A stretch of 64,000 nucleotides of DNA from the NCBI GenBank assembly GCA_025463055.1, contig JAOAPV010000038.1:62001-126000 (forward strand), read 5' to 3'. Shown in pieces: positions 1 through 64,000 of the stretch (its first letter is position 1; the number at the start of each line of letters is the position of its first letter). The DNA is from Candidatus Acidiferrum typicum. Lineage in GTDB: Bacteria; Acidobacteriota; Terriglobia; Acidiferrales; UBA7541. The notes under the pieces are model-generated. The model was given only the letters and a program-made list of their open reading frames with translations. It did not search any database and had not been told where the DNA came from. The position numbers were made by a program, and so were the translations under genes.

Positions 1-972
1 GCAATCAAAACCACCATTTACGAGCACCCCGAGTTCGCCACTTTTGTCACCGGTATGAATGCCAACTTTGCAGTCTGGCGCGACAAAAGTGCTACGACGC
101 TTAAAGCATTGCAACCGGGCTGCCACCCGAAGGAATGCGTCGCTCGCTTGTCCGAGGATTTACTCGCACACTATGCCGACAAGCCGCTAATCGACCCCTA
201 TGACATATATCAGCACCTTATGGACTACTGGTCGGAGACCATGCAGGACGATTGCTACATCATTTCAGCTGAGGGCTGGAAAGCGGGGACGCGCGTCCGC
301 GAGGTTGTGCAGTTCAAGAACAAGGACGGGAAACTGGTCTGGCCCGAGGGGCACGACTTCAAGAAAGGTAAGCGAAGGTTTAAAAGTGACTTGATACCTG
401 GGCCAATCCTGATCGGACGCTATTTTGCGCCCGACCTCGCATCCATCCAGGCGATCCAGCAAGAACTTGCGGCTATTGAGCGGCAAATCGATGAACAAAA
501 GGAGGAACAGGGCGGCGAGGGAGGCTTACTGGAGGAAGTCATCGATAGTGAAGGCGAAAAGCGTAAGGTCACAGCCAAGGCTGTAAAGATACGGCTCAAA
601 GAAATCGGGAAGGACGCCGAGTTTGCCGACGAGCGGGCCGCATTGGAGGATCATGACGCCTTGCTCGATAAGCAGTCGGACGCTAAGAGCCGCCTCAAGC
701 AGGCAGTTGCGGACTTGGATGGAAAGATGGAGGCCAAATACACCGCGCTCACCGAAGCCGAGATCCAGACATTGGTGGTGAATGACAAGTGGCTCGCAGC
801 GCTGGACGCCGCCATACAGAGCGAAATGCACCGGATGAGCCAGATACTAACCCAGCGCGTGAAGGAGCTAGCCGACCGTTATGAAACCCCACTGCCACGG
901 ATGGTCAACCATCTGGCTGATCTAGCGAATAAAGTGAACGGACATCTCAAACGGATGGGCTTCGCATCGTGA
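1..972 (+). CDS. hsdM: Type I restriction-modification DNA methyltransferase subunit HsdM, C-terminal part (partial at window edge)
   Basis: The frame is open from base 1, so this is the 3' end of a longer gene whose N-terminus, including the SAM-binding and catalytic motifs, lies outside the window. The visible 323 residues match the helical C-terminal tail of HsdM: the stretch around KPLIDPYDIYQHLMDYW and the charged, coiled-coil-like region rich in Glu and Lys (about residues 150-260). In the family this tail contacts HsdS. The role is N6-adenine methylation of the host site in the M2S complex. The stop codon overlaps the GTG start of hsdS by 4 nt, which indicates translational coupling. 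The family call is secure from the tail and the neighbours; methylation specificity cannot be read. Confidence 0.9.
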   Translation, partial: AIKTTIYEHPEFATFVTGMNANFAVWRDKSATTLKALQPGCHPKECVARLSEDLLAHYADKPLIDPYDIYQHLMDYWSETMQDDCYIISAEGWKAGTRVREVVQFKNKDGKLVWPEGHDFKKGKRRFKSDLIPGPILIGRYFAPDLASIQAIQQELAAIERQIDEQKEEQGGEGGLLEEVIDSEGEKRKVTAKAVKIRLKEIGKDAEFADERAALEDHDALLDKQSDAKSRLKQAVADLDGKMEAKYTALTEAEIQTLVVNDKWLAALDAAIQSEMHRMSQILTQRVKELADRYETPLPRMVNHLADLANKVNGHLKRMGFAS

Positions 973-2270
973 TCTCGAAGTCGGCACAAGTTACTGAGGC
1001 AGAATATCCTTTGGCTGAAGCTGTTGTTCCGAAAGGCTACAAACAGACTGAGGTGGGACTTCTCCCAGAAGATTGGCAGGTCAAACTTCTGCCAGATGTG
1101 TGCCGCTTTCGCGGAGGGAAAGCGCATGAGCAATACATTTCCGATTCAGGGCGGTTTGTTTGTGTGAACTCGAAGTTTATTTCGACCAATGGTGCAGTTC
1201 GCAAATATTCGACAGCGAACTTCTGTTGTGCCAAGCGTGGTGACGTCTTGATGGTTATGAGCGATCTGCCCAATGGTCAGGCGCTCGCCAAAGCTTATTT
1301 GGTCGATCAGGATGACTTGTATGCAGTCAACCAGCGAGTTTGTGCTCTCACGCCGTACGGCCATTGTTCAAACTATCTCTTCTACGCCCTGAACCGGAAC
1401 CGCTATTTTTTGAAATTTGATGACGGGGTGAATCAGACGCATCTTCTAAATCCTGTTTTTCAGAAATGTCCTGTCCCCGTCCCTCCCACGAAAGCCGAGC
1501 AAGAAGCGATCGCCGAAGCGCTCTCCGATGCGGATGCGCTGATTGAGTCGCTGCAGCACCTCATCGCCAAAAAGTGCCAGATCAAACAAGGCACCATGCA
1601 GGAATTGCTCACCGCAAAGAACCGTTTGTCGGGATTTAGTAGCGAGTGGGAGGTGAAATCCCTCGACGACTTGTTCTGTTTCAGCGGCGGCCTCTCGGCG
1701 TCGCGTGACCAGCTTTCTTCAAACGGCTATTGCTATCTGCACTACGGTGACATTCATACGTCAAAGAAGCCATTTATAGACGTTCGATCCGAGTATTGGG
1801 ACATCCCGAAACTCGATGTTCCCCTGAAGCAAGTTTCTCGGGCCTCACTCCTGGACGACGGTGATGTGGTCTTTGTGGATGCTTCGGAAGACGACGAAGG
1901 CACGAGCAAGCACGTGGTTATCGTCAATACGGACAGAATTCCGTTCATCTCGGGCCTGCATACTATCGTCGCCAAGAGTAAGACAAACGCACTGTCGCAT
2001 GAGTATCAGCGATATTGTTTCCAAACACCTGCCGTAAAAGGTCAGTTTCGCTTCTATGCTGTAGGAACTAAAGTCTCTGGAATCAGCAAGACCAATATTG
2101 CCAAGGTTACACTCCTAGTGCCACCACTACACGAACAAATAGCCATCGCTTCCATCCTCTCGGACATGGACGCAGAGATTGTTGTGCTGGAGGCGAAACT
2201 CACAAAGACCCAACAGGTCAAGCAGGGCATGATGCATGAACTCCTCACCGGAAGGGTCCGATTGGTGTGA
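969..2270 (+). CDS. hsdS: Type I restriction-modification specificity subunit HsdS
   Basis: This protein of 433 residues has the two-fold layout of HsdS. TRD1 is at about residues 20-165, a conserved helical spacer at about 170-215 (EQEAIAEALSDADALIES), TRD2 at about 225-375, and a second helical repeat at the C-terminus (EQIAIASILSDMDAEI, then a KQGMMHELLTG tail echoing KQGTMQELLT in the first spacer). It selects the bipartite target of the M2S and R2M2S complexes. The GTG start overlaps hsdM by 4 nt, and its own stop overlaps the GTG of the next gene, so the operon is tightly coupled. The TRDs are the usual variable part, so the recognised sequence cannot be inferred here. Confidence 0.93.
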   Translation: MISKSAQVTEAEYPLAEAVVPKGYKQTEVGLLPEDWQVKLLPDVCRFRGGKAHEQYISDSGRFVCVNSKFISTNGAVRKYSTANFCCAKRGDVLMVMSDLPNGQALAKAYLVDQDDLYAVNQRVCALTPYGHCSNYLFYALNRNRYFLKFDDGVNQTHLLNPVFQKCPVPVPPTKAEQEAIAEALSDADALIESLQHLIAKKCQIKQGTMQELLTAKNRLSGFSSEWEVKSLDDLFCFSGGLSASRDQLSSNGYCYLHYGDIHTSKKPFIDVRSEYWDIPKLDVPLKQVSRASLLDDGDVVFVDASEDDEGTSKHVVIVNTDRIPFISGLHTIVAKSKTNALSHEYQRYCFQTPAVKGQFRFYAVGTKVSGISKTNIAKVTLLVPPLHEQIAIASILSDMDAEIVVLEAKLTKTQQVKQGMMHELLTGRVRLV

Positions 2271-3199
2271 AGTCTGTGAAAAACTACTACCGAGTCATGT
2301 TGGGACGGAAGAGCATTCATGCAGCGGAATGCTTCGCTGGGAACTTCATCGGCACAGACTTTGGCATTCACCAAGACTTGACGAAAAAGCTACCGGAGGA
2401 ATGGCGAGCCTTCAATCAGGAGTTCATTCCCATTTACCTCGCAAGGTATCCCGACAAAACGAAAATTGGCGCTGGACTGGCATGTGGAGCGCTGTGGACA
2501 GTCTCAAAAGGCATCAAAAAGGGCGACATTGTGCTCTGCCCGGATGGCTCTGGAAAATATCGAGTAGGCGAAGTCACCGGCGATTACACCTATGAGCCTG
2601 GCAAGATTCTTTTCCATCGCCGTCCTGTTCAATGGCTGAGTGTCAGCATCGACCGTGACACTATGAGCGAGGCGTTGAAAAATTCTGCGGGTTCAATTGG
2701 CACCGTTAGCGACATCTCGCGCTACCGCGAAGAAATTGAAAAACTGATTGGTGGTGTTTCGGCACCCAAGCTCATATCCACCGATGAAACGGTTGAAGAC
2801 CCATCAGCTTTTGCGATGGAGGAGCACCTTGAACATTTCCTGGTAAAGAACTGGACGCAAACCGAATTGGGCAAAGAATATGACATTTACGAAGAAGACG
2901 GCGAGAAAGCCCTGCAATATCAGACCGATACTGGACCGCTAGATATTCTTGCGATCAGCAAAGATAAGAAGCGCCTATTGGTTGTGGAATTGAAAAAAGG
3001 GCGAGCAAGCGATGCAGTCGTCGGGCAGACGCTACGTTATATGAGCTTCGTGCAAGAGATACTGGCCGAGAATGACCAGGCCGTCCACGGAATCATCATC
3101 GCTCTCGAAGACGACCAAAGAATCCGTCGGGCGCTGGCAATGGTGTCGAACGTCCGGTTCTGTCGCTACCAAGTCAACTTCAAACTGATTGGGGCTTAA
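2267..3199 (+). CDS. PD-(D/E)XK nuclease with N-terminal EVE/PUA-like domain, embedded in the type I R-M operon
   Basis: This protein of 310 residues sits between hsdS and hsdR. The C-terminal half carries a restriction-type nuclease core: Asp226 in GPLDILAIS, then Glu241-x-Lys243 in VVELKKG, followed by a conserved QTLRYM helix, as in NucS/DUF91 and Mrr-like enzymes. The N-terminal half (about residues 75-130) has a GDIVLCPDGSGKYRVGEVTG segment resembling the small EVE/PUA-like domains that bind modified bases in Mrr-type modification-dependent nucleases. The GTG start overlaps hsdS, and the stop abuts the ATG of hsdR. It could be a modification-dependent (type IV-like) nuclease or an accessory nuclease of the complex. 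The nuclease fold is well supported; the reader-domain assignment is inference. Confidence 0.75.
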   Translation: MKSVKNYYRVMLGRKSIHAAECFAGNFIGTDFGIHQDLTKKLPEEWRAFNQEFIPIYLARYPDKTKIGAGLACGALWTVSKGIKKGDIVLCPDGSGKYRVGEVTGDYTYEPGKILFHRRPVQWLSVSIDRDTMSEALKNSAGSIGTVSDISRYREEIEKLIGGVSAPKLISTDETVEDPSAFAMEEHLEHFLVKNWTQTELGKEYDIYEEDGEKALQYQTDTGPLDILAISKDKKRLLVVELKKGRASDAVVGQTLRYMSFVQEILAENDQAVHGIIIALEDDQRIRRALAMVSNVRFCRYQVNFKLIGA

Positions 3200-6100
3200 A
3201 TGAACGGCGTCGGCAACCCTGAACGTTCTACACAAAACCGCGTCATCGGCCTTTTCCGCGACGAACTCAACTATCGCTATCTCGGCGACTGGACCTACCG
3301 CGACGGCAACAGAAATATCGAGGAGGGGTTGCTCTCAGCGTGGCTGACAAAGAACGGCTACACCCTAGCCCAGATCAGTGCCGCGCTCCACAAGCTGCGC
3401 TCCGAAGCGGATAACCACAACCGCACGCTCTACGGCAACAATGAGGCCGTCTACGTGCTTCTGCGCTACGGCGTGCCCGTGAAGATTGAGGCGGGCAAAG
3501 TCACCGAGACGGTTCATCTCATCAATTGGAACGAGCCGGAGCAAAACGATTTCGCAATCGCCGAAGAGGTCACGCTCAATGGCAACCACGACCGGAGGCC
3601 GGACCTAGTCTTGTACGTGAACGGTATTGCCATCGGCATTTTGGAATTGAAAAACAGCCGCGTGACCATCGGCGACGGCATCCGGCAGAACCTCTCCAAC
3701 CAACAGCCGGAGTTTAATGCTTGGTTCTTCAGCACAGTGCAGTTCGTTTTTGCCGGTAATGACTCCGAGGGCCTGCAGTACGGCACTATCGGCACCGAAG
3801 AAAAGTATTTTCTCAAATGGAAGGAAGACGAGCAGGACGACAGCCGCTTCAAACTCGACAAGTATCTGCTCAAAATTTGCGAAAAGCATCGGCTCATCGA
3901 GCTCATGCACGATTTTGTGCTCTTCGACGGCGGCAACAAGAAATTGCCGCGCGTACACCAGTATTTCGGAGTCAAGAAAGCTCAGGAGCATGTGCGCGAG
4001 CGCAAGGGCGGGATCATCTGGCACACGCAGGGGAGCGGCAAAAGCATTGTCATGGTGCTCCTGGCCAAGTGGATTTTGGAAAACAATCCGCATGCCCGAG
4101 TCGCCATCATCACCGACCGCGACGAGCTGGATAAGCAGATCGCCGGCGTGCTCAAATCGGCGGACGTCGTCTCCGATACCGATGCAGCCAAGGTCCGCGC
4201 GACAAGCGGACGTGATCTTATGACGAAGCTCGGACAGGCCACCCCTCGCCTGCTCTGTTCGCTCGTGCACAAGTTCGGCCGGAACGACGTGGACGACTTC
4301 GACGCCTTTATCAAAGAGCTGGAATCGCAGCCCAGCAAAACGGTGGGCGAGATATTTGTGTTCGTGGATGAATGCCACCGCACTCAGAGCGGCAAACTAC
4401 ACCGCGTGATGAAAGCGATGATGCCAAACGCCGTGTTCATCGGTTTCACCGGGACGCCCCTGCTCAAGAGAGACCGGCAGACCAGCCTCGAAGTGTTCGG
4501 CGGTTACATTCATACATACAAATTCAGTGAAGCCGTTGAGGACGAAGTCGTTCTCGACCTTGTTTACGAGGCGCGCGACATTGACCAGCGACTCGGTTCC
4601 GAGGACAAGATCGATGCGTGGTTTGAAGCAAAAACAAGAGCTCTCAACGACTGGCAGAAGGACGAGTTGAAGAAGAAATGGGGCACGATGCAGAACGTGC
4701 TCAGCTCCAAGGTCCGCATGGACCGCGTCGTCGCGGACATCATCTTCGATTTCAGCGTCAAGCCGCGCCTGTCCAGCGAGCGCGGCAACGCCATCCTCGT
4801 GGCCTCGAGCATCTACGAAGCCTGCAAATACTTTACGCTCCTCCAAAAAACGCCGTTCAGGGGTAAATGCGCAGTCATCACCTCCTACAATCCTCTGACG
4901 AAAGACGTAACCCAGGAGGAAACCGGAGCGAACACCGAGACCGACAAGCAGTTCATCTACAACACCTATAACGAGCTGCTTAAGGACGTGGAAGCCAAGC
5001 CGGGCATGACCAAGACGGAAACGTACGAAGACCGCGCCAAGGCTCTTTTTATTTCGGAACCTGCCAACATGAAGTTGCTGGTGGTCGTGGACAAGCTCCT
5101 TACGGGCTTCGACGCTCCTCCCTGCACTTATCTGTACATAGACAAATCAATGCAGGACCACGGTCTGTTTCAAGCCATCTGCCGCGTTAACCGACTCGAC
5201 GGCGAAGACAAGGATTTTGGCTACATCGTCGATTACAAGGACCTCTTCAAGAAGGTTGAGAACGCGATTTCGGTCTACACCTCAGAGCTCGACCATAGCG
5301 CGGGCGGTCCCGATCCCGAAGTTTTGCTGAAAGATCGCCTGAAAAAAGGCAAAGAACGCCTCGACCAGGCGCTTGAGTCGCTCGTATTGCTGTGCGAGCC
5401 CGTCGAAGCGCCCAAGGGCGAGTTGGAGCACATTCATTATTTCTGCGGTAACACGGAGATTCCATCCGACCTGGAGGAACGCGAGCCGCAACGGGCCGCG
5501 CTTTACAAGAGCACCGCGTCTCTCGTCCGCGCCTACGCCAACATTGCCGACGAGCTGGAACCGGCAGGTTACAACGCGGCGGAAATCACACGCATCAAAA
5601 CGCAACTCAAACATTTTGTGGACTTGCGCGACGTGATTCGCAAAGCCAGCGGCGAGACGCTCGACCTCAAGGCATACGAAGCTGACATGCGCCATCTGCT
5701 AGACACATATATCGAAGCCGATGAGCCGCGCAAAATATCTCCGTTCGACAATATGGGACTACTGGAGCTAATCGTTAAGACCGGAATCGCGAATGCCGTC
5801 GCGACCCAGCTCGGCGGCTTGAAGGGCGACAAGAACGCCATCGCAGAAACCATCGAGAACAATGTCCGCCGCAAGATCATCAAGGACCACTTGAGCGACC
5901 CTGCCTATTACGAAAAAATGTCTGCACTGCTCGACGAAGTCATCGCGGCGCGGAAAGCCAGGGCCATCGATTACGAGGAATACCTGAAGCGGATTGCAGA
6001 GTTGTCTAGGAGAGTTCAGGCCGGTTACTCGGATGAGACACCAGAGAAACTGGATACACCTGGCAAAAGGGCCCTTTGGAACAACCTCGGTCAAGACGAA

Positions 6101-6268
6101 GCACTGGCACTGAAGATCGACGCGGTCGTGCGGCAAGTGCGCCCCGATGGCTGGAGAGGTGTTTCGCCTCGCGAGCAGACTATCAAGGCAGGCTTGTATA
6201 GCGTTTTGCAGGACGTCGCCGAGGTCGAACGCCTCTTCTTGGTCATCAAAGCACAACGGGAATACTGA
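3200..6268 (+). CDS. hsdR: Type I restriction endonuclease subunit HsdR
   Basis: At 1022 residues it has the normal length and order for HsdR. The N-terminal nuclease has Asp135 and Glu149-Leu-Lys151 (ILELKNS). The SF2 translocase follows, with Walker A TQGSGKS (Lys281), the DECH box at 390-393, and GFTGTPL shortly after. A long helical C-terminus binds the methylase. It translocates DNA with ATP and cuts unmethylated DNA at a distance. The ATG directly follows the TAA of the nuclease gene with no spacer, so expression is coupled. All catalytic residues that can be checked are present, so the system looks intact. It resembles the EcoR124-type HsdR group. Confidence 0.95.
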   Translation: MNGVGNPERSTQNRVIGLFRDELNYRYLGDWTYRDGNRNIEEGLLSAWLTKNGYTLAQISAALHKLRSEADNHNRTLYGNNEAVYVLLRYGVPVKIEAGKVTETVHLINWNEPEQNDFAIAEEVTLNGNHDRRPDLVLYVNGIAIGILELKNSRVTIGDGIRQNLSNQQPEFNAWFFSTVQFVFAGNDSEGLQYGTIGTEEKYFLKWKEDEQDDSRFKLDKYLLKICEKHRLIELMHDFVLFDGGNKKLPRVHQYFGVKKAQEHVRERKGGIIWHTQGSGKSIVMVLLAKWILENNPHARVAIITDRDELDKQIAGVLKSADVVSDTDAAKVRATSGRDLMTKLGQATPRLLCSLVHKFGRNDVDDFDAFIKELESQPSKTVGEIFVFVDECHRTQSGKLHRVMKAMMPNAVFIGFTGTPLLKRDRQTSLEVFGGYIHTYKFSEAVEDEVVLDLVYEARDIDQRLGSEDKIDAWFEAKTRALNDWQKDELKKKWGTMQNVLSSKVRMDRVVADIIFDFSVKPRLSSERGNAILVASSIYEACKYFTLLQKTPFRGKCAVITSYNPLTKDVTQEETGANTETDKQFIYNTYNELLKDVEAKPGMTKTETYEDRAKALFISEPANMKLLVVVDKLLTGFDAPPCTYLYIDKSMQDHGLFQAICRVNRLDGEDKDFGYIVDYKDLFKKVENAISVYTSELDHSAGGPDPEVLLKDRLKKGKERLDQALESLVLLCEPVEAPKGELEHIHYFCGNTEIPSDLEEREPQRAALYKSTASLVRAYANIADELEPAGYNAAEITRIKTQLKHFVDLRDVIRKASGETLDLKAYEADMRHLLDTYIEADEPRKISPFDNMGLLELIVKTGIANAVATQLGGLKGDKNAIAETIENNVRRKIIKDHLSDPAYYEKMSALLDEVIAARKARAIDYEEYLKRIAELSRRVQAGYSDETPEKLDTPGKRALWNNLGQDEALALKIDAVVRQVRPDGWRGVSPREQTIKAGLYSVLQDVAEVERLFLVIKAQREY

Positions 6269-6984
6269 TGCTAGCGCAGCTCAATCTTGGGGAGATTTCA
6301 GTAGATGTGGTGTTCAAGGACATCAAGAACATCCATCTTAGTGTTTATCCCCCCACTGGGCGCGTACGCATCTCAGCACCAGAGCGGATGAAACTCGACA
6401 CCATCCGCATCTTTGCAATCTCGAAACTGGACTGGATCAAACGCCAACAGACAAAGCTGCGGGGGCAAGAACGCGAGACTCCAAGGGAATATCTGGACCG
6501 GGAGAGCCACTACCTCTGGGGCAGACGCTACCTCCTTCGGGTAGTTGAGGTGGACGCTGCAGCTGGAGTGGAGCTAGCTCCTCGCACGATGATCTTAAAA
6601 GTTCGTCCGCAAGCAAATGAAGCGAAGAAGGCGGTTATTGTCGCCGAATTTTATCGTGAACAAATTAGAGCAGCAGTTCCCTCTCTTGTTGCGAAATGGA
6701 CGGCGCTTATGGGCGTCACGCTCCATCGGCTTTACGTACGGCAGATGAAAACAAAATGGGGAAGCTGCAATCCTCGCTCACGCGCCATTCGTCTTAACAC
6801 CGAGCTGGCGAAAAAACCGAAGCATTGCCTTGAGTACATTCTAGTCCATGAGTTGGTTCACTTTCTTGAGCCTCGTCATGGCGACAGGTTTGTAAGCTTC
6901 ATGGATAAGTTCATGCCCCAGTGGCGTCACTACCGCGAGGAATTGAATAGGTATCCGCTTGGTCATGAAAGCTGGAAATACTGA
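6268..6984 (+). CDS. YgjP-like (DUF45/WLM) zinc metallopeptidase of the R-M operon
   Basis: This protein of 238 residues has the YgjP signature: a basic MKTKWGSCNPR segment followed by HELVH (His194, Glu195, His198) and a third ligand His204 in EPRHG. These are gluzincin-type zinc ligands. The start ATG overlaps the hsdR stop by one base (TGATG), so it is the last gene of the type I R-M operon. YgjP-type genes are frequent neighbours of hsdR, but their substrate is unknown; trimming or turnover of an R-M subunit is a guess. The operon ends here, because the next gene is convergent 39 bp away. Confidence 0.85.
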   Translation: MLAQLNLGEISVDVVFKDIKNIHLSVYPPTGRVRISAPERMKLDTIRIFAISKLDWIKRQQTKLRGQERETPREYLDRESHYLWGRRYLLRVVEVDAAAGVELAPRTMILKVRPQANEAKKAVIVAEFYREQIRAAVPSLVAKWTALMGVTLHRLYVRQMKTKWGSCNPRSRAIRLNTELAKKPKHCLEYILVHELVHFLEPRHGDRFVSFMDKFMPQWRHYREELNRYPLGHESWKY

Positions 6985-7023
6985 CGCTTTCGGGCAAGTA
7001 AAACAATCGGTCCGCTTTAACGC

Positions 7024-7878
7024 TTAATCGAACAGCGATGCCTTGCGTCGTATACGCTGCGGCCTTGCAATCTCCGGAAGTCCCTTCGCCTGCCACAACT
7101 GTTGAAACTGTTTGATCGTCGCCGGAGCGTGACCCGCATAGTGGTTGTTGGCATAGGCGAACACAATCACACCGCACCTCCTCATCTGATAGCAAAAATC
7201 GACCCAACCGCTGAGTTCAGCGCTGCGATCTACAACAACCTTGTCCCAGGTAGTTGTCTGCTCCTCGATAGTCTTGCGATCACCGAGCCACCGGATGTAC
7301 GTCCAGTCCGCAGTAATCGGGTCAAATGTCAGTTCTGCCGGCCTTGGCATGAATGATCGGTCCTGAAGAACGAGAGCAATCCTGTGATCTCGAAGCGGGT
7401 CCGCAAATTCTGCCTTCAGCCAATCCCGATTGCGCATCTCAAGTGCAATCTTTTGAGAGTTGGGCAACTTTGCAAGGAACGGAACGAGCCTATCTAGGAA
7501 TTGATGTCGGTCGCGAAAAACACTCCGATTGAAAAAAGGAAATTGAAAAACAATTGGACCAAGCTTCGGCCCGAGGATACTCATCGTGTCCAGGAACTCC
7601 TTCAGGTCCACATCGCAATCGGCCAGGACTTTGTCGTGCGTGATGACTTGCGGAACTTTCACAGAGAATATGAATCCTTCCGGTGTTCGAGCGCCCCAAT
7701 TGTTGACCGTACGAGCTGAGGGACAACCATAAAACGTTGCATCCACTTCGACCGTATGGAAGTGTTCCGCGTAAAAAGCCAGGTAATCAGCGGATCTCAT
7801 TCCTTTTGGATAGAACACGCCGTCCCAACCTGAGGCTGTGAACGATGAGGTCCCCAGCAGGATAGGCGGATGGTTCAT
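7024..7878 (-). CDS. DUF72 (YecE-like) family protein
   Basis: This protein of 284 residues, counted from the preferred ATG at 7878, starts as the family does, with ILLGTSSFTASGW. An upstream in-frame start at 7956 would add 26 residues with no family similarity. Typical DUF72 landmarks follow in order: FYPKGM, the FHTVEVDATFY segment, GFIFSVKVP, the FQFPFF region, ALEMRNRDW and VFAYANNHYAGHAP near the end. The fold is a TIM barrel of unknown biochemical function. It is convergent with the R-M operon and divergent from the exported protein at 8050. Confidence 0.88.
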   Translation of the reverse strand: MNHPPILLGTSSFTASGWDGVFYPKGMRSADYLAFYAEHFHTVEVDATFYGCPSARTVNNWGARTPEGFIFSVKVPQVITHDKVLADCDVDLKEFLDTMSILGPKLGPIVFQFPFFNRSVFRDRHQFLDRLVPFLAKLPNSQKIALEMRNRDWLKAEFADPLRDHRIALVLQDRSFMPRPAELTFDPITADWTYIRWLGDRKTIEEQTTTWDKVVVDRSAELSGWVDFCYQMRRCGVIVFAYANNHYAGHAPATIKQFQQLWQAKGLPEIARPQRIRRKASLFD

Positions 7879-8049
7879 GTCGAGAGTATATCGAAGGCCC
7901 TGAACATCTTTGACACGAGGACTCAATACGGTAGTAGGGCAGTCAAATCGCAACAAAACAGCGATTATCTGAATTCAACAAAATTGAAAACGACTCCAAC
8001 TTAGCCATGTGTTACGCTGTGCGCTGCTACAGTCATAAGGACTTAACAA

Positions 8050-11000
8050 ATGCGACAACAACGTGTCGTTCAATTGTGGATGTTTTTCTTCTTTTCCAGT
8101 TTGGTACCCCAATGTATATACGGGCAGACCCAGGCTATAACCGAGGCGAACCGACAAGGCGCTGTTTGGAAAGCGAATACGATATACAACGTCGCTAAGG
8201 GCGCAAAGTATGAGCAGTTCGCTCTACTCGCGTATGCAAATTACTGTTTCGAGGTTGATCCGAACACAAAAGCCGAGGCAGTAAAAGCCGTGATTAGGAA
8301 GGCGAACGCAGAAATTGTTATCGCCAACAAGCAAGATTCCGATCCTTTGACAACGCTATACGCCGCCGCCGCGAACCTCGGGCGGATTGTCGGATCAAGT
8401 GACCCGGCTTACCAGCGGCTTGCCAAAGAGCTCCTGCAGTTGCGACCGGTTCTCAGGATTGGTAAAATTCCGTTTTCTGATGTTAGAACTAACTCGCATC
8501 TGACATGGGAATTTGGCGAAGCCGTCTTAGCACGAAGCCTCGAATTAGGCCGAGCGAATTCACACTACAATAATCTTCTAAGTGAATCGTTCGCATCAGT
8601 GGTTACCGTTCCTCCGACCAGCAGTGTCCAAGAAATCATAATGGCTAACCCGGATTTCAAGCGCGATACTCCTAGTCTAAAGTTAGCGCAAGGGTCACAA
8701 CCTTCAACTCAGGACATTCTTGATGCTTTCAAGTTGGAGACACAACGCATAATAGCGGGCATCCGCAAGAATCGTCTGCTCCTTGCCAAGCTAAATGAGC
8801 GGCTAGCATCGACCTCAGGTGTTCCTGCAGGTAAGAAAGACAAGAAGTCGGCGCAGAAAGAACACGACGACAATGATGCTGTAGACGAGTCGGAGGTTCT
8901 CATTGACGGTGGTCGCGGTTCTGTAAGCTTGCTTTCTACATTTGCGAAACTATCCGGCAACGCAGAACTGAGTCATCAAATCGAGGTCGTGGGTGGAGGC
9001 GCTTTAGATGTTCTCCAATCGATAGCCAAGTACAACAACACTATAAGTAAGATGAGTTCGTTGGCTCAGGCCGCGAGCGTCGTGTCGGTAATGGCGACTT
9101 TTGTTGGCGCTTTCGTGGCTATCGCCGAGCTTAGCTCCGGGCCTGATAACAGCAGTTCTGTATTGTCCGAACAGATTCAGTTACTGAGCCAACAGATTGC
9201 ACAACTTTCTGAGGATATGCACGCACGATTTGACAGGTTAGAACAGGGTATGACAGCAGCGTTCAATGCATTGAATGAGAATGTTCGAGAGCTATTTGTG
9301 CTACAGCAGCAGGTGTTCCTGGAGGTTGGAAAGGCCAGGCAAGACTTACGGTTGGTTGAGGCCCGCCTGGAGGAGCTACAGGAACGATTGGACACCCTCC
9401 GTGTTCAGAATGAACAATTTCTTCGAGCGTTTGCAGACCGAGAGTTTCAGCATGAACTGGCGGATTGTCTAGAACACGACAACTTTTATCCAGGTATCGC
9501 GATGTCAGCAGAGAAGTTCGGTGCATGCAGGCTTGAGTTCGCCCAGCACGGCACCACGGCTTCCAAAGACATCTTAAGCACCGGATTTGTGGCTGACTAT
9601 GATCCCGAAAATATCGCAACCCGCATCGAAGAACGCCCGATCACTGAGAACCTTAACTACTTGGCGGGTTTGGCGGAGAGTGCTTTTGGTGAAAGCGACA
9701 TGAGATCTCTTTCGGGCAACGTCGCGAGCTTGAGGGAATGGTCGTTGGCTACAGAAGCATACATCCAACTTGGGTTGGCGCATCCCAATTACATCTCCGC
9801 GGCGGTCATTTCGGCTACTGCAGCGATGTCACAGGTCGGCGAGCAGTTGCAACAAGTTGCTGGCAAGGCTCGAAGTGCCTCACTGTTTCGCAAGCTAGTC
9901 GCGAATTACAGAAGCAAAGTTCAAGAGTTTCAGCTAGCACTGCAAGCCCTTGAACGCCAGTATGAAAAAGACTATGTCAAAGGTTATGACCTGACACTCG
10001 GTCCCAAGCAGAAGACTAACTACGAGTTTCGGGCTCAGGGCGCTAATTTTCTCGAAAGTTGCTTCACCCAGGCGGTCGAAAAGGGATGGACAGCTCCAAA
10101 CATGACCTTGGCAATGCCTGCGAAAATGACCTGGTTAGTTCCTCAATGGTATGCGTCCGCCGAAGATATGGAATTGGGTGCTCTAGCAGTGTGCTTTTAC
10201 ACTAAGCCGTTTTCCTCAGAAGAGTCGGAGAAAAACCGCGTCCTGGAACTTGGTTTTGGGAGTACCCAGATATATGGGATTCGATTAACTGCCACGCCTG
10301 CCGTCAAAGTAGTGGGGTGGTTTCGCACTCGTTCGCAGACGAAGGCGATTCAAGTTTTTGAAAAGACTTTCACATTGGCTCCAGTTTGGTGGGCGACTAT
10401 CGAAGAAAAAACGGGTCAGCTTAAACCCCCGTTCTGGCCTCGCACGGGCGTGACATTTGGGCCCACTTCGGAGCAACTGCTCAGCTCGAATTGGGAGGCC
10501 GGTGAGAAGCTGAAGGAAAAGCTCGAGGCAATTGTGGCAACCGCTGAAAGGGGAAAATCTTACGATCGTTCTCCATACGCGAAGGACGACGCAGCAGTTC
10601 AGAAAGTCGTGAGCGAGTATCTTAACGAGCACGGGAGGCGGCTGTACAACGGTATTGCGGATGGAACCTTCGAACGCGATAGCATCCAACGCCTCAGTCG
10701 GCGCGTGGACGGCGCCAGGGCAGCGCTGTTGGCCTTTACTATGCTCGCTTCTTCATCGGGAGCCTCGCAGACTGATACGGTTCGTGCCATGTTCTTTGGT
10801 AAAGAGAGGCTGCCAGGCTCGCGTGACTTATTGCTCTCTTATCATTTCGCGGTTTCACAGGGCGAACTACAACAGAATAGACTCGCGGCCGAATTAGAGG
10901 AACATGGATATCAAATGAATTGTCGATCATTTATTCAAGCGATGCGGAGGCGAGACACGCATGTAGCTCAACTGTATGTCCAAGCGGGTATTGCGTCACG

Positions 11001-11331
11001 CCTTGGTGAAGCAGATCGGTCGTGGACGCTAAACGAACTGCAGCGCCTCCCCGACAGTCGGACAGCCCGCCAGCTCGCAACTGCATTTCGAGTCAAAGCA
11101 AATACTGAACATCGTCAAGGACTCCGACTTGCATATGCCGGTGAGGAGAACAGGCGGCTCGTGGCTGAGCGTCTTCAAGCTTTCGAGACGCTAGTTCCCC
11201 AAATCTTGGCAGGAAGTAGCCAGGAGCCCGTCCAAATTCCAGAAATACAATACGAAATGCACCGTTTAGAGTTCTTTAGGGATTGGGGCGCGAGTCTCCC
11301 GAATGTCAGCGATAGGACTCTTTCTCATTGA
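8050..11331 (+). CDS. Large exported coiled-coil protein of unknown function
   Basis: This protein of 1093 residues starts after an AAGGA ribosome-binding site. Residues 1-25 look like a signal peptide (short basic start, then a long Phe/Leu core). The N-terminal part (about 30-300) is helical, with a charged Lys/Asp-rich linker near 265-280. An apolar segment follows at about 338-361 (MATFVGAFVAIAEL), directly before a long heptad-rich coiled coil at about 372-462, rich in Gln, Leu and Glu. The remaining 600 residues are mixed, with no motif I recognise. The arrangement of a hydrophobic hairpin and coiled coil recalls membrane-inserting or pore-forming helical proteins, but this is only an analogy. 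It is followed 46 bp later by a DUF1573-like gene that is probably co-transcribed. Its base composition is more AT-rich than the window's core genes. Confidence 0.72.
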   Translation: MRQQRVVQLWMFFFFSSLVPQCIYGQTQAITEANRQGAVWKANTIYNVAKGAKYEQFALLAYANYCFEVDPNTKAEAVKAVIRKANAEIVIANKQDSDPLTTLYAAAANLGRIVGSSDPAYQRLAKELLQLRPVLRIGKIPFSDVRTNSHLTWEFGEAVLARSLELGRANSHYNNLLSESFASVVTVPPTSSVQEIIMANPDFKRDTPSLKLAQGSQPSTQDILDAFKLETQRIIAGIRKNRLLLAKLNERLASTSGVPAGKKDKKSAQKEHDDNDAVDESEVLIDGGRGSVSLLSTFAKLSGNAELSHQIEVVGGGALDVLQSIAKYNNTISKMSSLAQAASVVSVMATFVGAFVAIAELSSGPDNSSSVLSEQIQLLSQQIAQLSEDMHARFDRLEQGMTAAFNALNENVRELFVLQQQVFLEVGKARQDLRLVEARLEELQERLDTLRVQNEQFLRAFADREFQHELADCLEHDNFYPGIAMSAEKFGACRLEFAQHGTTASKDILSTGFVADYDPENIATRIEERPITENLNYLAGLAESAFGESDMRSLSGNVASLREWSLATEAYIQLGLAHPNYISAAVISATAAMSQVGEQLQQVAGKARSASLFRKLVANYRSKVQEFQLALQALERQYEKDYVKGYDLTLGPKQKTNYEFRAQGANFLESCFTQAVEKGWTAPNMTLAMPAKMTWLVPQWYASAEDMELGALAVCFYTKPFSSEESEKNRVLELGFGSTQIYGIRLTATPAVKVVGWFRTRSQTKAIQVFEKTFTLAPVWWATIEEKTGQLKPPFWPRTGVTFGPTSEQLLSSNWEAGEKLKEKLEAIVATAERGKSYDRSPYAKDDAAVQKVVSEYLNEHGRRLYNGIADGTFERDSIQRLSRRVDGARAALLAFTMLASSSGASQTDTVRAMFFGKERLPGSRDLLLSYHFAVSQGELQQNRLAAELEEHGYQMNCRSFIQAMRRRDTHVAQLYVQAGIASRLGEADRSWTLNELQRLPDSRTARQLATAFRVKANTEHRQGLRLAYAGEENRRLVAERLQAFETLVPQILAGSSQEPVQIPEIQYEMHRLEFFRDWGASLPNVSDRTLSH

Positions 11332-11377
11332 TGTATCCACAGCACTATTAACTTGACTGGCCGTAAGGAGGTTAAAA

Positions 11378-12124
11378 ATGCTTTGTCGCGCTGTCCTAGT
11401 TTTCCTGATGTCGAGTTCTACAATGCGTGCATGTTTTGCAGAGGTTAGCAAACCGATTGCAGTGGTGAAGAACTCCTCTGTCATCACAGCAGCAGTAAAA
11501 CTGGGAGAGCAGGCCCGTGCGGCTTACGAAGTTCAGAATGTCGGGAATGAGGGCTTGGCTATTTTGTCCGTACAGAGTCCCTGCAGTTGCATCGTAGTCC
11601 ACTTCGATTCCTTCATTCCGCCCAAGCGAACCGGATCTGTGGAGGTGATGATCGATACCCGGGTGTTCGGGGAAGGTGAGGTTGTTCCCTTTTATGTGAA
11701 GACCAATGACTCGAAGTCACCCAGTCTCCGCCTTACAGCAACAGTAAAGACCATGAGGTACGTAGAGATTCGCCCCAACTCCTTCGTCACATTCGGCGAC
11801 ATTCAGCGCGGCAAGGGTGCAGCGACAAGTTTGCAACTGTCCTCTTCGCGGCCTGATTTCCAACCGACGGTCGACACGTCCGCACCGTACTTATCTGCTC
11901 GTCTTGGTGAGGTTCGCGCTGCCATCGGGATGACTAGCGTGCAGTTGTTTGTCTCGATCGCGAGTGATGCCCCGAAGGGAATATTCAACGCAGACGTAGT
12001 CGTACTGACAGGACTTCAAGAGGAGCCCGAAATTCATATTCCAATAGGTGCGTTTTTGACATCGGCACCGCAAAAGTCTCGCGTCGGAACACCCACTCGT
12101 CGGAACTCAGACGCGAATCACTAG
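11378..12124 (+). CDS. Exported DUF1573-like protein
   Basis: This protein of 248 residues is preceded by a full-consensus Shine-Dalgarno sequence (AAGGAGGT, 11365-11372). A signal peptide covers about residues 1-22. The core resembles DUF1573, an Ig-like beta-sandwich: the YEVQNVGNEGLAILSVQSPC segment, a Cys-x-Cys pair, an IPPKRTGSVEVMIDTR strand pair, then a second domain of similar type. The family is exported and of unknown role; the fold suggests binding or scaffolding at the cell surface. The short gap to the coiled-coil gene suggests the two form a module, with this protein acting on or with the larger one. Confidence 0.7.
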   Translation: MLCRAVLVFLMSSSTMRACFAEVSKPIAVVKNSSVITAAVKLGEQARAAYEVQNVGNEGLAILSVQSPCSCIVVHFDSFIPPKRTGSVEVMIDTRVFGEGEVVPFYVKTNDSKSPSLRLTATVKTMRYVEIRPNSFVTFGDIQRGKGAATSLQLSSSRPDFQPTVDTSAPYLSARLGEVRAAIGMTSVQLFVSIASDAPKGIFNADVVVLTGLQEEPEIHIPIGAFLTSAPQKSRVGTPTRRNSDANH

Positions 12125-12135
12125 AGTTGAGCCCG

Positions 12136-12147
12136 GAACATATGTTC
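12136..12147. repeat. Perfect 12-bp palindrome GAACATATGTTC between convergent genes
   Basis: GAACATATGTTC lies 12 bp after the stop of the DUF1573-like gene. The GAAC-N4-GTTC core equals that of Gram-positive-type LexA boxes. Its position between the 3' ends of two convergent genes argues against promoter control, so chance or a weak structural role is as likely. Confidence 0.3.
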
Positions 12148-12205
12148 TCTCAATGCTCAGTCATCCGACCAATTTATGGAAGCGACGTGAAAGGTTTCCG
12201 CAGAC

Positions 12206-12523
12206 TCAGAGCAACTTTTGGAGTTCCGCATTCAAGGCAGATAGCGTTGTCGAGGAAAGTGAAAGGGAGACAGACTTGCTGGATGCTGCGAGTGACGCAA
12301 GTGCAGGAAGGCTCTTGCCAAGAGCTGAGACTAAATCCGAGACGGGCAGGTCTTGAACGGATATGGAAAAAATATCTCCTTCGGAGATTTCAATCTCAGA
12401 CAAATGGCCGCTACACATCTTCTTGCAGGGACCATTGGGTTCACGATACCAAGCAATGCAGCCTTTCGGGCAAGTAATTGTGCACTTTGGGTGGCCAGGT
12501 GCCGTGCAGGTTTTCACGCTCAT
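12206..12523 (-). CDS. Small Cys-rich hypothetical protein
   Basis: This is about 105 residues from the ATG at 12523; a longer frame starts at 12571. The N-terminus is dense in cysteine (Cys6, 14, 18, 22, 33 and 37, with His11), including KCTITCPKGC, which looks like a metal-binding knuckle or disulfide cluster. The C-terminal half is acidic, then Ser/Leu-rich and amphipathic. No signal peptide is visible. The frame occupies a gap between two clear genes, and the regular cysteine spacing is not expected of random sequence. The function is unknown. GGAGG is present but sits directly against the ATG, so the start is uncertain. Confidence 0.5.
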   Translation of the reverse strand: MSVKTCTAPGHPKCTITCPKGCIAWYREPNGPCKKMCSGHLSEIEISEGDIFSISVQDLPVSDLVSALGKSLPALASLAASSKSVSLSLSSTTLSALNAELQKLL

Positions 12524-12833
12524 CCTCCGACGTGTGCATAACAAGTGCGCTTCTTCGACGAGCAGAAGCAATGTAGAGGAGGAGTGACGCTATCACAGTA
12601 ATGTCCCGGTGGGCAACCTCTGCCTGATACCGTAGAACTTTCATAGATGCGCGACGCTTGGCGCAATTTATGCGGTCTCCGGCGTTTCAGAGGTCGGGGG
12701 AGTACTTGATCTCGCCACTGGCTTCAATTTCGCCCAATCCCATAGTTTTGGATATCAAAATAGTTACACTACTGCGGCCCGAAATCATAGCCCCCTGCGC
12801 CGAATTCAGAATGCGAATTGCCGAACGCTGCGT
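12524..12833. other. Intergenic stretch without recognisable gene
   Basis: This is about 310 bp between the Cys-rich gene and the end of the DNA ligase gene. Short frames here lack coding character. No convincing promoter, hairpin or RNA gene was seen. Confidence 0.5.
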
Positions 12834-13820
12834 TTACACCTCATTGACAACCTCTCTCGGATTCTTATCTTCGCGGAGCGCCACGAATTTGGAATGCCGC
12901 AACCTGTCTGCTTCTGTCCACTCAAGAAATTCGATAACGGCAACGAATTTGGGGCGAACCCATACGCATTTCTTCATCTTCTCGGCGTCCAAAATCTCTC
13001 CCCATCGAGCACGTCCAGTCTCCGGCAAATTCACGAACGGACATTTGTCAGTGACTAGAGGCTTCAGCTTCTCGTAAACCATCCTGCGGGTTGCCGGCAC
13101 AAATCCATTTCTCACTCGGGCGACATAGTACAAATCCTTGCCGCGATAGTAGCCAACGATGATCGAATCGACGCCGTGAGGCCCGCGAATAAATCCGCCG
13201 ATAACGAATTCCTGACCCTTGTTGATCCGCATCTTGACCCAGGCGCCTGAACACTTTCCGGCTTCGTAGAGGCTGTCTTTGCGTTTTCCGATGACGCCTT
13301 CGAGTTGCTGTTTGCGAACGGCAGCAAGCATATCGTCAGCGGAAATGTGGAACTGCTCTGAGAGGCGAATACGCGGCGAGTGCAGCTTGAATGTCTTCAT
13401 AAGCTCCCGTCGCTCGCTCAATGGCAGACTTGTCAGATCATGTCCTCTCAAGATAATGAGATCGAAGACGAAGTAGCGAATGCGTGAGGCTTCAACAGTG
13501 AAGTGCTGAAGGCGATGAAAATCCGGCCTTCCGGACTCGTCCAGGGCTACAACCTCGCCATCGATAACGGTATCGGCGGGTAGATTTCGGAGTGCCTCAA
13601 CGATCTGCGGGAACCGTTTGTTGAAGTTCTTTCCATTCCGTGAATACAGAATAGTGTCACGGCCTTTGACTCCAAGCGCTCGATAACCGTCCAGCTTGAT
13701 CTCCCAGACCCACTGCTGACCCGCCGGTAGTTTCGAGACAGAGAGGCACTCCATTGGCTCGACGAAAGTGGCTTTCACTTGCGACAACGAGTACAAGCGT
13801 CTCTTTAGGGCGGCGCACAT
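12834..13820 (-). CDS. ATP-dependent DNA ligase (LigC / LigD ligase-domain type)
   Basis: This protein of 328 residues has the two-domain minimum of bacterial ATP-dependent ligases. The nucleotidyltransferase domain has motif I EIKLDGYRA (Lys42 is the adenylated residue), a VIDGEVVAL motif III-like strand, LEGVIGKR (motif IV) and WVKMR (motif V). An OB-fold domain follows, ending in the LRHSKFVALREDKNPREV signature of LigD ligase modules. There is no polymerase or phosphoesterase domain, so it is a stand-alone ligase. No ku gene is visible in the window. Such proteins act in non-homologous end joining or base-excision repair; which one cannot be decided here. Confidence 0.92.
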   Translation of the reverse strand: MCAALKRRLYSLSQVKATFVEPMECLSVSKLPAGQQWVWEIKLDGYRALGVKGRDTILYSRNGKNFNKRFPQIVEALRNLPADTVIDGEVVALDESGRPDFHRLQHFTVEASRIRYFVFDLIILRGHDLTSLPLSERRELMKTFKLHSPRIRLSEQFHISADDMLAAVRKQQLEGVIGKRKDSLYEAGKCSGAWVKMRINKGQEFVIGGFIRGPHGVDSIIVGYYRGKDLYYVARVRNGFVPATRRMVYEKLKPLVTDKCPFVNLPETGRARWGEILDAEKMKKCVWVRPKFVAVIEFLEWTEADRLRHSKFVALREDKNPREVVNEV

Positions 13821-13945
13821 ATCGATGACATCCTGAACACAACATCCATTTTAAAAACTGGACCGAATTTCCGTTTCATCTGAGCATAAACGGGAAAGCA
13901 ATTTATTTCCTCGATCGAATTGACCCATCAGATGACGGAAAAGCA

Positions 13946-14521
13946 ATGAAGGCACTACGGTTCTGGCTGCAACTGAATGGAATCGAACAGGAGATCATCA
14001 TACCGGCAGAATATGTCGAATCAACCATCGTCCCAGCCGCCGAACACGAAGCTGGACACATCATCGCAGCACATCATTACAAAGCTCGTGTTTTGGGCAT
14101 TGCTGTGGGATTCATTCCCGAACATCACCAACGGGGAATGTTTCTACAAGCCGTTTATGCGTGGAAAAAGAGGAATTGGTCTATTGAAACTCAGTGTGAA
14201 GTGAAAGCAGCAGGACCCGCAGCAGACATTTTGTATTCTCGTGAGTGTAGTGAACAAGCGGCCAAAGGTGACCTCGACGACATCGAGGCTCTAACAGGAG
14301 TACGTTCTTTAGAACCTTATCTGAGTCAGGCAAAAGGATTTCTCGCCGAATACGCGGATCAGTTCAAATCGATAACCGCTCGCTTGCGTGAAAACTTAGA
14401 GACTGTTGAAGAGCGAACGTTGGGAATGCTCCCTACCAAGTATATCGGCGCATTTTTGGTTGACGAGGCCCAGTTAATGGGATGCCTCGCTCACCGTGAG
14501 TCAAACGTTCCCTCTAGCTGA
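13946..14521 (+). CDS. M41-like HEAGH metallopeptidase-domain protein
   Basis: This protein of 191 residues has the FtsH-type zinc motif HEAGH at 34-38 and a downstream GDLDDIEAL segment (about residues 110-118) that matches the third metal ligand region of M41 peptidases. It lacks the AAA+ ATPase and the membrane segments of FtsH, so it is a peptidase-like domain on its own. The RECSEQAAKGDLDD region resembles the usual M41 arrangement between helix and aspartate ligand. The 3' end overlaps the end of the convergent HEPN gene by 8 bp. The family is probably M41-like; the activity and substrate are unknown. Confidence 0.65.
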   Translation: MKALRFWLQLNGIEQEIIIPAEYVESTIVPAAEHEAGHIIAAHHYKARVLGIAVGFIPEHHQRGMFLQAVYAWKKRNWSIETQCEVKAAGPAADILYSRECSEQAAKGDLDDIEALTGVRSLEPYLSQAKGFLAEYADQFKSITARLRENLETVEERTLGMLPTKYIGAFLVDEAQLMGCLAHRESNVPSS

Positions 14522-15785
14522 ATTTCCGCCGATCTATTTCGGAGAACAAATCAGCATCAGGTACGTCTCCCCAAGTCGAAGCTTGGGTCAGTATTTCAAA
14601 CAAAGATCTAGAGCAGAATTTCAACGAGTCACGCAAGTCGTCCCTCGCTACATGGTCATTTCCAGCGTGTACTATCTGGCTTCTCCGATCATAGAGATAT
14701 CTCATTCTCTGAGAGACTGCGAGTCGATCCTTGACTGTGGATTCCGTCAGCAGGGCAATGGAATCAGCGAGAGTTGCGCGAAGTGGAACACCAGGGTCCC
14801 GAGAAAACAATGATTCAAGCGCAATAACAGCAAAAATAAACGCTGAAAGCTCGTCGCTTTGAATTTTTGCGTCGAGAGCCCTGCTGTAAAAGGCCAGTGC
14901 GTTGCGAACTCGCTTGGATAGATTTCCTTTACTGGTGTAAAGCCATTCAATCATGTTGTCGAACCTGTTTGCCCGAAACTCTTGTAGCCTTTCAGGGGAT
15001 AGGGTCAATCCAGTGAATAACTCCCCTCCCGTTTTCTGCAAACCCTCTCGGCGCATTTCTCCATCTTCCAGGTTCAACACAACACTTGAATACACATGCT
15101 CGGACAGATCGCCCGACATAATTTCCAAAGTCGCAGGGGGACCTTCAACCGAGAACTTGTCGTCGAACATTCTCAGGACGGGAAAAATCTGGCGGACAAA
15201 CATTTCATGGAATTGCCCTTTCAGCATGTACTGATCTTTTTTCGTGAACATAATTACCAAAGGGCGATGAATTAGATTGTGGCCTGTGGTTCTTTCCATG
15301 TGCTCAAATAAGCCTTCGCGTATTTTTGCGGTCTTGAAGCCAGCGGCCTCGATAGTGGCAACGAAGTCCTTCTCTGTCCCTTGAGGAGGCACGATCAAGA
15401 ACTCCTTGATCTGAATAGGCGCTTGGATTCTAGTCATTCGGACAGGAACGATAAGTAATTTAGGTGCGGTTGCCCGCTTGAGGTTCGCACTGACTGTCTT
15501 CAAAAACCGTGCGGCAGAATCACGATCCGGCTTCGCTCGCCAATTGTCGTAGTCATAGGTCAGCGCCCATTCGACGAGCCCCCAGAAAGTGAAACCATCC
15601 ACATGCTCTGCTAACTCTTTGTTTTCGTATGCACTTTTATTGAACGAGTTGAACAACTTTTCTATTTCTTTAGGCAAGTCGAGATCGAGCAGTTTGTCGG
15701 CTGGTATGTCGGCTTTAGCAAGCTCAGCAATCAGCGCTTGAGCTGAGTCAAGCGTTCGCTGATCTTCGTCAAGTTGAATAGCCAT
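14514..15785 (-). CDS. Apea-like HEPN domain protein
   Basis: This protein of 423 residues has a mixed N-terminal region of unknown fold (about 1-280). The C-terminal helical domain carries a YDRRSQIVHAG motif (about residues 388-398), the R-x4-H catalytic signature of HEPN ribonucleases of the Apea-like group. ApeA-type HEPN proteins are anti-phage effectors that cut RNA. It is the last gene of a leftward three-gene set with two small genes just upstream (15 bp gap to the 82-residue gene), and it lies in a stretch rich in defence-type genes. Function as a toxin or abortive-infection nuclease is inferred from motif and context. Confidence 0.72.
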   Translation of the reverse strand: MAIQLDEDQRTLDSAQALIAELAKADIPADKLLDLDLPKEIEKLFNSFNKSAYENKELAEHVDGFTFWGLVEWALTYDYDNWRAKPDRDSAARFLKTVSANLKRATAPKLLIVPVRMTRIQAPIQIKEFLIVPPQGTEKDFVATIEAAGFKTAKIREGLFEHMERTTGHNLIHRPLVIMFTKKDQYMLKGQFHEMFVRQIFPVLRMFDDKFSVEGPPATLEIMSGDLSEHVYSSVVLNLEDGEMRREGLQKTGGELFTGLTLSPERLQEFRANRFDNMIEWLYTSKGNLSKRVRNALAFYSRALDAKIQSDELSAFIFAVIALESLFSRDPGVPLRATLADSIALLTESTVKDRLAVSQRMRYLYDRRSQIVHAGNDHVARDDLRDSLKFCSRSLFEILTQASTWGDVPDADLFSEIDRRKFS

Positions 15786-15800
15786 GCAAAAGGCAGAGAT

Positions 15801-16049
15801 TTACAGCAGAAAACGTTGTCTAATTTCATCCACTCGCGGAGCGGCAGCCGAAGGCGGATTTGTCATTCCTCGGGCGATCCTGGCTCGAATCTGATCTTCA
15901 GAAACTCCATAACGTTTGGTGCTCTTGTACTGACCCCATACCTGCATCATCGTGGCTCCGCGCTTGCTGCCACGCGGACCTCTGACAAAGCTGTTGACCA
16001 TTCCTTCAAGTCGATCTAACGCTGCGTCTCCTGCTGTAAGTGCGATCAT
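15801..16049 (-). CDS. Hypothetical protein upstream of the HEPN gene
   Basis: This protein of 82 residues is basic and helical, without a known motif. Its ATG overlaps the stop of the upstream gene (ATGA), and it ends 15 bp before the HEPN gene. Both facts support a real, translationally coupled gene. A small basic partner next to an HEPN RNase could be an antitoxin or regulator, but nothing in the sequence proves this. Confidence 0.6.
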   Translation of the reverse strand: MIALTAGDAALDRLEGMVNSFVRGPRGSKRGATMMQVWGQYKSTKRYGVSEDQIRARIARGMTNPPSAAAPRVDEIRQRFLL

Positions 16050-16390
16050 GCTGCACGTCCCTCTAACGGAGAAAATCTTACGACGAAATCTGATTCCAGG
16101 AACGGGACCATCTTGCTGTGGCTGTAACCGAACCTAGCCCATCTCCTACCGCCCTCGACGTGATATTGAGGTGTCAGCCCTTGAAAAACGGAGCGGCTTA
16201 GAACTTCAAAAATATTCGCTGCTTGAACGGATTGAATGTATATCCAGACTGCTAGTCCGTCTTCGTCTGGCACGCACCCGAATTTCTCAGTGCTATCAAA
16301 CAGCTTCGGCGCTTGGCGATTGAACTCGTCGATATTTCGCTGGATTCTTCTGCGCCAATCTTCGCGTTCGTCGTACGGAACGTTGCTCAT
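16046..16390 (-). CDS. Hypothetical protein, first gene of the HEPN operon
   Basis: This protein of 114 residues is counted from the ATG at 16390, chosen because AGAGGTC lies about 9 bases upstream; a GTG at 16423 would add 11 residues. It has a charged N-terminal helix (EDWRRRIQRNIDEFNR), then a probable alpha/beta part with several aromatic residues. No family is recognised. It overlaps the 82-residue gene by 4 nt. It is divergent from the DUF2971 gene, so the interval of about 90 bp before 16477 must hold both promoters. Confidence 0.6.
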   Translation of the reverse strand: MSNVPYDEREDWRRRIQRNIDEFNRQAPKLFDSTEKFGCVPDEDGLAVWIYIQSVQAANIFEVLSRSVFQGLTPQYHVEGGRRWARFGYSHSKMVPFLESDFVVRFSPLEGRAA

Positions 16391-16476
16391 CGGCGATTGA
16401 CCTCTGAGCCGAGATTTTACCACTCATCGCAGACATTGACGCGGCGAAGTTCACTTTGCTAAAAGTTAATAAATAG

Positions 16477-17259
16477 ATGCCTGTTGAAACCTACGTCGGC
16501 CAACTTCAGCCGGAAGACCAGGACGCGGTAATTTGGCGTTTCGTGAACATGAAGAAGTTCAGAGACCTCGTGGACACGCAAGAATTGTACTTCTGCCGGG
16601 CCGATCTCTTCTCACAAGATGAGACGGAGGGATTACCTCCTGAAAACTACAAGCCGTTCCCGCATTTGAATCCCCTCGATCTAAACGACAGACGACAGAT
16701 CGATGATTCAATCGGAAGCGTGGCACAGGATCGGGAAGCCTTCTATATCAACTGCTGGCATTTGTTTCGGGAAGAAACCTGCAAAATGTGGGAGCAGTAC
16801 GGTAAAGACGGTGTGGCAATTTGTTCTCGCTATCGACTGTTGAAAACTGAACTTTATGCCATGAAGGATCGTGCTTTTATCGGGTTAGTCAAATATGGGT
16901 CGGCTCACATGGAGGGATGGAATCTGTTTCGTTTCATAACGCACAAACGGAAAGAGTACGCAGCCGAACAGGAAGTACGAGCGTGGTTGTGGATCATAGA
17001 GCCTCACGCGAGCGGTAGCAGACATTTTGACTCGGACAATCGAGTATATACACGTCCGCTTACGCCCCCGCCTGACCACGTTTTGAAAGGTCACCGGCGA
17101 AAGATTAGCCTGCAAGCACTCGTTACTGGAATCGTTGTGACGCCCTGGGCTTCTTCAACGACATTCGAAGAAATCAGGACTCTAGTGGAAAATAAGGGGT
17201 ATACAATCCCGGTTCAACCTTCTGCTCTGACTCGCTACCGAGAGTTCCTTCCCTGTTGA
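16477..17259 (+). CDS. DUF2971 family protein
   Basis: This protein of 260 residues has the DUF2971 pattern: a WRFVNMKKFRDLVDTQELYF opening, then DLFSQDETEG, then CWHLFREETCKMWEQYGKDG, in which the CW and the MW-x-YG elements are the family hallmarks, and later KEYAAEQEVR. DUF2971 proteins are common in mobile and defence islands, and their biochemical role is unknown. The neighbours (HEPN operon divergent, SEC-C protein convergent 13 bp downstream) fit an island cargo gene. Confidence 0.8.
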   Translation: MPVETYVGQLQPEDQDAVIWRFVNMKKFRDLVDTQELYFCRADLFSQDETEGLPPENYKPFPHLNPLDLNDRRQIDDSIGSVAQDREAFYINCWHLFREETCKMWEQYGKDGVAICSRYRLLKTELYAMKDRAFIGLVKYGSAHMEGWNLFRFITHKRKEYAAEQEVRAWLWIIEPHASGSRHFDSDNRVYTRPLTPPPDHVLKGHRRKISLQALVTGIVVTPWASSTTFEEIRTLVENKGYTIPVQPSALTRYREFLPC

Positions 17260-17272
17260 CTCGGAGAAAGTC

Positions 17273-18559
17273 CTAACGTTTGTCGAATTCCGCTCTGAGT
17301 TGTGAGATGTGTCCTGTCGTAATCGGTGCGTTAAATAGCGGCGCCGGTTGCGGATGTCTCACTCTTTCGTTTCGAATCATCATGCGGGCCATTAGCCGCA
17401 GCAAACTGATCCATTTTGCGAGTTCGACGCGATGGCTTTGACTATCAGGCGAAAGTGTCAAGTCGCCTCCAACGTCGGTGAGCATGTGCGCGACCTTGTT
17501 TCGGACTGGTTCAAGTTTGTCTTGCCGAATTCGGTTGAATTTCCATCCTAGAACCTCGTCCGGTGCGACATGGTCCCAACGTTCGTCGTTTGTACCTTTG
17601 GCATCCAAAGTCGGAAATACTTGAGCAACTAATTTCCGCATCTCTTCTTTTGTGCTAGGCAAGACCTCCGGGACTTTGACTGTCACTCCGGTCTTCGCAC
17701 CGACAGGTTGCGCCGCAACCTCTTCGCCGCGCTTCCAATTAATTCCCTCAATAATCTTGTACCAGCACAGAAACTGATAGTTGATGCTGTTGCTGTTGAC
17801 ACCCTCTCGATAAAGAGACAAGAGAGATTGAATGTATGGCAGCGTATTCAAGTCCGTTCCGGCTGCGGTGAGCCACACGTCAGGATATGGGCAAACGTAG
17901 CTCATTGAGCCGCTTTGACTCGAAGTCTGTTCGACGTTTAGCTGTCCAATTCTTAGCGGCACATCCACTTCAAACGTCAGCATGCTAAAAAATCCGCTCA
18001 CGGCTGAAAATGCAATTCGATCAGCCTCCCCAAAGCTTGCAGCAACCAACTCCACTACGCACTGTGCCAAACGACCGGCTTTGTTCGGCAGCCCGTGAAT
18101 TTCAACTTTCTCGACACCCGTTGGTGTACCGTGAGCCGAAAAGATCACGATTTCATCGGGATCGCCCGGTTGTCGTTCGTTCTCCGGTTTCACTAGCTGA
18201 ATGAAAGAATCTCCGCCGGTTCCACCTTTGAAATCCAAATTCTGTTGATCGAGCGCATGGCGGCTCAGGGTAAAAACGACACGGTATTTGTCCCTTCGAC
18301 TCATGAAGCTGGCGTCGGGTTTGTCACCCTTGCGCATGTTGTGGACCCACATTTGATAGTAGGCTCCCGGAATTCCTAAAACGTCTCGCGGGATTTCCGC
18401 ATTCATTGTTTGCGCTGTCGCCATATTCGAAGATACCCGTGCCGGAGAATCCGGCGGAAAAACGTAGGAGTTTTTCCCGTCGCGATCCGCATTTCCGTGG
18501 CATCGCTTGTATTTGCGACCACTACCACACGGACACGGATCGTTTCTTCCGACCTTCAT
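17273..18559 (-). CDS. SEC-C motif protein with MauJ-like HEPN-type C-terminus
   Basis: This protein is about 428 residues from the ATG at 18559; the longer frame would need a TTG at 18580. It begins with a textbook SEC-C zinc motif, [19 protein letters not shown]. The remainder resembles proteins annotated as MauJ-like: a beta-rich middle, a helical [14 protein letters not shown] segment, and [10 protein letters not shown] near residue 370. The RNKVAH sequence has the R-x4-H form of HEPN domains. This is the second HEPN-like protein within 4 kb. The role is unknown; a methylamine function is unlikely without other mau genes. Confidence 0.7.
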
Positions 18560-18580
18560 TGCTGTGTACAGTGTATCCAA

Positions 18581-18899
18581 ATTAAAGCCCTAAAAGTGCG
18601 AACGGGCCGCTAGGAGAAGACTCGCATTTTTAATGCCCTATTGTGGTGCAATTTTTCACCGACTTTTTCACTAAGGGGAACAAAAAGTAGGCAACTTTGG
18701 GCAACTCAGCGCAACGTAAGTCGTTGAAAAATATACGGGGAGGTGAGGACGCTTTTGATCCAGAGTCTGGAGTCCTACCAATTGGACGACCTCCCAATTT
18801 CCGTTTTCAGTGCCTATTATTATGCCACGCGGGTTTCACTTGGCCAAACGAAGCACATGCGGCCACGCAGCACTCTAGCGCACAGCCGTCCGGCACATC
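18581..18899. other. Intergenic junction between accessory and core-like regions
   Basis: About 320 bp without a supported protein gene. It holds the tRNA-Gln relic at 18738-18796 and, on its left, an AAGTCGTTGAAAA stretch (18718-18730). No integrase gene and no matching second copy of the tRNA end were noticed in the window. Confidence 0.5.
18738..18796 (-). pseudogene. Decayed tRNA-Gln(CUG), 5' half only
   Basis: Read on the minus strand from 18796, the sequence has a tRNA layout: acceptor strand TGGGAGG, T8, a D-arm GTCC-AATTGGTA-GGAC with A14, G18-G19 and A21, an anticodon stem start CCAGA, and loop CTCTGGA with T33 and anticodon CTG. The 3' side of the anticodon stem pairs only at two positions and then diverges. 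No T-arm (GTTCGAATC) follows, although CCTCCC at 18739-18744 could still close the acceptor. Total length is about 59 nt, too short for a working tRNA. It is best read as a tRNA-Gln relic at the edge of the accessory region; the accessory genes lie on its 3' side. Confidence 0.55.
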
Positions 18900-20540
18900 C
18901 TAATGACCGCCCGAAGCCGCGGCCCCTTTGAATCTTCGGATCAGAAACACCAGTGGCGCTCCCAGCAGCACAAACCAACCAAGCGCCGTAAAGCAATCCA
19001 TAAACGCCAGGTAAGCAGCTTGCCGTTGCAGCAAATCGAATGTCCGCGCCTGCGCGTGAACCACAGCGTCTGCATGTGTGAAACCATGTGCGGAAAAATA
19101 CTCCGTGAGGTTGCCGAGAAATCGTTGATATCGCGCATCGAAAGGAGTCGAGTGCGCCACCAACACCGTTTGATGATATTGCGTTCGGCGCGCCAGCAGC
19201 GTCGTAACAAATGCAATGCCAAAACTTCCGCCCTGGTTTCGAAAAAGATTGGTCAAGCTAGAAGCTTTACTATTCTTTTGCTTGGGCAGATTGGAATACG
19301 CAAGTTGGCTGACCGGCACGAATAGCGTAGCGATTCCAAGTCCCTGCAGTGCTCGCGCCCACGCTTCGTGCCGATAGTCCGTAGCCAAAGTGAAGCTGGC
19401 GTAATACCACATGGCCAGTGCGAAAACAAAATATCCAAATCCGATCAGCCCCTTCACACCAACTTTAGGAAGAATCCTGACCACAACCGGCGCGAGCATC
19501 ACGATCACAAAAGCACCTGGTCCAAGCACCAGCCCCGCATCCGTCGCCGTATAGCCAAACGACCGCTGCAGCATCTGCGGAATAAGCACCGTCGATCCAT
19601 AAAGCGTGAAACCGAAAAGGAAGTAGAAAATGTTGGCCAGTGCGAAATTCCGGTCCGCCAGCAAACGGATTTCCACAACCGGATCGGAGTGCCGCCACTC
19701 CCACACAATTGCAAACACAAGCGCCGCCATGGCTACCGCAAAAAAGAAAATGATGAAATTGCTTTCGAACCAGTCCTCCGTTTGTCCCCGGTCGAGCACA
19801 ACTTCAAGGCACGCAAACGCTAGAGCCACCGAGAAAATTCCCCATCCGTCGATCTTCAGTTTGCCGTCTCTCCGAGCCGATTCCACCTCGCGCTTGAACT
19901 CCGGGGGATCGGAAAGCAACCGGCTCGTGAGTAGCAGCGAAACGATGCCGATCGGGATGTTGATGAAGAACACCCATCGCCAGCTCCAGTTGTCGGTAAT
20001 CCAACCGCCCAGTGGCGGCCCAATCGCCGGTGCGGTCACAATAGCCATGCTATAAAGCGCGAACGCCGCAGCCCGTTTCGCCGGCGGAAACGTATCCACA
20101 AGGATGGCTTGCTCCACGGGGGCCAGCCCCCCGCCGCCAACCCCCTGCAAGACCCGGAAAAAGATTAGCGAACCCAAGCTCGGCGCGAAACCGCACAGCA
20201 AAGAGCTAACCGTAAATACCGCCACGCAGATCATGTAATAGCGCTTGCGTCCGAAAATCCGGCTGAGCCACGCTGACAGCGGCAAGACCACCGCGTTTGA
20301 CACCAGGTAACTCGTGAGCACCCAGGTGCTCTCGTCCGCGCTCACCGCCAGCCCTCCGGCGATGTGCGGTAGAGACACGTTGGCGATCGCCGTATCCAGC
20401 AGCTCCATGAACGTGGCCAAGGTGACCGTTATGGCGATAAACCATGGATTGATGCCCACCTTCGGGGCGGGCACGGCTGGCATGGACCTCGGCGCGGTGT
20501 TGGCTACCAGGGGCGCGTTGGCAGTCAGTGTCTCGCTCAT
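18900..20540 (-). CDS. DHA2-family MFS multidrug exporter (EmrB/QacA type)
   Basis: This protein of 546 residues is predicted to have 14 membrane segments, as in the DHA2 group. After a Pro/Ala-rich N-terminal tail come the motif D1 region LLDTAIANVSLPHI, motif A in the cytoplasmic loop (LSRIFGRKRYY), the RVLQGVGGGG segment and motif C-like APAIGPPLGGWI. It would extrude hydrophobic compounds with proton exchange, and such exporters often pair with an HlyD-type EmrA, which is absent beside it. Upstream lie two near-identical palindromes suited to a TetR-type repressor. It is preceded by GAGAG as a modest ribosome-binding site. Confidence 0.93.
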   Translation of the reverse strand: MSETLTANAPLVANTAPRSMPAVPAPKVGINPWFIAITVTLATFMELLDTAIANVSLPHIAGGLAVSADESTWVLTSYLVSNAVVLPLSAWLSRIFGRKRYYMICVAVFTVSSLLCGFAPSLGSLIFFRVLQGVGGGGLAPVEQAILVDTFPPAKRAAAFALYSMAIVTAPAIGPPLGGWITDNWSWRWVFFINIPIGIVSLLLTSRLLSDPPEFKREVESARRDGKLKIDGWGIFSVALAFACLEVVLDRGQTEDWFESNFIIFFFAVAMAALVFAIVWEWRHSDPVVEIRLLADRNFALANIFYFLFGFTLYGSTVLIPQMLQRSFGYTATDAGLVLGPGAFVIVMLAPVVVRILPKVGVKGLIGFGYFVFALAMWYYASFTLATDYRHEAWARALQGLGIATLFVPVSQLAYSNLPKQKNSKASSLTNLFRNQGGSFGIAFVTTLLARRTQYHQTVLVAHSTPFDARYQRFLGNLTEYFSAHGFTHADAVVHAQARTFDLLQRQAAYLAFMDCFTALGWFVLLGAPLVFLIRRFKGAAASGGH

Positions 20541-20568
20541 GGCTCTCTCGCCAGAGTTAGATGCAGCA

Positions 20569-20619
20569 GAGACCGTACGGTCTCATATAATTATATGCTT
20601 TAAGAGACCAGTCGGTCTC
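20569..20619. promoter_or_regulatory. Twin palindromic operators in the MFS exporter promoter region
   Basis: A perfect palindrome GAGACCGTACGGTCTC (20569-20584) and a second copy, GAGACCAGTCGGTCTC (20604-20619), share six-base arms, and their centres are 35 bp apart. The AT-rich core ATATAATTATAT between them can supply a -10 element for the leftward MFS gene. Arms of this type are typical of TetR/AcrR-family operators. No TetR gene is adjacent, so the regulator must be encoded elsewhere or outside the window. Confidence 0.65.
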
Positions 20620-20677
20620 ACGGTCGCGCGAATCTAGAGATGGCCAAGGGAGAACAATCTGCCGCTAGAAAATACTG

Positions 20678-21907
20678 CTAGCGCTGCGGGTTCGTAGTCG
20701 TACTCGTAGCGGATGATGGTGCGGATGGAACCGGCACGGGTACCAGGCGCCCGTCTGCGATTGTGTATTCTTCGCCGCCCCAGTGGATGCGGTTGGATGC
20801 AAAGCTTGCCAGCCAAACGACGAAGTGGATCGCATCCCTCAATGGGACCAGCCAAAGTTTGCGCCGCACCACATCATCGCCCACGCCCCAGATGCCGACA
20901 GTCCAAGCCATCGTCAATCGCAAAACCAAGTAGGCAATCAAGTATGCTGCAGCAATCCATGGCGCCGGCGCAATCAGCGCGGCGAGGACAGCCCAGGGCA
21001 AGCCATGCGTAAAAATCAGGCCCGCGAAAGAAAGCGGTCGACAAAGGCGCACGGTGCGGGACCAGCGCACTTGATGCTGCCAGAAGCTGCGCGCCGTCTG
21101 CGCGGGATACATCGTCCACACCGCTTCTCGTGAAAGCAAAACTGTGCCGCCCGCTTTTGCAATGCGGTGGCCTAGTTCGTAGTCGTCCGCGAGCACATCA
21201 GCAATTCCTGCAAACCCGCCGATCTTTGCGACCCATGCTTTCGTGGTCACGATTGAAGCGCCCAGCGCAAAAGTGATTCCCTCCATCCAGTTAGCCATCA
21301 GCACACCTGCAAAAAAGTCGCTCGCTGCGCCAATGGCTTCCAGCTCAGCGCCAAGATTTTTCTCAGCAATACCTCGATAGAACGAAGTTACTGCGCCGAC
21401 TCTCCGGTCGGCGAATGGTGCAACGACCTGTCTCAGATACGTTGGCGCGAGTCGTATGTCGCCGTCGGTCAAGACGAGGATTTCGTGCTGCGCCTCGTGC
21501 GCCAGCCGAACCAGCATATTGACTTTGCGATTTGCGCCTATTTGCTCCGCGCCGATGAAGAGTCGTATCCGCCGTTGCGGAAAATCTGTGATGAGCCGCT
21601 GAATCAATGGCACGGCGGGATCGGTTTCATCCCCCGCGCCGAAGAGAATTTCGTAGTTCGCATACTCCTGCCCGCAAAAGCTTGCGAAATTCTCATAAGA
21701 GCCAAAATCCACACCGCGAACAGGCTTAAGCAAGCTAACCGCCGGAGCATACGGAGCAAATTCTCGCCTACGCTTGCGAGTGAAAAATCGCAATGCCGCA
21801 AGCGTCGCTGCAATGTAATAAGCGAGCGGCGTCGCCGCAAGCACAAGCAACCAGAAACGCCACCCGGGCAACACAAAAGCATTCGCAGTAACGAGGAACC
21901 ATCTCAC
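20678..21907 (-). CDS. GT21 ceramide-glucosyltransferase/HpnI-like glycosyltransferase (second copy)
   Basis: This protein of 409 residues has an N-terminal membrane anchor, then the family start LLKPVRGVDFGSYENFASFC, the DGDIRL nucleotide-sugar metal motif, a second DDYELG acidic motif and the QVRWSRT (Q/RxxRW-type) motif, followed by C-terminal membrane helices. GT21/HpnI enzymes move a sugar from a UDP donor to a membrane lipid. The GTG start overlaps the stop of the preceding paralogue by 4 nt. The two copies share the whole layout, so this is a tandem duplication whose second member may use another donor or lipid. Confidence 0.85.
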   Translation of the reverse strand: MRWFLVTANAFVLPGWRFWLLVLAATPLAYYIAATLAALRFFTRKRRREFAPYAPAVSLLKPVRGVDFGSYENFASFCGQEYANYEILFGAGDETDPAVPLIQRLITDFPQRRIRLFIGAEQIGANRKVNMLVRLAHEAQHEILVLTDGDIRLAPTYLRQVVAPFADRRVGAVTSFYRGIAEKNLGAELEAIGAASDFFAGVLMANWMEGITFALGASIVTTKAWVAKIGGFAGIADVLADDYELGHRIAKAGGTVLLSREAVWTMYPAQTARSFWQHQVRWSRTVRLCRPLSFAGLIFTHGLPWAVLAALIAPAPWIAAAYLIAYLVLRLTMAWTVGIWGVGDDVVRRKLWLVPLRDAIHFVVWLASFASNRIHWGGEEYTIADGRLVPVPVPSAPSSATSTTTNPQR

Positions 21908-23124
21908 TTCACGCCTCGCGCGTTCTGTTGCAACGTCTCGGTCCGTGTATCGCGAATCGGCTCCAGTAGGCGATTTCGGACGCGATACTCAAGTCCCCGC
22001 CAGGTTATCCTATTCGTGAAAAATCCGGCGAACCAGACCGCGGCGCTGATGGCATCGCGCGCGGGCGCCAGCCATAGTTTCGAGGCAATGTTGCCATCTT
22101 GTAACCCCCAAACGCCTGCTGCATAAGCCATGCTGAGCCGCAAAGCCAAATAAACCCCAACAAAAGCGGCCGCCGTCCCGATCCAGCCCGAACCGGCAGC
22201 TACAACCGCCGCCAAAACCGCCCACGGCAAGCCATGCGTGAAAATCATTCCTGCATATCCCGCCGGCCGCACATTCCGCAAGCCAATCGCCCAGCGCAAC
22301 TCATGCCGCAAGAAATCGCCGAATTTCTCCTGCGGAAAAACCATCGAGACGGGTTCGCGCATCAACTCCACGCGGTGTCCTTTGCTTGCAATGCGATTTC
22401 CCAGCTCGAAATCGTCGGAATGATGATTGGCTATTGCCTCCCACCCGCCGATTTCCGCCAATCGCTCCTTAGTTGTAGCCATCGTCCAGCCAAAGGCAAA
22501 TTGCAGTTTGCCCTCGAGCCGTCGCGCCACCAGCGCACTCGGCACTGAGTCCATGCACATTCCGAGCATGTCCAGATCTGCAGCCAACGTACCCCCGCCA
22601 GCGCAGCGATAGAAACATGTAACCGCGCCCACACGCCTGTCGGCAAACGGTGCAACCACTTCGCGCAAGTAATCAGGCTGTACGCGAACGTCGCTGTCCG
22701 TCATCACCAGTAATTCGTAGCGCGCTTCCTTCACCAGGGTGCACAGGCTGTTCACCTTGTTGTTTTCGCCCACGCGCGGCACGTCGGTGACAAACCGAAT
22801 CGATCGATCCGGAAAATCCCTTTGCAATTTCTCAATTACCGGAATCACCGGGTCCTGCGGATCAGCCATCGCAAAAACTAATTCGTATTCCGGATAATCT
22901 AGCCGGCAGTAGCTCGCAAAGTTTTCGTAAGCTCCGGGATCTACGCCGCGCACAGCCTTCAGTATGCTGACCGGCGGCGCAAAGGAGTCATCGCGGGGCG
23001 GCAATCTGCGGAGGCCACGAAAATATTCAATGGTGCAGTAGAGAGACAGCAGGTAGTACACCAGCGGACCGGCCGCCAACACCAGCACGGCCAAGCGGAG
23101 CATCGACAGAACCGTTTCGCTCAT
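21904..23124 (-). CDS. hpnI: Hopanoid-associated glycosyltransferase HpnI-like (GT21)
   Basis: This protein of 406 residues has the same domain order as its downstream paralogue: an N-terminal helix, ILKAVRGVDPGAYENFASYC, a TDSDVRVQ metal motif, DDFELG, ELRWAIG, then membrane helices. In hopanoid producers HpnI adds N-acetylglucosamine to bacteriohopanetetrol as the first step toward the cyclitol ether head group, and HpnJ then rearranges the sugar. Here HpnJ lies 2.7 kb upstream in the same transcription direction. The genes form a run (HpnJ, two small transporters, ArnT-like, HpnI-like twice) with gaps under 10 bp after HpnJ. The deacetylase HpnK is not in the window. Confidence 0.75.
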   Translation of the reverse strand: MSETVLSMLRLAVLVLAAGPLVYYLLSLYCTIEYFRGLRRLPPRDDSFAPPVSILKAVRGVDPGAYENFASYCRLDYPEYELVFAMADPQDPVIPVIEKLQRDFPDRSIRFVTDVPRVGENNKVNSLCTLVKEARYELLVMTDSDVRVQPDYLREVVAPFADRRVGAVTCFYRCAGGGTLAADLDMLGMCMDSVPSALVARRLEGKLQFAFGWTMATTKERLAEIGGWEAIANHHSDDFELGNRIASKGHRVELMREPVSMVFPQEKFGDFLRHELRWAIGLRNVRPAGYAGMIFTHGLPWAVLAAVVAAGSGWIGTAAAFVGVYLALRLSMAYAAGVWGLQDGNIASKLWLAPARDAISAAVWFAGFFTNRITWRGLEYRVRNRLLEPIRDTRTETLQQNARGVK

Positions 23125-23129
23125 AGCGT

Positions 23130-25022
23130 CTATTGCGAGGCGGCCACGGAAGTGACCGGGTGATTAGCGTACACCGCTTTGCCGCCGCTTTCGGCCAGCA
23201 AATAACTTCCAGCCGCAGAGAGCCGCTGCGCTGCCGCTGCCCGTTGCTCTGAAGGAACAAAAAGAAAAACTCGTTTCGGTCCCGCCCACAATGCCAAAAA
23301 TTCCGGATCAGTCAAAAAAATATGTGGCGCATCCGCATACCGCGAACCCGCCTCCAGATTGTTATAGCGCCCATTCCACAAGAGCAATTGCCGATTGGTG
23401 TAAAACGCCACGCCAGACATAGCGTCGAATTCACCGTAAAGCGCCAGCGTATCCGCCGGCGTGATTTGCGGCAAAACTTTCGTAATCAGTGGCCTTGAGG
23501 ACAAATAGGGCCCAAAAACACCCAAGGCAATATTCGAGGCGAAAAAGAATACCGCCATCGTGATCGCCAGGCAGATCGCCGCGCCTTCAGCCCGCCCCTT
23601 GCGACGCAGCCACCACGCAGCCGCCAAGCCAAAAAGAAACGCGGCGGCGGCCAGCGCTGAAGGCAATCGCAAAAGCGCAAAAGCTTGCGGCGTCAAATCC
23701 AAAATGTGCGCCATCGACACGCGATAGAAATCGTTTTCGTGCTCTTTCAACAGCGAAGAAATGTCGCCATTCACCGGCACTTTGGCGGAAATCCACAACA
23801 TGGCGATCAGCACCGCTGCCAGCGCCGCACCCACCGCCGCCAGTGCGGCTTGCATGCGCACAACCCACCGCTTGCCTTGTTCCTCAGCCCTGGCCAAGCC
23901 GATTCCAAGCAGCATGGCAAGTGCCGGCCACGCGCCAAAACTGTAGTACTCCATTCGCGAACCAATCGTCAGCGAGAAAAACAGCAAAATAAACCCGGCC
24001 CACAAAACAAGCAGCAATCGCGCCTGTCCTTCAGCCGATAAATTCTTCCAAGTTCGCGGCCGCGGAATGCAGCGCAAAACGCCCGGGAGAAAAATGCTCC
24101 ACGGGAAAAACCAAATCAGGTGCGCGCCAAGCCAAAGCCATAGGGGCACTGCCTCATAATCGGGAGGATACCGCGTGCCGATCGCGCGCTTGAGATGCTC
24201 GTTGATAAAGTAAGACCAGAAAAAACTGTTAGCGCGCAGGCTCGCAAACACGTGCCACGGAGCCGCCACCAGCACGAAAATCGCAACACTCGAAAACAAA
24301 TGTAGTTCTCGCCATCGCTCCCAGGAGCGTGTAGCGGCGATAAACAAAAAGAGGATAGCCACTGGGAAAATCACGCCGATCAGTCCGCGCGTCAGCATCG
24401 CCAGACCAGTGATCGCGGCTGCGCCCCAATACGCCACGCGAGGGTTTAGTGATCCCGTCCAGCCGCGCAGAAATAGATAGAAAATCGACATGAATTCCAG
24501 GGCGTAAATCGCTTCTGGAATCATGATGCGCGTAAACAGAAAAAATCCAGCGCTGGTACACACCGCCAGTCCGCTGTACAACCCTGCGCGAACCCCGAAA
24601 AATCGGCGCGCAAATTCATTCACCAGCAGCACCAAGCCAATCATGGCCAGCGCGACTGGCAGGCGCGTTGAAAATTCGTGCTGCCCCAGAGCAGCGTAGC
24701 TCATCGCCACGGCCCAGTAATGCAGCGGCGCCTTCATCAGGTAGCGAATGCCGTTCATGTACAGAATGACCCAGTCATGCCTTTGCAGCATTTCGCGCGA
24801 AACCATAGCGTGCGATGCGTCTGCATCGTCTAGCAGGGCGGGAAAGCCGGCATTTCCGAGGTATATCGCAGCGGAGAGAACAATCAACAGTATGACAGCG
24901 CTAGCGCGGCTCAATTCAGAAGAGCCTGAGCCGGCGTCTTCCAAACTACTCTTTTCCTCCGAAAAATTGTTTTCAACCTGCCGCAACAAGCGCAACTCCC
25001 ACGCATACCAGCACCACACCAA
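23130..25022 (-). CDS. ArnT-like lipid-linked glycosyltransferase (PMT/GT83 family)
   Basis: This protein of 630 residues is predicted to have 12-13 membrane helices. The first periplasmic loop holds the catalytic acidic pair in DDADASHAMVSREM, characteristic of ArnT and related polyprenyl-phosphate sugar transferases. It moves a sugar from an undecaprenyl carrier to an envelope lipid outside the inner membrane. The annotated start overlaps the preceding transporter gene by 50 nt; a TTG just before the overlap end may be the true start. Its stop is 5 nt before the HpnI-like gene. Its context beside HpnJ/HpnI suggests a hopanoid or glycolipid acceptor rather than lipid A, but this is inference. 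Confidence 0.85.
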   Translation of the reverse strand: MVWCWYAWELRLLRQVENNFSEEKSSLEDAGSGSSELSRASAVILLIVLSAAIYLGNAGFPALLDDADASHAMVSREMLQRHDWVILYMNGIRYLMKAPLHYWAVAMSYAALGQHEFSTRLPVALAMIGLVLLVNEFARRFFGVRAGLYSGLAVCTSAGFFLFTRIMIPEAIYALEFMSIFYLFLRGWTGSLNPRVAYWGAAAITGLAMLTRGLIGVIFPVAILFLFIAATRSWERWRELHLFSSVAIFVLVAAPWHVFASLRANSFFWSYFINEHLKRAIGTRYPPDYEAVPLWLWLGAHLIWFFPWSIFLPGVLRCIPRPRTWKNLSAEGQARLLLVLWAGFILLFFSLTIGSRMEYYSFGAWPALAMLLGIGLARAEEQGKRWVVRMQAALAAVGAALAAVLIAMLWISAKVPVNGDISSLLKEHENDFYRVSMAHILDLTPQAFALLRLPSALAAAAFLFGLAAAWWLRRKGRAEGAAICLAITMAVFFFASNIALGVFGPYLSSRPLITKVLPQITPADTLALYGEFDAMSGVAFYTNRQLLLWNGRYNNLEAGSRYADAPHIFLTDPEFLALWAGPKRVFLFVPSEQRAAAAQRLSAAGSYLLAESGGKAVYANHPVTSVAASQ

Positions 25023-25341
25023 TCCACCGGGCAGGACTTACTTCTTCGCGCAAAATATATTTCGCGCCCAGCGTGCCCACAACATAACTGAGCGCCGATG
25101 CAGGAATTACAAAACTGATCGGCCGCCAGGAAAGCAACACCAGCAAAGAATAAAACGAAAGCGCCATCAGCGGGACGCCCGCCCAGAACCATCCATTGCG
25201 CATTGCGCGTTTCAGGAACTCGAATAGCTCACGAGGGCGGAGGCGTTCGGGCTCGCCGGTCGCCTTCATTCCATGCGTAATCGCAATTTCTCCGCCGGTG
25301 CTGCTCAGTATCAGCACACCGAGCAGCAGCGCGACCCGCAT
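24973..25341 (-). CDS. Small EamA/SMR-type membrane protein (flippase-like), second of a pair
   Basis: This protein of 122 residues is counted from the ATG at 25341; an upstream start would add an unlikely Ala/Gly-rich tail. It has four hydrophobic helices and the ending IGVVLVCVGVALVAAG, as in half-size EamA/SMR proteins such as ArnE/ArnF. ArnE/F move aminoarabinose-lipid carriers across the membrane as a pair. This gene overlaps the related upstream gene by one base (TAATG) and is followed by an ArnT-like enzyme. Flipping of a lipid-linked sugar is therefore a reasonable inference; drug export is the alternative. Confidence 0.75.
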   Translation of the reverse strand: MRVALLLGVLILSSTGGEIAITHGMKATGEPERLRPRELFEFLKRAMRNGWFWAGVPLMALSFYSLLVLLSWRPISFVIPASALSYVVGTLGAKYILREEVSPARWIGVVLVCVGVALVAAG

Positions 25342-25781
25342 TATGCCGCCGCCTGTCGCGGTTCCCGCGCTAGCGCTTCCGTGGTGCGCGGCCGCGTCTG
25401 CCCCACCAGCAAGACGCCGGCGCAAATCAGCACCACTCCAATCCAGCGCCGCGGCGAAACATGTTCGTGCAGGAAGATCACTGCGAGCAGTGTCAGCAGC
25501 GCGTAGCCGAACGCTCCGGCGGGCATTACGTAACTATAATCCGCCCAACTCAGAACGGTCATGTAGCTGAGCATGAATCCAGCGAGGAAGGCGATTCCGA
25601 TCCAGATGGTTCCATTGGTGATGGTGGCGAGGAAGGCGTGCTGTAAACCTGACTGAGAAATTTCCACGGCGCCGATTTTTGTCATGCCGCGCTTAAGCAT
25701 CAGGTCGCCGACGTTGGCGCACACAACCATTGCGAGGATCATGACCAGGGTCTTGATCCGAATCCGTAACTCGTTTCCCAT
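25341..25781 (-). CDS. Small EamA/SMR-type membrane protein (flippase-like), first of a pair
   Basis: This protein of 146 residues has four membrane helices. Conserved elements of the half-size EamA/SMR group are visible: NVGDLMLKRGMTKIG after the first helix, YVMPAGAFGYALLTLL in the third, and EHVSPRRWIGVVLICAGVLLV in the last. The matching end of the next gene (EEVSPARWIGVVLVCVGVAL) shows the two are paralogues that may form a heterodimer like ArnE/ArnF. It starts 9 bp after the HpnJ gene ends. Confidence 0.78.
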   Translation of the reverse strand: MGNELRIRIKTLVMILAMVVCANVGDLMLKRGMTKIGAVEISQSGLQHAFLATITNGTIWIGIAFLAGFMLSYMTVLSWADYSYVMPAGAFGYALLTLLAVIFLHEHVSPRRWIGVVLICAGVLLVGQTRPRTTEALAREPRQAAA

Positions 25782-25790
25782 GTGGTGAAA

Positions 25791-27293
25791 TTAATCGTTT
25801 CCGGAAGCAGACGGCGGCGCCGGCACGGCAATCATTGTTTTTTCGATGTCGCCGCCCTCGCGCACCCACTTCCAGCGCTCCGAGCGGAGCTTCAGGAAAT
25901 CGACCGCTTCATGGTAGAGGCGCTTACGCTCATTGCCGTCCCATAGGGCTTCGCGCACGATGCGCCACACAACCTTCGGGCGGAAATAGTATTCGTCGTA
26001 GAAGCGATTCACGCCGCCCATCATCTCCGCCTTGGACAAATGCGGGTATTCGATATGCGGCAACTGATGGCCACCGGAATCGGCCAGGGCTTCGACTTTC
26101 AGGAAGCCTTGCTTAGCCATGGAATCGTGCAATTCCGTGCCTGGCATGGCGTGTGCCAGGGAAACCTGGATTGTTTCGCAGTCGAGTTCCTTGGCGAAAT
26201 CGATGGTCTTCTGAATCGTTTCGCGCGTTTCGCCGGGCAAGCCGATGATGAAATCGCCATGGACGCGAATGCCGACTTTGCGGCAATTCTTCATGAAGGT
26301 GCGCGCCATTTCAACGGTCGCGCCTTTCTTGATGTTTTTAAGAATTTGCGGGTCTCCGGATTCAAAGCCGACGATGAACAGCCGCGCACCAGCGTCGGCC
26401 ATGCCCTTCAACGTCTCGTAGTCGCTATGCACACGTGCCGTCGAGGACCAACGGAACTTGAGTGGCTTGAATTTTTGGCACAAATCCAGGACGCGATCCT
26501 TACGAATGTTAAAGGTGTCGTCGTCGAAGAAGATTTCCTTCATCTGCGGGAAATATTCGATAGCTTGCTTTACTTCGCGTGCCACGTTTTCCGTGGAGCG
26601 CGTGCGCCACGCGTGTCCTGAAATTGTTTGCGGCCACATGCAGAAGGTGCATAGCGCCGGGCATCCGCGTGTGGTGTAGAACGAAACGAACGGGTGCAGC
26701 AAAAAAGGCACGTTGTAGTTTTCGATCTTGAGGTCGCGCTTATAGATATCGGTGGCAAATGGAAGAGCATCCAGCTCCGCGGTGTGCAATTGCGGCCGCT
26801 CCGCGTTGTGCACAATCTTGCCGTCCTTGCGATAGCTGACACTCAGAATTTCGCTGAGTGGCTTGCCGTGCGCGTACTCGACTACGGAGTGATCAAACTC
26901 GCCGCGAGTTACAAACTCAATGTCCTCGCTGGCATTTAAAGTCTGATCCGGCTTGATGTGGCCGTGCGGGCCGACAAATGCGATCTTCAGGCTGGGATTA
27001 ACTTCTTTGATTTTGCGGATGAGCTTAACGTCGCTTTCAAACCCAACCGTGGAGGTGAACAGCACTAGAAATTCGTAGTCTTTGCAGATTTCGACGGTTT
27101 GCTGCCAGTTGACTTTGGCAGGCGAAGCGTCCAACAGACGGCTTCCCGGAATCATACCTGCCGGGTAGGTTAGCCAAACCGGGTACCAATAGGACTCAAT
27201 CTCGCGTGTCGCGGGCCATCGCGAACTCGCTCCGCCATCAAAATTTTCAAAGCTGGGCGGATTCAACAGCAAAGTCTTCATCACATCCGGCAT
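25791..27293 (-). CDS. hpnJ: Hopanoid biosynthesis radical SAM protein HpnJ
   Basis: This protein of 500 residues has the HpnJ N-terminus (TLLLNPPSFENFDGG after a short lead), a B12-binding-like Rossmann region, and the radical SAM core with the 4Fe-4S cysteines Cys211, Cys215 and Cys218 in CPALCTFC. EIFFDDDTFN and a GFESGD segment follow at the expected places. HpnJ contracts the amino sugar of bacteriohopanetetrol glycoside to the cyclitol ether. The start at 27293 has GAGGGTGAAG upstream; a second ATG at 27281 is closer to the usual family start. It leads a run of envelope-lipid genes. Confidence 0.88.
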   Translation of the reverse strand: MPDVMKTLLLNPPSFENFDGGASSRWPATREIESYWYPVWLTYPAGMIPGSRLLDASPAKVNWQQTVEICKDYEFLVLFTSTVGFESDVKLIRKIKEVNPSLKIAFVGPHGHIKPDQTLNASEDIEFVTRGEFDHSVVEYAHGKPLSEILSVSYRKDGKIVHNAERPQLHTAELDALPFATDIYKRDLKIENYNVPFLLHPFVSFYTTRGCPALCTFCMWPQTISGHAWRTRSTENVAREVKQAIEYFPQMKEIFFDDDTFNIRKDRVLDLCQKFKPLKFRWSSTARVHSDYETLKGMADAGARLFIVGFESGDPQILKNIKKGATVEMARTFMKNCRKVGIRVHGDFIIGLPGETRETIQKTIDFAKELDCETIQVSLAHAMPGTELHDSMAKQGFLKVEALADSGGHQLPHIEYPHLSKAEMMGGVNRFYDEYYFRPKVVWRIVREALWDGNERKRLYHEAVDFLKLRSERWKWVREGGDIEKTMIAVPAPPSASGND

Positions 27294-27875
27294 TCTTCAC
27301 CCTCAGTCTTCAGGAATCCCTAGTTCAGGTCACGCAACGCCGCAAAGAGGCGCTCATCGAACGCGCTTAGGCCCACTTGGATTGTCCCCGGAGCCCCTCA
27401 GTTACAAAGAATAGTTTACCGGAGTTGGCGGTATGGCTCCAAACCTTTCTCTGAATGGTGTTTCCGTGCATTGAATGGCGAAATACAGCATTGAATGGCG
27501 ATCTAATCTGGACAAACTGCGCCTCTGCGGTGTCTCCTTGCAAGAGGGCGTGCCAAGACCCGCTTAATCGATCTCTTTGGCGCGCGCTGGGCAAGGAGTG
27601 ATGCAGCGGTGAGACGTGACGTGGCGGAACGCGAGAGGGGGGTACCACCCCCGTGGCGATAGAAAGAGTTCGTAACGTATTGACACTAAGACAGATAGTC
27701 GTGCGCCGTTGCGCCAAAGAGTTCGTAACTGTATGAAAGGATTGATGTTGGAGGGATGTAATAGGAGGGAAAGAACTTGGGGAGTTCTTATTGGCTAACA
27801 TTACACATCGTACTAGAAGCAGCAGATTTGTCAATAGAAATGAGGAGTGCAGCTTTGCGGCCGCCACTTTTAAGG
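27294..27875. other. Intergenic region upstream of hpnJ with short direct repeats
   Basis: About 580 bp with no supported gene; a long frame here gives a low-complexity, basic product and is rejected. Two short direct repeats stand out: GCATTGAATGGCGA (27468-27481 and 27488-27501) and AAGAGTTCGTAAC, seen near 27665 and 27717. The repeats could be remnants of a small mobile or regulatory element, but nothing more can be said. Confidence 0.45.
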
Positions 27876-29258
27876 TCAGCCGATAGTGTTGGTGGCACTT
27901 CTTATGACGTGGGTTGCGTCGGTAGCGCTCATGAGGATTTCCCAGATGCGGTCGATCCAGTCGAGGTGCTCCGGCTTCATTAAGACGGAGCGAAGGCAAG
28001 TGATCGTTTCGCGGTCGCGGCGAACACTATGAGGCAGCAAACTGAAGAGGGTGACCGGGAGGTCCGCGACGGCGAGGTGGAGGCCGCGCTGGGCAGCGGC
28101 GGCGAAGATGGAACGGGATTGGGCGGAGATTTCGGAGATGCTGGCGGCTTGTGGCGCAAAAACGACGATGTCCAACTCGGGTGCGAACGCGGTAACGAAG
28201 CGATCGTCGCTTCTCGCTTTTTTGTAGAGAGCAAGCGCCGCGGACCTGCTGCGCTCGAGGCGTTGCGCAAATTCACCGCGCTTCACCAGCGGGAGGAGCT
28301 TTTGCGTTGCCCAAAGCGCGGCAGCGGAGGCGCCCGGGCGCGAGCACTCGAGGCTGATCTCGCCCAAATGCAATTCGGCGGAACTAAAGTAGGTGTACGG
28401 CGAATTGTGCTTGTACAAGGTTCCGACATTCGGATCGCGGAAGAGCACGCAGCCGCAGCCATAGGGTTGCAAGCCGTGCTTGTGTGGATCGATGACGATG
28501 GAATCCACTTCAGTGATGCGGGAGAAAGCAGCGTTTGCGTTCGCGCCGAGATTGTCGCTCAGCGTGAAATATCCGCCGTACGCAGCATCGGCGTGCGCGC
28601 GAAAGCCAAACTTGCTGCGCAATTCCAGGATTTCGGGTAACGGATCGACCGACCCTGTCGCAGTTGTGCCCATGGTGACGACGACGGTTCCGACGTCGCC
28701 GTGCTCCAAGCGTCTTCGCAGCGCATCAATATCCATGCGGGCTTCGGAATCCACGGGCACGGATTCAAATTCGAGTTGCAAGACACTGCTGATGCGATTG
28801 TGCGTGTAATGGGCTTGCGTACTGGCCAAGATTTTCTTTCCGGGACGAAGCTGCCCAGCGACCCAGAGCGCTTCGAGATTGGCCATGGTGCCGCCGCCAC
28901 AGAGATGACCGAGGAAATTCTCCCAGCCGAACATGGAGGCAATTTGCCCGACCGCTTCTTTTTCCATTGCGGAGGTCGCGCGGCCGCCGTCGAGAGCGTG
29001 ATTATTCGGATTAATCCACATGGCTAACGCGTAGGCCAGACGAGCGACTGGATGCGGGGGCTTGAGCATCTGCCCTGCATAGAGGGGATGGAAATAGGGG
29101 TAATTGTCGTGCAGCCGCTCGGCCGCTGCGGTCAAAACTTCTGACAATTGTTTTTGGTCGATCGCGTGCGCGTCGAATGCAGGAAGCCCGGCGAATCCGG
29201 TGTCGAGCTTTTTCAGCGCGTCAAGAAACGCGGCTAGAGTTTCTTGTTCAAGCTGCAC
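27876..29258 (-). CDS. PLP-dependent decarboxylase-like protein (group II / aspartate-aminotransferase fold)
   Basis: This protein of 460 residues starts at a GTG. It has the PLP enzyme landmarks [11 protein letters not shown] (phosphate cup), [19 protein letters not shown] (the Asp that binds the pyridine nitrogen) and DPHKHG, in which Lys260 is the Schiff-base lysine. The N-terminus ([23 protein letters not shown], cut here to its landmarks) matches group II amino-acid decarboxylases such as tyrosine and glutamate decarboxylases. The substrate cannot be read from sequence. It is transcribed leftward after the efflux operon and is separated from it by a hairpin cluster. Confidence 0.85.
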
Positions 29259-29288
29259 AATTCACCCGATTGCTTCGGTGCAATGGCG

Positions 29289-29380
29289 TAGAGCCCGCTT
29301 CGGAAAGCGGGCTCTACACGCGGAAAAAGCGGCAGGGCCGTCCGGCGGGTGCCCGGACCAGGGCGCAGACACCGCCCTGG
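29289..29380. repeat. Cluster of three intergenic hairpins (REP-like)
   Basis: Three stem-loops stand in a row. The first has a 12-bp stem, TAGAGCCCGCTT / AAGCGGGCTCTA, at 29289-29316. The second is GTCCGG / CCGGAC at 29340-29358. The third is CCAGGGCG / CGCCCTGG at 29358-29380. Two are followed by CTACA. A related hairpin pair lies at 59178-59230. They follow the end of the efflux operon and may also act as a terminator, but there is no U-tract. Confidence 0.55.
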
Positions 29381-29388
29381 GCTACAGG

Positions 29389-30738
29389 TCACTGCCAGAC
29401 TTTATCAAGCTGGCCGGCCGTCTGCAGCAAATCCAATTGGGCCTGCTGGCGCTGGAAATTAGCGTCGAGGTAGGCCATCCATTTGTCGTTCTCTTCGAGG
29501 CGAGCTCTTTCCACTTCACGCACGTTGATTTTGCCTTCGGCGAATTGCGATTGCAGGACGGCCAGATTTTGCTGAGTGAGTTGCAGCTCCAAACGCGCGA
29601 CTTCCTTTGCAGCGTCGCGTTCGCGCAAGCGCCGCGTCTTCACGCGGACGGCCGCACTGATTTCACTCTTCTTGCTGGCCAACTGCGCCTTGGCGACATC
29701 CAGATTCACTTGAGCCAGCGCGATATTTGCGCGGGTTTGAGCGCTGAAGAGCGGCAGTTGAATCTGCACACCAGCATTGAAGTTATCGGGTTGGAATGTC
29801 TTGAAGAATTGCGAATAGTTGTTAAAGTTGGCCAGCCGGCTATAAATCGCTACCAACTGCAGGGTCGGGTAATATCCGCGTTTTTCGCCGGCCAGACGGA
29901 ATTCCCTGGCGCGGACATCGGATTGGGCGACACGTAGCGCGACATTATCCTGCAAGGCCATGGCCACCAAATTCGCCCCTTCTTGCTCGGCTATGCCGGG
30001 AAGATCCTCGGGCGTTATTTCGATTTGGGTATTTTCGGCTAAGCCGGTTTGAGCGTGCAGCGTGACCTCCAATTCATCTTGACGGCCCTCGAGTTGGAGG
30101 ATGCGCTGCACCACGCGGGCCTTGGTGAGCTGATCCCTGGTCACGGAAACGGGTAGCTCAAAATTTTCCTTTTCGCGCTGCTGGGTAACGGAAAGAATTT
30201 TGTCAGCACTTTCCTCTTCTTTGCGGAGCAGCTCGAGGGAATGGCGCACCATGGAAAGCTCGAGATAGGTGGAGGCGGTGCGTACGATGACGCCGTTTCT
30301 CGCGTCGTCCAGAAGAATCCTTTGTGACTTGGCTTGCTCTTGCTGTTCTTTGGCTTGTCCGCTCAGCGGTTTGTTGAAGACCTCTTCCGTGTAGGTGACA
30401 CTAAACAGCGCCGGGGCACGGCCGCCGGGAGTCTCGGGAATTCCGAGAGTGTAGCCGGCACCAGAGCCAGCGTAGAGGTTGGGCAAGAATTGGGCTCTCG
30501 TGATCATCGCGGAACGGTCGGCGAGGCTGGCTTGGAGCTTGGCGATTTGAATGTCGCTGCTGTTTTGGAGAGCTAATTCGATGGCGCGCTTTAGGGTGAG
30601 GGATACGGCGGACGTGCCCGTTGGAATCGGCGGCGTTTCTTGCGCGCGTGCGGCAAAGGCGGCAGTGAAAAGCAAGGCTGCGCCGATGCAGTTACTAAGG
30701 TATTTAGCTTTCCAGCTCGTGCCACCTGTTCCTGTCAT
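29389..30738 (-). CDS. TolC-family outer membrane efflux protein
   Basis: This protein of 449 residues has a signal peptide at about residues 18-32, ending in AAFAARAQE. Two structural repeats of long helices and beta segments follow: LTLKRAIELALQNSSDIQIAKLQ opens the first, and DNVALRVAQSDVRAREFRLAGE lies in the second. This is the outer-membrane channel of a tripartite exporter. It closes a leftward operon with an HlyD adaptor, a TPR protein and an FtsX-type permease; 82 bp separate it from the permease. The operon has no ATPase gene. Confidence 0.92.
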   Translation of the reverse strand: MTGTGGTSWKAKYLSNCIGAALLFTAAFAARAQETPPIPTGTSAVSLTLKRAIELALQNSSDIQIAKLQASLADRSAMITRAQFLPNLYAGSGAGYTLGIPETPGGRAPALFSVTYTEEVFNKPLSGQAKEQQEQAKSQRILLDDARNGVIVRTASTYLELSMVRHSLELLRKEEESADKILSVTQQREKENFELPVSVTRDQLTKARVVQRILQLEGRQDELEVTLHAQTGLAENTQIEITPEDLPGIAEQEGANLVAMALQDNVALRVAQSDVRAREFRLAGEKRGYYPTLQLVAIYSRLANFNNYSQFFKTFQPDNFNAGVQIQLPLFSAQTRANIALAQVNLDVAKAQLASKKSEISAAVRVKTRRLRERDAAKEVARLELQLTQQNLAVLQSQFAEGKINVREVERARLEENDKWMAYLDANFQRQQAQLDLLQTAGQLDKVWQ

Positions 30739-30820
30739 GCGAGCATCCTCTTTGCGGCTTTGGTCTCAAAAGCGGCGGCCCTTCGAAGCTCAGGGTAAAC
30801 AAGACCGCCGCACTCCAAAA

Positions 30821-32019
<1,199 letters not shown>

Positions 32020-32023
<4 letters not shown>

Positions 32024-33075
32024 GACGGGAGCCTTGGGCCTGCGCTTTCGTCTTTTCTCAGGCGCTTCAACGCTTCACGGGCAGTTTTGTTTTTGGGCTC
32101 TAATTTCAGCGCCGTTTCATATTCCTGAATAGCCGCTTGAGTGTTTTGCTGATTCTCGTAGAGATGGCCGAGCCATTCGTGGGCCCGCCAGGGAGAGGGA
32201 AAAGTGTTGCGGAGAGGGGCGCGCTTCAGGTAGTCGCGGAGCAAGCGCTCGGAGTCTTCGTGATGTTCGCTCCTCATTATCCATGCCACGGCGCGGTAAA
32301 ACTCTGACCTTGGATCGGAAGGAGCAACTCTTTCACCTTCGGCCGCGACGACCAGGAGCCGCTCGGGTTGATTGTGCTTCATGGCATGGTCGCCGATATC
32401 GAAGATGAGCTCGGGAGATTTGGGATGCAGCTCCAGGGCCTTATCGAATTCAGCGTCGGCGGCGGCGAAATCCTTTTTTTGGCGGCGGCAATTGCCCGCG
32501 GCGTAGTGGCCTTCGGCGGCATCCATTGAGGCGAGCTTGGCGATCTCGGGAGCAGCTTTATCCTCGCCACCACCCGCAATGGAGGGAGCGCTGCAATCAA
32601 ATTCGATAAGGGCTTGGTATGCGGAGAAGTTTTTGTCGTCGAGCTGGACGGCTCGTTCGAATTCCTTGCGCGCTTTCTTGGCAAGGGACAGCGCGGAGAA
32701 CATTCCGGCGTGGTCGGCTTTTTCGCCATAAACTCTGCCGAGCCACTCGTGGTACACGGAATTCCGGGGATCGAGAGCGACGGCTTTTTCGGCGCTGGTG
32801 ATTGCGGCGTCATGCTGCTGGGACTCATAGTAGGTCTTGGCAAGAAGCAAATCTATTTCGGGGTCGCGAGGATTCTGTTCTGCGGCTCGTTTTAGGAGTT
32901 GGGCCGCCTTGGAGTAGTCGCTGGCTTCGTAGGCTTGGTAGGCGGCTTCAAGACTTGGATTACGCGGCGGGTTGTCGGCTGCTGCGCGAGTATTCAGAAG
33001 GGCTTGCGGCAGGAGGAGCGCGGCAAAAAGCGCGATCCTAATTCGATTCACTTCGGCCCCGAATATAGCTGGCAT
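32020..33075 (-). CDS. Exported TPR-repeat protein
   Basis: This protein of 351 residues has a signal peptide ending near LLNTRAAA. At least six tetratricopeptide-type repeats follow (for instance the NPRDPEIDLLLAKTYYESQQ and HPKSPELIFDIGDHAMKHNQ units). It sits between the adaptor and the permease of the efflux operon, overlapping the permease gene by 4 nt. The ATG at 33075 overlaps the adaptor gene by 38 nt; a GTG at 33051 would give a cleaner signal peptide. It is likely a periplasmic scaffold, a role inferred from repeats and context. Confidence 0.85.
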
Positions 33076-34327
33076 CGGTGTTCACGATTCTTACCGGCAT
33101 GCCGTCCTTGAGATCGACATCGCCGGGCAACGCGACCATCTCGCCTTCTTGCAGGCCGCTGAGGACCTCGTAGTTTGTGGCGTCGGCGATACCGACACGG
33201 ATTTCGCGCTTTTGCAAAGTAGCTTTGCCGACGCCCAGGGCGTTGCGCAAAACCACAAAGACAAACCTCTGCCCGCCTTCCGCTTCCACGGTGCCGCGCG
33301 GCACGGTCAAAACGTTGATGCGCTCATGAGAATTGATGCGCACACTGACGTTGATGTTGGGTAGCAGCTCCAATTTATCGTTGTTCACTTCGCAAAGTAG
33401 CTCGCCCACGCTGCGGGCGCCACGGGCCACAACTTGTTTTGGAATCACCTGGGTTTTGCCCATCCAAGTGCGATTGGGAAGCGCGTCCCAGGTGATGCGC
33501 ACGGGTTCGCCAGGTTCGAGGCCGCCGAGTTCGGGCTCGTCGATGAAGGCGCGCACGCGAACTTTGTGGAGGTCGGCCATTTCGGCGAGCAAGTCGCCCA
33601 CTTTCACATAGTCACCCGGTTTTGCGGGAAGGGAGTAAAGCGTGCCATCGGCGGGAGCAGCGATACGGCCGTCGCGGACTTTTTCTTCAAGGGCAGCGAC
33701 CAGGCTGCGCAACTGCTGGACCTGGAGGGAGGTACGGTTGGCATCGAGCTTCACGCCATGCACAAACTCTTGCTTGACGGCGGTGAGCTGTTTCACCTGG
33801 GCCTCGGCTTTGGCGAGGTCGAGGTCGTTAATCGCCAGCTCATCCTTGGTGGCGGCTTGTTGGGCGATGAGGCGCTCAAGGGAATCGTGATTGCGTTGGA
33901 GGCGGTCGCGCAGCGCGATGGCGGCGGCAAGCTGGCCTTCGGTTTTGGCGGTTTCGTCAGAGCGGCCGCCAGCCTGAGCGGCGCCCAGATCATCTTCGGC
34001 GCGGAGAAGCTTGGAGCGAGCATCGGCAAGCTGGGCGGCGGCGTCCTTGACGTTCAATTCGAGCAGGAGTTGGCCCTTTTTCACGGCTTGGCCTTCGACG
34101 GCGCTAATTCTTTCGATGAAGGTATCGAGCTGCGCGCGGACTATGAAGGGGGCGATGGGCTCAACTTTTCCGTTGCTTGAAATGGAGGAAACGACATTTT
34201 CGCGAATGGGCGAGACCGCGGAGATCTTGGCGACGGGCTGGCGACCGCTAAGACGCACGAGTGCGAAGGCCACTACGGCGGCTAAGACGAGAAAAATCAG
34301 TATACGGTTTCGCAGCCTACGGTCCAT
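33038..34327 (-). CDS. HlyD/MacA-type periplasmic adaptor protein
   Basis: This protein of 429 residues has an N-terminal anchor (ILIFLVLAAVVAFALV), a first half lipoyl-like segment (SSNGKVEPIAPFIVRAQLDT), a long coiled-coil hairpin (about 85-225), the second lipoyl half (IAAPADGTLYSLPAKPGDYV) and beta-barrel domains (LAEMADLHKVRVRAFIDEPE onward). It bridges the permease and TolC. First gene of the leftward efflux operon, about 410 bp from the divergent ABC genes. Confidence 0.92.
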   Translation of the reverse strand: MDRRLRNRILIFLVLAAVVAFALVRLSGRQPVAKISAVSPIRENVVSSISSNGKVEPIAPFIVRAQLDTFIERISAVEGQAVKKGQLLLELNVKDAAAQLADARSKLLRAEDDLGAAQAGGRSDETAKTEGQLAAAIALRDRLQRNHDSLERLIAQQAATKDELAINDLDLAKAEAQVKQLTAVKQEFVHGVKLDANRTSLQVQQLRSLVAALEEKVRDGRIAAPADGTLYSLPAKPGDYVKVGDLLAEMADLHKVRVRAFIDEPELGGLEPGEPVRITWDALPNRTWMGKTQVIPKQVVARGARSVGELLCEVNNDKLELLPNINVSVRINSHERINVLTVPRGTVEAEGGQRFVFVVLRNALGVGKATLQKREIRVGIADATNYEVLSGLQEGEMVALPGDVDLKDGMPVRIVNTDASYIRGRSESN

Positions 34328-34737
34328 TGCACTCGATTCCGATTGCCCGGTCTGCTTAATTCAGAAGCTAGGGGCACACTCGCAGGAGGTGCGGTCCCAT
34401 TGTATATGTGCGGCTTGCTGGCTCCAGCCCGGAGTAAACCAGAGTGCATGATTGTAGCAATAGGCGCGGAGCTAGCACTAGAGATGATACCAATTCGCAA
34501 GCGTTCACTTTTATGGATGCGGTAAAACGGCTTGGGGATGCAGATAACCGAGCGGGGTTAGGGTTGAGAGATTTCGGGGTGGGGTGCGGCTCGGAGAGCA
34601 AGGGCATAGAGATTTGATGTTGGTGGAAGGAGAGGCGTCACAGAGGTGCGGACACGGATGAAATATTAGGGGGGCGGAGCGTAGTAGACTGTGGCCTGGT
34701 GTGGTTGGCGGATGGGAAAATCGGGAGCGAGGGTCTG
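34328..34737. other. Divergent intergenic region between two transport operons
   Basis: About 410 bp that must contain the promoters for the leftward efflux operon and the rightward ABC exporter. I see no clear sigma-70 pair, operator palindrome or small gene in it. Confidence 0.4.
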
Positions 34738-35499
34738 ATGATTGAGGCTCGGGGCCTGTCTAAACGATTCCACGATAAGAAGCGCGGGGAGATTCGCGCG
34801 GTCGATAACGTGAGTTTCCGGTGCGAGCCGGGGCGGATTTACGGTTTGTTGGGCGCGAATGGCGCTGGGAAGACGACAACGCTGCGCATTCTGGCCACGA
34901 TCCTGGAGCCTACTGATGGGACGGCTGTGATTTGCGGGCATGATGTAGTCGAGGAGCCGGAGAAAGTGCGGGCTAACGTGGGCTTTCTGTCCACCGCTAC
35001 GGCGCTGTATCCGCGGCTAACGGCACAGGAGTTGGTGGAATATTTTGGACGGCTGAATGGGCTGGACGAGGCAACGCTTAAGAAGCGTATCGACGAGATT
35101 TTTGCGCGACTGGACATGAACGGCTTTCGGGACCGGCGATGCGACAAGCTGTCCACGGGAATGAAGCAGAAGACTTCGATCGCGCGGACGTTGGTGCATG
35201 ACCCGCCGGTGATGATCTTCGACGAGCCGACGCTAGGGCTGGACATTATGACGGCGCGGACGATTACTACTTTCATTCGTGAGTGCCGCGACCGGGGGAA
35301 GACGGTGATTTTCTCGACGCACATCATGAGCGAAGTTGAGAAGCTGTGCGATGTGATCGGGATTATTCATGATGGGAAGCTGCTGACCGAGGGAACGCTG
35401 GCGCAGTTGCGCGAGAGGTATGCAGAGCAGGATTTGGAAGAAATATTTGTGAAAGTTGTGGGCCCGCTGCAAGCGAAAGCGGAGGCAGTAACGGTATGA
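34738..35499 (+). CDS. ABC-2 exporter ATP-binding subunit (NatA-like)
   Basis: This protein of 253 residues is counted from the ATG at 34738, which has GAGGG just upstream and matches the family start MIEARGLSKRF. Walker A is GANGAGKTTT, the signature is LSTGMKQKTSIAR and Walker B is VMIFDEPT. It powers the membrane partner encoded by the next gene, whose ATG overlaps its stop by 4 nt. NatA-like pairs export sodium or, more often in this group, unknown substrates. Confidence 0.93.
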   Translation: MIEARGLSKRFHDKKRGEIRAVDNVSFRCEPGRIYGLLGANGAGKTTTLRILATILEPTDGTAVICGHDVVEEPEKVRANVGFLSTATALYPRLTAQELVEYFGRLNGLDEATLKKRIDEIFARLDMNGFRDRRCDKLSTGMKQKTSIARTLVHDPPVMIFDEPTLGLDIMTARTITTFIRECRDRGKTVIFSTHIMSEVEKLCDVIGIIHDGKLLTEGTLAQLRERYAEQDLEEIFVKVVGPLQAKAEAVTV

Positions 35500-36701
35500 A
35501 CCTGAACGCGGTGGGGATTGTTTATCGCAAGGAATTCACGGAATGGGTGCGCGACCGGCGCACGCTGATTTCAACGGTGCTGGTGCCGCTGTTTCTGTTT
35601 CCATTGATGATGGTGGGATTCAGCGCGCTGGCGGTGGTAATGGTCGGCAAGGCCGAAAAGGAAACCCCCAAAATCATGATTTTGGGCGGAGAGGATTCAC
35701 CGCAACTGATCGCCAGCATCAAGAAGCTGGACAGCCTGGAAATCGTGCCATATGCGGCGAACTGGAAGGACAAGATTTCGAACAAGGATATCCGCGCGGC
35801 GGTGGAGATTCCGAAAGGATTCGAGAAGTCGCTGGAAACGAATCAATCCGAGACGGTGAAGATTTATTTTTACGACGGGGAAATGAAATCGTCGTTCGGG
35901 GCCAACCGGCTGGAAAAATTTCTGAAGGATTATCGCGATACGGTGGTGAAGGACCGGCTGGCGGCGAAGAATTTGCCGGCCTCGGTGCTGTCGCCGTTTT
36001 CGATCAAACAGGAGAATGTGGCGCCGCCGGAAAAAGTAAGTGGCGCGACATTCGGCAGCTTCATAGGCTACACGGTGATTCTTTTGTGCATGACCGGCGC
36101 GATGTACCCGGCGATTGATCTCACCGCGGGAGAGAAAGAGCGCGGCACGATGGAGACGATTCTTTCGAGTCCCATTTCGCGCATGGACCTGGTGCTGGGG
36201 AAATTTTTGCTGGTGTTCTCAGCTTCGCTGGCCACGGCGATTTTGTCCGTAATCTCCATGGGGACATCGTTCGCGATTTTGGGGCGCACCCAATTGATGA
36301 ATTCCTCGGGAGGACAGACTTTGGCGCTGAACCTGGGGCTGCTCTCGGTGACTTCTGTGTTTGTGATGGCTTTGCCGCTGGCGTTTCTTTTTTCTGCGGT
36401 GCTGATGACTGTCGCGCTGTTTGCGAAGAGTTACAAAGAAGCTCAGAGCTACCTTACGCCGATGACGTTTCTAATTGTGATTCCGGCGGTGGCGTCGATG
36501 ATGCCGGGAGTTGAGCTGACACCGAAGCTTGCGCTGATTCCGATTCTAAACACTAGCCTGGTCTGCAAGGAAATTATCAGCGGCACTTATCACTGGAACT
36601 CGATTGCGCTGATTTTCGCTTCGACGTGCGTATATGCGGGCGCAGCGCTGTTTTTGGCCTTCAAGACGTTTCAACGTGAGTCTGTCCTGTTTCGGTCTTG
36701 A
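35496..36701 (+). CDS. ABC-2 exporter permease subunit (NatB-like)
   Basis: This protein of 401 residues has one N-terminal membrane helix after the amphipathic YRKEFTEWVRDRRTL, a large extracytoplasmic domain (about 55-180), then five or six helices. ERGTMETILSSPISRMDLVLGK is characteristic of ABC-2/NatB permeases; it falls between helices and contacts the ATPase. It is translationally coupled to the ATPase gene. Confidence 0.92.
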   Translation: MNLNAVGIVYRKEFTEWVRDRRTLISTVLVPLFLFPLMMVGFSALAVVMVGKAEKETPKIMILGGEDSPQLIASIKKLDSLEIVPYAANWKDKISNKDIRAAVEIPKGFEKSLETNQSETVKIYFYDGEMKSSFGANRLEKFLKDYRDTVVKDRLAAKNLPASVLSPFSIKQENVAPPEKVSGATFGSFIGYTVILLCMTGAMYPAIDLTAGEKERGTMETILSSPISRMDLVLGKFLLVFSASLATAILSVISMGTSFAILGRTQLMNSSGGQTLALNLGLLSVTSVFVMALPLAFLFSAVLMTVALFAKSYKEAQSYLTPMTFLIVIPAVASMMPGVELTPKLALIPILNTSLVCKEIISGTYHWNSIALIFASTCVYAGAALFLAFKTFQRESVLFRS

Positions 36702-36771
36702 TATGTGCTCCTGCGCAACGCACAGTTTAGCCTTGGAACTTACAACCGGCGTATCGCGTATCTTCTAAAGA

Positions 36772-37692
36772 ATGCGACGCTCGCTACGTATCCTCTTCAT
36801 TCTTGCGTTCACACCGCCGATTATGGCGGCGGGTATGGGCTGGCTCGCGGGCCCTTCGTTCCTTCACCCGCTGCGCAGGCAACTTTCCCCGGACCTCATT
36901 AAGGAAGCTGACTCTGCATTCGCGCAAATCGGCACGCATCGCGAGGAATTTGACGTGCTCGTGGCCGATGGCGTTCTGCTGCGTGGGTGGAAGGTTCGGG
37001 CCGTGCAGCCCAATGGGAATTGGGTGCTCGTTTTTCATGGGGTTGCTGACAACCGCGTAGGCGTAGTAGGGCAGTCGGAGGTTTTGCTTCGGGCGGGCTA
37101 CAACGTCGTGATGATGGATGCACGTGCTCACGGAGCGAGCGACGGGACCATGGCCACGTACGGCTGGCTGGAGCGCAATGACTCGAGGGCCGTTGTGGAC
37201 GCGCTGGAAAAGATGGAGCATCCACGTCACCTCTTTGCGCTAGGCGAGTCGATGGGCGCGGGGATCGCATTGCAATCCGCTGCTGTGGAGCCGCGCATCG
37301 AAGTGGTAGTGGCTGAAGCGTCGTTCGCCAGCCTTCGCGAAGCAGCTTACGACTACGCTGGATTGCAACGGTACCCTTTACTGGGGATGACGCTGCTTGC
37401 GCCGGGTGCGTGGACAATGGTCTACCACGGTGAACTTGCGGCGGGGTTCCCGGCAGGAGACGTTTCGCCGGAGAGAGCGGTGGCTGCCCGTTCCTTTCCG
37501 GTATTGCTGATCTGCGATGCAGGCGACACGGTGCTTCCTTGCCGCCACACCAAGCGCATCTACGCCGCGACGCGTGGCCCGAAGCAGATGTGGGTCGTAC
37601 CGGGCGCATTTCATACAGCGGCGCTGGGCTATGAGCCTGCGGAATTCCGCCGGCGCGTGTTGGAATTCTTTGCGACTTATGGAGCGAGTTAA
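36772..37692 (+). CDS. Alpha/beta hydrolase (membrane-anchored, serine hydrolase type)
   Basis: This protein of 306 residues has a hydrophobic N-terminus (LRILFILAFTPPIMAAGMGW), then the oxyanion-hole segment VLVFHGVADNR, DARAHGAS, and the nucleophile elbow GESMGAG. Asp and His of the triad are likely in CDAGDTVLP and GAFHTAA near the C-terminus. It resembles the BAAT/lysophospholipase-like group with unknown substrate. It follows the ABC genes by 70 bp and converges on the kinase-like gene. Confidence 0.88.
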   Translation: MRRSLRILFILAFTPPIMAAGMGWLAGPSFLHPLRRQLSPDLIKEADSAFAQIGTHREEFDVLVADGVLLRGWKVRAVQPNGNWVLVFHGVADNRVGVVGQSEVLLRAGYNVVMMDARAHGASDGTMATYGWLERNDSRAVVDALEKMEHPRHLFALGESMGAGIALQSAAVEPRIEVVVAEASFASLREAAYDYAGLQRYPLLGMTLLAPGAWTMVYHGELAAGFPAGDVSPERAVAARSFPVLLICDAGDTVLPCRHTKRIYAATRGPKQMWVVPGAFHTAALGYEPAEFRRRVLEFFATYGAS

Positions 37693-37711
37693 TTTCCGGT
37701 AGGTGCGCCCG

Positions 37712-38416
37712 CTATTGTGCGGGGTGCTGGCGTGCTTCGCATTCCTGGCTTAGGCGGCGGACGGTTTCGCGAAGGCGTACGGCGAGGGCGGCGATGGTTT
37801 CGAGGCGTTGCTGGCCGCCGTGCGGGAGCCGCCCATCATTCTTGCGGCGGACTTCGGCGAGCAATAGCTCGGCGTTGCCCAGAATTCCGGTGAGGGGATT
37901 GTTCATCTCATGGCGAAGAACTTCGCCGAACCCTGCTCCATTCAGAGCGTTCGCTAGCCCAGCAAACCGTTGCGAATCGTTACCCAAATGGGCCTGCACA
38001 TCGGCCAAATGCTGGGCGTGGCGCAAGCGCCGCTCCACCTTCTCGAGCGCGACAGGCAGACAATCGCCGGCGCGCTCAACGAAGTCGGCGGTGCCGGCCG
38101 CGACGAGCGAGGCCACTTCCGATTGCTGGTGTGGCGCGCCAATAACTACTACGGGCGCATGAAGGGCTAAAGCGGAAACCACGGAGTTCAGGCGCGGCTT
38201 TTTTTCAACGGGATCTTCGCTCGCCGGAGTAGCAGAGGTTTCCTCAAGAAGGATGACGGTGGGCGCGGCATCCGCAACGATGCGTCGAGCAGCCTCTACC
38301 GTGCGCACCTCGGCAACCCGCAGCCCTTCTTCTTTGTCTTCAAATTCCCGGCGGGCGGCGGCGCACAGATTGGCGTCATCGCTGACCAGTAGGATGGTGT
38401 GTTCCCTAGTAGGCAT
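37712..38416 (-). CDS. Degenerate receiver fused to a histidine-kinase DHp domain, no ATPase domain
   Basis: This protein of 234 residues has a receiver-like domain (about 5-130) that keeps the acidic pair Asp13-Asp14, but the usual phospho-acceptor Asp at the end of strand 3 appears to be Glu58 (VILLEET). A DHp/HisKA-like region follows with RHEMNNPLTGILGNAELLL (about 168-186), including the His of the H-box. No HATPase region follows. It lies 12 bp after the hybrid kinase gene, so it may be a phosphotransfer or scaffold partner of that kinase. Confidence 0.75.
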   Translation of the reverse strand: MPTREHTILLVSDDANLCAAARREFEDKEEGLRVAEVRTVEAARRIVADAAPTVILLEETSATPASEDPVEKKPRLNSVVSALALHAPVVVIGAPHQQSEVASLVAAGTADFVERAGDCLPVALEKVERRLRHAQHLADVQAHLGNDSQRFAGLANALNGAGFGEVLRHEMNNPLTGILGNAELLLAEVRRKNDGRLPHGGQQRLETIAALAVRLRETVRRLSQECEARQHPAQ

Positions 38417-38428
38417 CGTGTCCTTCCT

Positions 38429-41167
38429 CTATTTTCTTGCCGCATTCCTTTTCGCCACCGGAGCATGTGAAGGCTCGTGCGGCGAGGTGGCCTCGAGAAT
38501 CCCGCGGACTTTTTCCATGAGTTCCTCGACGCGAAAAGGTTTTGCCACGTACGGCAGGTGATTGCGTTGCAGGAAATCGCGGGTGTGCGCGGCGAGAACG
38601 TCTCCTGTAACGAACAGGAAACGATCCCGAAGCGGGTTTTTGGCTCGGTCGAGAGCCTGATAGAAGTGCTCGCCATCAAGCTCGGGCATTTTCATATCAC
38701 AGATGGCCAGAGCGTACTGTTCGTGGGCGACGCGGTCGAGCGCTTCGCGGGGGTCCAGTAGGACGTCGACGCGCAATCCTTCGTCTTCGAGGACATCGGC
38801 GATCAGCCGTGCAACGGTGGGCTCGTCCTCCAGCACAAGAACGTGAGTGCCCGCCCATGCACCCAGGACTGGCCCGGCGTGCGCGGTTTCAAGGGATTTC
38901 GGAGCCGGCAAGGATTTTGGTGTAGGCCGAGCGGGAAGGGGAGTGCCTGGCAAAGGCATCTCCACAGCACCCATTGCCGGGAGCTCGATGGAGAAGACCG
39001 TTCCTTGGCCGAGGTTACTGGTCAAATGCAACGTCCCGCCGTGCTCGCGCACGATACCAAGAACGATGGCTAATCCTAGTCCTGTGCCAACACCTGCTGG
39101 CTTGGTAGTGAAAAATGGGTCAAAGATGCGCGCTTGAATAGGCTGCGGAATTCCCGGACCGTTGTCGCCGACTTCCAGGAGCACGCGTTTTTCAGCGCTG
39201 CGTCTGGTCTTGATGCGGATCGTGCCGCCCTTACCTTGCTCTTCGATGGCGTGCCGCGCGTTTGCTATGAGGTTCATCAGCACTTGCTGAAGCTGGCCGG
39301 CGTCGCCCTGCACAAAGGGGAGCACAGGGTCTAGATCGAGCTGCACGCGAATATTTCCGGCTTTGGTGTTGAAGCGCTGAAGTTCGAGAGTGCGAGAAAC
39401 GACCTGATTGAGCGCGACACGATGCCGCTCAGGGCGTGAGTCCCGGGCGGATAGCAGGAGTTGCCGCAGGATCGCGCTAGCCCGCTCCGCTTCCTGGAAG
39501 ATCTGGCGTGCTTCGTGTGAATCGCCGGCTGGATCGCGGCGGAGGAGAAGGCGCTGGGCATAACCAAGGATGCTGGTAAGCGGGTTGCTGAGTTCGTGAG
39601 CAATGCCGGTGACCATTTGACCGAGCTCGGCGAGCTTTTCCGTCTGCAGCAGCTTGGATTGAAAGACGCGTTGCGCGGTGAGGTCGCGGTAGATCTCGAC
39701 GCGTCCGAGTAGTACGCCTTTTTCATCAAGAATGGGGCGGGCGGCGCGCTCGATCAAACGCGGAACCGGGCGGATTAGATGGATTTCTTCGCGCATGGCG
39801 CTTTGGGCAATGCGATCCGAACGATGCCAGCTTCCGGCAAAATTACTCGCATCGGCGGTACGCGCGCTGAGCGAGATAATGAGATCATCGAAGGTCTTAA
39901 TGGCCGACAGCTCTTCGGGCGACAAACCGACGATCTGGCCGAAACGAGTGTTAATGACGCGAACTTTTTCGTTCGCGCCGAACAGCACCACACCTTCTTC
40001 GAGCCACTCGATAACGTTTAAGATTTCGATGAGGCCGACATCGGTCTGTGCGTTCTGGACGCGCTCGGGGGGCTTTTCGAGAGCTGTCAGCGCTTCTTGG
40101 TGGCGCAATTGCCGTTCGGCAGCCTCCTCCGTACGTTTTACCTGCAGCAGCGCCGAGGTTGCCAATGTAGCGCTAAGCTCCAGGCGTTGCAGAGCAGCCA
40201 GCGAGGCCGTGCTTCGACGAATGCCCGCGACCAACACGCCTAGGCTTTCGCCGGCGGCTTCGAGCGGGAAGGCCACCACGCGCGCGACTTCACCGCGCAA
40301 ACCCGTGGCTCCGGGTACACTTCCAGCGACTTGATGAGATTCGAGGGCGCGGAGCGAAACAGCACTCAACGAATCGCTTTCCAGAGCGCGAGTCCAACCG
40401 GCGCTGCTGCTATGCCAGGAAAAACGCACGTTCTCGACACCAGAGGTCAACAATTCACTTCTGTTCTCCGGCGACTCAAGGCGTCCGATTGCGGCAAAAA
40501 CTGCCGCGGGCTCACTGTCGTGCGGTCCTTTTTGTGTGCAGTGTTTCACAATTTTATTGAGAATCTCTTCCGGCCATTCGGAATTAGCCAGGGCGGCCAG
40601 TACGTCGCGGAGATTGGTGGTGTCAGCGTGATGCTCGCGTCTTAAGCGCCGCTCGTCTTCAAGTTCCATGGCCAGAGCCAATTCGGCCGCAAGAGACTCA
40701 AGAAGCGTTCGGGGCAACTGCGCCTGTTTCTTGCGCCGGCCCACGAATAAGACGCCGCGAAGGATTCCGTGCGTCTGCACGGGAACCCAGAGCACCCGCC
40801 GCATTTCAAGCAGAGGCGCGATTACCGGATGCTCCGGCGGTTCGCTCAATTCTTGTTCGACGGTCTGCAAGCCGAGCAGCAACTCCGCAGGCAATGGAGC
40901 CTCTGGAGAGAGCCTGGACCACTCGGCGGGCGTCGCATCTCCTTCTTTCTCGGCAACGATTCCACGAAAGGAGATGGTTTGGTGGAAATTCAAGGAAGCA
41001 TCCTCAGCGGACTCGACCCAGACACCCACGCGGTCCACCATGCCCGTTGATAGCAAAATCCGCACCGCCTCCTTGAGCAGGTCGCGGCGGAGCATCCCTT
41101 CCACGACAGCACGGGCTACGCCGAACGTTGCCCTGCGCTCTGTTTGTGACTTCCCCCAGACCCGCAT
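38429..41167 (-). CDS. Hybrid sensor histidine kinase (GAF-GAF-PAS-HisKA-HATPase-REC)
   Basis: This protein is about 912 residues from the ATG at 41167, which has GAGG 9-10 bases upstream; the longer start at 41245 adds an unlikely Cys-rich lead. GAF-like domains cover about 30-350, a PAS domain about 395-500, and HisKA has GIAHELSNPLTSILG (His about 524). The ATPase boxes GDNGPGIPQ and GTGLGLAIV follow, then a C-terminal receiver with the phospho-acceptor in ICDMKMPELDG (about 824). No membrane segment is visible, so it is a soluble sensor. It lies downstream of an NtrC-type regulator in the same direction. Confidence 0.92.
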   Translation of the reverse strand: MRVWGKSQTERRATFGVARAVVEGMLRRDLLKEAVRILLSTGMVDRVGVWVESAEDASLNFHQTISFRGIVAEKEGDATPAEWSRLSPEAPLPAELLLGLQTVEQELSEPPEHPVIAPLLEMRRVLWVPVQTHGILRGVLFVGRRKKQAQLPRTLLESLAAELALAMELEDERRLRREHHADTTNLRDVLAALANSEWPEEILNKIVKHCTQKGPHDSEPAAVFAAIGRLESPENRSELLTSGVENVRFSWHSSSAGWTRALESDSLSAVSLRALESHQVAGSVPGATGLRGEVARVVAFPLEAAGESLGVLVAGIRRSTASLAALQRLELSATLATSALLQVKRTEEAAERQLRHQEALTALEKPPERVQNAQTDVGLIEILNVIEWLEEGVVLFGANEKVRVINTRFGQIVGLSPEELSAIKTFDDLIISLSARTADASNFAGSWHRSDRIAQSAMREEIHLIRPVPRLIERAARPILDEKGVLLGRVEIYRDLTAQRVFQSKLLQTEKLAELGQMVTGIAHELSNPLTSILGYAQRLLLRRDPAGDSHEARQIFQEAERASAILRQLLLSARDSRPERHRVALNQVVSRTLELQRFNTKAGNIRVQLDLDPVLPFVQGDAGQLQQVLMNLIANARHAIEEQGKGGTIRIKTRRSAEKRVLLEVGDNGPGIPQPIQARIFDPFFTTKPAGVGTGLGLAIVLGIVREHGGTLHLTSNLGQGTVFSIELPAMGAVEMPLPGTPLPARPTPKSLPAPKSLETAHAGPVLGAWAGTHVLVLEDEPTVARLIADVLEDEGLRVDVLLDPREALDRVAHEQYALAICDMKMPELDGEHFYQALDRAKNPLRDRFLFVTGDVLAAHTRDFLQRNHLPYVAKPFRVEELMEKVRGILEATSPHEPSHAPVAKRNAARK

Positions 41168-41505
41168 GAACTTGCCTCGATCGCATCGTCCGTGACGGCC
41201 CGATTGCAGGCTGCCGCCGGAACAGGTACTTCCCTGCATTCTCATTGCATCGGAAGGCCCAATACTGGGGGACCTATTGCGTTGAGAGCGCTGGTGTTAC
41301 GCGCATAGCCTGGCGGCAACGGATTCCATGTCGAAACTTGCGGATGTCCGTGGTTCCGAAGTGAAAAATGTGGCGATAGGCGGGCTGGTTTGGAAGCAAC
41401 TTCACGAACTCAAGCCGCAGAGCTCAAGGCATAAAATAAGTGGCGATGGATGGCGTGCTGAGGCCGCAGCTCTCTTTTGTAGCGACAACTTCTAAGCTGG
41501 AAATC
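41168..41505. other. Intergenic region between regulator and kinase genes
   Basis: About 340 bp in a leftward gene series. Both flanking genes read left, so a promoter for the kinase could lie here. I looked for a -24/-12 sigma-54 element suited to the adjacent NtrC-type regulator and found none I would defend. Confidence 0.4.
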
Positions 41506-42906
41506 TTAGGCGTTTTGCGCGCTGCCTTCCGCTTCCAGATTGTATTGCTTCAGCTTTCGGTAGAGCGTTGTTTTGCCAATGCCCAGAATGCGTGCTGCGG
41601 CAAGCTTATCGCCTGCCGTTTCGCGCAACGTGCGCAGAATGGCGCGACGCTCGAGCTCTTCCAGAGGCACGAGCTCATTTCTTTCTGGGAGGCGCTCGGT
41701 CGTCGGGTATTGCAGATTGCTCGGCAAATCTCCCACGTGAAGTATTGGACCGGAACCGAGTGCTACGGCGCGCTCAATCGCGTTTTCCAGCTCACGCACA
41801 TTTCCGGGCCAATCGTGGGCGATCAATTGGCGCATGGCGTCCTCGGAGATGTTTCGGGAAGTTTGTTGGGATGCGGAGAATTTTTCCAGGAAGGATGTCA
41901 CAAGCAAAGGTATGTCGCTCTTGCGCTCGCGCAGGGGCGGAAGCTTGAGCTGGACTACGTTGAGGCGAAAATACAAATCCTGGCGGAACGCGCCAGCTTT
42001 AATTGCGGAATCTAGATCGCGATTTGTCGCGGCAATGATGCGCACATCGATGCGGCGCCGCTCTGTCGAGCCCACAGGTTTTACCTCGCGCTCCTGCAAG
42101 GCGCGCAGTAGCTTGGCTTGCAGGTCCACGGGCATGTCGCCGATTTCGTCAAGAAAGAGGGTCCCGCCGTGCGCGGCCTCCAGCAAACCTAGTTTGCCAT
42201 GCAGGGCTCCGGTAAAGGCACCCTTCACATAGCCGAACAATTCCGATTCGATCAGGGTTGGTACAAGCGAAGAGCAATCGACGGGGACAAATGGGCGGTC
42301 TTTGCGGGGACCGGAAAAGTGCACGCTCTTGGCCACCAACTCCTTGCCTGTGCCGCTTTCGCCGAGGATTAGTACTGGATACTCGTGCAGGCTCACCTTC
42401 TGGATGATTTTGTAGACGCGCTGCATGCGCTCGGAGAGCCCGATAAGGCCGCCGAAACCTGGACGCGTTCGCAATTGTTCGCGCAAGAGCTGATTTTCCT
42501 GCTGCAACTCGACGGCACGCGCGGCACGCTCGAGGCGCGAGCGCAGCTCCTCGATGCGAAAGGGTTTCGTTACGTAGTCCACAGCGCCCATCCGGGTGGC
42601 GGCCACGGCCGAATCGATCGTTCCATACTGCGTCAGCACAATGACCGGCAACATGGGACTGGTGTCGTGGACGCGCTTCAGCAGTTCCAGCCCGCTGGTT
42701 TGCTGCAGCATCAAGTCCGTGAGGACGATATCGACCGCGGAATTCTCCAGCACCTCCAGGGCTTCTTCGACGCTGGCCACGGTAATGGCTTTCATGCCGC
42801 TTTGTTTGGCGACCTCGGCGCAGGTCTCCCGTATGGTGGGCTCATCGTCCACGATGAGGATGTTCATGGAGGCCGATTGGCGGAGGACTGCGGCTTCTTC
42901 ACTCAT
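41506..42906 (-). CDS. NtrC-family sigma-54-dependent response regulator
   Basis: This protein of 466 residues has a receiver (about 14-125, acceptor in IVLTDLMLQQ), an AAA+ domain with Walker A GESGTGKE, the sigma-54-contacting loop GAFTGA (in YVKGAFTGALHG) and GTLFLDEIGDMP as Walker B, then a Fis-type helix-turn-helix at the C-terminus (AAARILGIGKTTLYRKLKQY). It activates sigma-54 promoters when phosphorylated, presumably by the hybrid kinase encoded next. All ATPase and sigma-54 contact motifs are intact. Confidence 0.95.
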   Translation of the reverse strand: MSEEAAVLRQSASMNILIVDDEPTIRETCAEVAKQSGMKAITVASVEEALEVLENSAVDIVLTDLMLQQTSGLELLKRVHDTSPMLPVIVLTQYGTIDSAVAATRMGAVDYVTKPFRIEELRSRLERAARAVELQQENQLLREQLRTRPGFGGLIGLSERMQRVYKIIQKVSLHEYPVLILGESGTGKELVAKSVHFSGPRKDRPFVPVDCSSLVPTLIESELFGYVKGAFTGALHGKLGLLEAAHGGTLFLDEIGDMPVDLQAKLLRALQEREVKPVGSTERRRIDVRIIAATNRDLDSAIKAGAFRQDLYFRLNVVQLKLPPLRERKSDIPLLVTSFLEKFSASQQTSRNISEDAMRQLIAHDWPGNVRELENAIERAVALGSGPILHVGDLPSNLQYPTTERLPERNELVPLEELERRAILRTLRETAGDKLAAARILGIGKTTLYRKLKQYNLEAEGSAQNA

Positions 42907-43242
42907 GCGTTAGATCGAGATTTCATCGTGACAAGTTCTAGCATGCTTGTTGCCAATTTAGGAAACCACCTGAACACATTCATTAGTCAGTATATACAAC
43001 GATTCGCGATCAAAAGGGAAGTGCCAGTTTGGGAAAGCTCTGGGGATGCTTTTGCGCGATTGCGGTGTAAGTGTCTTTGTTCTGATGGAATTCCAAAATG
43101 GAACGCAGGTGTTCCCCTTTATGGATCGGGTAGCCGATTCGCGCAGATAGCTGGAAAAAGAAAACGGACTCTCCGAGGTACCCTCGAAGAGCCCGTTCGT
43201 CGTTGTTGTGTGCGGCTCGTCCCGTAGGGGGCCGAAATCGCG
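42907..43242. other. Intergenic region with terminator of the OmpA-family gene
   Basis: About 335 bp between the regulator and the OmpA-family gene. It holds the terminator at 43155-43196; the rest shows no gene. Confidence 0.5.
43155..43196 (-). terminator. Rho-independent terminator of the OmpA-family gene
   Basis: On the minus strand ACGGGCTCTTCGAGG pairs with CCTCGGAGAGTCCGT (13 of 15 positions, three-base loop) and is followed by TTTTCTTTTT. It lies 47 bp after the stop of the OmpA-family gene. Confidence 0.8.
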
Positions 43243-44907
43243 TTAGTAGGTCGCACCCTCGGGTACAAAGATCACTTCGATGCGCCGGTTCTCCTTAGCA
43301 GAAGCTTCCTTGCTAGGTTCTCCGACCCGTGTGGAAATACGGGAAGCGTCGATGCCTTTTTCACCCAGGAACTGCTTGACCAACTCGGCACGCTTAGCGG
43401 CCAGGGTAGACGCGCGAGGTTCCTTGGGATCGGCATAACCGACGACCACTACTTTAGCGTTGGGCTCGTTCTTCAAGCGGAGAGCAACGTCGTCGAGCAC
43501 GCGTTTGCAGGCGTTATCGACGCGTGAGACGCCGGCCGTTGTGTAGCCGCAGTCTCCGACTTTAGTGGCTTGCGGCGGCGGAGGCGGCTGCTGCACCTCG
43601 ACGGTTGCGGTGCCTTCACCTTTGTCGCCACGTGAATCGGTGACCTCACATTTGATTGTGACGGTGCCCGGTTGGGCGCCAGTGGAATCGAACTGCGCCT
43701 GCGGACCATCGCCGGTGACCTGACCGCTTGGTGCAGAGTATTTATAGGTGAGCGGCAGATTGTCTGGACTTGTGGCATTGCAAGTAATCGTCGAGCGATC
43801 GCCCGGCATAATTGTCGTGGGGTTAGCAGTGCAGGAAACGGTAGGCGGGTGATGTGGCTTTTCTTCGACGCGAATGTCCGCCGTGCAGGATGCCGTTCCT
43901 CCCTTTCCGTCATCAACCTTTGCGGTAACGGTGTAGGAACCGGAATTCACACCGGATGGATTCCAGCGTGCATCGGGGCCATTCCCTTCCACGCTTCCGC
44001 CCGAGGCGGTGTAACTATAGGTGAGGGGAAGGTTGTCGGGACTCGTGGCGTTGACGTGCACAGTGACTGTGTCATTTGACCCGGCATACACAGACGTGGG
44101 AGTTACCGAGCAAGACGCTGTGGGCGGACCCTTGGGCGCGGGAGGCGGTGGCGGGGCTTTGGGCAAGCCGAAACGTATTACGATGCCGGTGCCCAAACGC
44201 AAATTGTCCTGGCGCGCGTTTCCGCCAACACTTGGGCCGGAAAAGTTCGTCATTAAGTAATCGATCTGCGCAAAGCGCCACGCGACGTACTTCGAGAACA
44301 CTACGTCCACACCACCGCCGGCGGCTAGGGCGAAGGAGTTCTGCTTGCCAGCTCCGGTCATCTGGGGGTCTCCATGCGACCCGCCTACGAGGAACTCCAC
44401 AAAGGGAACGAAGTAATCAAACCTACGCACATTCAAGCGGGGTCCAAATAACCACGTGTTCCAACTGCCCCTGACCCTGGTGCCGTTAAGGTTGCGGTCG
44501 AAGCCGTATTGAGCAAATTCGGCGACCAAGCCTAAATACCGTGAAGGATTGTAGTCCACGGAACCAGTGCCGCCGTGATTTTGAAACGAGACAAAGGAGC
44601 TGCCGGGATTGAAGTCCACATAGCTGTATCCCCCGGCTACTTCGTAGCGCGGCAGCAAACGTCCAGGGGGTTCGTCAGTGCTGTTGGTCCCGGCGGGGAA
44701 AGGTGTCGGGCGCGGCGCGTCCGGTAACGCCAAAACATTCTTCGGCCGGAGGCGTACTGCGCCAAGCGCTTTCGGCGAATCGCTCGTATTCTTGGCGATC
44801 GCTTCCGGGGTGTTGACGTTGTCGGCGTCGCGGTTGTTCTCCTGAGCTGCGAGGGGCAGGGACAGGAGAGCAATCCCTGCGAAGATAAGGCCACACTTAC
44901 GTATCAT
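43243..44907 (-). CDS. OmpA-family outer membrane protein with beta-barrel and Ig-like repeats
   Basis: This protein of 554 residues is counted from the ATG at 44907, which has GGAGG at optimal spacing; a GTG at 44910 lies too close to it. A signal peptide covers about 1-21. An outer-membrane beta-barrel follows (about 60-255, with EVAGGYSYVDFNPGSSFVSF early). Next come two Ig-like repeats of about 90 residues (NATSPDNLPLTYSYTASGG and NATSPDNLPLTYKYSAPSG mark them), a Pro-rich linker, and an OmpA-type C-terminal domain with VVGYADPKEP and ENRRIEVIFV, which binds peptidoglycan. It tethers the outer membrane to the wall and may expose the repeats. Confidence 0.9.
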   Translation of the reverse strand: MIRKCGLIFAGIALLSLPLAAQENNRDADNVNTPEAIAKNTSDSPKALGAVRLRPKNVLALPDAPRPTPFPAGTNSTDEPPGRLLPRYEVAGGYSYVDFNPGSSFVSFQNHGGTGSVDYNPSRYLGLVAEFAQYGFDRNLNGTRVRGSWNTWLFGPRLNVRRFDYFVPFVEFLVGGSHGDPQMTGAGKQNSFALAAGGGVDVVFSKYVAWRFAQIDYLMTNFSGPSVGGNARQDNLRLGTGIVIRFGLPKAPPPPPAPKGPPTASCSVTPTSVYAGSNDTVTVHVNATSPDNLPLTYSYTASGGSVEGNGPDARWNPSGVNSGSYTVTAKVDDGKGGTASCTADIRVEEKPHHPPTVSCTANPTTIMPGDRSTITCNATSPDNLPLTYKYSAPSGQVTGDGPQAQFDSTGAQPGTVTIKCEVTDSRGDKGEGTATVEVQQPPPPPQATKVGDCGYTTAGVSRVDNACKRVLDDVALRLKNEPNAKVVVVGYADPKEPRASTLAAKRAELVKQFLGEKGIDASRISTRVGEPSKEASAKENRRIEVIFVPEGATY

Positions 44908-45114
44908 CACTTCCTCCGGACTTCATGCTTATCTGCGAGGACTTCTGGCCCAAAGAAACGATGTTCCGAGGTGATAAACGGTTTCTGGCCAAACCAAAAA
45001 ATCACCATGTATATAGCACTATCTAGATGTCTGAAGAGGAAGCCAATGGCAGACACTACCGCGTCTGCCGCGGTAGTGCGTGGCCTTTACCAATGGTGCT
45101 GAATGCTGGGTGTT

Positions 45115-45840
45115 TTACTGAGCGGAGCCGGGGTTTTGCGCTGCTGTGCCTTGTCCGCTGTCCGCGCTGAAGATAATCACTTCCACGCGGCGGTTCTTCT
45201 GCCGGTCGTCTCGCGTCTTTTCGTCATTCACGGGCTTGTCTTTGCCGAGCCCGACGATTTGGATTCGATAGACGGGTATATTGTGCTGCGCTACAAGGTA
45301 CGTCTGTACAGCTTCGGCACGGCGACGGCTGAGCTCGAGGTTGTATTCGGGAGTTCCCGTCTTATCGGTGAAGCCTTCGACGGCCACGAAGTAGCGCTTC
45401 ATGCTTCCGACTTTGGAGCTGCCGAGTTGGTCGAGCTGCTGTTTGGCATCGTCGGTCAACTTCGCGGAATTAAATTTGAACAAGACGGTGACATCGCCCG
45501 CGGGCTTGTAATCGTCAATGTTTGCAATGCGCTCATTCAGCTCGCTATGAAACTGGTTGGTGAGGTCGGATTTGACCTGGTCGGTTTTCTTGGAGGCGGC
45601 GTCCGCACGCCCGAGGGCGTCACCAGCGCGCGCATCCGCAGAATCCGCTTTTTCGGCGGCTGCGCTGATCTTCGGCTCGTCACTCTCTAACTGTTTCTGG
45701 GTATTCTGCGCCTGCTTTTCCACTTCGTTGACTTTCGCGGTGATGGGATCCGTTTGCTTGGCGACGTACTTCTTCGTCGCGCAGCCTCCCAACAAGAGCA
45801 CCACGCTGGCCACGATCGCTACTTCGATGACCCGCTTCAT
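45115..45840 (-). CDS. OmpA/Pal-family lipoprotein
   Basis: This protein is 241 residues from the ATG at 45840, chosen because GGAGGAAT lies just upstream. A lipoprotein signal with lipobox LLGGC puts the lipidated Cys at about 20. A charged, Ala-rich coiled coil follows (about 30-105), then an OmpA C-terminal domain: VLFKFNSAKLTDDAKQQLDQL, GFTDKTGTPEYNLELSRRRA and QKNRRVEVIIFS. It anchors in the outer membrane and binds peptidoglycan. It is read leftward next to the other OmpA-family gene. Confidence 0.92.
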   Translation of the reverse strand: MKRVIEVAIVASVVLLLGGCATKKYVAKQTDPITAKVNEVEKQAQNTQKQLESDEPKISAAAEKADSADARAGDALGRADAASKKTDQVKSDLTNQFHSELNERIANIDDYKPAGDVTVLFKFNSAKLTDDAKQQLDQLGSSKVGSMKRYFVAVEGFTDKTGTPEYNLELSRRRAEAVQTYLVAQHNIPVYRIQIVGLGKDKPVNDEKTRDDRQKNRRVEVIIFSADSGQGTAAQNPGSAQ

Positions 45841-46184
45841 GGGGTATTCCTCCATTCGAATTTGAGCTGAGTTCCTGTTTGTACGTTCGATACTCTGGGC
45901 CGGGCAGAAGCGGGCTGGACACTTCGCAGATTACCTGGTGCGGCAGCAGGGCCACCGAAACCATTACAGGAATATTACTGTAAAGTTCCGAAAGTTACCA
46001 CAGCTCCCTTGCCTGCTGGCACCGAAATCCAGCTTTACCGTACGCGAAAGTAGGGTCTCTAACAAAAGTTTCTAGGGTTTTCCATTGACATCCAGCCTTG
46101 GTACGGGAAAACTGAACGTCCCCAGTCGGAAGCTCCCCAGCCCACCTTCGAAGCGTCCATTAAATTAAAAGGGGTAAAAACATA
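45841..46184. other. Divergent intergenic region
   Basis: About 345 bp between the Pal-like lipoprotein gene and the secreted protein gene, reading away from each other. It contains the inverted repeat at 45964-45983; no gene was seen. Confidence 0.45.
45964..45983. promoter_or_regulatory. Inverted repeat TTACAG-N8-CTGTAA, candidate operator
   Basis: TTACAG and CTGTAA flank an AT-rich 8-base core in the divergent region, about 120 bp upstream of the lipoprotein start. The size fits a dimeric regulator site, but the regulator is not identifiable. Confidence 0.4.
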
Positions 46185-47267
46185 ATGAAGCTGTTCCGCG
46201 TTTCACGCATTTCTATGGCAGTTGCATTCTTGCTGTTCTTTGCGGGGTCGCTCAAACTTTCTGGAATCGCGGCGCAGAACGAAGCGGCTGCGGCACAGGA
46301 ATCGGTGCAGTCGTTGCAGGTCACCGCGAACGATGAGATCGCGGCGGGGGATACCGCAGGGCACCACGTTCATCTTCATCCGCTACGCGCTCCTGCCGCT
46401 GTCGGGCATCGCTATGAAGATCCGGAAATCCGTCAAGGTAATCGGCAGAATGGTTCCTCCGGAATCGAAACGGGGTCTGGCGCAACAAACTCCGCGCTAT
46501 CCACCGTACCCGGCGTTCCTGCTCCTGGCTTCTATCCAGCGGATCTGAGCAATTCGACCCATGGGAAGGTGCTTACTTCCGTGCAATCGAACAATGTGTA
46601 CGTAAATTGCGCAGCAAATTGTTGGGGAACGCCTTCCACTTTTCTCGCGCGTCTCGCGGTGAGCAATTTCATTCATGTGACGGACGAATACGCCGGGGCC
46701 ACGGGGAACAATCGCTACACGGTGGGCACGGCGACATCTATTAACACGCCGCTTCCCGCGAAATTGAGCTCCAACAATATTCTGCAGCTCGTGCACACCG
46801 CGGCTCGCGCCCACGGCTCCGGGTACGATCACATCTACCACATCTTTCTGCGCAGCGGCGTGGACGTGTGTACCTCCGCGAACGTGTGCTATTCGCCAGA
46901 CAACACTTCGACATTTGTTTTCTGCGCGTATCACGGCAGCGTGGATTTCCAGGATATCGGCCACGTGCTTTATTCGGTCGAGCCGTACCAAAACGTTCGG
47001 GGCTGCTCGGTAGCGCAGCCAAGTCCTAACGGCGCACTTGTGGATTCGACCAGCAGTACGCTTTCGCACGAATTGATTGAGACCATTACGGACCCGGATG
47101 GCAACGCCTGGTTTGCACAGAGTTCGCTGATTGAATATGGCGCGGAAATCGGAGACATTTGCGAAAACCCGTTTGGTAAGTACGGTGCGTTTGCAATCTC
47201 CGGGAAGTCGTACGCGATTCAGCCGGAGTATTCCAACAAGTATCACTCTTGCGCCACGATGCCTTAA
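46185..47267 (+). CDS. Secreted protein with SHELIETITDP motif
   Basis: This protein of 360 residues has a signal peptide at about 1-30 (MAVAFLLFFAGSLKLSGIAA). It then has a low-complexity, His-rich stretch and a conserved-looking domain (about 110-355). Near residue 290 it carries SHELIETITDPDG, and later EIGDICENPFGKYG and a Cys pair. The His-Glu...Glu pattern and the following Asp are reminiscent of metallopeptidase-type active sites found in secreted bacterial proteins, but the HExxH form is not complete. Six or more cysteines suggest disulfides. The gene is followed by a strong terminator, so it is probably monocistronic. Function unknown. Confidence 0.72.
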   Translation: MKLFRVSRISMAVAFLLFFAGSLKLSGIAAQNEAAAAQESVQSLQVTANDEIAAGDTAGHHVHLHPLRAPAAVGHRYEDPEIRQGNRQNGSSGIETGSGATNSALSTVPGVPAPGFYPADLSNSTHGKVLTSVQSNNVYVNCAANCWGTPSTFLARLAVSNFIHVTDEYAGATGNNRYTVGTATSINTPLPAKLSSNNILQLVHTAARAHGSGYDHIYHIFLRSGVDVCTSANVCYSPDNTSTFVFCAYHGSVDFQDIGHVLYSVEPYQNVRGCSVAQPSPNGALVDSTSSTLSHELIETITDPDGNAWFAQSSLIEYGAEIGDICENPFGKYGAFAISGKSYAIQPEYSNKYHSCATMP

Positions 47268-47309
47268 CGCAGGGGTTGCGAACCAGGGATCGCAGCTTTT
47301 AACAGACGG

Positions 47310-47354
47310 AAACCGGGTTTCGTCGAAAAGTCGAAACCCGGTTTTCTTTTTTTC
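47310..47354 (+). terminator. Strong Rho-independent terminator
   Basis: A 13-bp perfect stem AAACCGGGTTTCG / CGAAACCCGGTTT with a 9-base loop is followed by a U-rich tail (TCTTTTTTTCT), 43 bp after the secreted protein gene. Confidence 0.9.
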
Positions 47355-47437
47355 TAATGTCATTTGGCCGGGATCATCTTTCCAGAGTTTCCAGCCCGCG
47401 AAAAATGTGTGTAGAACAGGCAAAACTGAAGAGATAA

Positions 47438-48106
47438 ATGAAACTGTTGATTACGACCACCGCTCTGTCTTTACTCCTCGGCACCTCCATGGGCACGGCA
47501 GCGTACGCACTGCAGAGTCAAGATAGGGAGAAAGACAAACCGGCGCCTCAGGACGAACCGCGAAAGTAGGACAAGCCCGATCGGGAAAAAGATAGCCATA
47601 CAGGGCAGCAACCTGACAGGCGAGAGCCAGATCGAGATCGTCCGCAAGACCCGAAACAGCAACAGCAGAGTGATAGAGATCGCGGGCAACAGGAGCGAGA
47701 TCGCGCACAGGGTCAGGATCGGGAACGGCGTTCACCCGAGCCGCAGGGGGAGCGTGATAATCGCGATCGTGTGCAATCACAAGACCGCGATAGGCAAGAT
47801 CGCGAGCGGCAATATGCACGTTCATCGGGCCGCCAGGACCGCCGCATTCCTGAGGACCGTTTCCGTGGCAGCTTCGGACGTGAACATACGTTCCAACAGC
47901 GCTCCCGTTCCGAGGGCGGTGGCGTCCGGGGTGGGGAAGGGCAGCGCTTCCAGTACGGCGGATATTGGTTCGAATACGCGGAAGCGCGGCCGTATAACTG
48001 GAGCTATGACGATGACGACTACTATATCGACTACATCGATGACGATTGCTATCTCCATGACCTGCGCCATCCAGGCGTGCGCGTTCTCGTCTTCATAGTG
48101 GAATAA
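47438..48106 (+). pseudogene. Exported Arg/Asp/Gln-rich protein interrupted by an in-frame amber codon
   Basis: From the ATG at 47438 the frame encodes a signal peptide (LLITTTALSLLLGTSMGTAAYA) and 43 residues, then a TAG at 47567-47569. The same frame then stays open for 178 more codons to the TAA at 48104-48106. The second part continues the same Arg/Asp/Gln-rich, repetitive composition (RDRDRQDRERQ-like) and ends in a distinct aromatic/acidic domain (YGGYWFEYAEARPYNWSYDD, then HPGVRVLVF). So one gene of about 221 residues is split by a single stop. A CAG-to-TAG change would explain it in this Gln-rich tract. It may be a pseudogene, a sequencing error, or a read-through case. Confidence 0.75.
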
Positions 48107-48122
48107 GTTTCGGTGCATGCGA

Positions 48123-48147
48123 CCGGGGTTGCCAATGGCAACCCCGG
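48123..48147. terminator. GC-rich hairpin without U-tract
   Basis: A perfect 11-bp stem, CCGGGGTTGCC / GGCAACCCCGG with loop AAT, lies 17 bp after the broken exported-protein gene. It is terminator-like, but no T-run follows. Confidence 0.5.
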
Positions 48148-48221
48148 CGGCAGGGCCGGCACCGACATGGTTACGTGGCGGACAGCCGACCGCGCGGAGG
48201 TGCTACTGAGTTCAGCCCGTA

Positions 48222-48983
48222 ATGAGTCGAGCACGAGTGCCGTTTTTGGCGATGTACCAAAACGGAACTGGCGCTACGCTGCTGTCTGAGGAACACCGCC
48301 GCGTGGAAGAGCTCATCACGCCAACGCCTCCCTCGAAAAAGGAGCAGCGCCGAAGTAGCCGCTTTCCCGTAATTGTGCCCGTACAGGCCAAATGGCAAGA
48401 GGCAACCGGCCGGGTGGTTGTTGAAACGGCACAAGCCCGCGAGGTGAACACGCAGGGTGGCCTTCTGGATATGAAGACCTTCCCTAGTGTTGGCAGCCAG
48501 CTTGAACTAACTAACCTGATATCCGGAGAAACGTATCGCGCTCGCGTGGTTGCTGTCCGCCGTAAAGAAGGAAGCGTGCTCGGGGTAGCAATCGAGCTGC
48601 TGGTCCCCAGCGAGACTTTCTGGGGTGTAAATTTTCAGCTTAAAAAGACCAGCTCGGAACTTCTCCATCTCGAGCATGCGATTCGGGTCGGTGGGATCGA
48701 CGAGCGTATTCTTGTGGATTTTCGCGACGCGGTGGATCATGTCCGCAAAACCGCATGGGCCGTGCAGGAATGGCAGGAACGGCAGATCACCCGCCACGAT
48801 CCCCACACGTTGCTTCCGCTACTGACCACCGAGCGAATCCGCCGCGCCGCGCAGCTTGGGAACGCCATCGTTTCCGACCTCACGACGCACGAGGTCACGC
48901 GGGAAACTCCCGGCCTAGATAAGCTATTTGACGCGGTGCAACGCATGCACCAGCTTCTGGCGGACCTACTCAAGGAAGCGTGA
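48222..48983 (+). CDS. PilZ domain protein with helical C-terminal region
   Basis: This protein of 253 residues has a PilZ domain (about 42-140) with the first c-di-GMP motif as RRSSR. The second motif is degenerate: NTQGG replaces the (D/N)xSxxG form, as in the other PilZ gene of this window. The C-terminal half (about 145-253) is helical and amphipathic, of unknown type. No ribosome-binding site is obvious before the ATG; a second ATG at 48252 is possible. Confidence 0.8.
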   Translation: MSRARVPFLAMYQNGTGATLLSEEHRRVEELITPTPPSKKEQRRSSRFPVIVPVQAKWQEATGRVVVETAQAREVNTQGGLLDMKTFPSVGSQLELTNLISGETYRARVVAVRRKEGSVLGVAIELLVPSETFWGVNFQLKKTSSELLHLEHAIRVGGIDERILVDFRDAVDHVRKTAWAVQEWQERQITRHDPHTLLPLLTTERIRRAAQLGNAIVSDLTTHEVTRETPGLDKLFDAVQRMHQLLADLLKEA

Positions 48984-49108
48984 CCGCTTCTGAGCGGCTA
49001 ACAAGGACCAATCGAGCCCGCATAGGCTACGTACGATTTAGCCAATTCTAGTGAGGTGGGAGTATTACTGGTCCGTGGCAAACGGCGGCTTCCTCAGTTC
49101 GGGGGATA

Positions 49109-49501
49109 CTACAGCTTGTTGAGAGGTTCCACCTTAGGTTCGAGGAGGCTCTGAACACATTCGATCAGTTTGTTAATCCCGTCCGCTTTGGAGATGACCG
49201 CCTTAGCCCCTACCGCTGACGCCAGCGATAACCCCAACAGTTCGTTGTACATAGTGTAGAGCACGATGGGCATCTCGGGCATAGATCCGGCGAGAACCGA
49301 GGCGGCCTCCACACCGTTCAGCAAGGGCATAGCAACGTCGAGGAGCAACAGATCTGGCTTTAACGCGAGGGCTTTTTGCACGGCCTCGGCACCGTTGGAA
49401 GCCTCGCCGCAGACCTCGTACCCGGTGCGTGCTTCAATAACCGCCCGCATCACCTGCCGAACCTCTTCGCCATCGTCTACGATCAGGATGCGCTTGCCCA
49501 C
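49109..49501 (-). CDS. Single-domain response regulator receiver
   Basis: This protein of 130 residues is counted from a GTG at 49501 with GGAGGAG at good spacing; a TTG-initiated longer frame has no support. The receiver is complete: acidic pair in ILIVDDGEEV, acceptor Asp in LLLLDVAMPLLNG, Thr in VLYTMY and Lys in VISKAD. There is no output domain, so it works by protein contact or phosphotransfer. It stands alone with no adjacent kinase. Confidence 0.9.
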   Translation of the reverse strand: MGKRILIVDDGEEVRQVMRAVIEARTGYEVCGEASNGAEAVQKALALKPDLLLLDVAMPLLNGVEAASVLAGSMPEMPIVLYTMYNELLGLSLASAVGAKAVISKADGINKLIECVQSLLEPKVEPLNKL

Positions 49502-49662
49502 TTCTCCTCCGTTGTCGGCGGTTCGAAACGAAGAAAGTAACACTGCAGTACGCGGGGTGACATACCGCCCTCTTTGTAGGGTAAACAACTGACGCCCTGG
49601 ACATGTCGGAATCGGGTACAATTCGCCGCCGTTAAAACGACGCGAACGCCCGAGGCCCGCGC

Positions 49663-49836
49663 ATGAGAGACAACCGCCCCCAGCCCTGCAAGTGCGGACA
49701 TCCCAAGAGCATTCACGCTCGCATGTACTTTAAAGTGAAATCCGCGAAGCTGCCTAGAGTCTGTAACTTTCCGGGCTGCAAATGCACGGGCTATTGTGCC
49801 GCACAAGTTCCGTCGGGACCTTCCGCAACGGCGTAA
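49663..49836 (+). CDS. Small Cys/His-rich (zinc-ribbon-like) protein
   Basis: This protein of 57 residues has GAGG about 10 bases before the ATG. It carries CKCGHPKSIHA near the start and a later C-x4-C-x-C-x3-C group (CNFPGCKCTGYC); cysteines are at 9, 11, 34, 39, 41 and 45. The two knuckles and the conserved His suggest a zinc site. The gene is short and unknown, but the paired cysteine knuckles make chance coding unlikely. It precedes ispH by 66 bp in the same direction. Confidence 0.6.
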   Translation: MRDNRPQPCKCGHPKSIHARMYFKVKSAKLPRVCNFPGCKCTGYCAAQVPSGPSATA

Positions 49837-49902
49837 GGAATCCACCCCTGTTCCTAACCAGACCATTGGCAAACACCGTGCGTGCAGCGGAGCGGGTGAG
49901 GT

Positions 49903-50901
49903 ATGATAGAGTCTCCGAAACTATTCATTAGGATGATGATGCCGACTGATAATGGAAAGGTTTTACTAAGGGTTCGCCCACGCGGCTTCTGTGCTGGAGT
50001 GGTGCGAGCGGTGGATATTGTTGAGCTGGCGTTGGAAGCTTATGGAGCCCCGGTTTACGTCCACCATGAAATCGTTCACAACACCTACGTGGTGGAGCAA
50101 TTGCGCCGACGTGGAGCGATTTTCGTCGAATCCATCGACGATGTTCCTCACGGAGGCGTTCTTGTCTTCAGCGCTCATGGCGTACCGCCTACCGTGCGAC
50201 AGGAAGCGAAGGATCGGTCATTGAAAGTAATTGACGCGACCTGCCCGCTGGTTACTAAGGTTCACTTGGAAGCGCTTAAGTTTGCGCGCGAAAAGCGCAC
50301 CATCATCTTGATCGGGCATCGGGACCATCAGGAAATCATTGGCACCTCGGGCGAGGCTCCCGATCGCACGATAGTGGTGGACTCGGTTGCAGCCGTAGAC
50401 GCGCTTGAAGTTGATGAGCCGGAAAAGCTCGCCTTTCTCACGCAGACTACCCTTAGCCTGTACGACACCCAGGAAATCGTGGCACGCCTTCGCCAAAAAT
50501 TCCCGGCGATCAAGGGGCCAGCCAGCGATGACATCTGCTACGCGACACAGAATCGTCAGGAAGCCGTTGAGCAGGTGGCGAAGGACGTCGATCTAATTCT
50601 CGTGGTAGGTTCGCCTAACAGCTCGAATTCCAATCGACTAGTCGAGGTTGCGCAGCGCAGCGGCGTTCGCGCGCAGCTCATCGACTCCGCGCAAGACATC
50701 GACGTCAAATGGCTCGAGGGAGTGAAGCGCGTTGGGTTAACGGCGGGAGCCTCCGCGCCAGAAGTGCTCGTTGAGCAGGTCAGCGAACGTCTGGCTGAGT
50801 TTGGGTTCACCGATCAACGCGATCTGGATTTGATTCGCGAGGATGTGCGGTTCACTTTGCCGCCCGAATTGGCGACCATAGCGGCCGCGCCGCGCCGCTA
50901 A
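49903..50901 (+). CDS. ispH: 4-hydroxy-3-methylbut-2-enyl diphosphate reductase (IspH/LytB)
   Basis: This protein of 332 residues carries the three cysteines of the 4Fe-4S cluster: Cys30 (RGFCAGV), Cys114 (DATCPLVTK) and Cys212 (DICYATQNRQ). SAHGVPP and GSPNSSNSNRL are the other family blocks. It makes IPP and DMAPP in the last MEP-pathway step, which also feeds hopanoid synthesis. ATGs at residues 11-13 could also start the protein. Confidence 0.97.
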   Translation: MIESPKLFIRMMMPTDNGKVLLRVRPRGFCAGVVRAVDIVELALEAYGAPVYVHHEIVHNTYVVEQLRRRGAIFVESIDDVPHGGVLVFSAHGVPPTVRQEAKDRSLKVIDATCPLVTKVHLEALKFAREKRTIILIGHRDHQEIIGTSGEAPDRTIVVDSVAAVDALEVDEPEKLAFLTQTTLSLYDTQEIVARLRQKFPAIKGPASDDICYATQNRQEAVEQVAKDVDLILVVGSPNSSNSNRLVEVAQRSGVRAQLIDSAQDIDVKWLEGVKRVGLTAGASAPEVLVEQVSERLAEFGFTDQRDLDLIREDVRFTLPPELATIAAAPRR

Positions 50902-50981
50902 AGAGTTTGCAGACAGTCCCGGCAGGGTAGGCTGGCAGCAACCCAGCATAGTAGGCGGAAACAAATACAAGGAGTGCAAAC

Positions 50982-51989
50982 TTGGCGGTCAAAATTGTCC
51001 GTCAGCCGAAGAAGATTGCCCTGATTGGCGCGCCTTCGAGCGCGGCGGCATTTTCGCCGGGAACTGAGAAGGCACCCGCTGCTCTGCGCGCCGCCGGATT
51101 GGTCGAACGGCTACAAAGCGCCGGGTTTGAGGTAACAGACTACGGCGATTGTGCCCCCCGACAATTTGCCGATGACGAGGAACACCGCCGCGCACGCAAC
51201 CTCACAGAAATTGTCGCTGGGCTAAATGATCTTAAGACTCGTGCAGAGATCGCGGTAAAAACCGGCGCCTTGGTTCTTGTGCTCGGCGGAGAATGTGTGC
51301 AGGTTGTCGGATTGCTGACGGGCGCTCGACGCTATTACAAGCGCGTCAATCTGTTGTGGATGGACCGCGATGCTGACCTGAATACGCCGGCAACTACTCC
51401 GTCCGGAAGGATCGACGGCATGGTGGTTGCGCACATCATCGGTAAGGGAGCGCCGGAGCTGGTGCGGTTTTGGGGCGAGCCTCCGCTTGTGCGCGAGCCT
51501 GACGTCACACTCTTTGGTTTAGCGCGACTCGATCCTCCCGAGGAGGATTTTCTCTCGCGGTCGCCTCTGCGCCATGTAAATGCCACCGATATCCAAGCGA
51601 AGGGAGCTGCCGCCGCCGCGGGCGACGCGCTGAATCATTTGCATGCCGACGCTCGCGAATTTATTTTGCATCTCGATCTCGATGTCATCGCGCAGGAGGA
51701 ATTTCCCGCTGTAGTCGTTCCAGGAAGCGGCGGCTTGGGCTTTGAGGACGTGCGTGCGGCGTTGAAGGAAATCGTACGACATAAGAATTTGATAGGCCTG
51801 GATGTGGCGCAATTTAATCCGGATAAAAATGGAAATGGCGATTGCGCCAGGAAGATCGTCGAATTGCTTGTCGAGGCCCTTTCCGCACGGCTCGAGACGG
51901 CCGCCGCCAGCGGCGCAGAGCCGGGCGGGCCGGCGCAATCGCAAGCCGGAAATGACGAGGAAGAGTCCTCGGCCGGAACTACTGCATAA
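50982..51989 (+). CDS. Arginase/ureohydrolase-family protein with altered metal ligands
   Basis: This protein of 335 residues starts at a TTG with AAGGAG upstream. The arginase fold is clear from GGECVQVVGLL, LLWMDRDADLNTP, LHLDLDVIAQEEFPAV and GLDVAQFNP, in family order. The manganese ligands are not all canonical: the usual GGDH is GGEC and the usual DAHxD is DRDAD. The Ala/Glu-rich C-terminal tail (about 310-335) is extra. It may be a non-arginase ureohydrolase using different chemistry, or have lost activity. Co-transcription with ispH is possible (80-bp gap). Confidence 0.8.
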   Translation: MAVKIVRQPKKIALIGAPSSAAAFSPGTEKAPAALRAAGLVERLQSAGFEVTDYGDCAPRQFADDEEHRRARNLTEIVAGLNDLKTRAEIAVKTGALVLVLGGECVQVVGLLTGARRYYKRVNLLWMDRDADLNTPATTPSGRIDGMVVAHIIGKGAPELVRFWGEPPLVREPDVTLFGLARLDPPEEDFLSRSPLRHVNATDIQAKGAAAAAGDALNHLHADAREFILHLDLDVIAQEEFPAVVVPGSGGLGFEDVRAALKEIVRHKNLIGLDVAQFNPDKNGNGDCARKIVELLVEALSARLETAAASGAEPGGPAQSQAGNDEEESSAGTTA

Positions 51990-52068
51990 CTCTCAACGCA
52001 CAAATGGCACATTACAGGGCATCGCTTTTCCTAAGTGCCCAGAACATTCCACTGCGATAACGTGAATT

Positions 52069-52986
52069 TCAGGCGGTTGCGTCGGCGCGCTTGCGCAGAT
52101 AGCGAGCGAGCCCTAGGAATGATAAGTCCAAGCCTGCGGTGAATGCGTGGTGGTCCGCCTCCTCAGGCCCGAGATGCTCTTGCATTTCCTCTTGAGCGCG
52201 CGTCACGAAAGTTTTCTTTGCGTCCGCTTCAGTTGAGGCAGAGCGCAAGATTTCGGCGGTGAGTTCGGCCCAATGGTGTAATCGTCTGCGAAATGCCTGA
52301 ATGTGTTCAGCAGGTTTATCCGCATAGCCAAAGTGCGTGAGGAAGAGGCGCGAAGGTTGCCGCGCGAGAATTGTCGCGAAAGAGCTGTCCCAGATCTCCA
52401 GGTTGATATCCGGCGGGGGCGTGGCTGGCAGAATGTACGGGCCATTATCGATGCGAATTCCGGTGGTATCTCCGACGAAGGCTATTCCTTCCGCAGCGTC
52501 AAAATAGCTGACATGGTGGGAAGCGTGACCGGGCGTGTAGGCTACCTCTAGTTTACGCGTGCCCAGAGTCAGCGTCTCGCCACCCTCGAGAATACGCAGA
52601 TTTTCCTTCGGCACGGGCAGGGTGTCTCCAAAGAGTTGATGCAGAGTATCTGGCCACAGCCGCTGCGCGCTGGCCACCAGCCGCGATGGATCAATCACGT
52701 GCGGAGCGCCGAGGTTGTATACGTAAACGGCAATTCTCGGATTCTCGCGAACCAACGAGCCGGACGCGCCGGCATGATCCAGATGAATGTGCGTGAGCAG
52801 AATAGCGTCTAGTTGCGCCACAGATAATCCGCGCGCGTGCAGACGCTCGCGAAGCGTCGCAAGCGTCGATTCAGGTCCTGGGTCGATGATGGCGCGATGC
52901 CCGTCAGCTTCAAGCAGTGCAGCGGCAATGGAGTGCGGCCGCCCTACCCAGTTCGTATCGAGAATGCTGATGTTGCCCATAGCCAC
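52069..52986 (-). CDS. MBL-fold metallo-hydrolase
   Basis: This protein of 305 residues has the metallo-beta-lactamase motif THIHLDHAG (about 86-94), then GHASHHVSYF and FVGDTTG at the places of the other metal ligands, and LFLTHFGYAD near residue 225. The C-terminal helical part is of the kind seen in hydrolases of the glyoxalase-II-like branch. The substrate is unknown. Confidence 0.92.
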   Translation of the reverse strand: MAMGNISILDTNWVGRPHSIAAALLEADGHRAIIDPGPESTLATLRERLHARGLSVAQLDAILLTHIHLDHAGASGSLVRENPRIAVYVYNLGAPHVIDPSRLVASAQRLWPDTLHQLFGDTLPVPKENLRILEGGETLTLGTRKLEVAYTPGHASHHVSYFDAAEGIAFVGDTTGIRIDNGPYILPATPPPDINLEIWDSSFATILARQPSRLFLTHFGYADKPAEHIQAFRRRLHHWAELTAEILRSASTEADAKKTFVTRAQEEMQEHLGPEEADHHAFTAGLDLSFLGLARYLRKRADATA

Positions 52987-53084
52987 ACATTATAGCTTGC
53001 GGGCCAAAACGGCCTGGTTAGGATCGGGTTTGCGGAAACGTGGGCCTTCTTGGATGGGCGAGTTCGAGGCAGAATGCTTTGCCT

Positions 53085-53675
53085 ATGAGCGAAATGGTAA
53101 TTGCGCCTGTGATTTTGGAAGGACAGCACGTGCGGCTGGAACCGCTTGCTTCTAACCATGCAGCAGGTCTGGCTGCAGTAGGACTCGACGAGGATCTATG
53201 GAAGTGGATTCCCACCCCAGTGCGTACCGCGGAGGAGATGAGCGGCTATGTTCAGACCGCCCTTAACGAGCAGACGAAGGGTTCTGCGCTACCATTTGTG
53301 CTCATCGAAAGAAGCAGCGACCGCATTATTGGCTGTACGCGCTATGGCAACATCGATCGCGATCATCATCGCGTGGAGATCGGGTGGACTTGGGTCGCGC
53401 GCCGATGGCAGCGCACTCCCATCAACACGGAAGCAAAATACCTACTCCTGCGCCACGCTTTTGAAACACTAAAATGCATTCGCGTGGAGCTGAAGACCGA
53501 TTCACTGAACGAACGCTCCCGCGCCGCGATTCTTCGCATCGGGGCGACCGAAGAGGGCACTTTTCGCAAACACATGATCACCGCAAGCGGCCGCATCCGG
53601 CACACCGTCTATTTCAGCATTCTCGACTCCGAATGGCCTGAAGTTAAGGCCCGGCTCGAGGCGAAGTTCCGATAG
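53085..53675 (+). CDS. GNAT-family N-acetyltransferase (RimJ/RimL type)
   Basis: This protein of 196 residues is counted from the ATG at 53085. The longer frame from 53040 would add 15 residues that do not fit the family start. VRLEPLASNHAAGL opens the domain, and the RVEIGWTWVARRWQRTPINT segment and a NERSRAAILRIGATEEG stretch (acetyl-CoA pocket and helix) are typical of RimJ/RimL-like enzymes. It transfers acetyl to a protein N-terminus or a small molecule. Confidence 0.9.
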   Translation: MSEMVIAPVILEGQHVRLEPLASNHAAGLAAVGLDEDLWKWIPTPVRTAEEMSGYVQTALNEQTKGSALPFVLIERSSDRIIGCTRYGNIDRDHHRVEIGWTWVARRWQRTPINTEAKYLLLRHAFETLKCIRVELKTDSLNERSRAAILRIGATEEGTFRKHMITASGRIRHTVYFSILDSEWPEVKARLEAKFR

Positions 53676-53724
53676 TAACGAAGTCGCCACGCACTGCCCG
53701 GTACCGACAGCCTTCGCCAACCCT

Positions 53725-54105
53725 GTGAGTTATAGTGATTGGAACCTTGGGCTAACCAAAGTGACGGATCCCAATCCAGCAAACCGGCGGCGCAGCGAGC
53801 GTGTAATGCTGCAAGTTCCCGTGATCGTGCAGTCCAGGACGCGGGACGGGGAAGATGTGCGCGAAAATACACAGACGGTGGTCGTCAATGCGCACGGTGG
53901 GTTGCTGAAATTGCGGATGGAGGTTAAGGTCGGCCAGCCTATCGTTCTTATCAACGAAAGATCCAAAGTGCAACAGGGCTGCCACGTGGTCCGCGTCGAG
54001 ACGTCCGAGGCTGGACATTCCGCAGTGGCCTTCGAGTTTGACCAACCCGCTCCCCAGTTTTGGCCAATCGTGTTTCCGCCTGCGGATTGGGGTCCGCGCT
54101 CCTAG
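53725..54105 (+). CDS. Small PilZ domain protein
   Basis: This protein of 126 residues starts at a GTG. The first PilZ motif is RRRSER near residue 21; the second is degenerate (NAHGG), similar to the other PilZ protein at 48222. It is a single-domain protein that may bind c-di-GMP weakly or not at all. It stands between the acetyltransferase and the lipoprotein gene, all reading right. Confidence 0.82.
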   Translation: MSYSDWNLGLTKVTDPNPANRRRSERVMLQVPVIVQSRTRDGEDVRENTQTVVVNAHGGLLKLRMEVKVGQPIVLINERSKVQQGCHVVRVETSEAGHSAVAFEFDQPAPQFWPIVFPPADWGPRS

Positions 54106-54190
54106 TCCGTAGAGCCAACTCCGCAACTTTTGCAAACACCCTGGGTTAAGTTAAGCGAATAGTGTTGCTTACGCTTTGGAGGACGTGAAG

Positions 54191-54868
54191 ATGGCATCCC
54201 AGAGGTTTGTAAAGGCGAGGGGCCCTCTGTTTGCCGCTGCCGCCCTTGCCTGCGCCGTGCTGCTCGCCGGATGCGACGAATACGTACACGTTACGCGAGA
54301 CCGGGACGCGCACATTGCTCGCCATGCCACGTGGGCTTGGCGACCCGTTAAGGAAGAGACTAGCCGGCGCGGCTCTCGCCCGGTTACATCGCGCGACGTG
54401 ATAACGCGCGGTGAACGCGGTGAAACCGTTACGCGCGACAATGATGCGGACAGCGATGTCCTACGCAGTAAAGTGAAGGCCGCCATCGAGCGGAACCTGG
54501 CTGAAAAGGGTCTGAAGGAAGTCGAAGATCCGCAGGATGCGGAGCTGCTTGTCGATTTTCATATCGCGGTGCGCCGCCGCAATTTGACCGTTGAGCGTGT
54601 GTACCCTGGCGTCTACCCCGGACTGATGTGCGGTCCCTTTGGCTGCTATGGAGGATGGGGCTATGGCCCCGCGGCGGTGGGCTATGAAAACATCCGCTTC
54701 CGTGAAGGCACGATCGTCGTGGATGTGGTGCAGAACGAGACAAATCACTTGATCTATCGCGCCGTTGGAGAAAAGCCAGTGCGCCGCGACACGTTCTCCT
54801 TTTCTCAGGATGAAGTAAACGGGCTTGTGCATCACCTGCTGAAGGACTTGAAACCGTCCAAGAACTGA
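54191..54868 (+). CDS. DUF4136-like lipoprotein
   Basis: This protein is 225 residues from the ATG at 54191, which has GGAGG at the correct distance (54178-54182). A lipoprotein signal ends in the lipobox LLAGC. The mature part holds the DUF4136 features: a TWAWRPV strand early, a SDVLRSKVKAAIERNLAEKG helix, a DFHIAVRR strand and a Gly/Tyr-rich insert (about 145-165). The family is found in the outer membrane with unknown function. Confidence 0.85.
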   Translation: MASQRFVKARGPLFAAAALACAVLLAGCDEYVHVTRDRDAHIARHATWAWRPVKEETSRRGSRPVTSRDVITRGERGETVTRDNDADSDVLRSKVKAAIERNLAEKGLKEVEDPQDAELLVDFHIAVRRRNLTVERVYPGVYPGLMCGPFGCYGGWGYGPAAVGYENIRFREGTIVVDVVQNETNHLIYRAVGEKPVRRDTFSFSQDEVNGLVHHLLKDLKPSKN

Positions 54869-54998
54869 GCCTATTAGCCGGCAAAAAAGCGCCTGGCGTA
54901 TCGACAAAAGAGCGTTCCGTTCGCAAGTTGTTTGCCGCGAAGTGTCAATCACGCAAGGTCAGCTTAAGTGGGCGATCATTCAACCGGTCCGCACAGAG

Positions 54999-56228
54999 TT
55001 AGGTGCGATAAGAAGCATTAATGCGCACGTATTCGGCGGTGAAATCGCACGTCCAGTAGCAGGCACTGGCCAGGCCGGCGTGTAGGTGCATCACAATAGG
55101 CACACGGTCTGCCAAGAGGCGGTTACTGGCGGCGCGCTCATTGAAATCGAGCGGCTGGCCGCGACGCAGAACCGGGATTCCTGCCATGGTGATGTCCACG
55201 CGCGCGGGATCGAAAGGAATGCCGGCGCGACCGGCTGCGGCGAAAATGCGGCCCCAGTTCGGGTCAGCGCCAGCAAACGCGGTTTTCACCAACGGCGATG
55301 TCGCGATCGTCTCTGCGATGCGCCGCGCCGCGGTCTCGGTTTTCGCGCCGCGCACTTCGATTTCAATCACGCGCTGAGCGCCTTCGCCGTCGGCAACGAT
55401 CTGCAGTGCTAGCGAATGGCACACTTCCTCGAGCGCGGCGGCAAAATCGCGGTGCGCTTTCGTGCCCCCTTTAATGGCAGGAGCGCCGGCTTCTCCGTTT
55501 GCCAGAACCAGCAGCGCGTCGTTGGTGGATGTGTCGCCATCGATGCTGATGGCATTGAATGTTCGCGACGTGACTTCCTTCAGTGTTTTTTGCAACAGCG
55601 AAGGTGCAATGGCTGCGTCTGTGGTGACAAATGCCAGCGTGGTCGCCATGTTTGGGTGGATCATGCCTGCGCCTTTGGCGCAGCCAACGATGTGAATACG
55701 TTTGCCGGCCATCTTGAAGGATGCGGCAGCCGTCTTGGGCCGTGTGTCCGTCGTGCAGATGGCCAGCGAAACCTCGGCGAACGAACGCGCGGAAGAACGG
55801 CGGTGCCTCGCGAGTAGCGGCACGGCGCGCAGAAGTTTATCTAGGGCGAGTGGCACGCCGATGACTCCGGTGGAGCAAACGAAGATTTCTTCCGGTTGGC
55901 AGCCGAGGCGCTTTGCCGTTTCGGCGACCGTCCGCAGCGCGGCAGCATGCCCCGCGGCGCCGGTGGCGCAATTCGCGTTCCCCGCGTTCACCACCACGGC
56001 GCGCATACGGCCTTTCGAGGCGCGCAAGTGCGCTTTGGAAATCAGCACGGGAGCGGCAACTACGAGATTTTGCGTGAATACTCCCGCAGCGGATGCGGGA
56101 ACGTCACTGGAAAGAATGGCGAAATCGAGCGCGCCAGTTTTTTTCAGGCCGCAAGCAGTCGCGGCAAAGCGAAAGCCGCGGGGAAGAGAGGCTTCGGAGA
56201 GAGCGTGCTGCATTACCGGCGGGGCCAT
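54999..56228 (-). CDS. argJ: Bifunctional glutamate N-acetyltransferase / amino-acid acetyltransferase (ArgJ)
   Basis: This protein of 409 residues has the autocleavage block KGAGMIHPNMATTLAF, in which the Thr becomes the N-terminal nucleophile of the beta chain. FAGADPNWGRI and GDTSTNDA follow. It transfers the acetyl group from N-acetylornithine to glutamate, so the arginine pathway recycles acetyl. No argA is present in this cluster. It is the last gene of the leftward arg series, 16 bp after the short frame that overlaps argH. Confidence 0.95.
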   Translation of the reverse strand: MAPPVMQHALSEASLPRGFRFAATACGLKKTGALDFAILSSDVPASAAGVFTQNLVVAAPVLISKAHLRASKGRMRAVVVNAGNANCATGAAGHAAALRTVAETAKRLGCQPEEIFVCSTGVIGVPLALDKLLRAVPLLARHRRSSARSFAEVSLAICTTDTRPKTAAASFKMAGKRIHIVGCAKGAGMIHPNMATTLAFVTTDAAIAPSLLQKTLKEVTSRTFNAISIDGDTSTNDALLVLANGEAGAPAIKGGTKAHRDFAAALEEVCHSLALQIVADGEGAQRVIEIEVRGAKTETAARRIAETIATSPLVKTAFAGADPNWGRIFAAAGRAGIPFDPARVDITMAGIPVLRRGQPLDFNERAASNRLLADRVPIVMHLHAGLASACYWTCDFTAEYVRINASYRT

Positions 56229-56244
56229 GGCGTGAGCGCGATGC

Positions 56245-56343
56245 TCACGGAAGGGACCTCCGATCCTCCCCGGAATTTGCGCTGCTTAAAAGGGCGCGTA
56301 TCTCCGAGAGCGTTTGTTGAAGTCGAACAGCTTGCGTGCTCAT
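56245..56343 (-). CDS. Short frame coupled to argH (32 residues)
   Basis: This ATG-initiated frame overlaps the argH stop by 4 nt (ATGA) and ends 16 bp before argJ. The product would be a 32-residue helical peptide containing LQQTLSEIRALLSS. It may be a real micropeptide or just a means to keep ribosomes moving into argJ. There is no independent sign of function. Confidence 0.35.
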   Translation of the reverse strand: MSTQAVRLQQTLSEIRALLSSANSGEDRRSLP

Positions 56344-57776
56344 GGCGTGGCTCCTCGCTTGATCCTTAGTTTATTGATGCGGTCTTGCAAATCCGAAATG
56401 GCGGTGCGCACGGATTCGGGCGCCGTTCCGCCGGGAACTTTCTTGCTGCCAAGAGCAGCGTCCAGGCTCAAGCTGGTGACGAAATCGGCTTCGAATGCGG
56501 GGAAGATTTTCTTGAGTGCTTCCAGGGGGAGCGAGGTCCACGGAACATTTTGTTTTTCGGCCTCGCGCAGGACTTTGCCGACGATGTCATGCGCTTGCCG
56601 GAACGGAATTCCTTTGTGCACAAGATAATCCGCGGCTTCGGTGGCGAGCAGAGCGGGATTGGAGGCTGCGGCGCGCAGACGTTCGGCGTTGAATTTTGTG
56701 GTGCTAAGCGCGCCAGTGGCAACCGCGAGCATATGCGCGATCTGGTCGTGCGCGGCGAATAAGGCTTCTTTGTCTTCCTGCAGGTCGCGCTGGTAACTGG
56801 TGGGCAAACCCTTCAGCGTGGTGAGCAGGCCGAGCAGCGCTCCGGTAATACGGCCGGTTTTTCCTCGGATCAGTTCCCAGGCATCAGGATTTTTTTTCTG
56901 CGGCATCAAGCTGCTGCCGGTGGAATATTCGTCGGGCAGAACCACGTACGCAAATTCCTGGGACGCGAAAATGACAAAATCTTCAGAGAGGCGCGAGAGA
57001 TGCGTGGCGATTCCGGCGAGCGCGAAAAGGTAATCGAGTGCGAAATCGCGATCGCTCACGGCATCGACGCTATTTGCGGTGATGCGCGAAAAACCGAGCT
57101 CGCTTGCTATGGCATTGCGGTCGATTCCGAAGCTGTTGCCGGCGAGTGCACCGGAACCCAAGGGACACGCGTCGGCGCTGGCCACTGCAGATTCCAAGCG
57201 CGTGAGATCGCGAGAGAAAGCTTCCGAATGCGCTAGTAAAAAATGCGAAAGTAGAATCGGCTGCGCGTGTTGCATGTGGGTCATCCCCGCCATGGGGACG
57301 CTCAGATTAGTTTTGGCCTGGAGGAGGAAGGAATTCAACAGAGCGGAGAGGGCTTGCTGAATTTGAGCTGCTGCGTCGATCACAAAGAGGCGAAAGTCGG
57401 TAGCCACGAGTTCATTGCGGCTGCGGCCGGTGTGCAGCTTCCAGCCAAGTGCTCCAAGTTCTTTGACAAGTGCTTTCTCTACGAAATGGTGTACGTCTTC
57501 GGCGTCCGCACCGAGCCCTTCAAACCACGCGGCATCTGTCGTCGAGAACTTCTCGATTTTGTCGAGTGCGGCGAGCGTTTGCTGTACTTCGACGGCGGTC
57601 AAAAGGCCGACACCTTGCAACGCCTTGGCCCAGGCACGGTCGACGGTAAGCTCATAGGGCAGCAGACGGCGATCAAACGCAAACGAGCGCTGGAACGCGT
57701 CGAACTGTTGGTCCGGTTCGCGGTCGAAGCGGCCGCCCCAGAGGCGGTCGTCTTTGCGTTGGGCTTGTGAAGTCAT
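56340..57776 (-). CDS. argH: Argininosuccinate lyase (ArgH)
   Basis: This protein is 478 residues from the ATG at 57776. The longer start at 57806 adds ten residues before the family's normal opening, LWGGRFDREPDQQF. The superfamily signature GSSLMPQKKNPDAWELIRG is present, with the catalytic-Ser loop intact. It cleaves argininosuccinate to arginine and fumarate, the last step of the pathway. It lies 138 bp after argG in the leftward series. Confidence 0.97.
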   Translation of the reverse strand: MTSQAQRKDDRLWGGRFDREPDQQFDAFQRSFAFDRRLLPYELTVDRAWAKALQGVGLLTAVEVQQTLAALDKIEKFSTTDAAWFEGLGADAEDVHHFVEKALVKELGALGWKLHTGRSRNELVATDFRLFVIDAAAQIQQALSALLNSFLLQAKTNLSVPMAGMTHMQHAQPILLSHFLLAHSEAFSRDLTRLESAVASADACPLGSGALAGNSFGIDRNAIASELGFSRITANSVDAVSDRDFALDYLFALAGIATHLSRLSEDFVIFASQEFAYVVLPDEYSTGSSLMPQKKNPDAWELIRGKTGRITGALLGLLTTLKGLPTSYQRDLQEDKEALFAAHDQIAHMLAVATGALSTTKFNAERLRAAASNPALLATEAADYLVHKGIPFRQAHDIVGKVLREAEKQNVPWTSLPLEALKKIFPAFEADFVTSLSLDAALGSKKVPGGTAPESVRTAISDLQDRINKLRIKRGATP

Positions 57777-57914
57777 CGATTTCACAATTTTACGTTTAGG
57801 TTGCACTTTCGAGTTTCAGGTTACTGATGTTGGCCGGCTAAAACCCGGCCTTCGCCGTCTTTGTTTCTGCACGCCCGCTCGCAGCGTCCTAGGCTCTTAG
57901 GACCCACACTGCGA

Positions 57915-59144
57915 TCAGTCGTTGCCGCTTTCGGCTTTCGCTTTTGGACGCACCGTAACCGGAAGCGCGAAAAGATTGATGAAGCCTTCGGCGTCTTTAG
58001 GATTGTAGCGGCCCATAGTGAAACTGGCGAGGTCGGTGCGATAGAGGGAGAAGGGAGAAACGCGCTTGGTGACGGTGAGCGTGCCCTTCCACAATTTTAG
58101 GCCGACCGCGCCGCTGACGCGCTGCTGGGCGACGCTGAAAAATCCGTCCAGCGCGGCACGCAGCGGCGAAAACCACAATCCGTAGTACACGAGTTCGGCG
58201 TAGCGCAGCGAGAGAGCTTGTTGAAAATGCGCGGTCTCGCGATCCACGGTGAGCGCTTCGAGCTCGCGGTGCGCGGTGACAAGCAATGTGCCGCCGGGAG
58301 TTTCGTACGCACCGCGCGACTTCATGCCGACGAGGCGATTTTCGACGATGTCGGTGCGGCCAATGCCGTGCTTCGCGGCGACTTCATTCAGGGTATTCAG
58401 CAACTCGATTGGATTGGCTTTGGCGCCGTTCACGGAAACAGGAAGACCCGCTTCGAAGCCGATTTCGACTTCGGCAGCCTTGTCCGGCGCTTTTTCAGGG
58501 GAAACGATCCACTGCCACATAGCTTCATTCGGTGAATTGGCGGGATCTTCGAGTTCGCCGCCTTCGTGGCTCAAGTGCCAAATGTTGCGATCGCGGCTGT
58601 AAATGTTCTTTTTGCTTTGCTCCACAGGAATATTGTGTTTTTGGGCGTACACAATGGCATCTTCGCGGGAATCAATGTCCCACTCGCGCCAGGGAGCGAT
58701 GATCTGCAAATGGGGCGCAATAGCTTTGTAGGCTAGCTCGAACCGTACTTGATCGTTGCCCTTGCCGGTGCAGCCGTGGGAAAGACCGTCGGCGCCGAGG
58801 TTCAGCGCGATTTCCGCCTGACGCTTGCCCAGGATTGGTCGAGCCATGGAAGTCCCGAGCAGGTAGGTGTGCTCATAGACAGCGCCAGCGCGTAGCGTAG
58901 GCCAAATGTAGTCGCGGACAAATTCTTCACGCAGATCTTCGACGTAGACGCTGGAGGCACCCGTCGCAAGGGCTTTTTTGCGCGCGGCCTCGAGGTCCTC
59001 CTGCTGGCCGACATCGCCAATCATAGCGATGACTTCGCACTGATAATTCTCCTTCAGCCACGGGATGATGATGGAGGTGTCGAGCCCGCCGGAATACGCG
59101 AGGACTACTTTTTTAGGCTTTGGCTTGTTCAATGCTGTATTCAC
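57915..59144 (-). CDS. argG: Argininosuccinate synthase (ArgG)
   Basis: This protein of 409 residues starts at a GTG with AAAGGGG upstream. The ATP-pyrophosphatase loop [10 protein letters not shown] is at residues 16-25, [16 protein letters not shown] is the citrulline/aspartate part, and SREDAI follows. It joins citrulline and aspartate. Upstream a 117-bp gap with two hairpins separates it from argF. Confidence 0.97.
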
Positions 59145-59177
59145 AATTCCCCTTTACGTTCAGATGGTTGCCAAGCT

Positions 59178-59230
59178 GGGGCGCAGCAATGCTGCGCCCC
59201 TACAAAATTCCCCGCCAGCAGGATGCTGGC
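59178..59230. repeat. Pair of hairpins between argF and argG (REP-like)
   Basis: GGGGCGCAGC-AAT-GCTGCGCCCC (59178-59200) is followed by CTACAA-type sequence and then GCCAGCA-GGA-TGCTGGC (59214-59230). It resembles the hairpin cluster at 29289-29380 in arrangement and in the CTACA flank. It may shape or attenuate the arg transcript. Confidence 0.55.
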
Positions 59231-59261
59231 GTTACGTGCTGTTGGTGCATGCATCGCCAAC

Positions 59262-60212
59262 TTAAAACAGGGTGTGCAGGATGGCTTTCTGCACGTACAT
59301 ACGATTTTCGGATTGGTCGAGGACGACCGAGCGTGGGCCGTCAAGGATTTCCGGCGTGACTTCCAGGCCGCGGTGGGCCGGAAGACAGTGCATGAAGACG
59401 GCGTCGGGCGCGGCGAGCGACATCAGTTCGGCATTGACCTGATACGGCTGGAACACCGCGTTGCGCACTTCGCCTTCTTCCTCGAAGCCCATGCTGGTCC
59501 AGGAATCGGTGTACACGCCTTGCGCCCCGGCGACCGCTTCGCGCGGGTCGATCATTAGTTCGATTTTGGATTTGGTTTCGCGAGCGATGCGCTTGCTGTC
59601 GGCCAAAACTTCCGCCGCGGGAGCGTAATCCGGCGGAGTGGCGATGCGGAGATGCACGCCAAGGCGGGCGGCGAGATAGATCAGGGAATTGCAGACGTTG
59701 TTGCCATCGCCGACGTAGGTGAGTTTGAAGCCGCGTAGCGCGCCGAATTTTTCTTCGAGCGTGAAGAAATCGGCTAGGGCCTGGCAGGGATGAAATTTGT
59801 CGGAGAGTGCGTTTATGACCGGAATATCGGCGTTGGCGGCCATCTCTTCCAGAACGCGCTGATGATAGACGCGGGCGACGATGCCTTGAACCCAGCGGTC
59901 GAGATTGCGAGCGACATCGGCGATGGATTCGCGCGCGCCGAGAGAGGCGGAGGCTTGCGTGTGATCGAGAAAAACCACGGAGCCGCCCATACTTTGGATG
60001 CCGACGTCAAAGGTCACACGAGTGCGGAGCGACGGCTTTTCGAAAATGAGGGCGATGAATTTGCCTTGCAACGTGGAAGCGTAGCGCACGGGACGCGCTT
60101 TGATGTCGGCAGAGAGGTGGAGGAGTTCGCGGGTGTGCGTGGGACTCCATTCGGCTCCCGTGAGCAGATCGTTTGACAAAGAAATGGGTGCTACAAGAGT
60201 TGTAGTGGTCAT
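59262..60212 (-). CDS. argF: Ornithine carbamoyltransferase (ArgF)
   Basis: This protein of 316 residues has the carbamoyl phosphate site FEKPSLRTR (the S-x-R-T-R form), HPCQALADFFTL and MHCLPAHRG, the ornithine-binding Cys loop. It makes citrulline. Its ATG lies 4 bp after the argD stop. Confidence 0.96.
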   Translation of the reverse strand: MTTTTLVAPISLSNDLLTGAEWSPTHTRELLHLSADIKARPVRYASTLQGKFIALIFEKPSLRTRVTFDVGIQSMGGSVVFLDHTQASASLGARESIADVARNLDRWVQGIVARVYHQRVLEEMAANADIPVINALSDKFHPCQALADFFTLEEKFGALRGFKLTYVGDGNNVCNSLIYLAARLGVHLRIATPPDYAPAAEVLADSKRIARETKSKIELMIDPREAVAGAQGVYTDSWTSMGFEEEGEVRNAVFQPYQVNAELMSLAAPDAVFMHCLPAHRGLEVTPEILDGPRSVVLDQSENRMYVQKAILHTLF

Positions 60213-60216
60213 CTTT

Positions 60217-61569
60217 TTACCTCGCTGCGGATTGCGCGAAGCGCGGCGGATTGACGGCGGTTTGCGCGGGAGCAGCAGAAATGGATCTGGGAGTTTTTGC
60301 GAGAACGAGCTCGAGGAGACGAAGGAATTCGCGAACCTGCGCGCTGGTGATGATGAAGGGGGGCAAGAGGCGCAGGGTGAAGTCGTGAGTGCAATTGATC
60401 ACCAATCCCTGGCGGAGAGCCTCGGCGGCGAAAGGATTGCCATCGACGGAAAGCTCGATGCCGAGGATCAGGCCTTCGCCGCGGATTTCGCGGATGAAAT
60501 CGAACTTGGCGGCGAGCTTGGCCAGGCCTTCGCGGAGCTCGGCGCTGCGGTCGCGGACGTTTTCGAGCAGCTTTTTATCTTCGATGATGCTCAAGAACTC
60601 GAGAGCGGTGGCGCAAACCAGCGGACCACCACCAAAGGTGGTGCCGTGCAGGCCGGGGCCGATGCGGGCGGCAATCGCTTCGTTGGTGAGGATCGCGCCT
60701 AGAGGCAGGCCGGCAGCGAGCGGCTTGGCAATGAGGACGATGTCGGGCTTGGAGGGAAACTTTTGGTATGCGAAGTAGCGGCCGGTGCGGCCGAGGCCAC
60801 ACTGAATCTCGTCGGCAATTAGCAGAGCACTGTGCTCGGTGGCGAGAGAGCGGGCGCGATTCCAAAAGGCTTCGCTGACAGGATGCACGCCGCCTTCGCC
60901 CTGAATGGTTTCGAAGATGACGGCGCAAACAGTGTTGTCGAACTTGGATTCGAGATCTTCGACATCGCTGAATTTTACAAATTCGACGCCGGGGAGGAGC
61001 GGCGTAAACGGCATACGATATTTTTCGGGGAAAGTTACGCTGACGCCTCCAAAGGTGCGGCCATGAAAGGAGTTCTGCATGGCGAGGATACGGTGCTTGG
61101 GCGCGGGCTTGTCTGGCGCGTCAGAGGGGGTGCGGGCGCAGAGGCGGGCGAGTTTCAGAGCGCCGTCGGCAGCTTCGGCGCCACTGTTGGAGAAGAAGGC
61201 GCGGTTCATGCCGGAGATTTCGGTGAGCTTGCGGGCGAGCGGGCCTTGGTAAGCGTTGTGATAGAGGTTGCAGAAGTGGATGGCGCGAGCGGCTTCACGG
61301 CGAATGGTTTTTACTATTCGCGGGTGGGCGTGGCCGAGAGCGTTGACGGCAATACCGCCGAGAAAGTCGAGATACTTTTTTCCGGTAGAGTCATAAACGT
61401 ACGCGCCATTACCATGGGTGAAAACAATGGGCTGGCGCTTGTAGGTGGGCAGGAGAAATTGTTCGGCATCGCTGAGGCGCGTGTCGAGCTTTGGCTTACG
61501 GCTGGGCGCGCGCTTGGTCTTTTGCATTGTGGAGCGGGTCGATTTGTTTTTATTCATGGCTCGCATCAT
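60217..61569 (-). CDS. argD: Acetylornithine aminotransferase (ArgD)
   Basis: This protein is about 450 residues from the ATG at 61569, which overlaps the argB stop (ATGA); an ATG at 61557 is also possible. A much longer open frame reaching 61818 only shadows argB. The class III aminotransferase blocks are present: GGIAVNALGHAHP, SGAEAADGALKLAR, ADEIQCGLGRTG and the PLP lysine in IAKPLAAGLPLGA. The Lys-rich lead of about 30 residues is unusual. It converts N-acetylglutamate semialdehyde to N-acetylornithine. Confidence 0.95.
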   Translation of the reverse strand: MMRAMNKNKSTRSTMQKTKRAPSRKPKLDTRLSDAEQFLLPTYKRQPIVFTHGNGAYVYDSTGKKYLDFLGGIAVNALGHAHPRIVKTIRREAARAIHFCNLYHNAYQGPLARKLTEISGMNRAFFSNSGAEAADGALKLARLCARTPSDAPDKPAPKHRILAMQNSFHGRTFGGVSVTFPEKYRMPFTPLLPGVEFVKFSDVEDLESKFDNTVCAVIFETIQGEGGVHPVSEAFWNRARSLATEHSALLIADEIQCGLGRTGRYFAYQKFPSKPDIVLIAKPLAAGLPLGAILTNEAIAARIGPGLHGTTFGGGPLVCATALEFLSIIEDKKLLENVRDRSAELREGLAKLAAKFDFIREIRGEGLILGIELSVDGNPFAAEALRQGLVINCTHDFTLRLLPPFIITSAQVREFLRLLELVLAKTPRSISAAPAQTAVNPPRFAQSAAR

Positions 61570-62414
61570 GCCGCCGAGAGCGCCGCTTGCGCCGCCGGAA
61601 GAGACTCCCGAAGAACGCGAGTGCCGGGGATGGCGTTCGCGGGATCGTGAGACAGGTCCGGGGGTTGCGAGACGCGCAGGAGAGAATCGGAGGCGCCGGC
61701 ACCGACAATGTGCACTTCGCGGACGCCGCCTTCTAGGGCGCGCTTGGCCGCTTCCAACTTCAGCACCATTCCGCCGGATACTACGCGGGACTGGACGAGC
61801 CGCTCGATTTCCTCCCAACTTACGGCAGAGAGAACTTTGTCGCCGTCGAGAACGCCGGCTACGTCGGTGAGATAAATCAGACGTTCGGCACCGAGGTATT
61901 CGGCGCAGGCCGCGGCCATGTGGTCGGCATTGATGTTGTACAGCTCATTGTCCGGGCCGAGGCCGAGACAGGGAGCGACAGGAACGAGGCCTTCGCGCCA
62001 GAGGGACTCTATAAAGGAGGTGTTCAGGCCGACGAGATAGCCTACGAAACCGAGGCTGCCTTCGACTTCATTGTGAATCATGGGCTCTGAGCGGAAACAG
62101 GCGGCATCAGCGGCGGAAATGCCGATGGCCGGGGCGCCTTCGGCGGAGATGGCAGAGGCGAGACGCTTGTTCAGGAGGCCGGCAAAAACCATCACGGCAA
62201 CATCGCGGGTTTCGCGATTGGTGACGCGCAGACCGGCGACGAAATTGCTTTCGATGCCCATGCGCTTGAGAGTGGCGGTGAACACGCGGCCGCCGCCGTG
62301 GACGACGAGCATTTGATGGCCTTGCTTCGCGAGTGCGGTGATTTGGCGCGCAACCGAGCGCACGGTGGCGTCGTCTTCGAGTAAGGCTCCAGCTAACTTG
62401 ATTACTATTTTCAT
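61566..62414 (-). CDS. argB: Acetylglutamate kinase (ArgB)
   Basis: This protein of 282 residues has the amino-acid kinase start IKLAGALLED in place of the more usual KxGG, then VVHGGGR, the NINADHMAAACAEYLGAE block and a GGMVLKLEAAKRALE end. It phosphorylates N-acetylglutamate. It overlaps argC and argD by 4 bases each. Confidence 0.96.
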   Translation of the reverse strand: MKIVIKLAGALLEDDATVRSVARQITALAKQGHQMLVVHGGGRVFTATLKRMGIESNFVAGLRVTNRETRDVAVMVFAGLLNKRLASAISAEGAPAIGISAADAACFRSEPMIHNEVEGSLGFVGYLVGLNTSFIESLWREGLVPVAPCLGLGPDNELYNINADHMAAACAEYLGAERLIYLTDVAGVLDGDKVLSAVSWEEIERLVQSRVVSGGMVLKLEAAKRALEGGVREVHIVGAGASDSLLRVSQPPDLSHDPANAIPGTRVLRESLPAAQAALSAA

Positions 62415-63442
62415 TGCAGTCCGGTTCGCTCCTCAATACCTAACATGAGATTGAAATTTTGAACGGCCTGGCCGGCCGCGCCCTTGCCCAGGTTATCGAG
62501 GCAAGAGACAACGATCAGGCGTTTACCGGAACTATCCAGGCAAAAGCCGATATCACAGAAATTGGTGTGCGCGACGTGCTGCAACTCGGGAAGCGAGCCC
62601 GCAGGCCAGATGCGGACCATGGAACGGCCCGCATAGAACTTTCGGAAAATGGCTTCGATTTCGTTGCCAGAATGCACAGCGCTGAGGGTGACGTAAATGG
62701 TTGAAAGGATTCCGCGAGCGAGCGGCAGAAGATGTGTTGAAAAAATAACGCGATCTTCAGGCAAGCCGGTGTGTTCGAGGATCTCCGGCGTGTGGCGATG
62801 AGAGAACAGATTGTAAACTTTGAAGTTTTCATCGACTTCGACGAAGTGGAGGTCGCGACGAGGATCTTTTCCGGCACCGCTGGCGCCGGACTTGCAGTCA
62901 CAGACGACACTGCTGCCGCCGGCGATCAAGCCGGCTTCCGCGAGGGGACGTAGCGCGAGTATGACGCTCGTGGCGTAGCAGCCCGGATTGGCAATGAGGC
63001 GTGAGGAAGCAATCTCGCCGGCATACAGCTCGGGAAGACCGTAGATAGCTTTGCTGAGCCAATCGGCGTGGGGAGTGGGAAGCTTATACCAAGTGGCGAA
63101 AGTGTTAGCGGAACGAAAGCGGAATGCACCGCTGAGATCGACCACGCGCATACCGGCTTCTAAGAGAGCGGGCGCGAGTCCGACGGAAACTTCGTGAGGT
63201 GTCGCGAGGAAAGCGGTTCCTGCATTACTCGCGATGATCTCCGAAAGGGAAAGCGAGCGTAGGGGCGCTTCGCCAACGCCCCGGAGCTGGGGGAAAAGCT
63301 CGGCGAGGCAATTTTTGTTTTGCGTGTCGCGGACATAGAAGACCGGAGACTTCACGGCGGGATGGCGCAAGAGAATGCGCGCCAGTTCAAAACCCGTGTA
63401 GCCGGTGACACCTACCACGGCGAGTTGTTCAGGGTTTCTCAT
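62411..63442 (-). CDS. argC: N-acetyl-gamma-glutamyl-phosphate reductase (ArgC)
   Basis: This protein of 343 residues has the NADP-binding start VVGVTGYTGFELARIL, the catalytic Cys in ANPGCYATSV, and HRHTPEI plus a C-terminal helix. It reduces acetylglutamyl phosphate to the semialdehyde. Its ATG overlaps the argR stop by 4 nt. Confidence 0.97.
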   Translation of the reverse strand: MRNPEQLAVVGVTGYTGFELARILLRHPAVKSPVFYVRDTQNKNCLAELFPQLRGVGEAPLRSLSLSEIIASNAGTAFLATPHEVSVGLAPALLEAGMRVVDLSGAFRFRSANTFATWYKLPTPHADWLSKAIYGLPELYAGEIASSRLIANPGCYATSVILALRPLAEAGLIAGGSSVVCDCKSGASGAGKDPRRDLHFVEVDENFKVYNLFSHRHTPEILEHTGLPEDRVIFSTHLLPLARGILSTIYVTLSAVHSGNEIEAIFRKFYAGRSMVRIWPAGSLPELQHVAHTNFCDIGFCLDSSGKRLIVVSCLDNLGKGAAGQAVQNFNLMLGIEERTGLQ

Positions 63443-63888
63443 TTCACGAGTGATTCGATTTTTTTTTGCAGGGATTCGCGGGATTTCTTATTGGGGGTGA
63501 TGATCAGAACAGTATCGTCGCCCGCGATGGTTCCAGCGGTTTCTGGAAATTTGGCGCCATCCACGGCGGCAGCGAGAGGCTGCGCGCCGCTAGGAGGTGT
63601 CTTCAACACCAAGAGATTCTCGGCTGGGCGAATGTCCACAAGGAACTCGCCGAGAGCGCGGGCTAGCGAAGGCAGGCCGTTGGATTCTTCCGGCAAGGCA
63701 GCGGCCGGGCGATAGCCATCGTGCGTTTTGACTAGGCGAAGCTCCTGGAGATCACGTGAGAGCGTAGCTTGAGTGACGCGCATTTTTTGGGCGGCGAGGC
63801 GGCGGCGCAGCTCTTCCTGATTGGTGATGGAGGCGTCAGAGACAAGGCGCAATATCTGGCCATGGCGAAATGTCTTGCCCGAATTCAT
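63439..63888 (-). CDS. argR: Arginine repressor (ArgR)
   Basis: This protein is 149 residues from the ATG at 63888; an upstream in-frame start gives 34 extra residues that run through the promoter and is rejected. The winged helix-turn-helix has QEELRRRLAAQKMRVTQATL followed by SRDLQELRLVK. The C-terminal domain has the arginine-binding GTIAGDDTVLII motif. It would sense arginine and repress its own operon. The ribosome-binding site is weak. Confidence 0.95.
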   Translation of the reverse strand: MNSGKTFRHGQILRLVSDASITNQEELRRRLAAQKMRVTQATLSRDLQELRLVKTHDGYRPAAALPEESNGLPSLARALGEFLVDIRPAENLLVLKTPPSGAQPLAAAVDGAKFPETAGTIAGDDTVLIITPNKKSRESLQKKIESLVK

Positions 63889-63914
63889 CGCGCGGTGAAA
63901 ATATGCACTCACCT

Positions 63915-63948
63915 GTATATTTATACGAGCAGCGTGCGAGGATGTCAA
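63915..63948 (-). promoter_or_regulatory. Promoter of the argR-led cluster with overlapping palindrome
   Basis: On the minus strand a perfect -35 TTGACA (63943-63948) is 17 bp from a -10 TATAAA (63920-63925). The palindrome GTATA-TT-TATAC (63915-63926) covers the -10. This is where an ArgR hexamer would be expected to bind, but the box differs from the E. coli consensus. Start of transcription is expected near 63913, about 25 bases before the ATG. Confidence 0.65.
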
Positions 63949-64000
63949 CTCGATTCGTGATTTCCATCGAGGGACTGTCCGAACGGGCATGGATGGAACG

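Follow-up and report, generated by a model that had tools for sequence, protein, structure and literature searches.

Acidobacteria are frequent members of soil communities. Hopanoids, bacterial lipids related to sterols, leave molecular fossils. The task reported for HpnN is the carriage of hopanoids to the outer membrane. In the route to the hopanoid cyclitol ether as described in PMC12583986, HpnK is the third enzyme. A survey of acidobacterial hpn genes (Sinninghe Damsté et al. 2017, PMC5462960) places hpnJ near clusters of hpnC, hpnD, hpnE, hpnG and hpnA in some strains, and reports hpnK to be missing in SD1 and SD3 and hpnC and hpnD to be fused in most SD2 genomes. In strain KBS83, according to this survey, "two additional genes" separate hpnJ from the clusters; the words "EmrE" and "transport" are absent from its main text. 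On the KBS83 contig (L222) we found two SMR genes between hpnJ and hpnE. Since the Rohmer degradation used in PMC5462960 gives, as the survey itself states, the same product from BHT and its cyclitol ether and so could not tell whether the ether was there, composite hopanoids in SD1/SD2 strains should not be excluded merely for missing hpnK.

The window, i.e. the whole analysed stretch of 64,000 nucleotides from Candidatus Acidiferrum typicum, contains a compact hpnJ locus (Table 1). An earlier note had described a leftward run of six genes from 27293 to 20678 on the minus strand, consisting of HpnJ, an EamA/SMR pair, an ArnT-like gene and two HpnI copies. All six genes were found at these coordinates, and their identities were upheld by profile searches. 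Read 5' to 3' on the minus strand the order is HpnJ-SMR-SMR-ArnT-HpnI-HpnI with tight packing: with the called starts, the gaps from hpnJ to hpnI copy b amount to 9, −1, −50, 5 and −4 bp, for which reason the six genes look like a single operon. The next gene downstream, of MFS type, is 137 bp off. For SMR2 the best start is ATG 25341, sharing one base with the SMR1 stop, and the ArnT-like gene probably begins at TTG 24944, behind GGAGGA, rather than at TTG 25022. The run is not a chance grouping, as HpnJ with two SMR genes recurs among same-genus loci.

Table 1. Genes of the six-gene run and its upstream neighbours in the window.
Feature	Position	Strand	Evidence
hpnJ, B12-binding radical SAM protein	25791..27293	-	TIGR03471 719 bits
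SMR1, small multidrug-resistance-type (ArnE/F-like) membrane protein, 146 aa	25341..25781	-	EamA and ArnE/F sub-cut-off matches
SMR2, SMR-type protein, 122 aa from ATG 25341	24973..25341	-	ArnE sub-cut-off match
ArnT-like GT-C glycosyltransferase	23130..24944	-	ORF opens 25022; PMT_2 55.9 bits
hpnI copy a, GT21-type glycosyltransferase	21904..23124	-	TIGR03472 324.3 bits
hpnI copy b, GT21-type glycosyltransferase	20678..21907	-	TIGR03472 324.4 bits
PLP-dependent decarboxylase	27876..29258	-	Pfam Pyridoxal_deC
OEP outer-membrane efflux protein, proposed export set	29389..30738	-	Pfam OEP 116 bits
MacB/FtsX-type permease	30821..32023	-	MacB_PCD and FtsX only
TPR protein, proposed export set	32020..33075	-	many TPR families
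HlyD/CusB-type membrane fusion protein, proposed export set	33038..34327	-	HlyD_D23, HlyD_3

With 719.3 bits HpnJ clearly exceeds the curated cut-off of TIGR03471 (577.6). Its radical SAM cysteines, CxxxCxxC, correspond to C211, C215 and C218 and are invariant across 11 aligned HpnJ sequences; the Pfam domains Radical_SAM (84.8 bits) and, barely, B12-binding (32.3 bits, cut-off 32.1) are both over cut-off. The two HpnI copies also exceed their cut-off (310) and match Pfam GT21. In a quick HpnI tree they fall into separate clades of 8 rows for copy a (SH-aLRT 99) and 11 rows for copy b (SH-aLRT 100).

Contig C72 of the same genome carries Shc, HpnE, fused HpnCD, HpnG (under its cut-off) and HpnA, and HpnH is located on C144. 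The objection foreseen in the earlier note, a genome devoid of the hopanoid synthesis genes shc, hpnH and hpnG, hence does not apply. In a panel of 149 genomes, HpnH was over cut-off in 21/21 HpnJ-positive genomes compared to 14/128 others (Fisher p 1.2e-16, without correction for relatedness). These findings uphold the link of the run to hopanoids, and a function in making the hopanoid head group is highly probable.

HpnI and HpnJ had been introduced as the enzymes known to form the cyclitol ether; both families were confirmed, but that description omits HpnK. The genome, which looks like one of subdivision 2, gave a best HpnK match of 197.7 bits against a cut-off of 232.6. This match, a YdjC deacetylase on contig C109, lies outside the HpnK group, across a 100/100 split, in a tree with 7 of the 15 class genomes; for the remaining 8 the score was the sole criterion. 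It was thus rejected as a plain HpnK and kept as a possible stand-in. If it did serve as HpnK, the output of the run might be confined to that of the known route, bacteriohopanetetrol glucosamine or cyclitol ether, and ArnT might be an unrelated hitchhiker. The occurrence of an HpnK-family match in all 21 HpnJ-positive panel genomes would suit this explanation, as would the gp5 MAG locus L161, where the paralogue and a GT2 partner stand directly behind HpnJ-SMR-SMR-HpnI. We nevertheless consider it rather unlikely in view of the tree split, of two genomes (G063, G096) with a true HpnK plus the YdjC paralogue, of ten fetched paralogue regions (L122-L131) that contain none of our hpn gene clusters, and of the different tree groups to which ArnT-like genes in the run belong.

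Against Pfam EamA, the two small proteins scored 26.1 and 27.5, just under the cut-off of 28.2, and the ArnE/ArnF equivalogs were missed by far (32.0 and 30.2 against a cut-off of 92; 28.4 against 99 bits). The two proteins are homologous to each other (hhalign probability 100). For the AlphaFold models of SMR1 (pLDDT 87.9) and SMR2 (pLDDT 92.8) the nine best Foldseek matches were EmrE or Gdx in each case, with TM values of 0.40-0.51 and E of at least 0.036 for SMR1, TM by query of 0.49-0.64 and E of at least 0.026 for SMR2, and probabilities up to 1.00. The models point to an EmrE/Gdx-like SMR fold of the pair, with weak E-values. A Glu at the column equated with EmrE Glu14 was absent in 109 SMR1 and 107 SMR2 rows, counted over 120 loci with the genes plus the window with identical pairs kept. 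This column stands three before a conserved Gly in an alignment without EmrE itself, its placement following what we take to be the EmrE motif. The hallmark of SMR drug/proton antiporters, the central Glu14 of EmrE, is accordingly lacking in the SMR1 and SMR2 rows. Lipid-moving SMRs are often without the central Glu, as stated in the review PMC9574504.

The pair travels with HpnJ. Two SMR genes on the same strand within 3.5 kb downstream of HpnJ were present in 98 of 110 distinct loci, a count in which other genes such as HpnK may separate HpnJ from the pair; in L045 and L046 (genomes G096 and G123) the run reads HpnJ–HpnK–SMR–SMR–HpnI. The loci were drawn from a phylum sample, from same-genus, order and class relatives and from the best 80 of at least 550 confirmed scan hits, a sample skewed toward relatives of the window. 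Merging of 6 identical pairs reduced 120 loci to 114 distinct ones, and four with less than 1.5 kb downstream were not counted; seven of the same-genus loci stand outside the 110. Loci with HpnJ and the pair include MAGs labelled Brocadiaceae, Deltaproteobacteria and Nitrospirae. Among fetched same-genus loci with DNA downstream of HpnJ, HpnJ was followed by two SMR genes in 21/21, while 2/24 same-genus relatives are without a close HpnJ. The exact six-gene order was found in 3 of these 21 loci (L084, L095, L237); in L236 and L240, with only 2.3 and 4.7 kb downstream, an ArnT or a second HpnI could be hidden. Conservation in other acidobacteria, a check proposed with the first description of the run, is thus given for a part of it. 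With 6 kb on either side, 27/72 loci combine the pair with hpnE or hpnCD near HpnJ; two cyanobacterial pair-less loci near hpnE/hpnCD with weak matches (31-89 bits) were kept out of the 27. Away from HpnJ the SMR genes are scarce: they occurred in 1/20 HpnJ-free regions fetched around HpnI, YdjC or HpnH (357 kb), beside another HpnI, and an SMR gene adjoins in only 2/5 genomes with HpnI-HpnK and no HpnJ over cut-off. The 12/110 HpnJ loci without the pair include L047 with a pair about 8 kb away, L159 with one SMR gene and L156, which ends 2.3 kb downstream.

The ArnT-like gene is related to the solved ArnT 5ezm (E 7.5e-33, residues 34-409) and belongs to the GT-C/ArnT superfamily, but falls short of the NCBIfam ArnT equivalog NF009784 (110.4 vs 567 bits). 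On the same strand it occurs in 7/22 same-genus loci, window included. Either strand counted, it is found in 9/85 loci with 8 kb downstream, a number that misses PMT_2 genes outside the ArnT profile, e.g. c16 in L096 and L098. Same-strand ArnT-like genes behind HpnJ fall in three tree groups. The earlier view of an ArnE/F-like pair and ArnT as one unit was not borne out, because the pair keeps to HpnJ with or without ArnT (98/110 vs 7/22), which makes the hopanoid itself the more likely cargo of this putative flippase. A role of the pair as flippase of the ArnT donor was set back for the same reason. In its fullest form that alternative has the pair flip a polyprenyl-phosphate sugar in the manner of ArnE/F, and ArnT move this sugar to lipid A or the hopanoid, with HpnI and HpnJ as separate neighbours or makers of the acceptor. 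It could draw on the ArnT-like gene directly behind the pair, on the weak ArnE/ArnF matches, on an ArnC-like transferase, scoring 224.7 bits against a cut-off of 529, next to the YdjC deacetylase on C109 and on a further ArnT-like gene on C72, close to lpxD and an lpxL-like gene. The frequencies given above, the scores near 30 bits and the profile searches, in which none of the genes of the run matched arnA, arnB, arnC or arnD, speak against it, and we judge it unlikely. From gene position only, it is conceivable, if somewhat doubtful, that ArnT adds a further sugar to the hopanoid.

HpnL (TIGR03476) gave no match in the genome at E 0.001, and HpnN (TIGR03480) was over cut-off in 0/149 genomes, with a best E of 2e-10 in the own one. 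The genome is rated 98.9% complete, and none of HpnK, HpnL and HpnN exceeds its cut-off there. In both Burkholderiaceae hpnJ loci viewed, a flippase-like hpnL lies near hpnJ instead of the SMR pair. An HpnL-like gene was seen in 0/98 loci with the pair compared to 2/12 HpnJ loci without it (p 0.011), in a small test with a three-sequence model and contigs of unequal length. One of the two positives, L034, was itself in that model; NCBIfam HpnL also matches there, though with 111.7 bits it stays under the cut-off (195.65). HpnL as a universal alternative to the pair was discarded: 10/12 pair-less loci are also without an HpnL-like gene, so that not every HpnJ locus contains a flippase gene. For the pair, flipping of the decorated hopanoid is slightly the more probable role.

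Upstream of HpnJ, the PLP-dependent decarboxylase is present in 22/22 fetched same-genus loci, and an OEP gene lies on the same strand within 2.5 kb in 64/97 loci with that room. No ATPase domain was matched in the MacB-type gene. MacB–MacB–HpnI loci of family f2 (L132, L133, L135, L136, L140) were considered as a split-off partner of the window MacB and rejected at 30-34% identity; an export system shared with them is a lead, not a result.

A lipid other than a hopanoid, e.g. a ceramide or diacylglycerol glycoside, as the substrate of HpnJ and the two HpnI copies might be suggested by the GT21 match, by the place of HpnI in the ceramide glucosyltransferase family (the nearest solved relative of copy a is such an enzyme, E 6e-26) and by the sub-cut-off HpnK. 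It is very improbable given HpnH in every HpnJ-positive genome of the panel, the loci with hpnE or hpnCD nearby and two HpnI copies over cut-off.

Gene content, order, conservation, the SMR-like fold of the pair and the lack of HpnK, HpnL and HpnN over cut-off are the observations; all substrates in the following reading, as well as the flipping, the export and the addition by ArnT, are inferred from them. HpnI, in two copies, would put a hexosamine-type sugar on bacteriohopanetetrol at the cytoplasmic side, and HpnJ would contract this sugar to the cyclitol ether or a close relative. SMR1 and SMR2 may then flip the decorated hopanoid as a heterodimer to the periplasmic leaflet, the job that we propose for HpnL in Proteobacteria, and the HlyD-TPR-MacB-OEP set may take it on to the outer membrane. 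Optionally, in this species and some relatives, the ArnT-like enzyme could add a further sugar in the periplasm from a polyprenyl-phosphate donor, for which the ArnC-like transferase on C109 is a candidate maker. We give this composite head-group reading as a whole an even chance. Its boldest version is tentative and on balance improbable: a heterodimeric flippase devoted to composite hopanoids, i.e. SMR proteins moving a triterpenoid lipid, would stand in for HpnL and, with the adjacent MacB-type set, replace HpnL and HpnN in HpnJ-bearing acidobacteria, while HpnJ, without HpnK, would have another glycoside as its substrate and doubly glycosylated hopanoids would arise from ArnT-type enzymes at the periplasmic face.

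The locus bears on the question how HpnJ-bearing, HpnK-less acidobacteria decorate hopanoids and move them without HpnL or HpnN. For the flipping, the SMR pair by hpnJ offers a candidate that can be tested, and for the step after it the upstream export set does so. In agreement with the earlier note, which knew of none, no described pathway with this set was found among the matches listed from one open library. The arnBCADTEF operon of E. coli K-12 resembles the run in its ArnT-family transferase and its pair of small SMR proteins; the run differs in having no match to arnA, B, C or D, and its pair follows hpnJ, mostly without an ArnT-like gene. In Burkholderiaceae, hpnI, hpnJ and hpnK lie on plasmid loci (L226, L227); their HpnI and HpnJ belong to the same curated families as those of the run, and a flippase-like membrane gene is nearby. 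Compared to these, the window genome is without HpnK over cut-off, has the SMR pair for HpnL and possesses the ArnT-like gene; a second hpnI is common to L226 and the window run and is no difference. To the acidobacterial clusters described in PMC5462960 it is similar in having hpnJ as well as clustered hpn genes, in lacking an hpnK over cut-off and in the fusion of hpnC and hpnD.

HpnJ, the SMR pair (SMR1 and SMR2), the ArnT-like transferase and two HpnI copies form a compact run with intergenic gaps of 9, −1, −50, 5 and −4 bp. Curated NCBIfam cut-offs were passed by HpnJ and both HpnI, and the family matches of the ArnT and SMR genes lie below them. The gene calls made for this run in the earlier note were right, and its emphasis on ArnT is shifted here to the SMR pair and the missing HpnK. 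The hopanoid locus is real, conserved and described only in part. The next gene downstream, coding for an EmrB-type MFS pump, was excluded from the run because of its distance of 137 bp behind a palindromic-looking sequence.

Positions of features in the window and of two further loci in the genome it comes from
Feature	Sequence	Position	Strand	Remark
HpnJ, SMR1, SMR2, ArnT-like transferase, HpnI_a, HpnI_b	window	27293 to 20678	−	six-gene run
Alternative ArnT start	window	24944	−	turns the −50 into a 28-bp gap
Sequence between run and MFS pump	window	20541-20677		palindromic, operator-like by eye
PLP decarboxylase, outer-membrane efflux protein (OEP), MacB-type permease, TPR protein, HlyD protein	window		−	upstream of HpnJ
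Type I restriction specificity and R subunits	window	969-6268
Open frame of 1093 residues	window	8050-11331		no Pfam match
hpn genes and neighbours (L002)	contig C72	14473-18976 of L002
Second glycolipid-type locus (L137)	contig C104	21000-40000

To compare neighbourhoods, 120 HpnJ loci (114 once identical HpnJ were merged), a set leaning to relatives of the window, were scanned with profile HMMs made from the fetched neighbourhoods. Two SMR genes follow HpnJ within 3.5 kb on the same strand in 98 of the 110 loci with at least 1.5 kb of downstream DNA. In the phylum panel the pair occupies this position in 19 of 21 HpnJ-positive genomes, the window counted; in genome G130 it lies about 8 kb from HpnJ, and in G029 it is absent and an HpnL-like gene stands behind HpnK. 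The two SMR genes found between hpnJ and hpnE of strain KBS 83 (L222) fit the 'two additional genes' mentioned for this strain in an excerpt of PMC5462960. Granulicella aggregans (L216) is another cultured strain that carries the pair. Among the 74 loci with 8.5 kb of upstream DNA, 46 have HlyD, TPR and OEP together upstream of HpnJ and on the same strand, and 21 have HlyD, MacB and OEP there. A close HpnJ was found in 22 of 24 same-genus relatives. All 22 loci were fetched, and all show HlyD, TPR, MacB, OEP and the decarboxylase upstream of HpnJ; the SMR pair follows in each of the 21 with downstream DNA.

The remaining parts of the run are variable. An ArnT-like gene is found downstream of HpnJ on the same strand in the window and in 6 of the 21 genus loci, and on the opposite strand in two. 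The window ArnT clusters with those of genomes G170, G155 and G158 (branch support 100/99), with ArnT placed between the HpnI copies in the latter two; ArnT-like genes at loci L095 and L148 come from two other tree groups. Owing to this varying presence, position and tree grouping, ArnT looks like an addition acquired more than once and outside the core. At least two same-strand HpnI matches lie behind HpnJ in 10 of 21 genus loci, and HpnI_a and HpnI_b fell into separate groups in a quick tree.

Judged by its genes, the genome is that of a hopanoid organism. Contig C72 carries Shc with hpnE, a fused hpnCD, hpnA and hpnG (98 bits, under the 187-bit cut-off), and hpnH was found on contig C144 with 550.6 bits. 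Fusion of hpnCD is described for most SD2 genomes in the part of PMC5462960 consulted. Next to the hpn genes of C72 lie lpxD, an acyltransferase gene resembling lpxL and another ArnT-like gene, which scores 185.5 bits and thus stays under its cut-off. Across the phylum, HpnJ exceeded its cut-off in 20 of 149 genomes and is present in two pieces in one more (G103). HpnH exceeded its cut-off in all 21 HpnJ-positive genomes of the panel compared to 14 of the 128 others. The nearest named HpnJ loci among the matches listed are 83-89% identical, several of them MAGs labelled gp2. A MAG labelled Gammaproteobacteria (L156) contains an HpnJ 74% identical to that of the window, by transfer or misbinning.

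For the route via HpnI, HpnK and HpnJ, and likewise for what HpnN does, the source is an excerpt of PMC12583986. HpnK exceeded its cut-off in 10 of 149 genomes. It adjoins HpnJ in five of them, and in the remaining five HpnJ did not reach its cut-off. The window's class is represented by 15 genomes; in these and in G095, HpnK did not reach its cut-off, and YdjC proteins of lower score (147-207 bits for the best match) are encoded elsewhere. In a tree of 32 YdjC sequences, covering seven of the 15 class genomes, a split supported by 100/100 divides 11 sequences (those seven genomes, G095, second copies of G063 and G096, and L161) from 21 YdjC proteins encoded beside HpnJ or HpnI. The YdjC copy of the window's genome, on contig C109, adjoins an ArnC-like GT2 (224.7 bits, under the 529 cut-off), and at L161, a gp5 MAG locus, a YdjC and GT2 pair stands directly behind HpnJ–SMR–SMR–HpnI. 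Either the YdjC paralogue replaces HpnK, or HpnJ acts without deacetylation, or the YdjC–GT2 pair feeds ArnT. Three genomes with HpnJ not over cut-off (G066, G085 and G113; loci L231, L232 and L235) carry HpnI–HpnK followed by a frame that by eye resembles a DegT/ArnB-type aminotransferase; in G066 a single SMR gene intervenes. Such loci are perhaps another amino-sugar hopanoid route.

From its position, and since HpnN exceeded its cut-off in none of the 149 genomes, the HlyD–TPR–MacB–OEP set may serve in export. HpnN-like proteins of 374-433 bits were found in six panel genomes, all HpnJ-negative. In genomes of one family (f2), HpnI lies away from HpnJ behind two MacB/FtsX-type permease genes in five of seven fetched regions (L132, L133, L135, L136, L140); these MacB genes are distant from that of the window. 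The second glycolipid-type locus, L137, combines HlyD, an ABC ATPase, MacB, SMR gene(s) and a third HpnI (269.7 bits, under cut-off) with epimerase-like, LPG_synthase_TM flippase-like, ArnT-like and asparagine-synthase-like genes, several of these labels being taken from cluster relatives.

Among the papers listed by an open-access literature search, with subscription papers mostly outside its scope, no listing ties hopanoid head groups to proteins of the SMR, ArnT or MacB type. Two Burkholderia thailandensis papers (PMC6849406, PMC7835334) contain the terms hopanoid, ArnT and EmrE; going by their listings, they deal with colistin resistance and lipid A.

We lean towards the SMR pair being a putative hopanoid flippase, since it is kept with HpnJ with or without ArnT, the HpnL-like genes found among the scanned HpnJ loci lie at loci without the pair, the proteins are modelled with SMR folds and the drug-pump glutamate is absent. 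HpnL lies near hpnJ in both Burkholderiaceae loci viewed, one HpnL also giving a weak flippase-like-domain match. Of the HpnJ loci compared, 12 lack the pair and 98 have it; an HpnL-like gene was found at 2 of the former and 0 of the latter (Fisher p 0.011, uncorrected for relatedness and over unequal contigs); the HpnL model comprises three sequences, including L034, one of these two matches. None of the 15 class genomes matched HpnL. The association may be with glycosylated hopanoids, not with ring contraction alone, because SMR genes adjoin HpnI and HpnK in two of the five genomes with both but without HpnJ over cut-off (G066, G037) and lie near the third HpnI at L137. The structure models of SMR1 and SMR2 both show an SMR fold, although the Foldseek E-values are weak. 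At the column equated with EmrE Glu14 from the EmrE motif, the central glutamate of drug pumps is absent from 109 SMR1 and 107 SMR2 sequences. Lipid-moving SMRs often have asparagine there, according to an excerpt of PMC9574504; the column agrees with this only partly, because mostly Ala, Ser, Gly, Asn or Thr are found. Right behind the conserved glycine of helix 1, SMR1 has Asp (85/109) or Asn (22/109) and SMR2 Glu or Asp (105/107). At this position, mostly an acid in SMR1 and SMR2, E. coli ArnE and ArnF carry Gln in the alignment. That the acid would face an amino-sugar head group is an attractive hypothesis.
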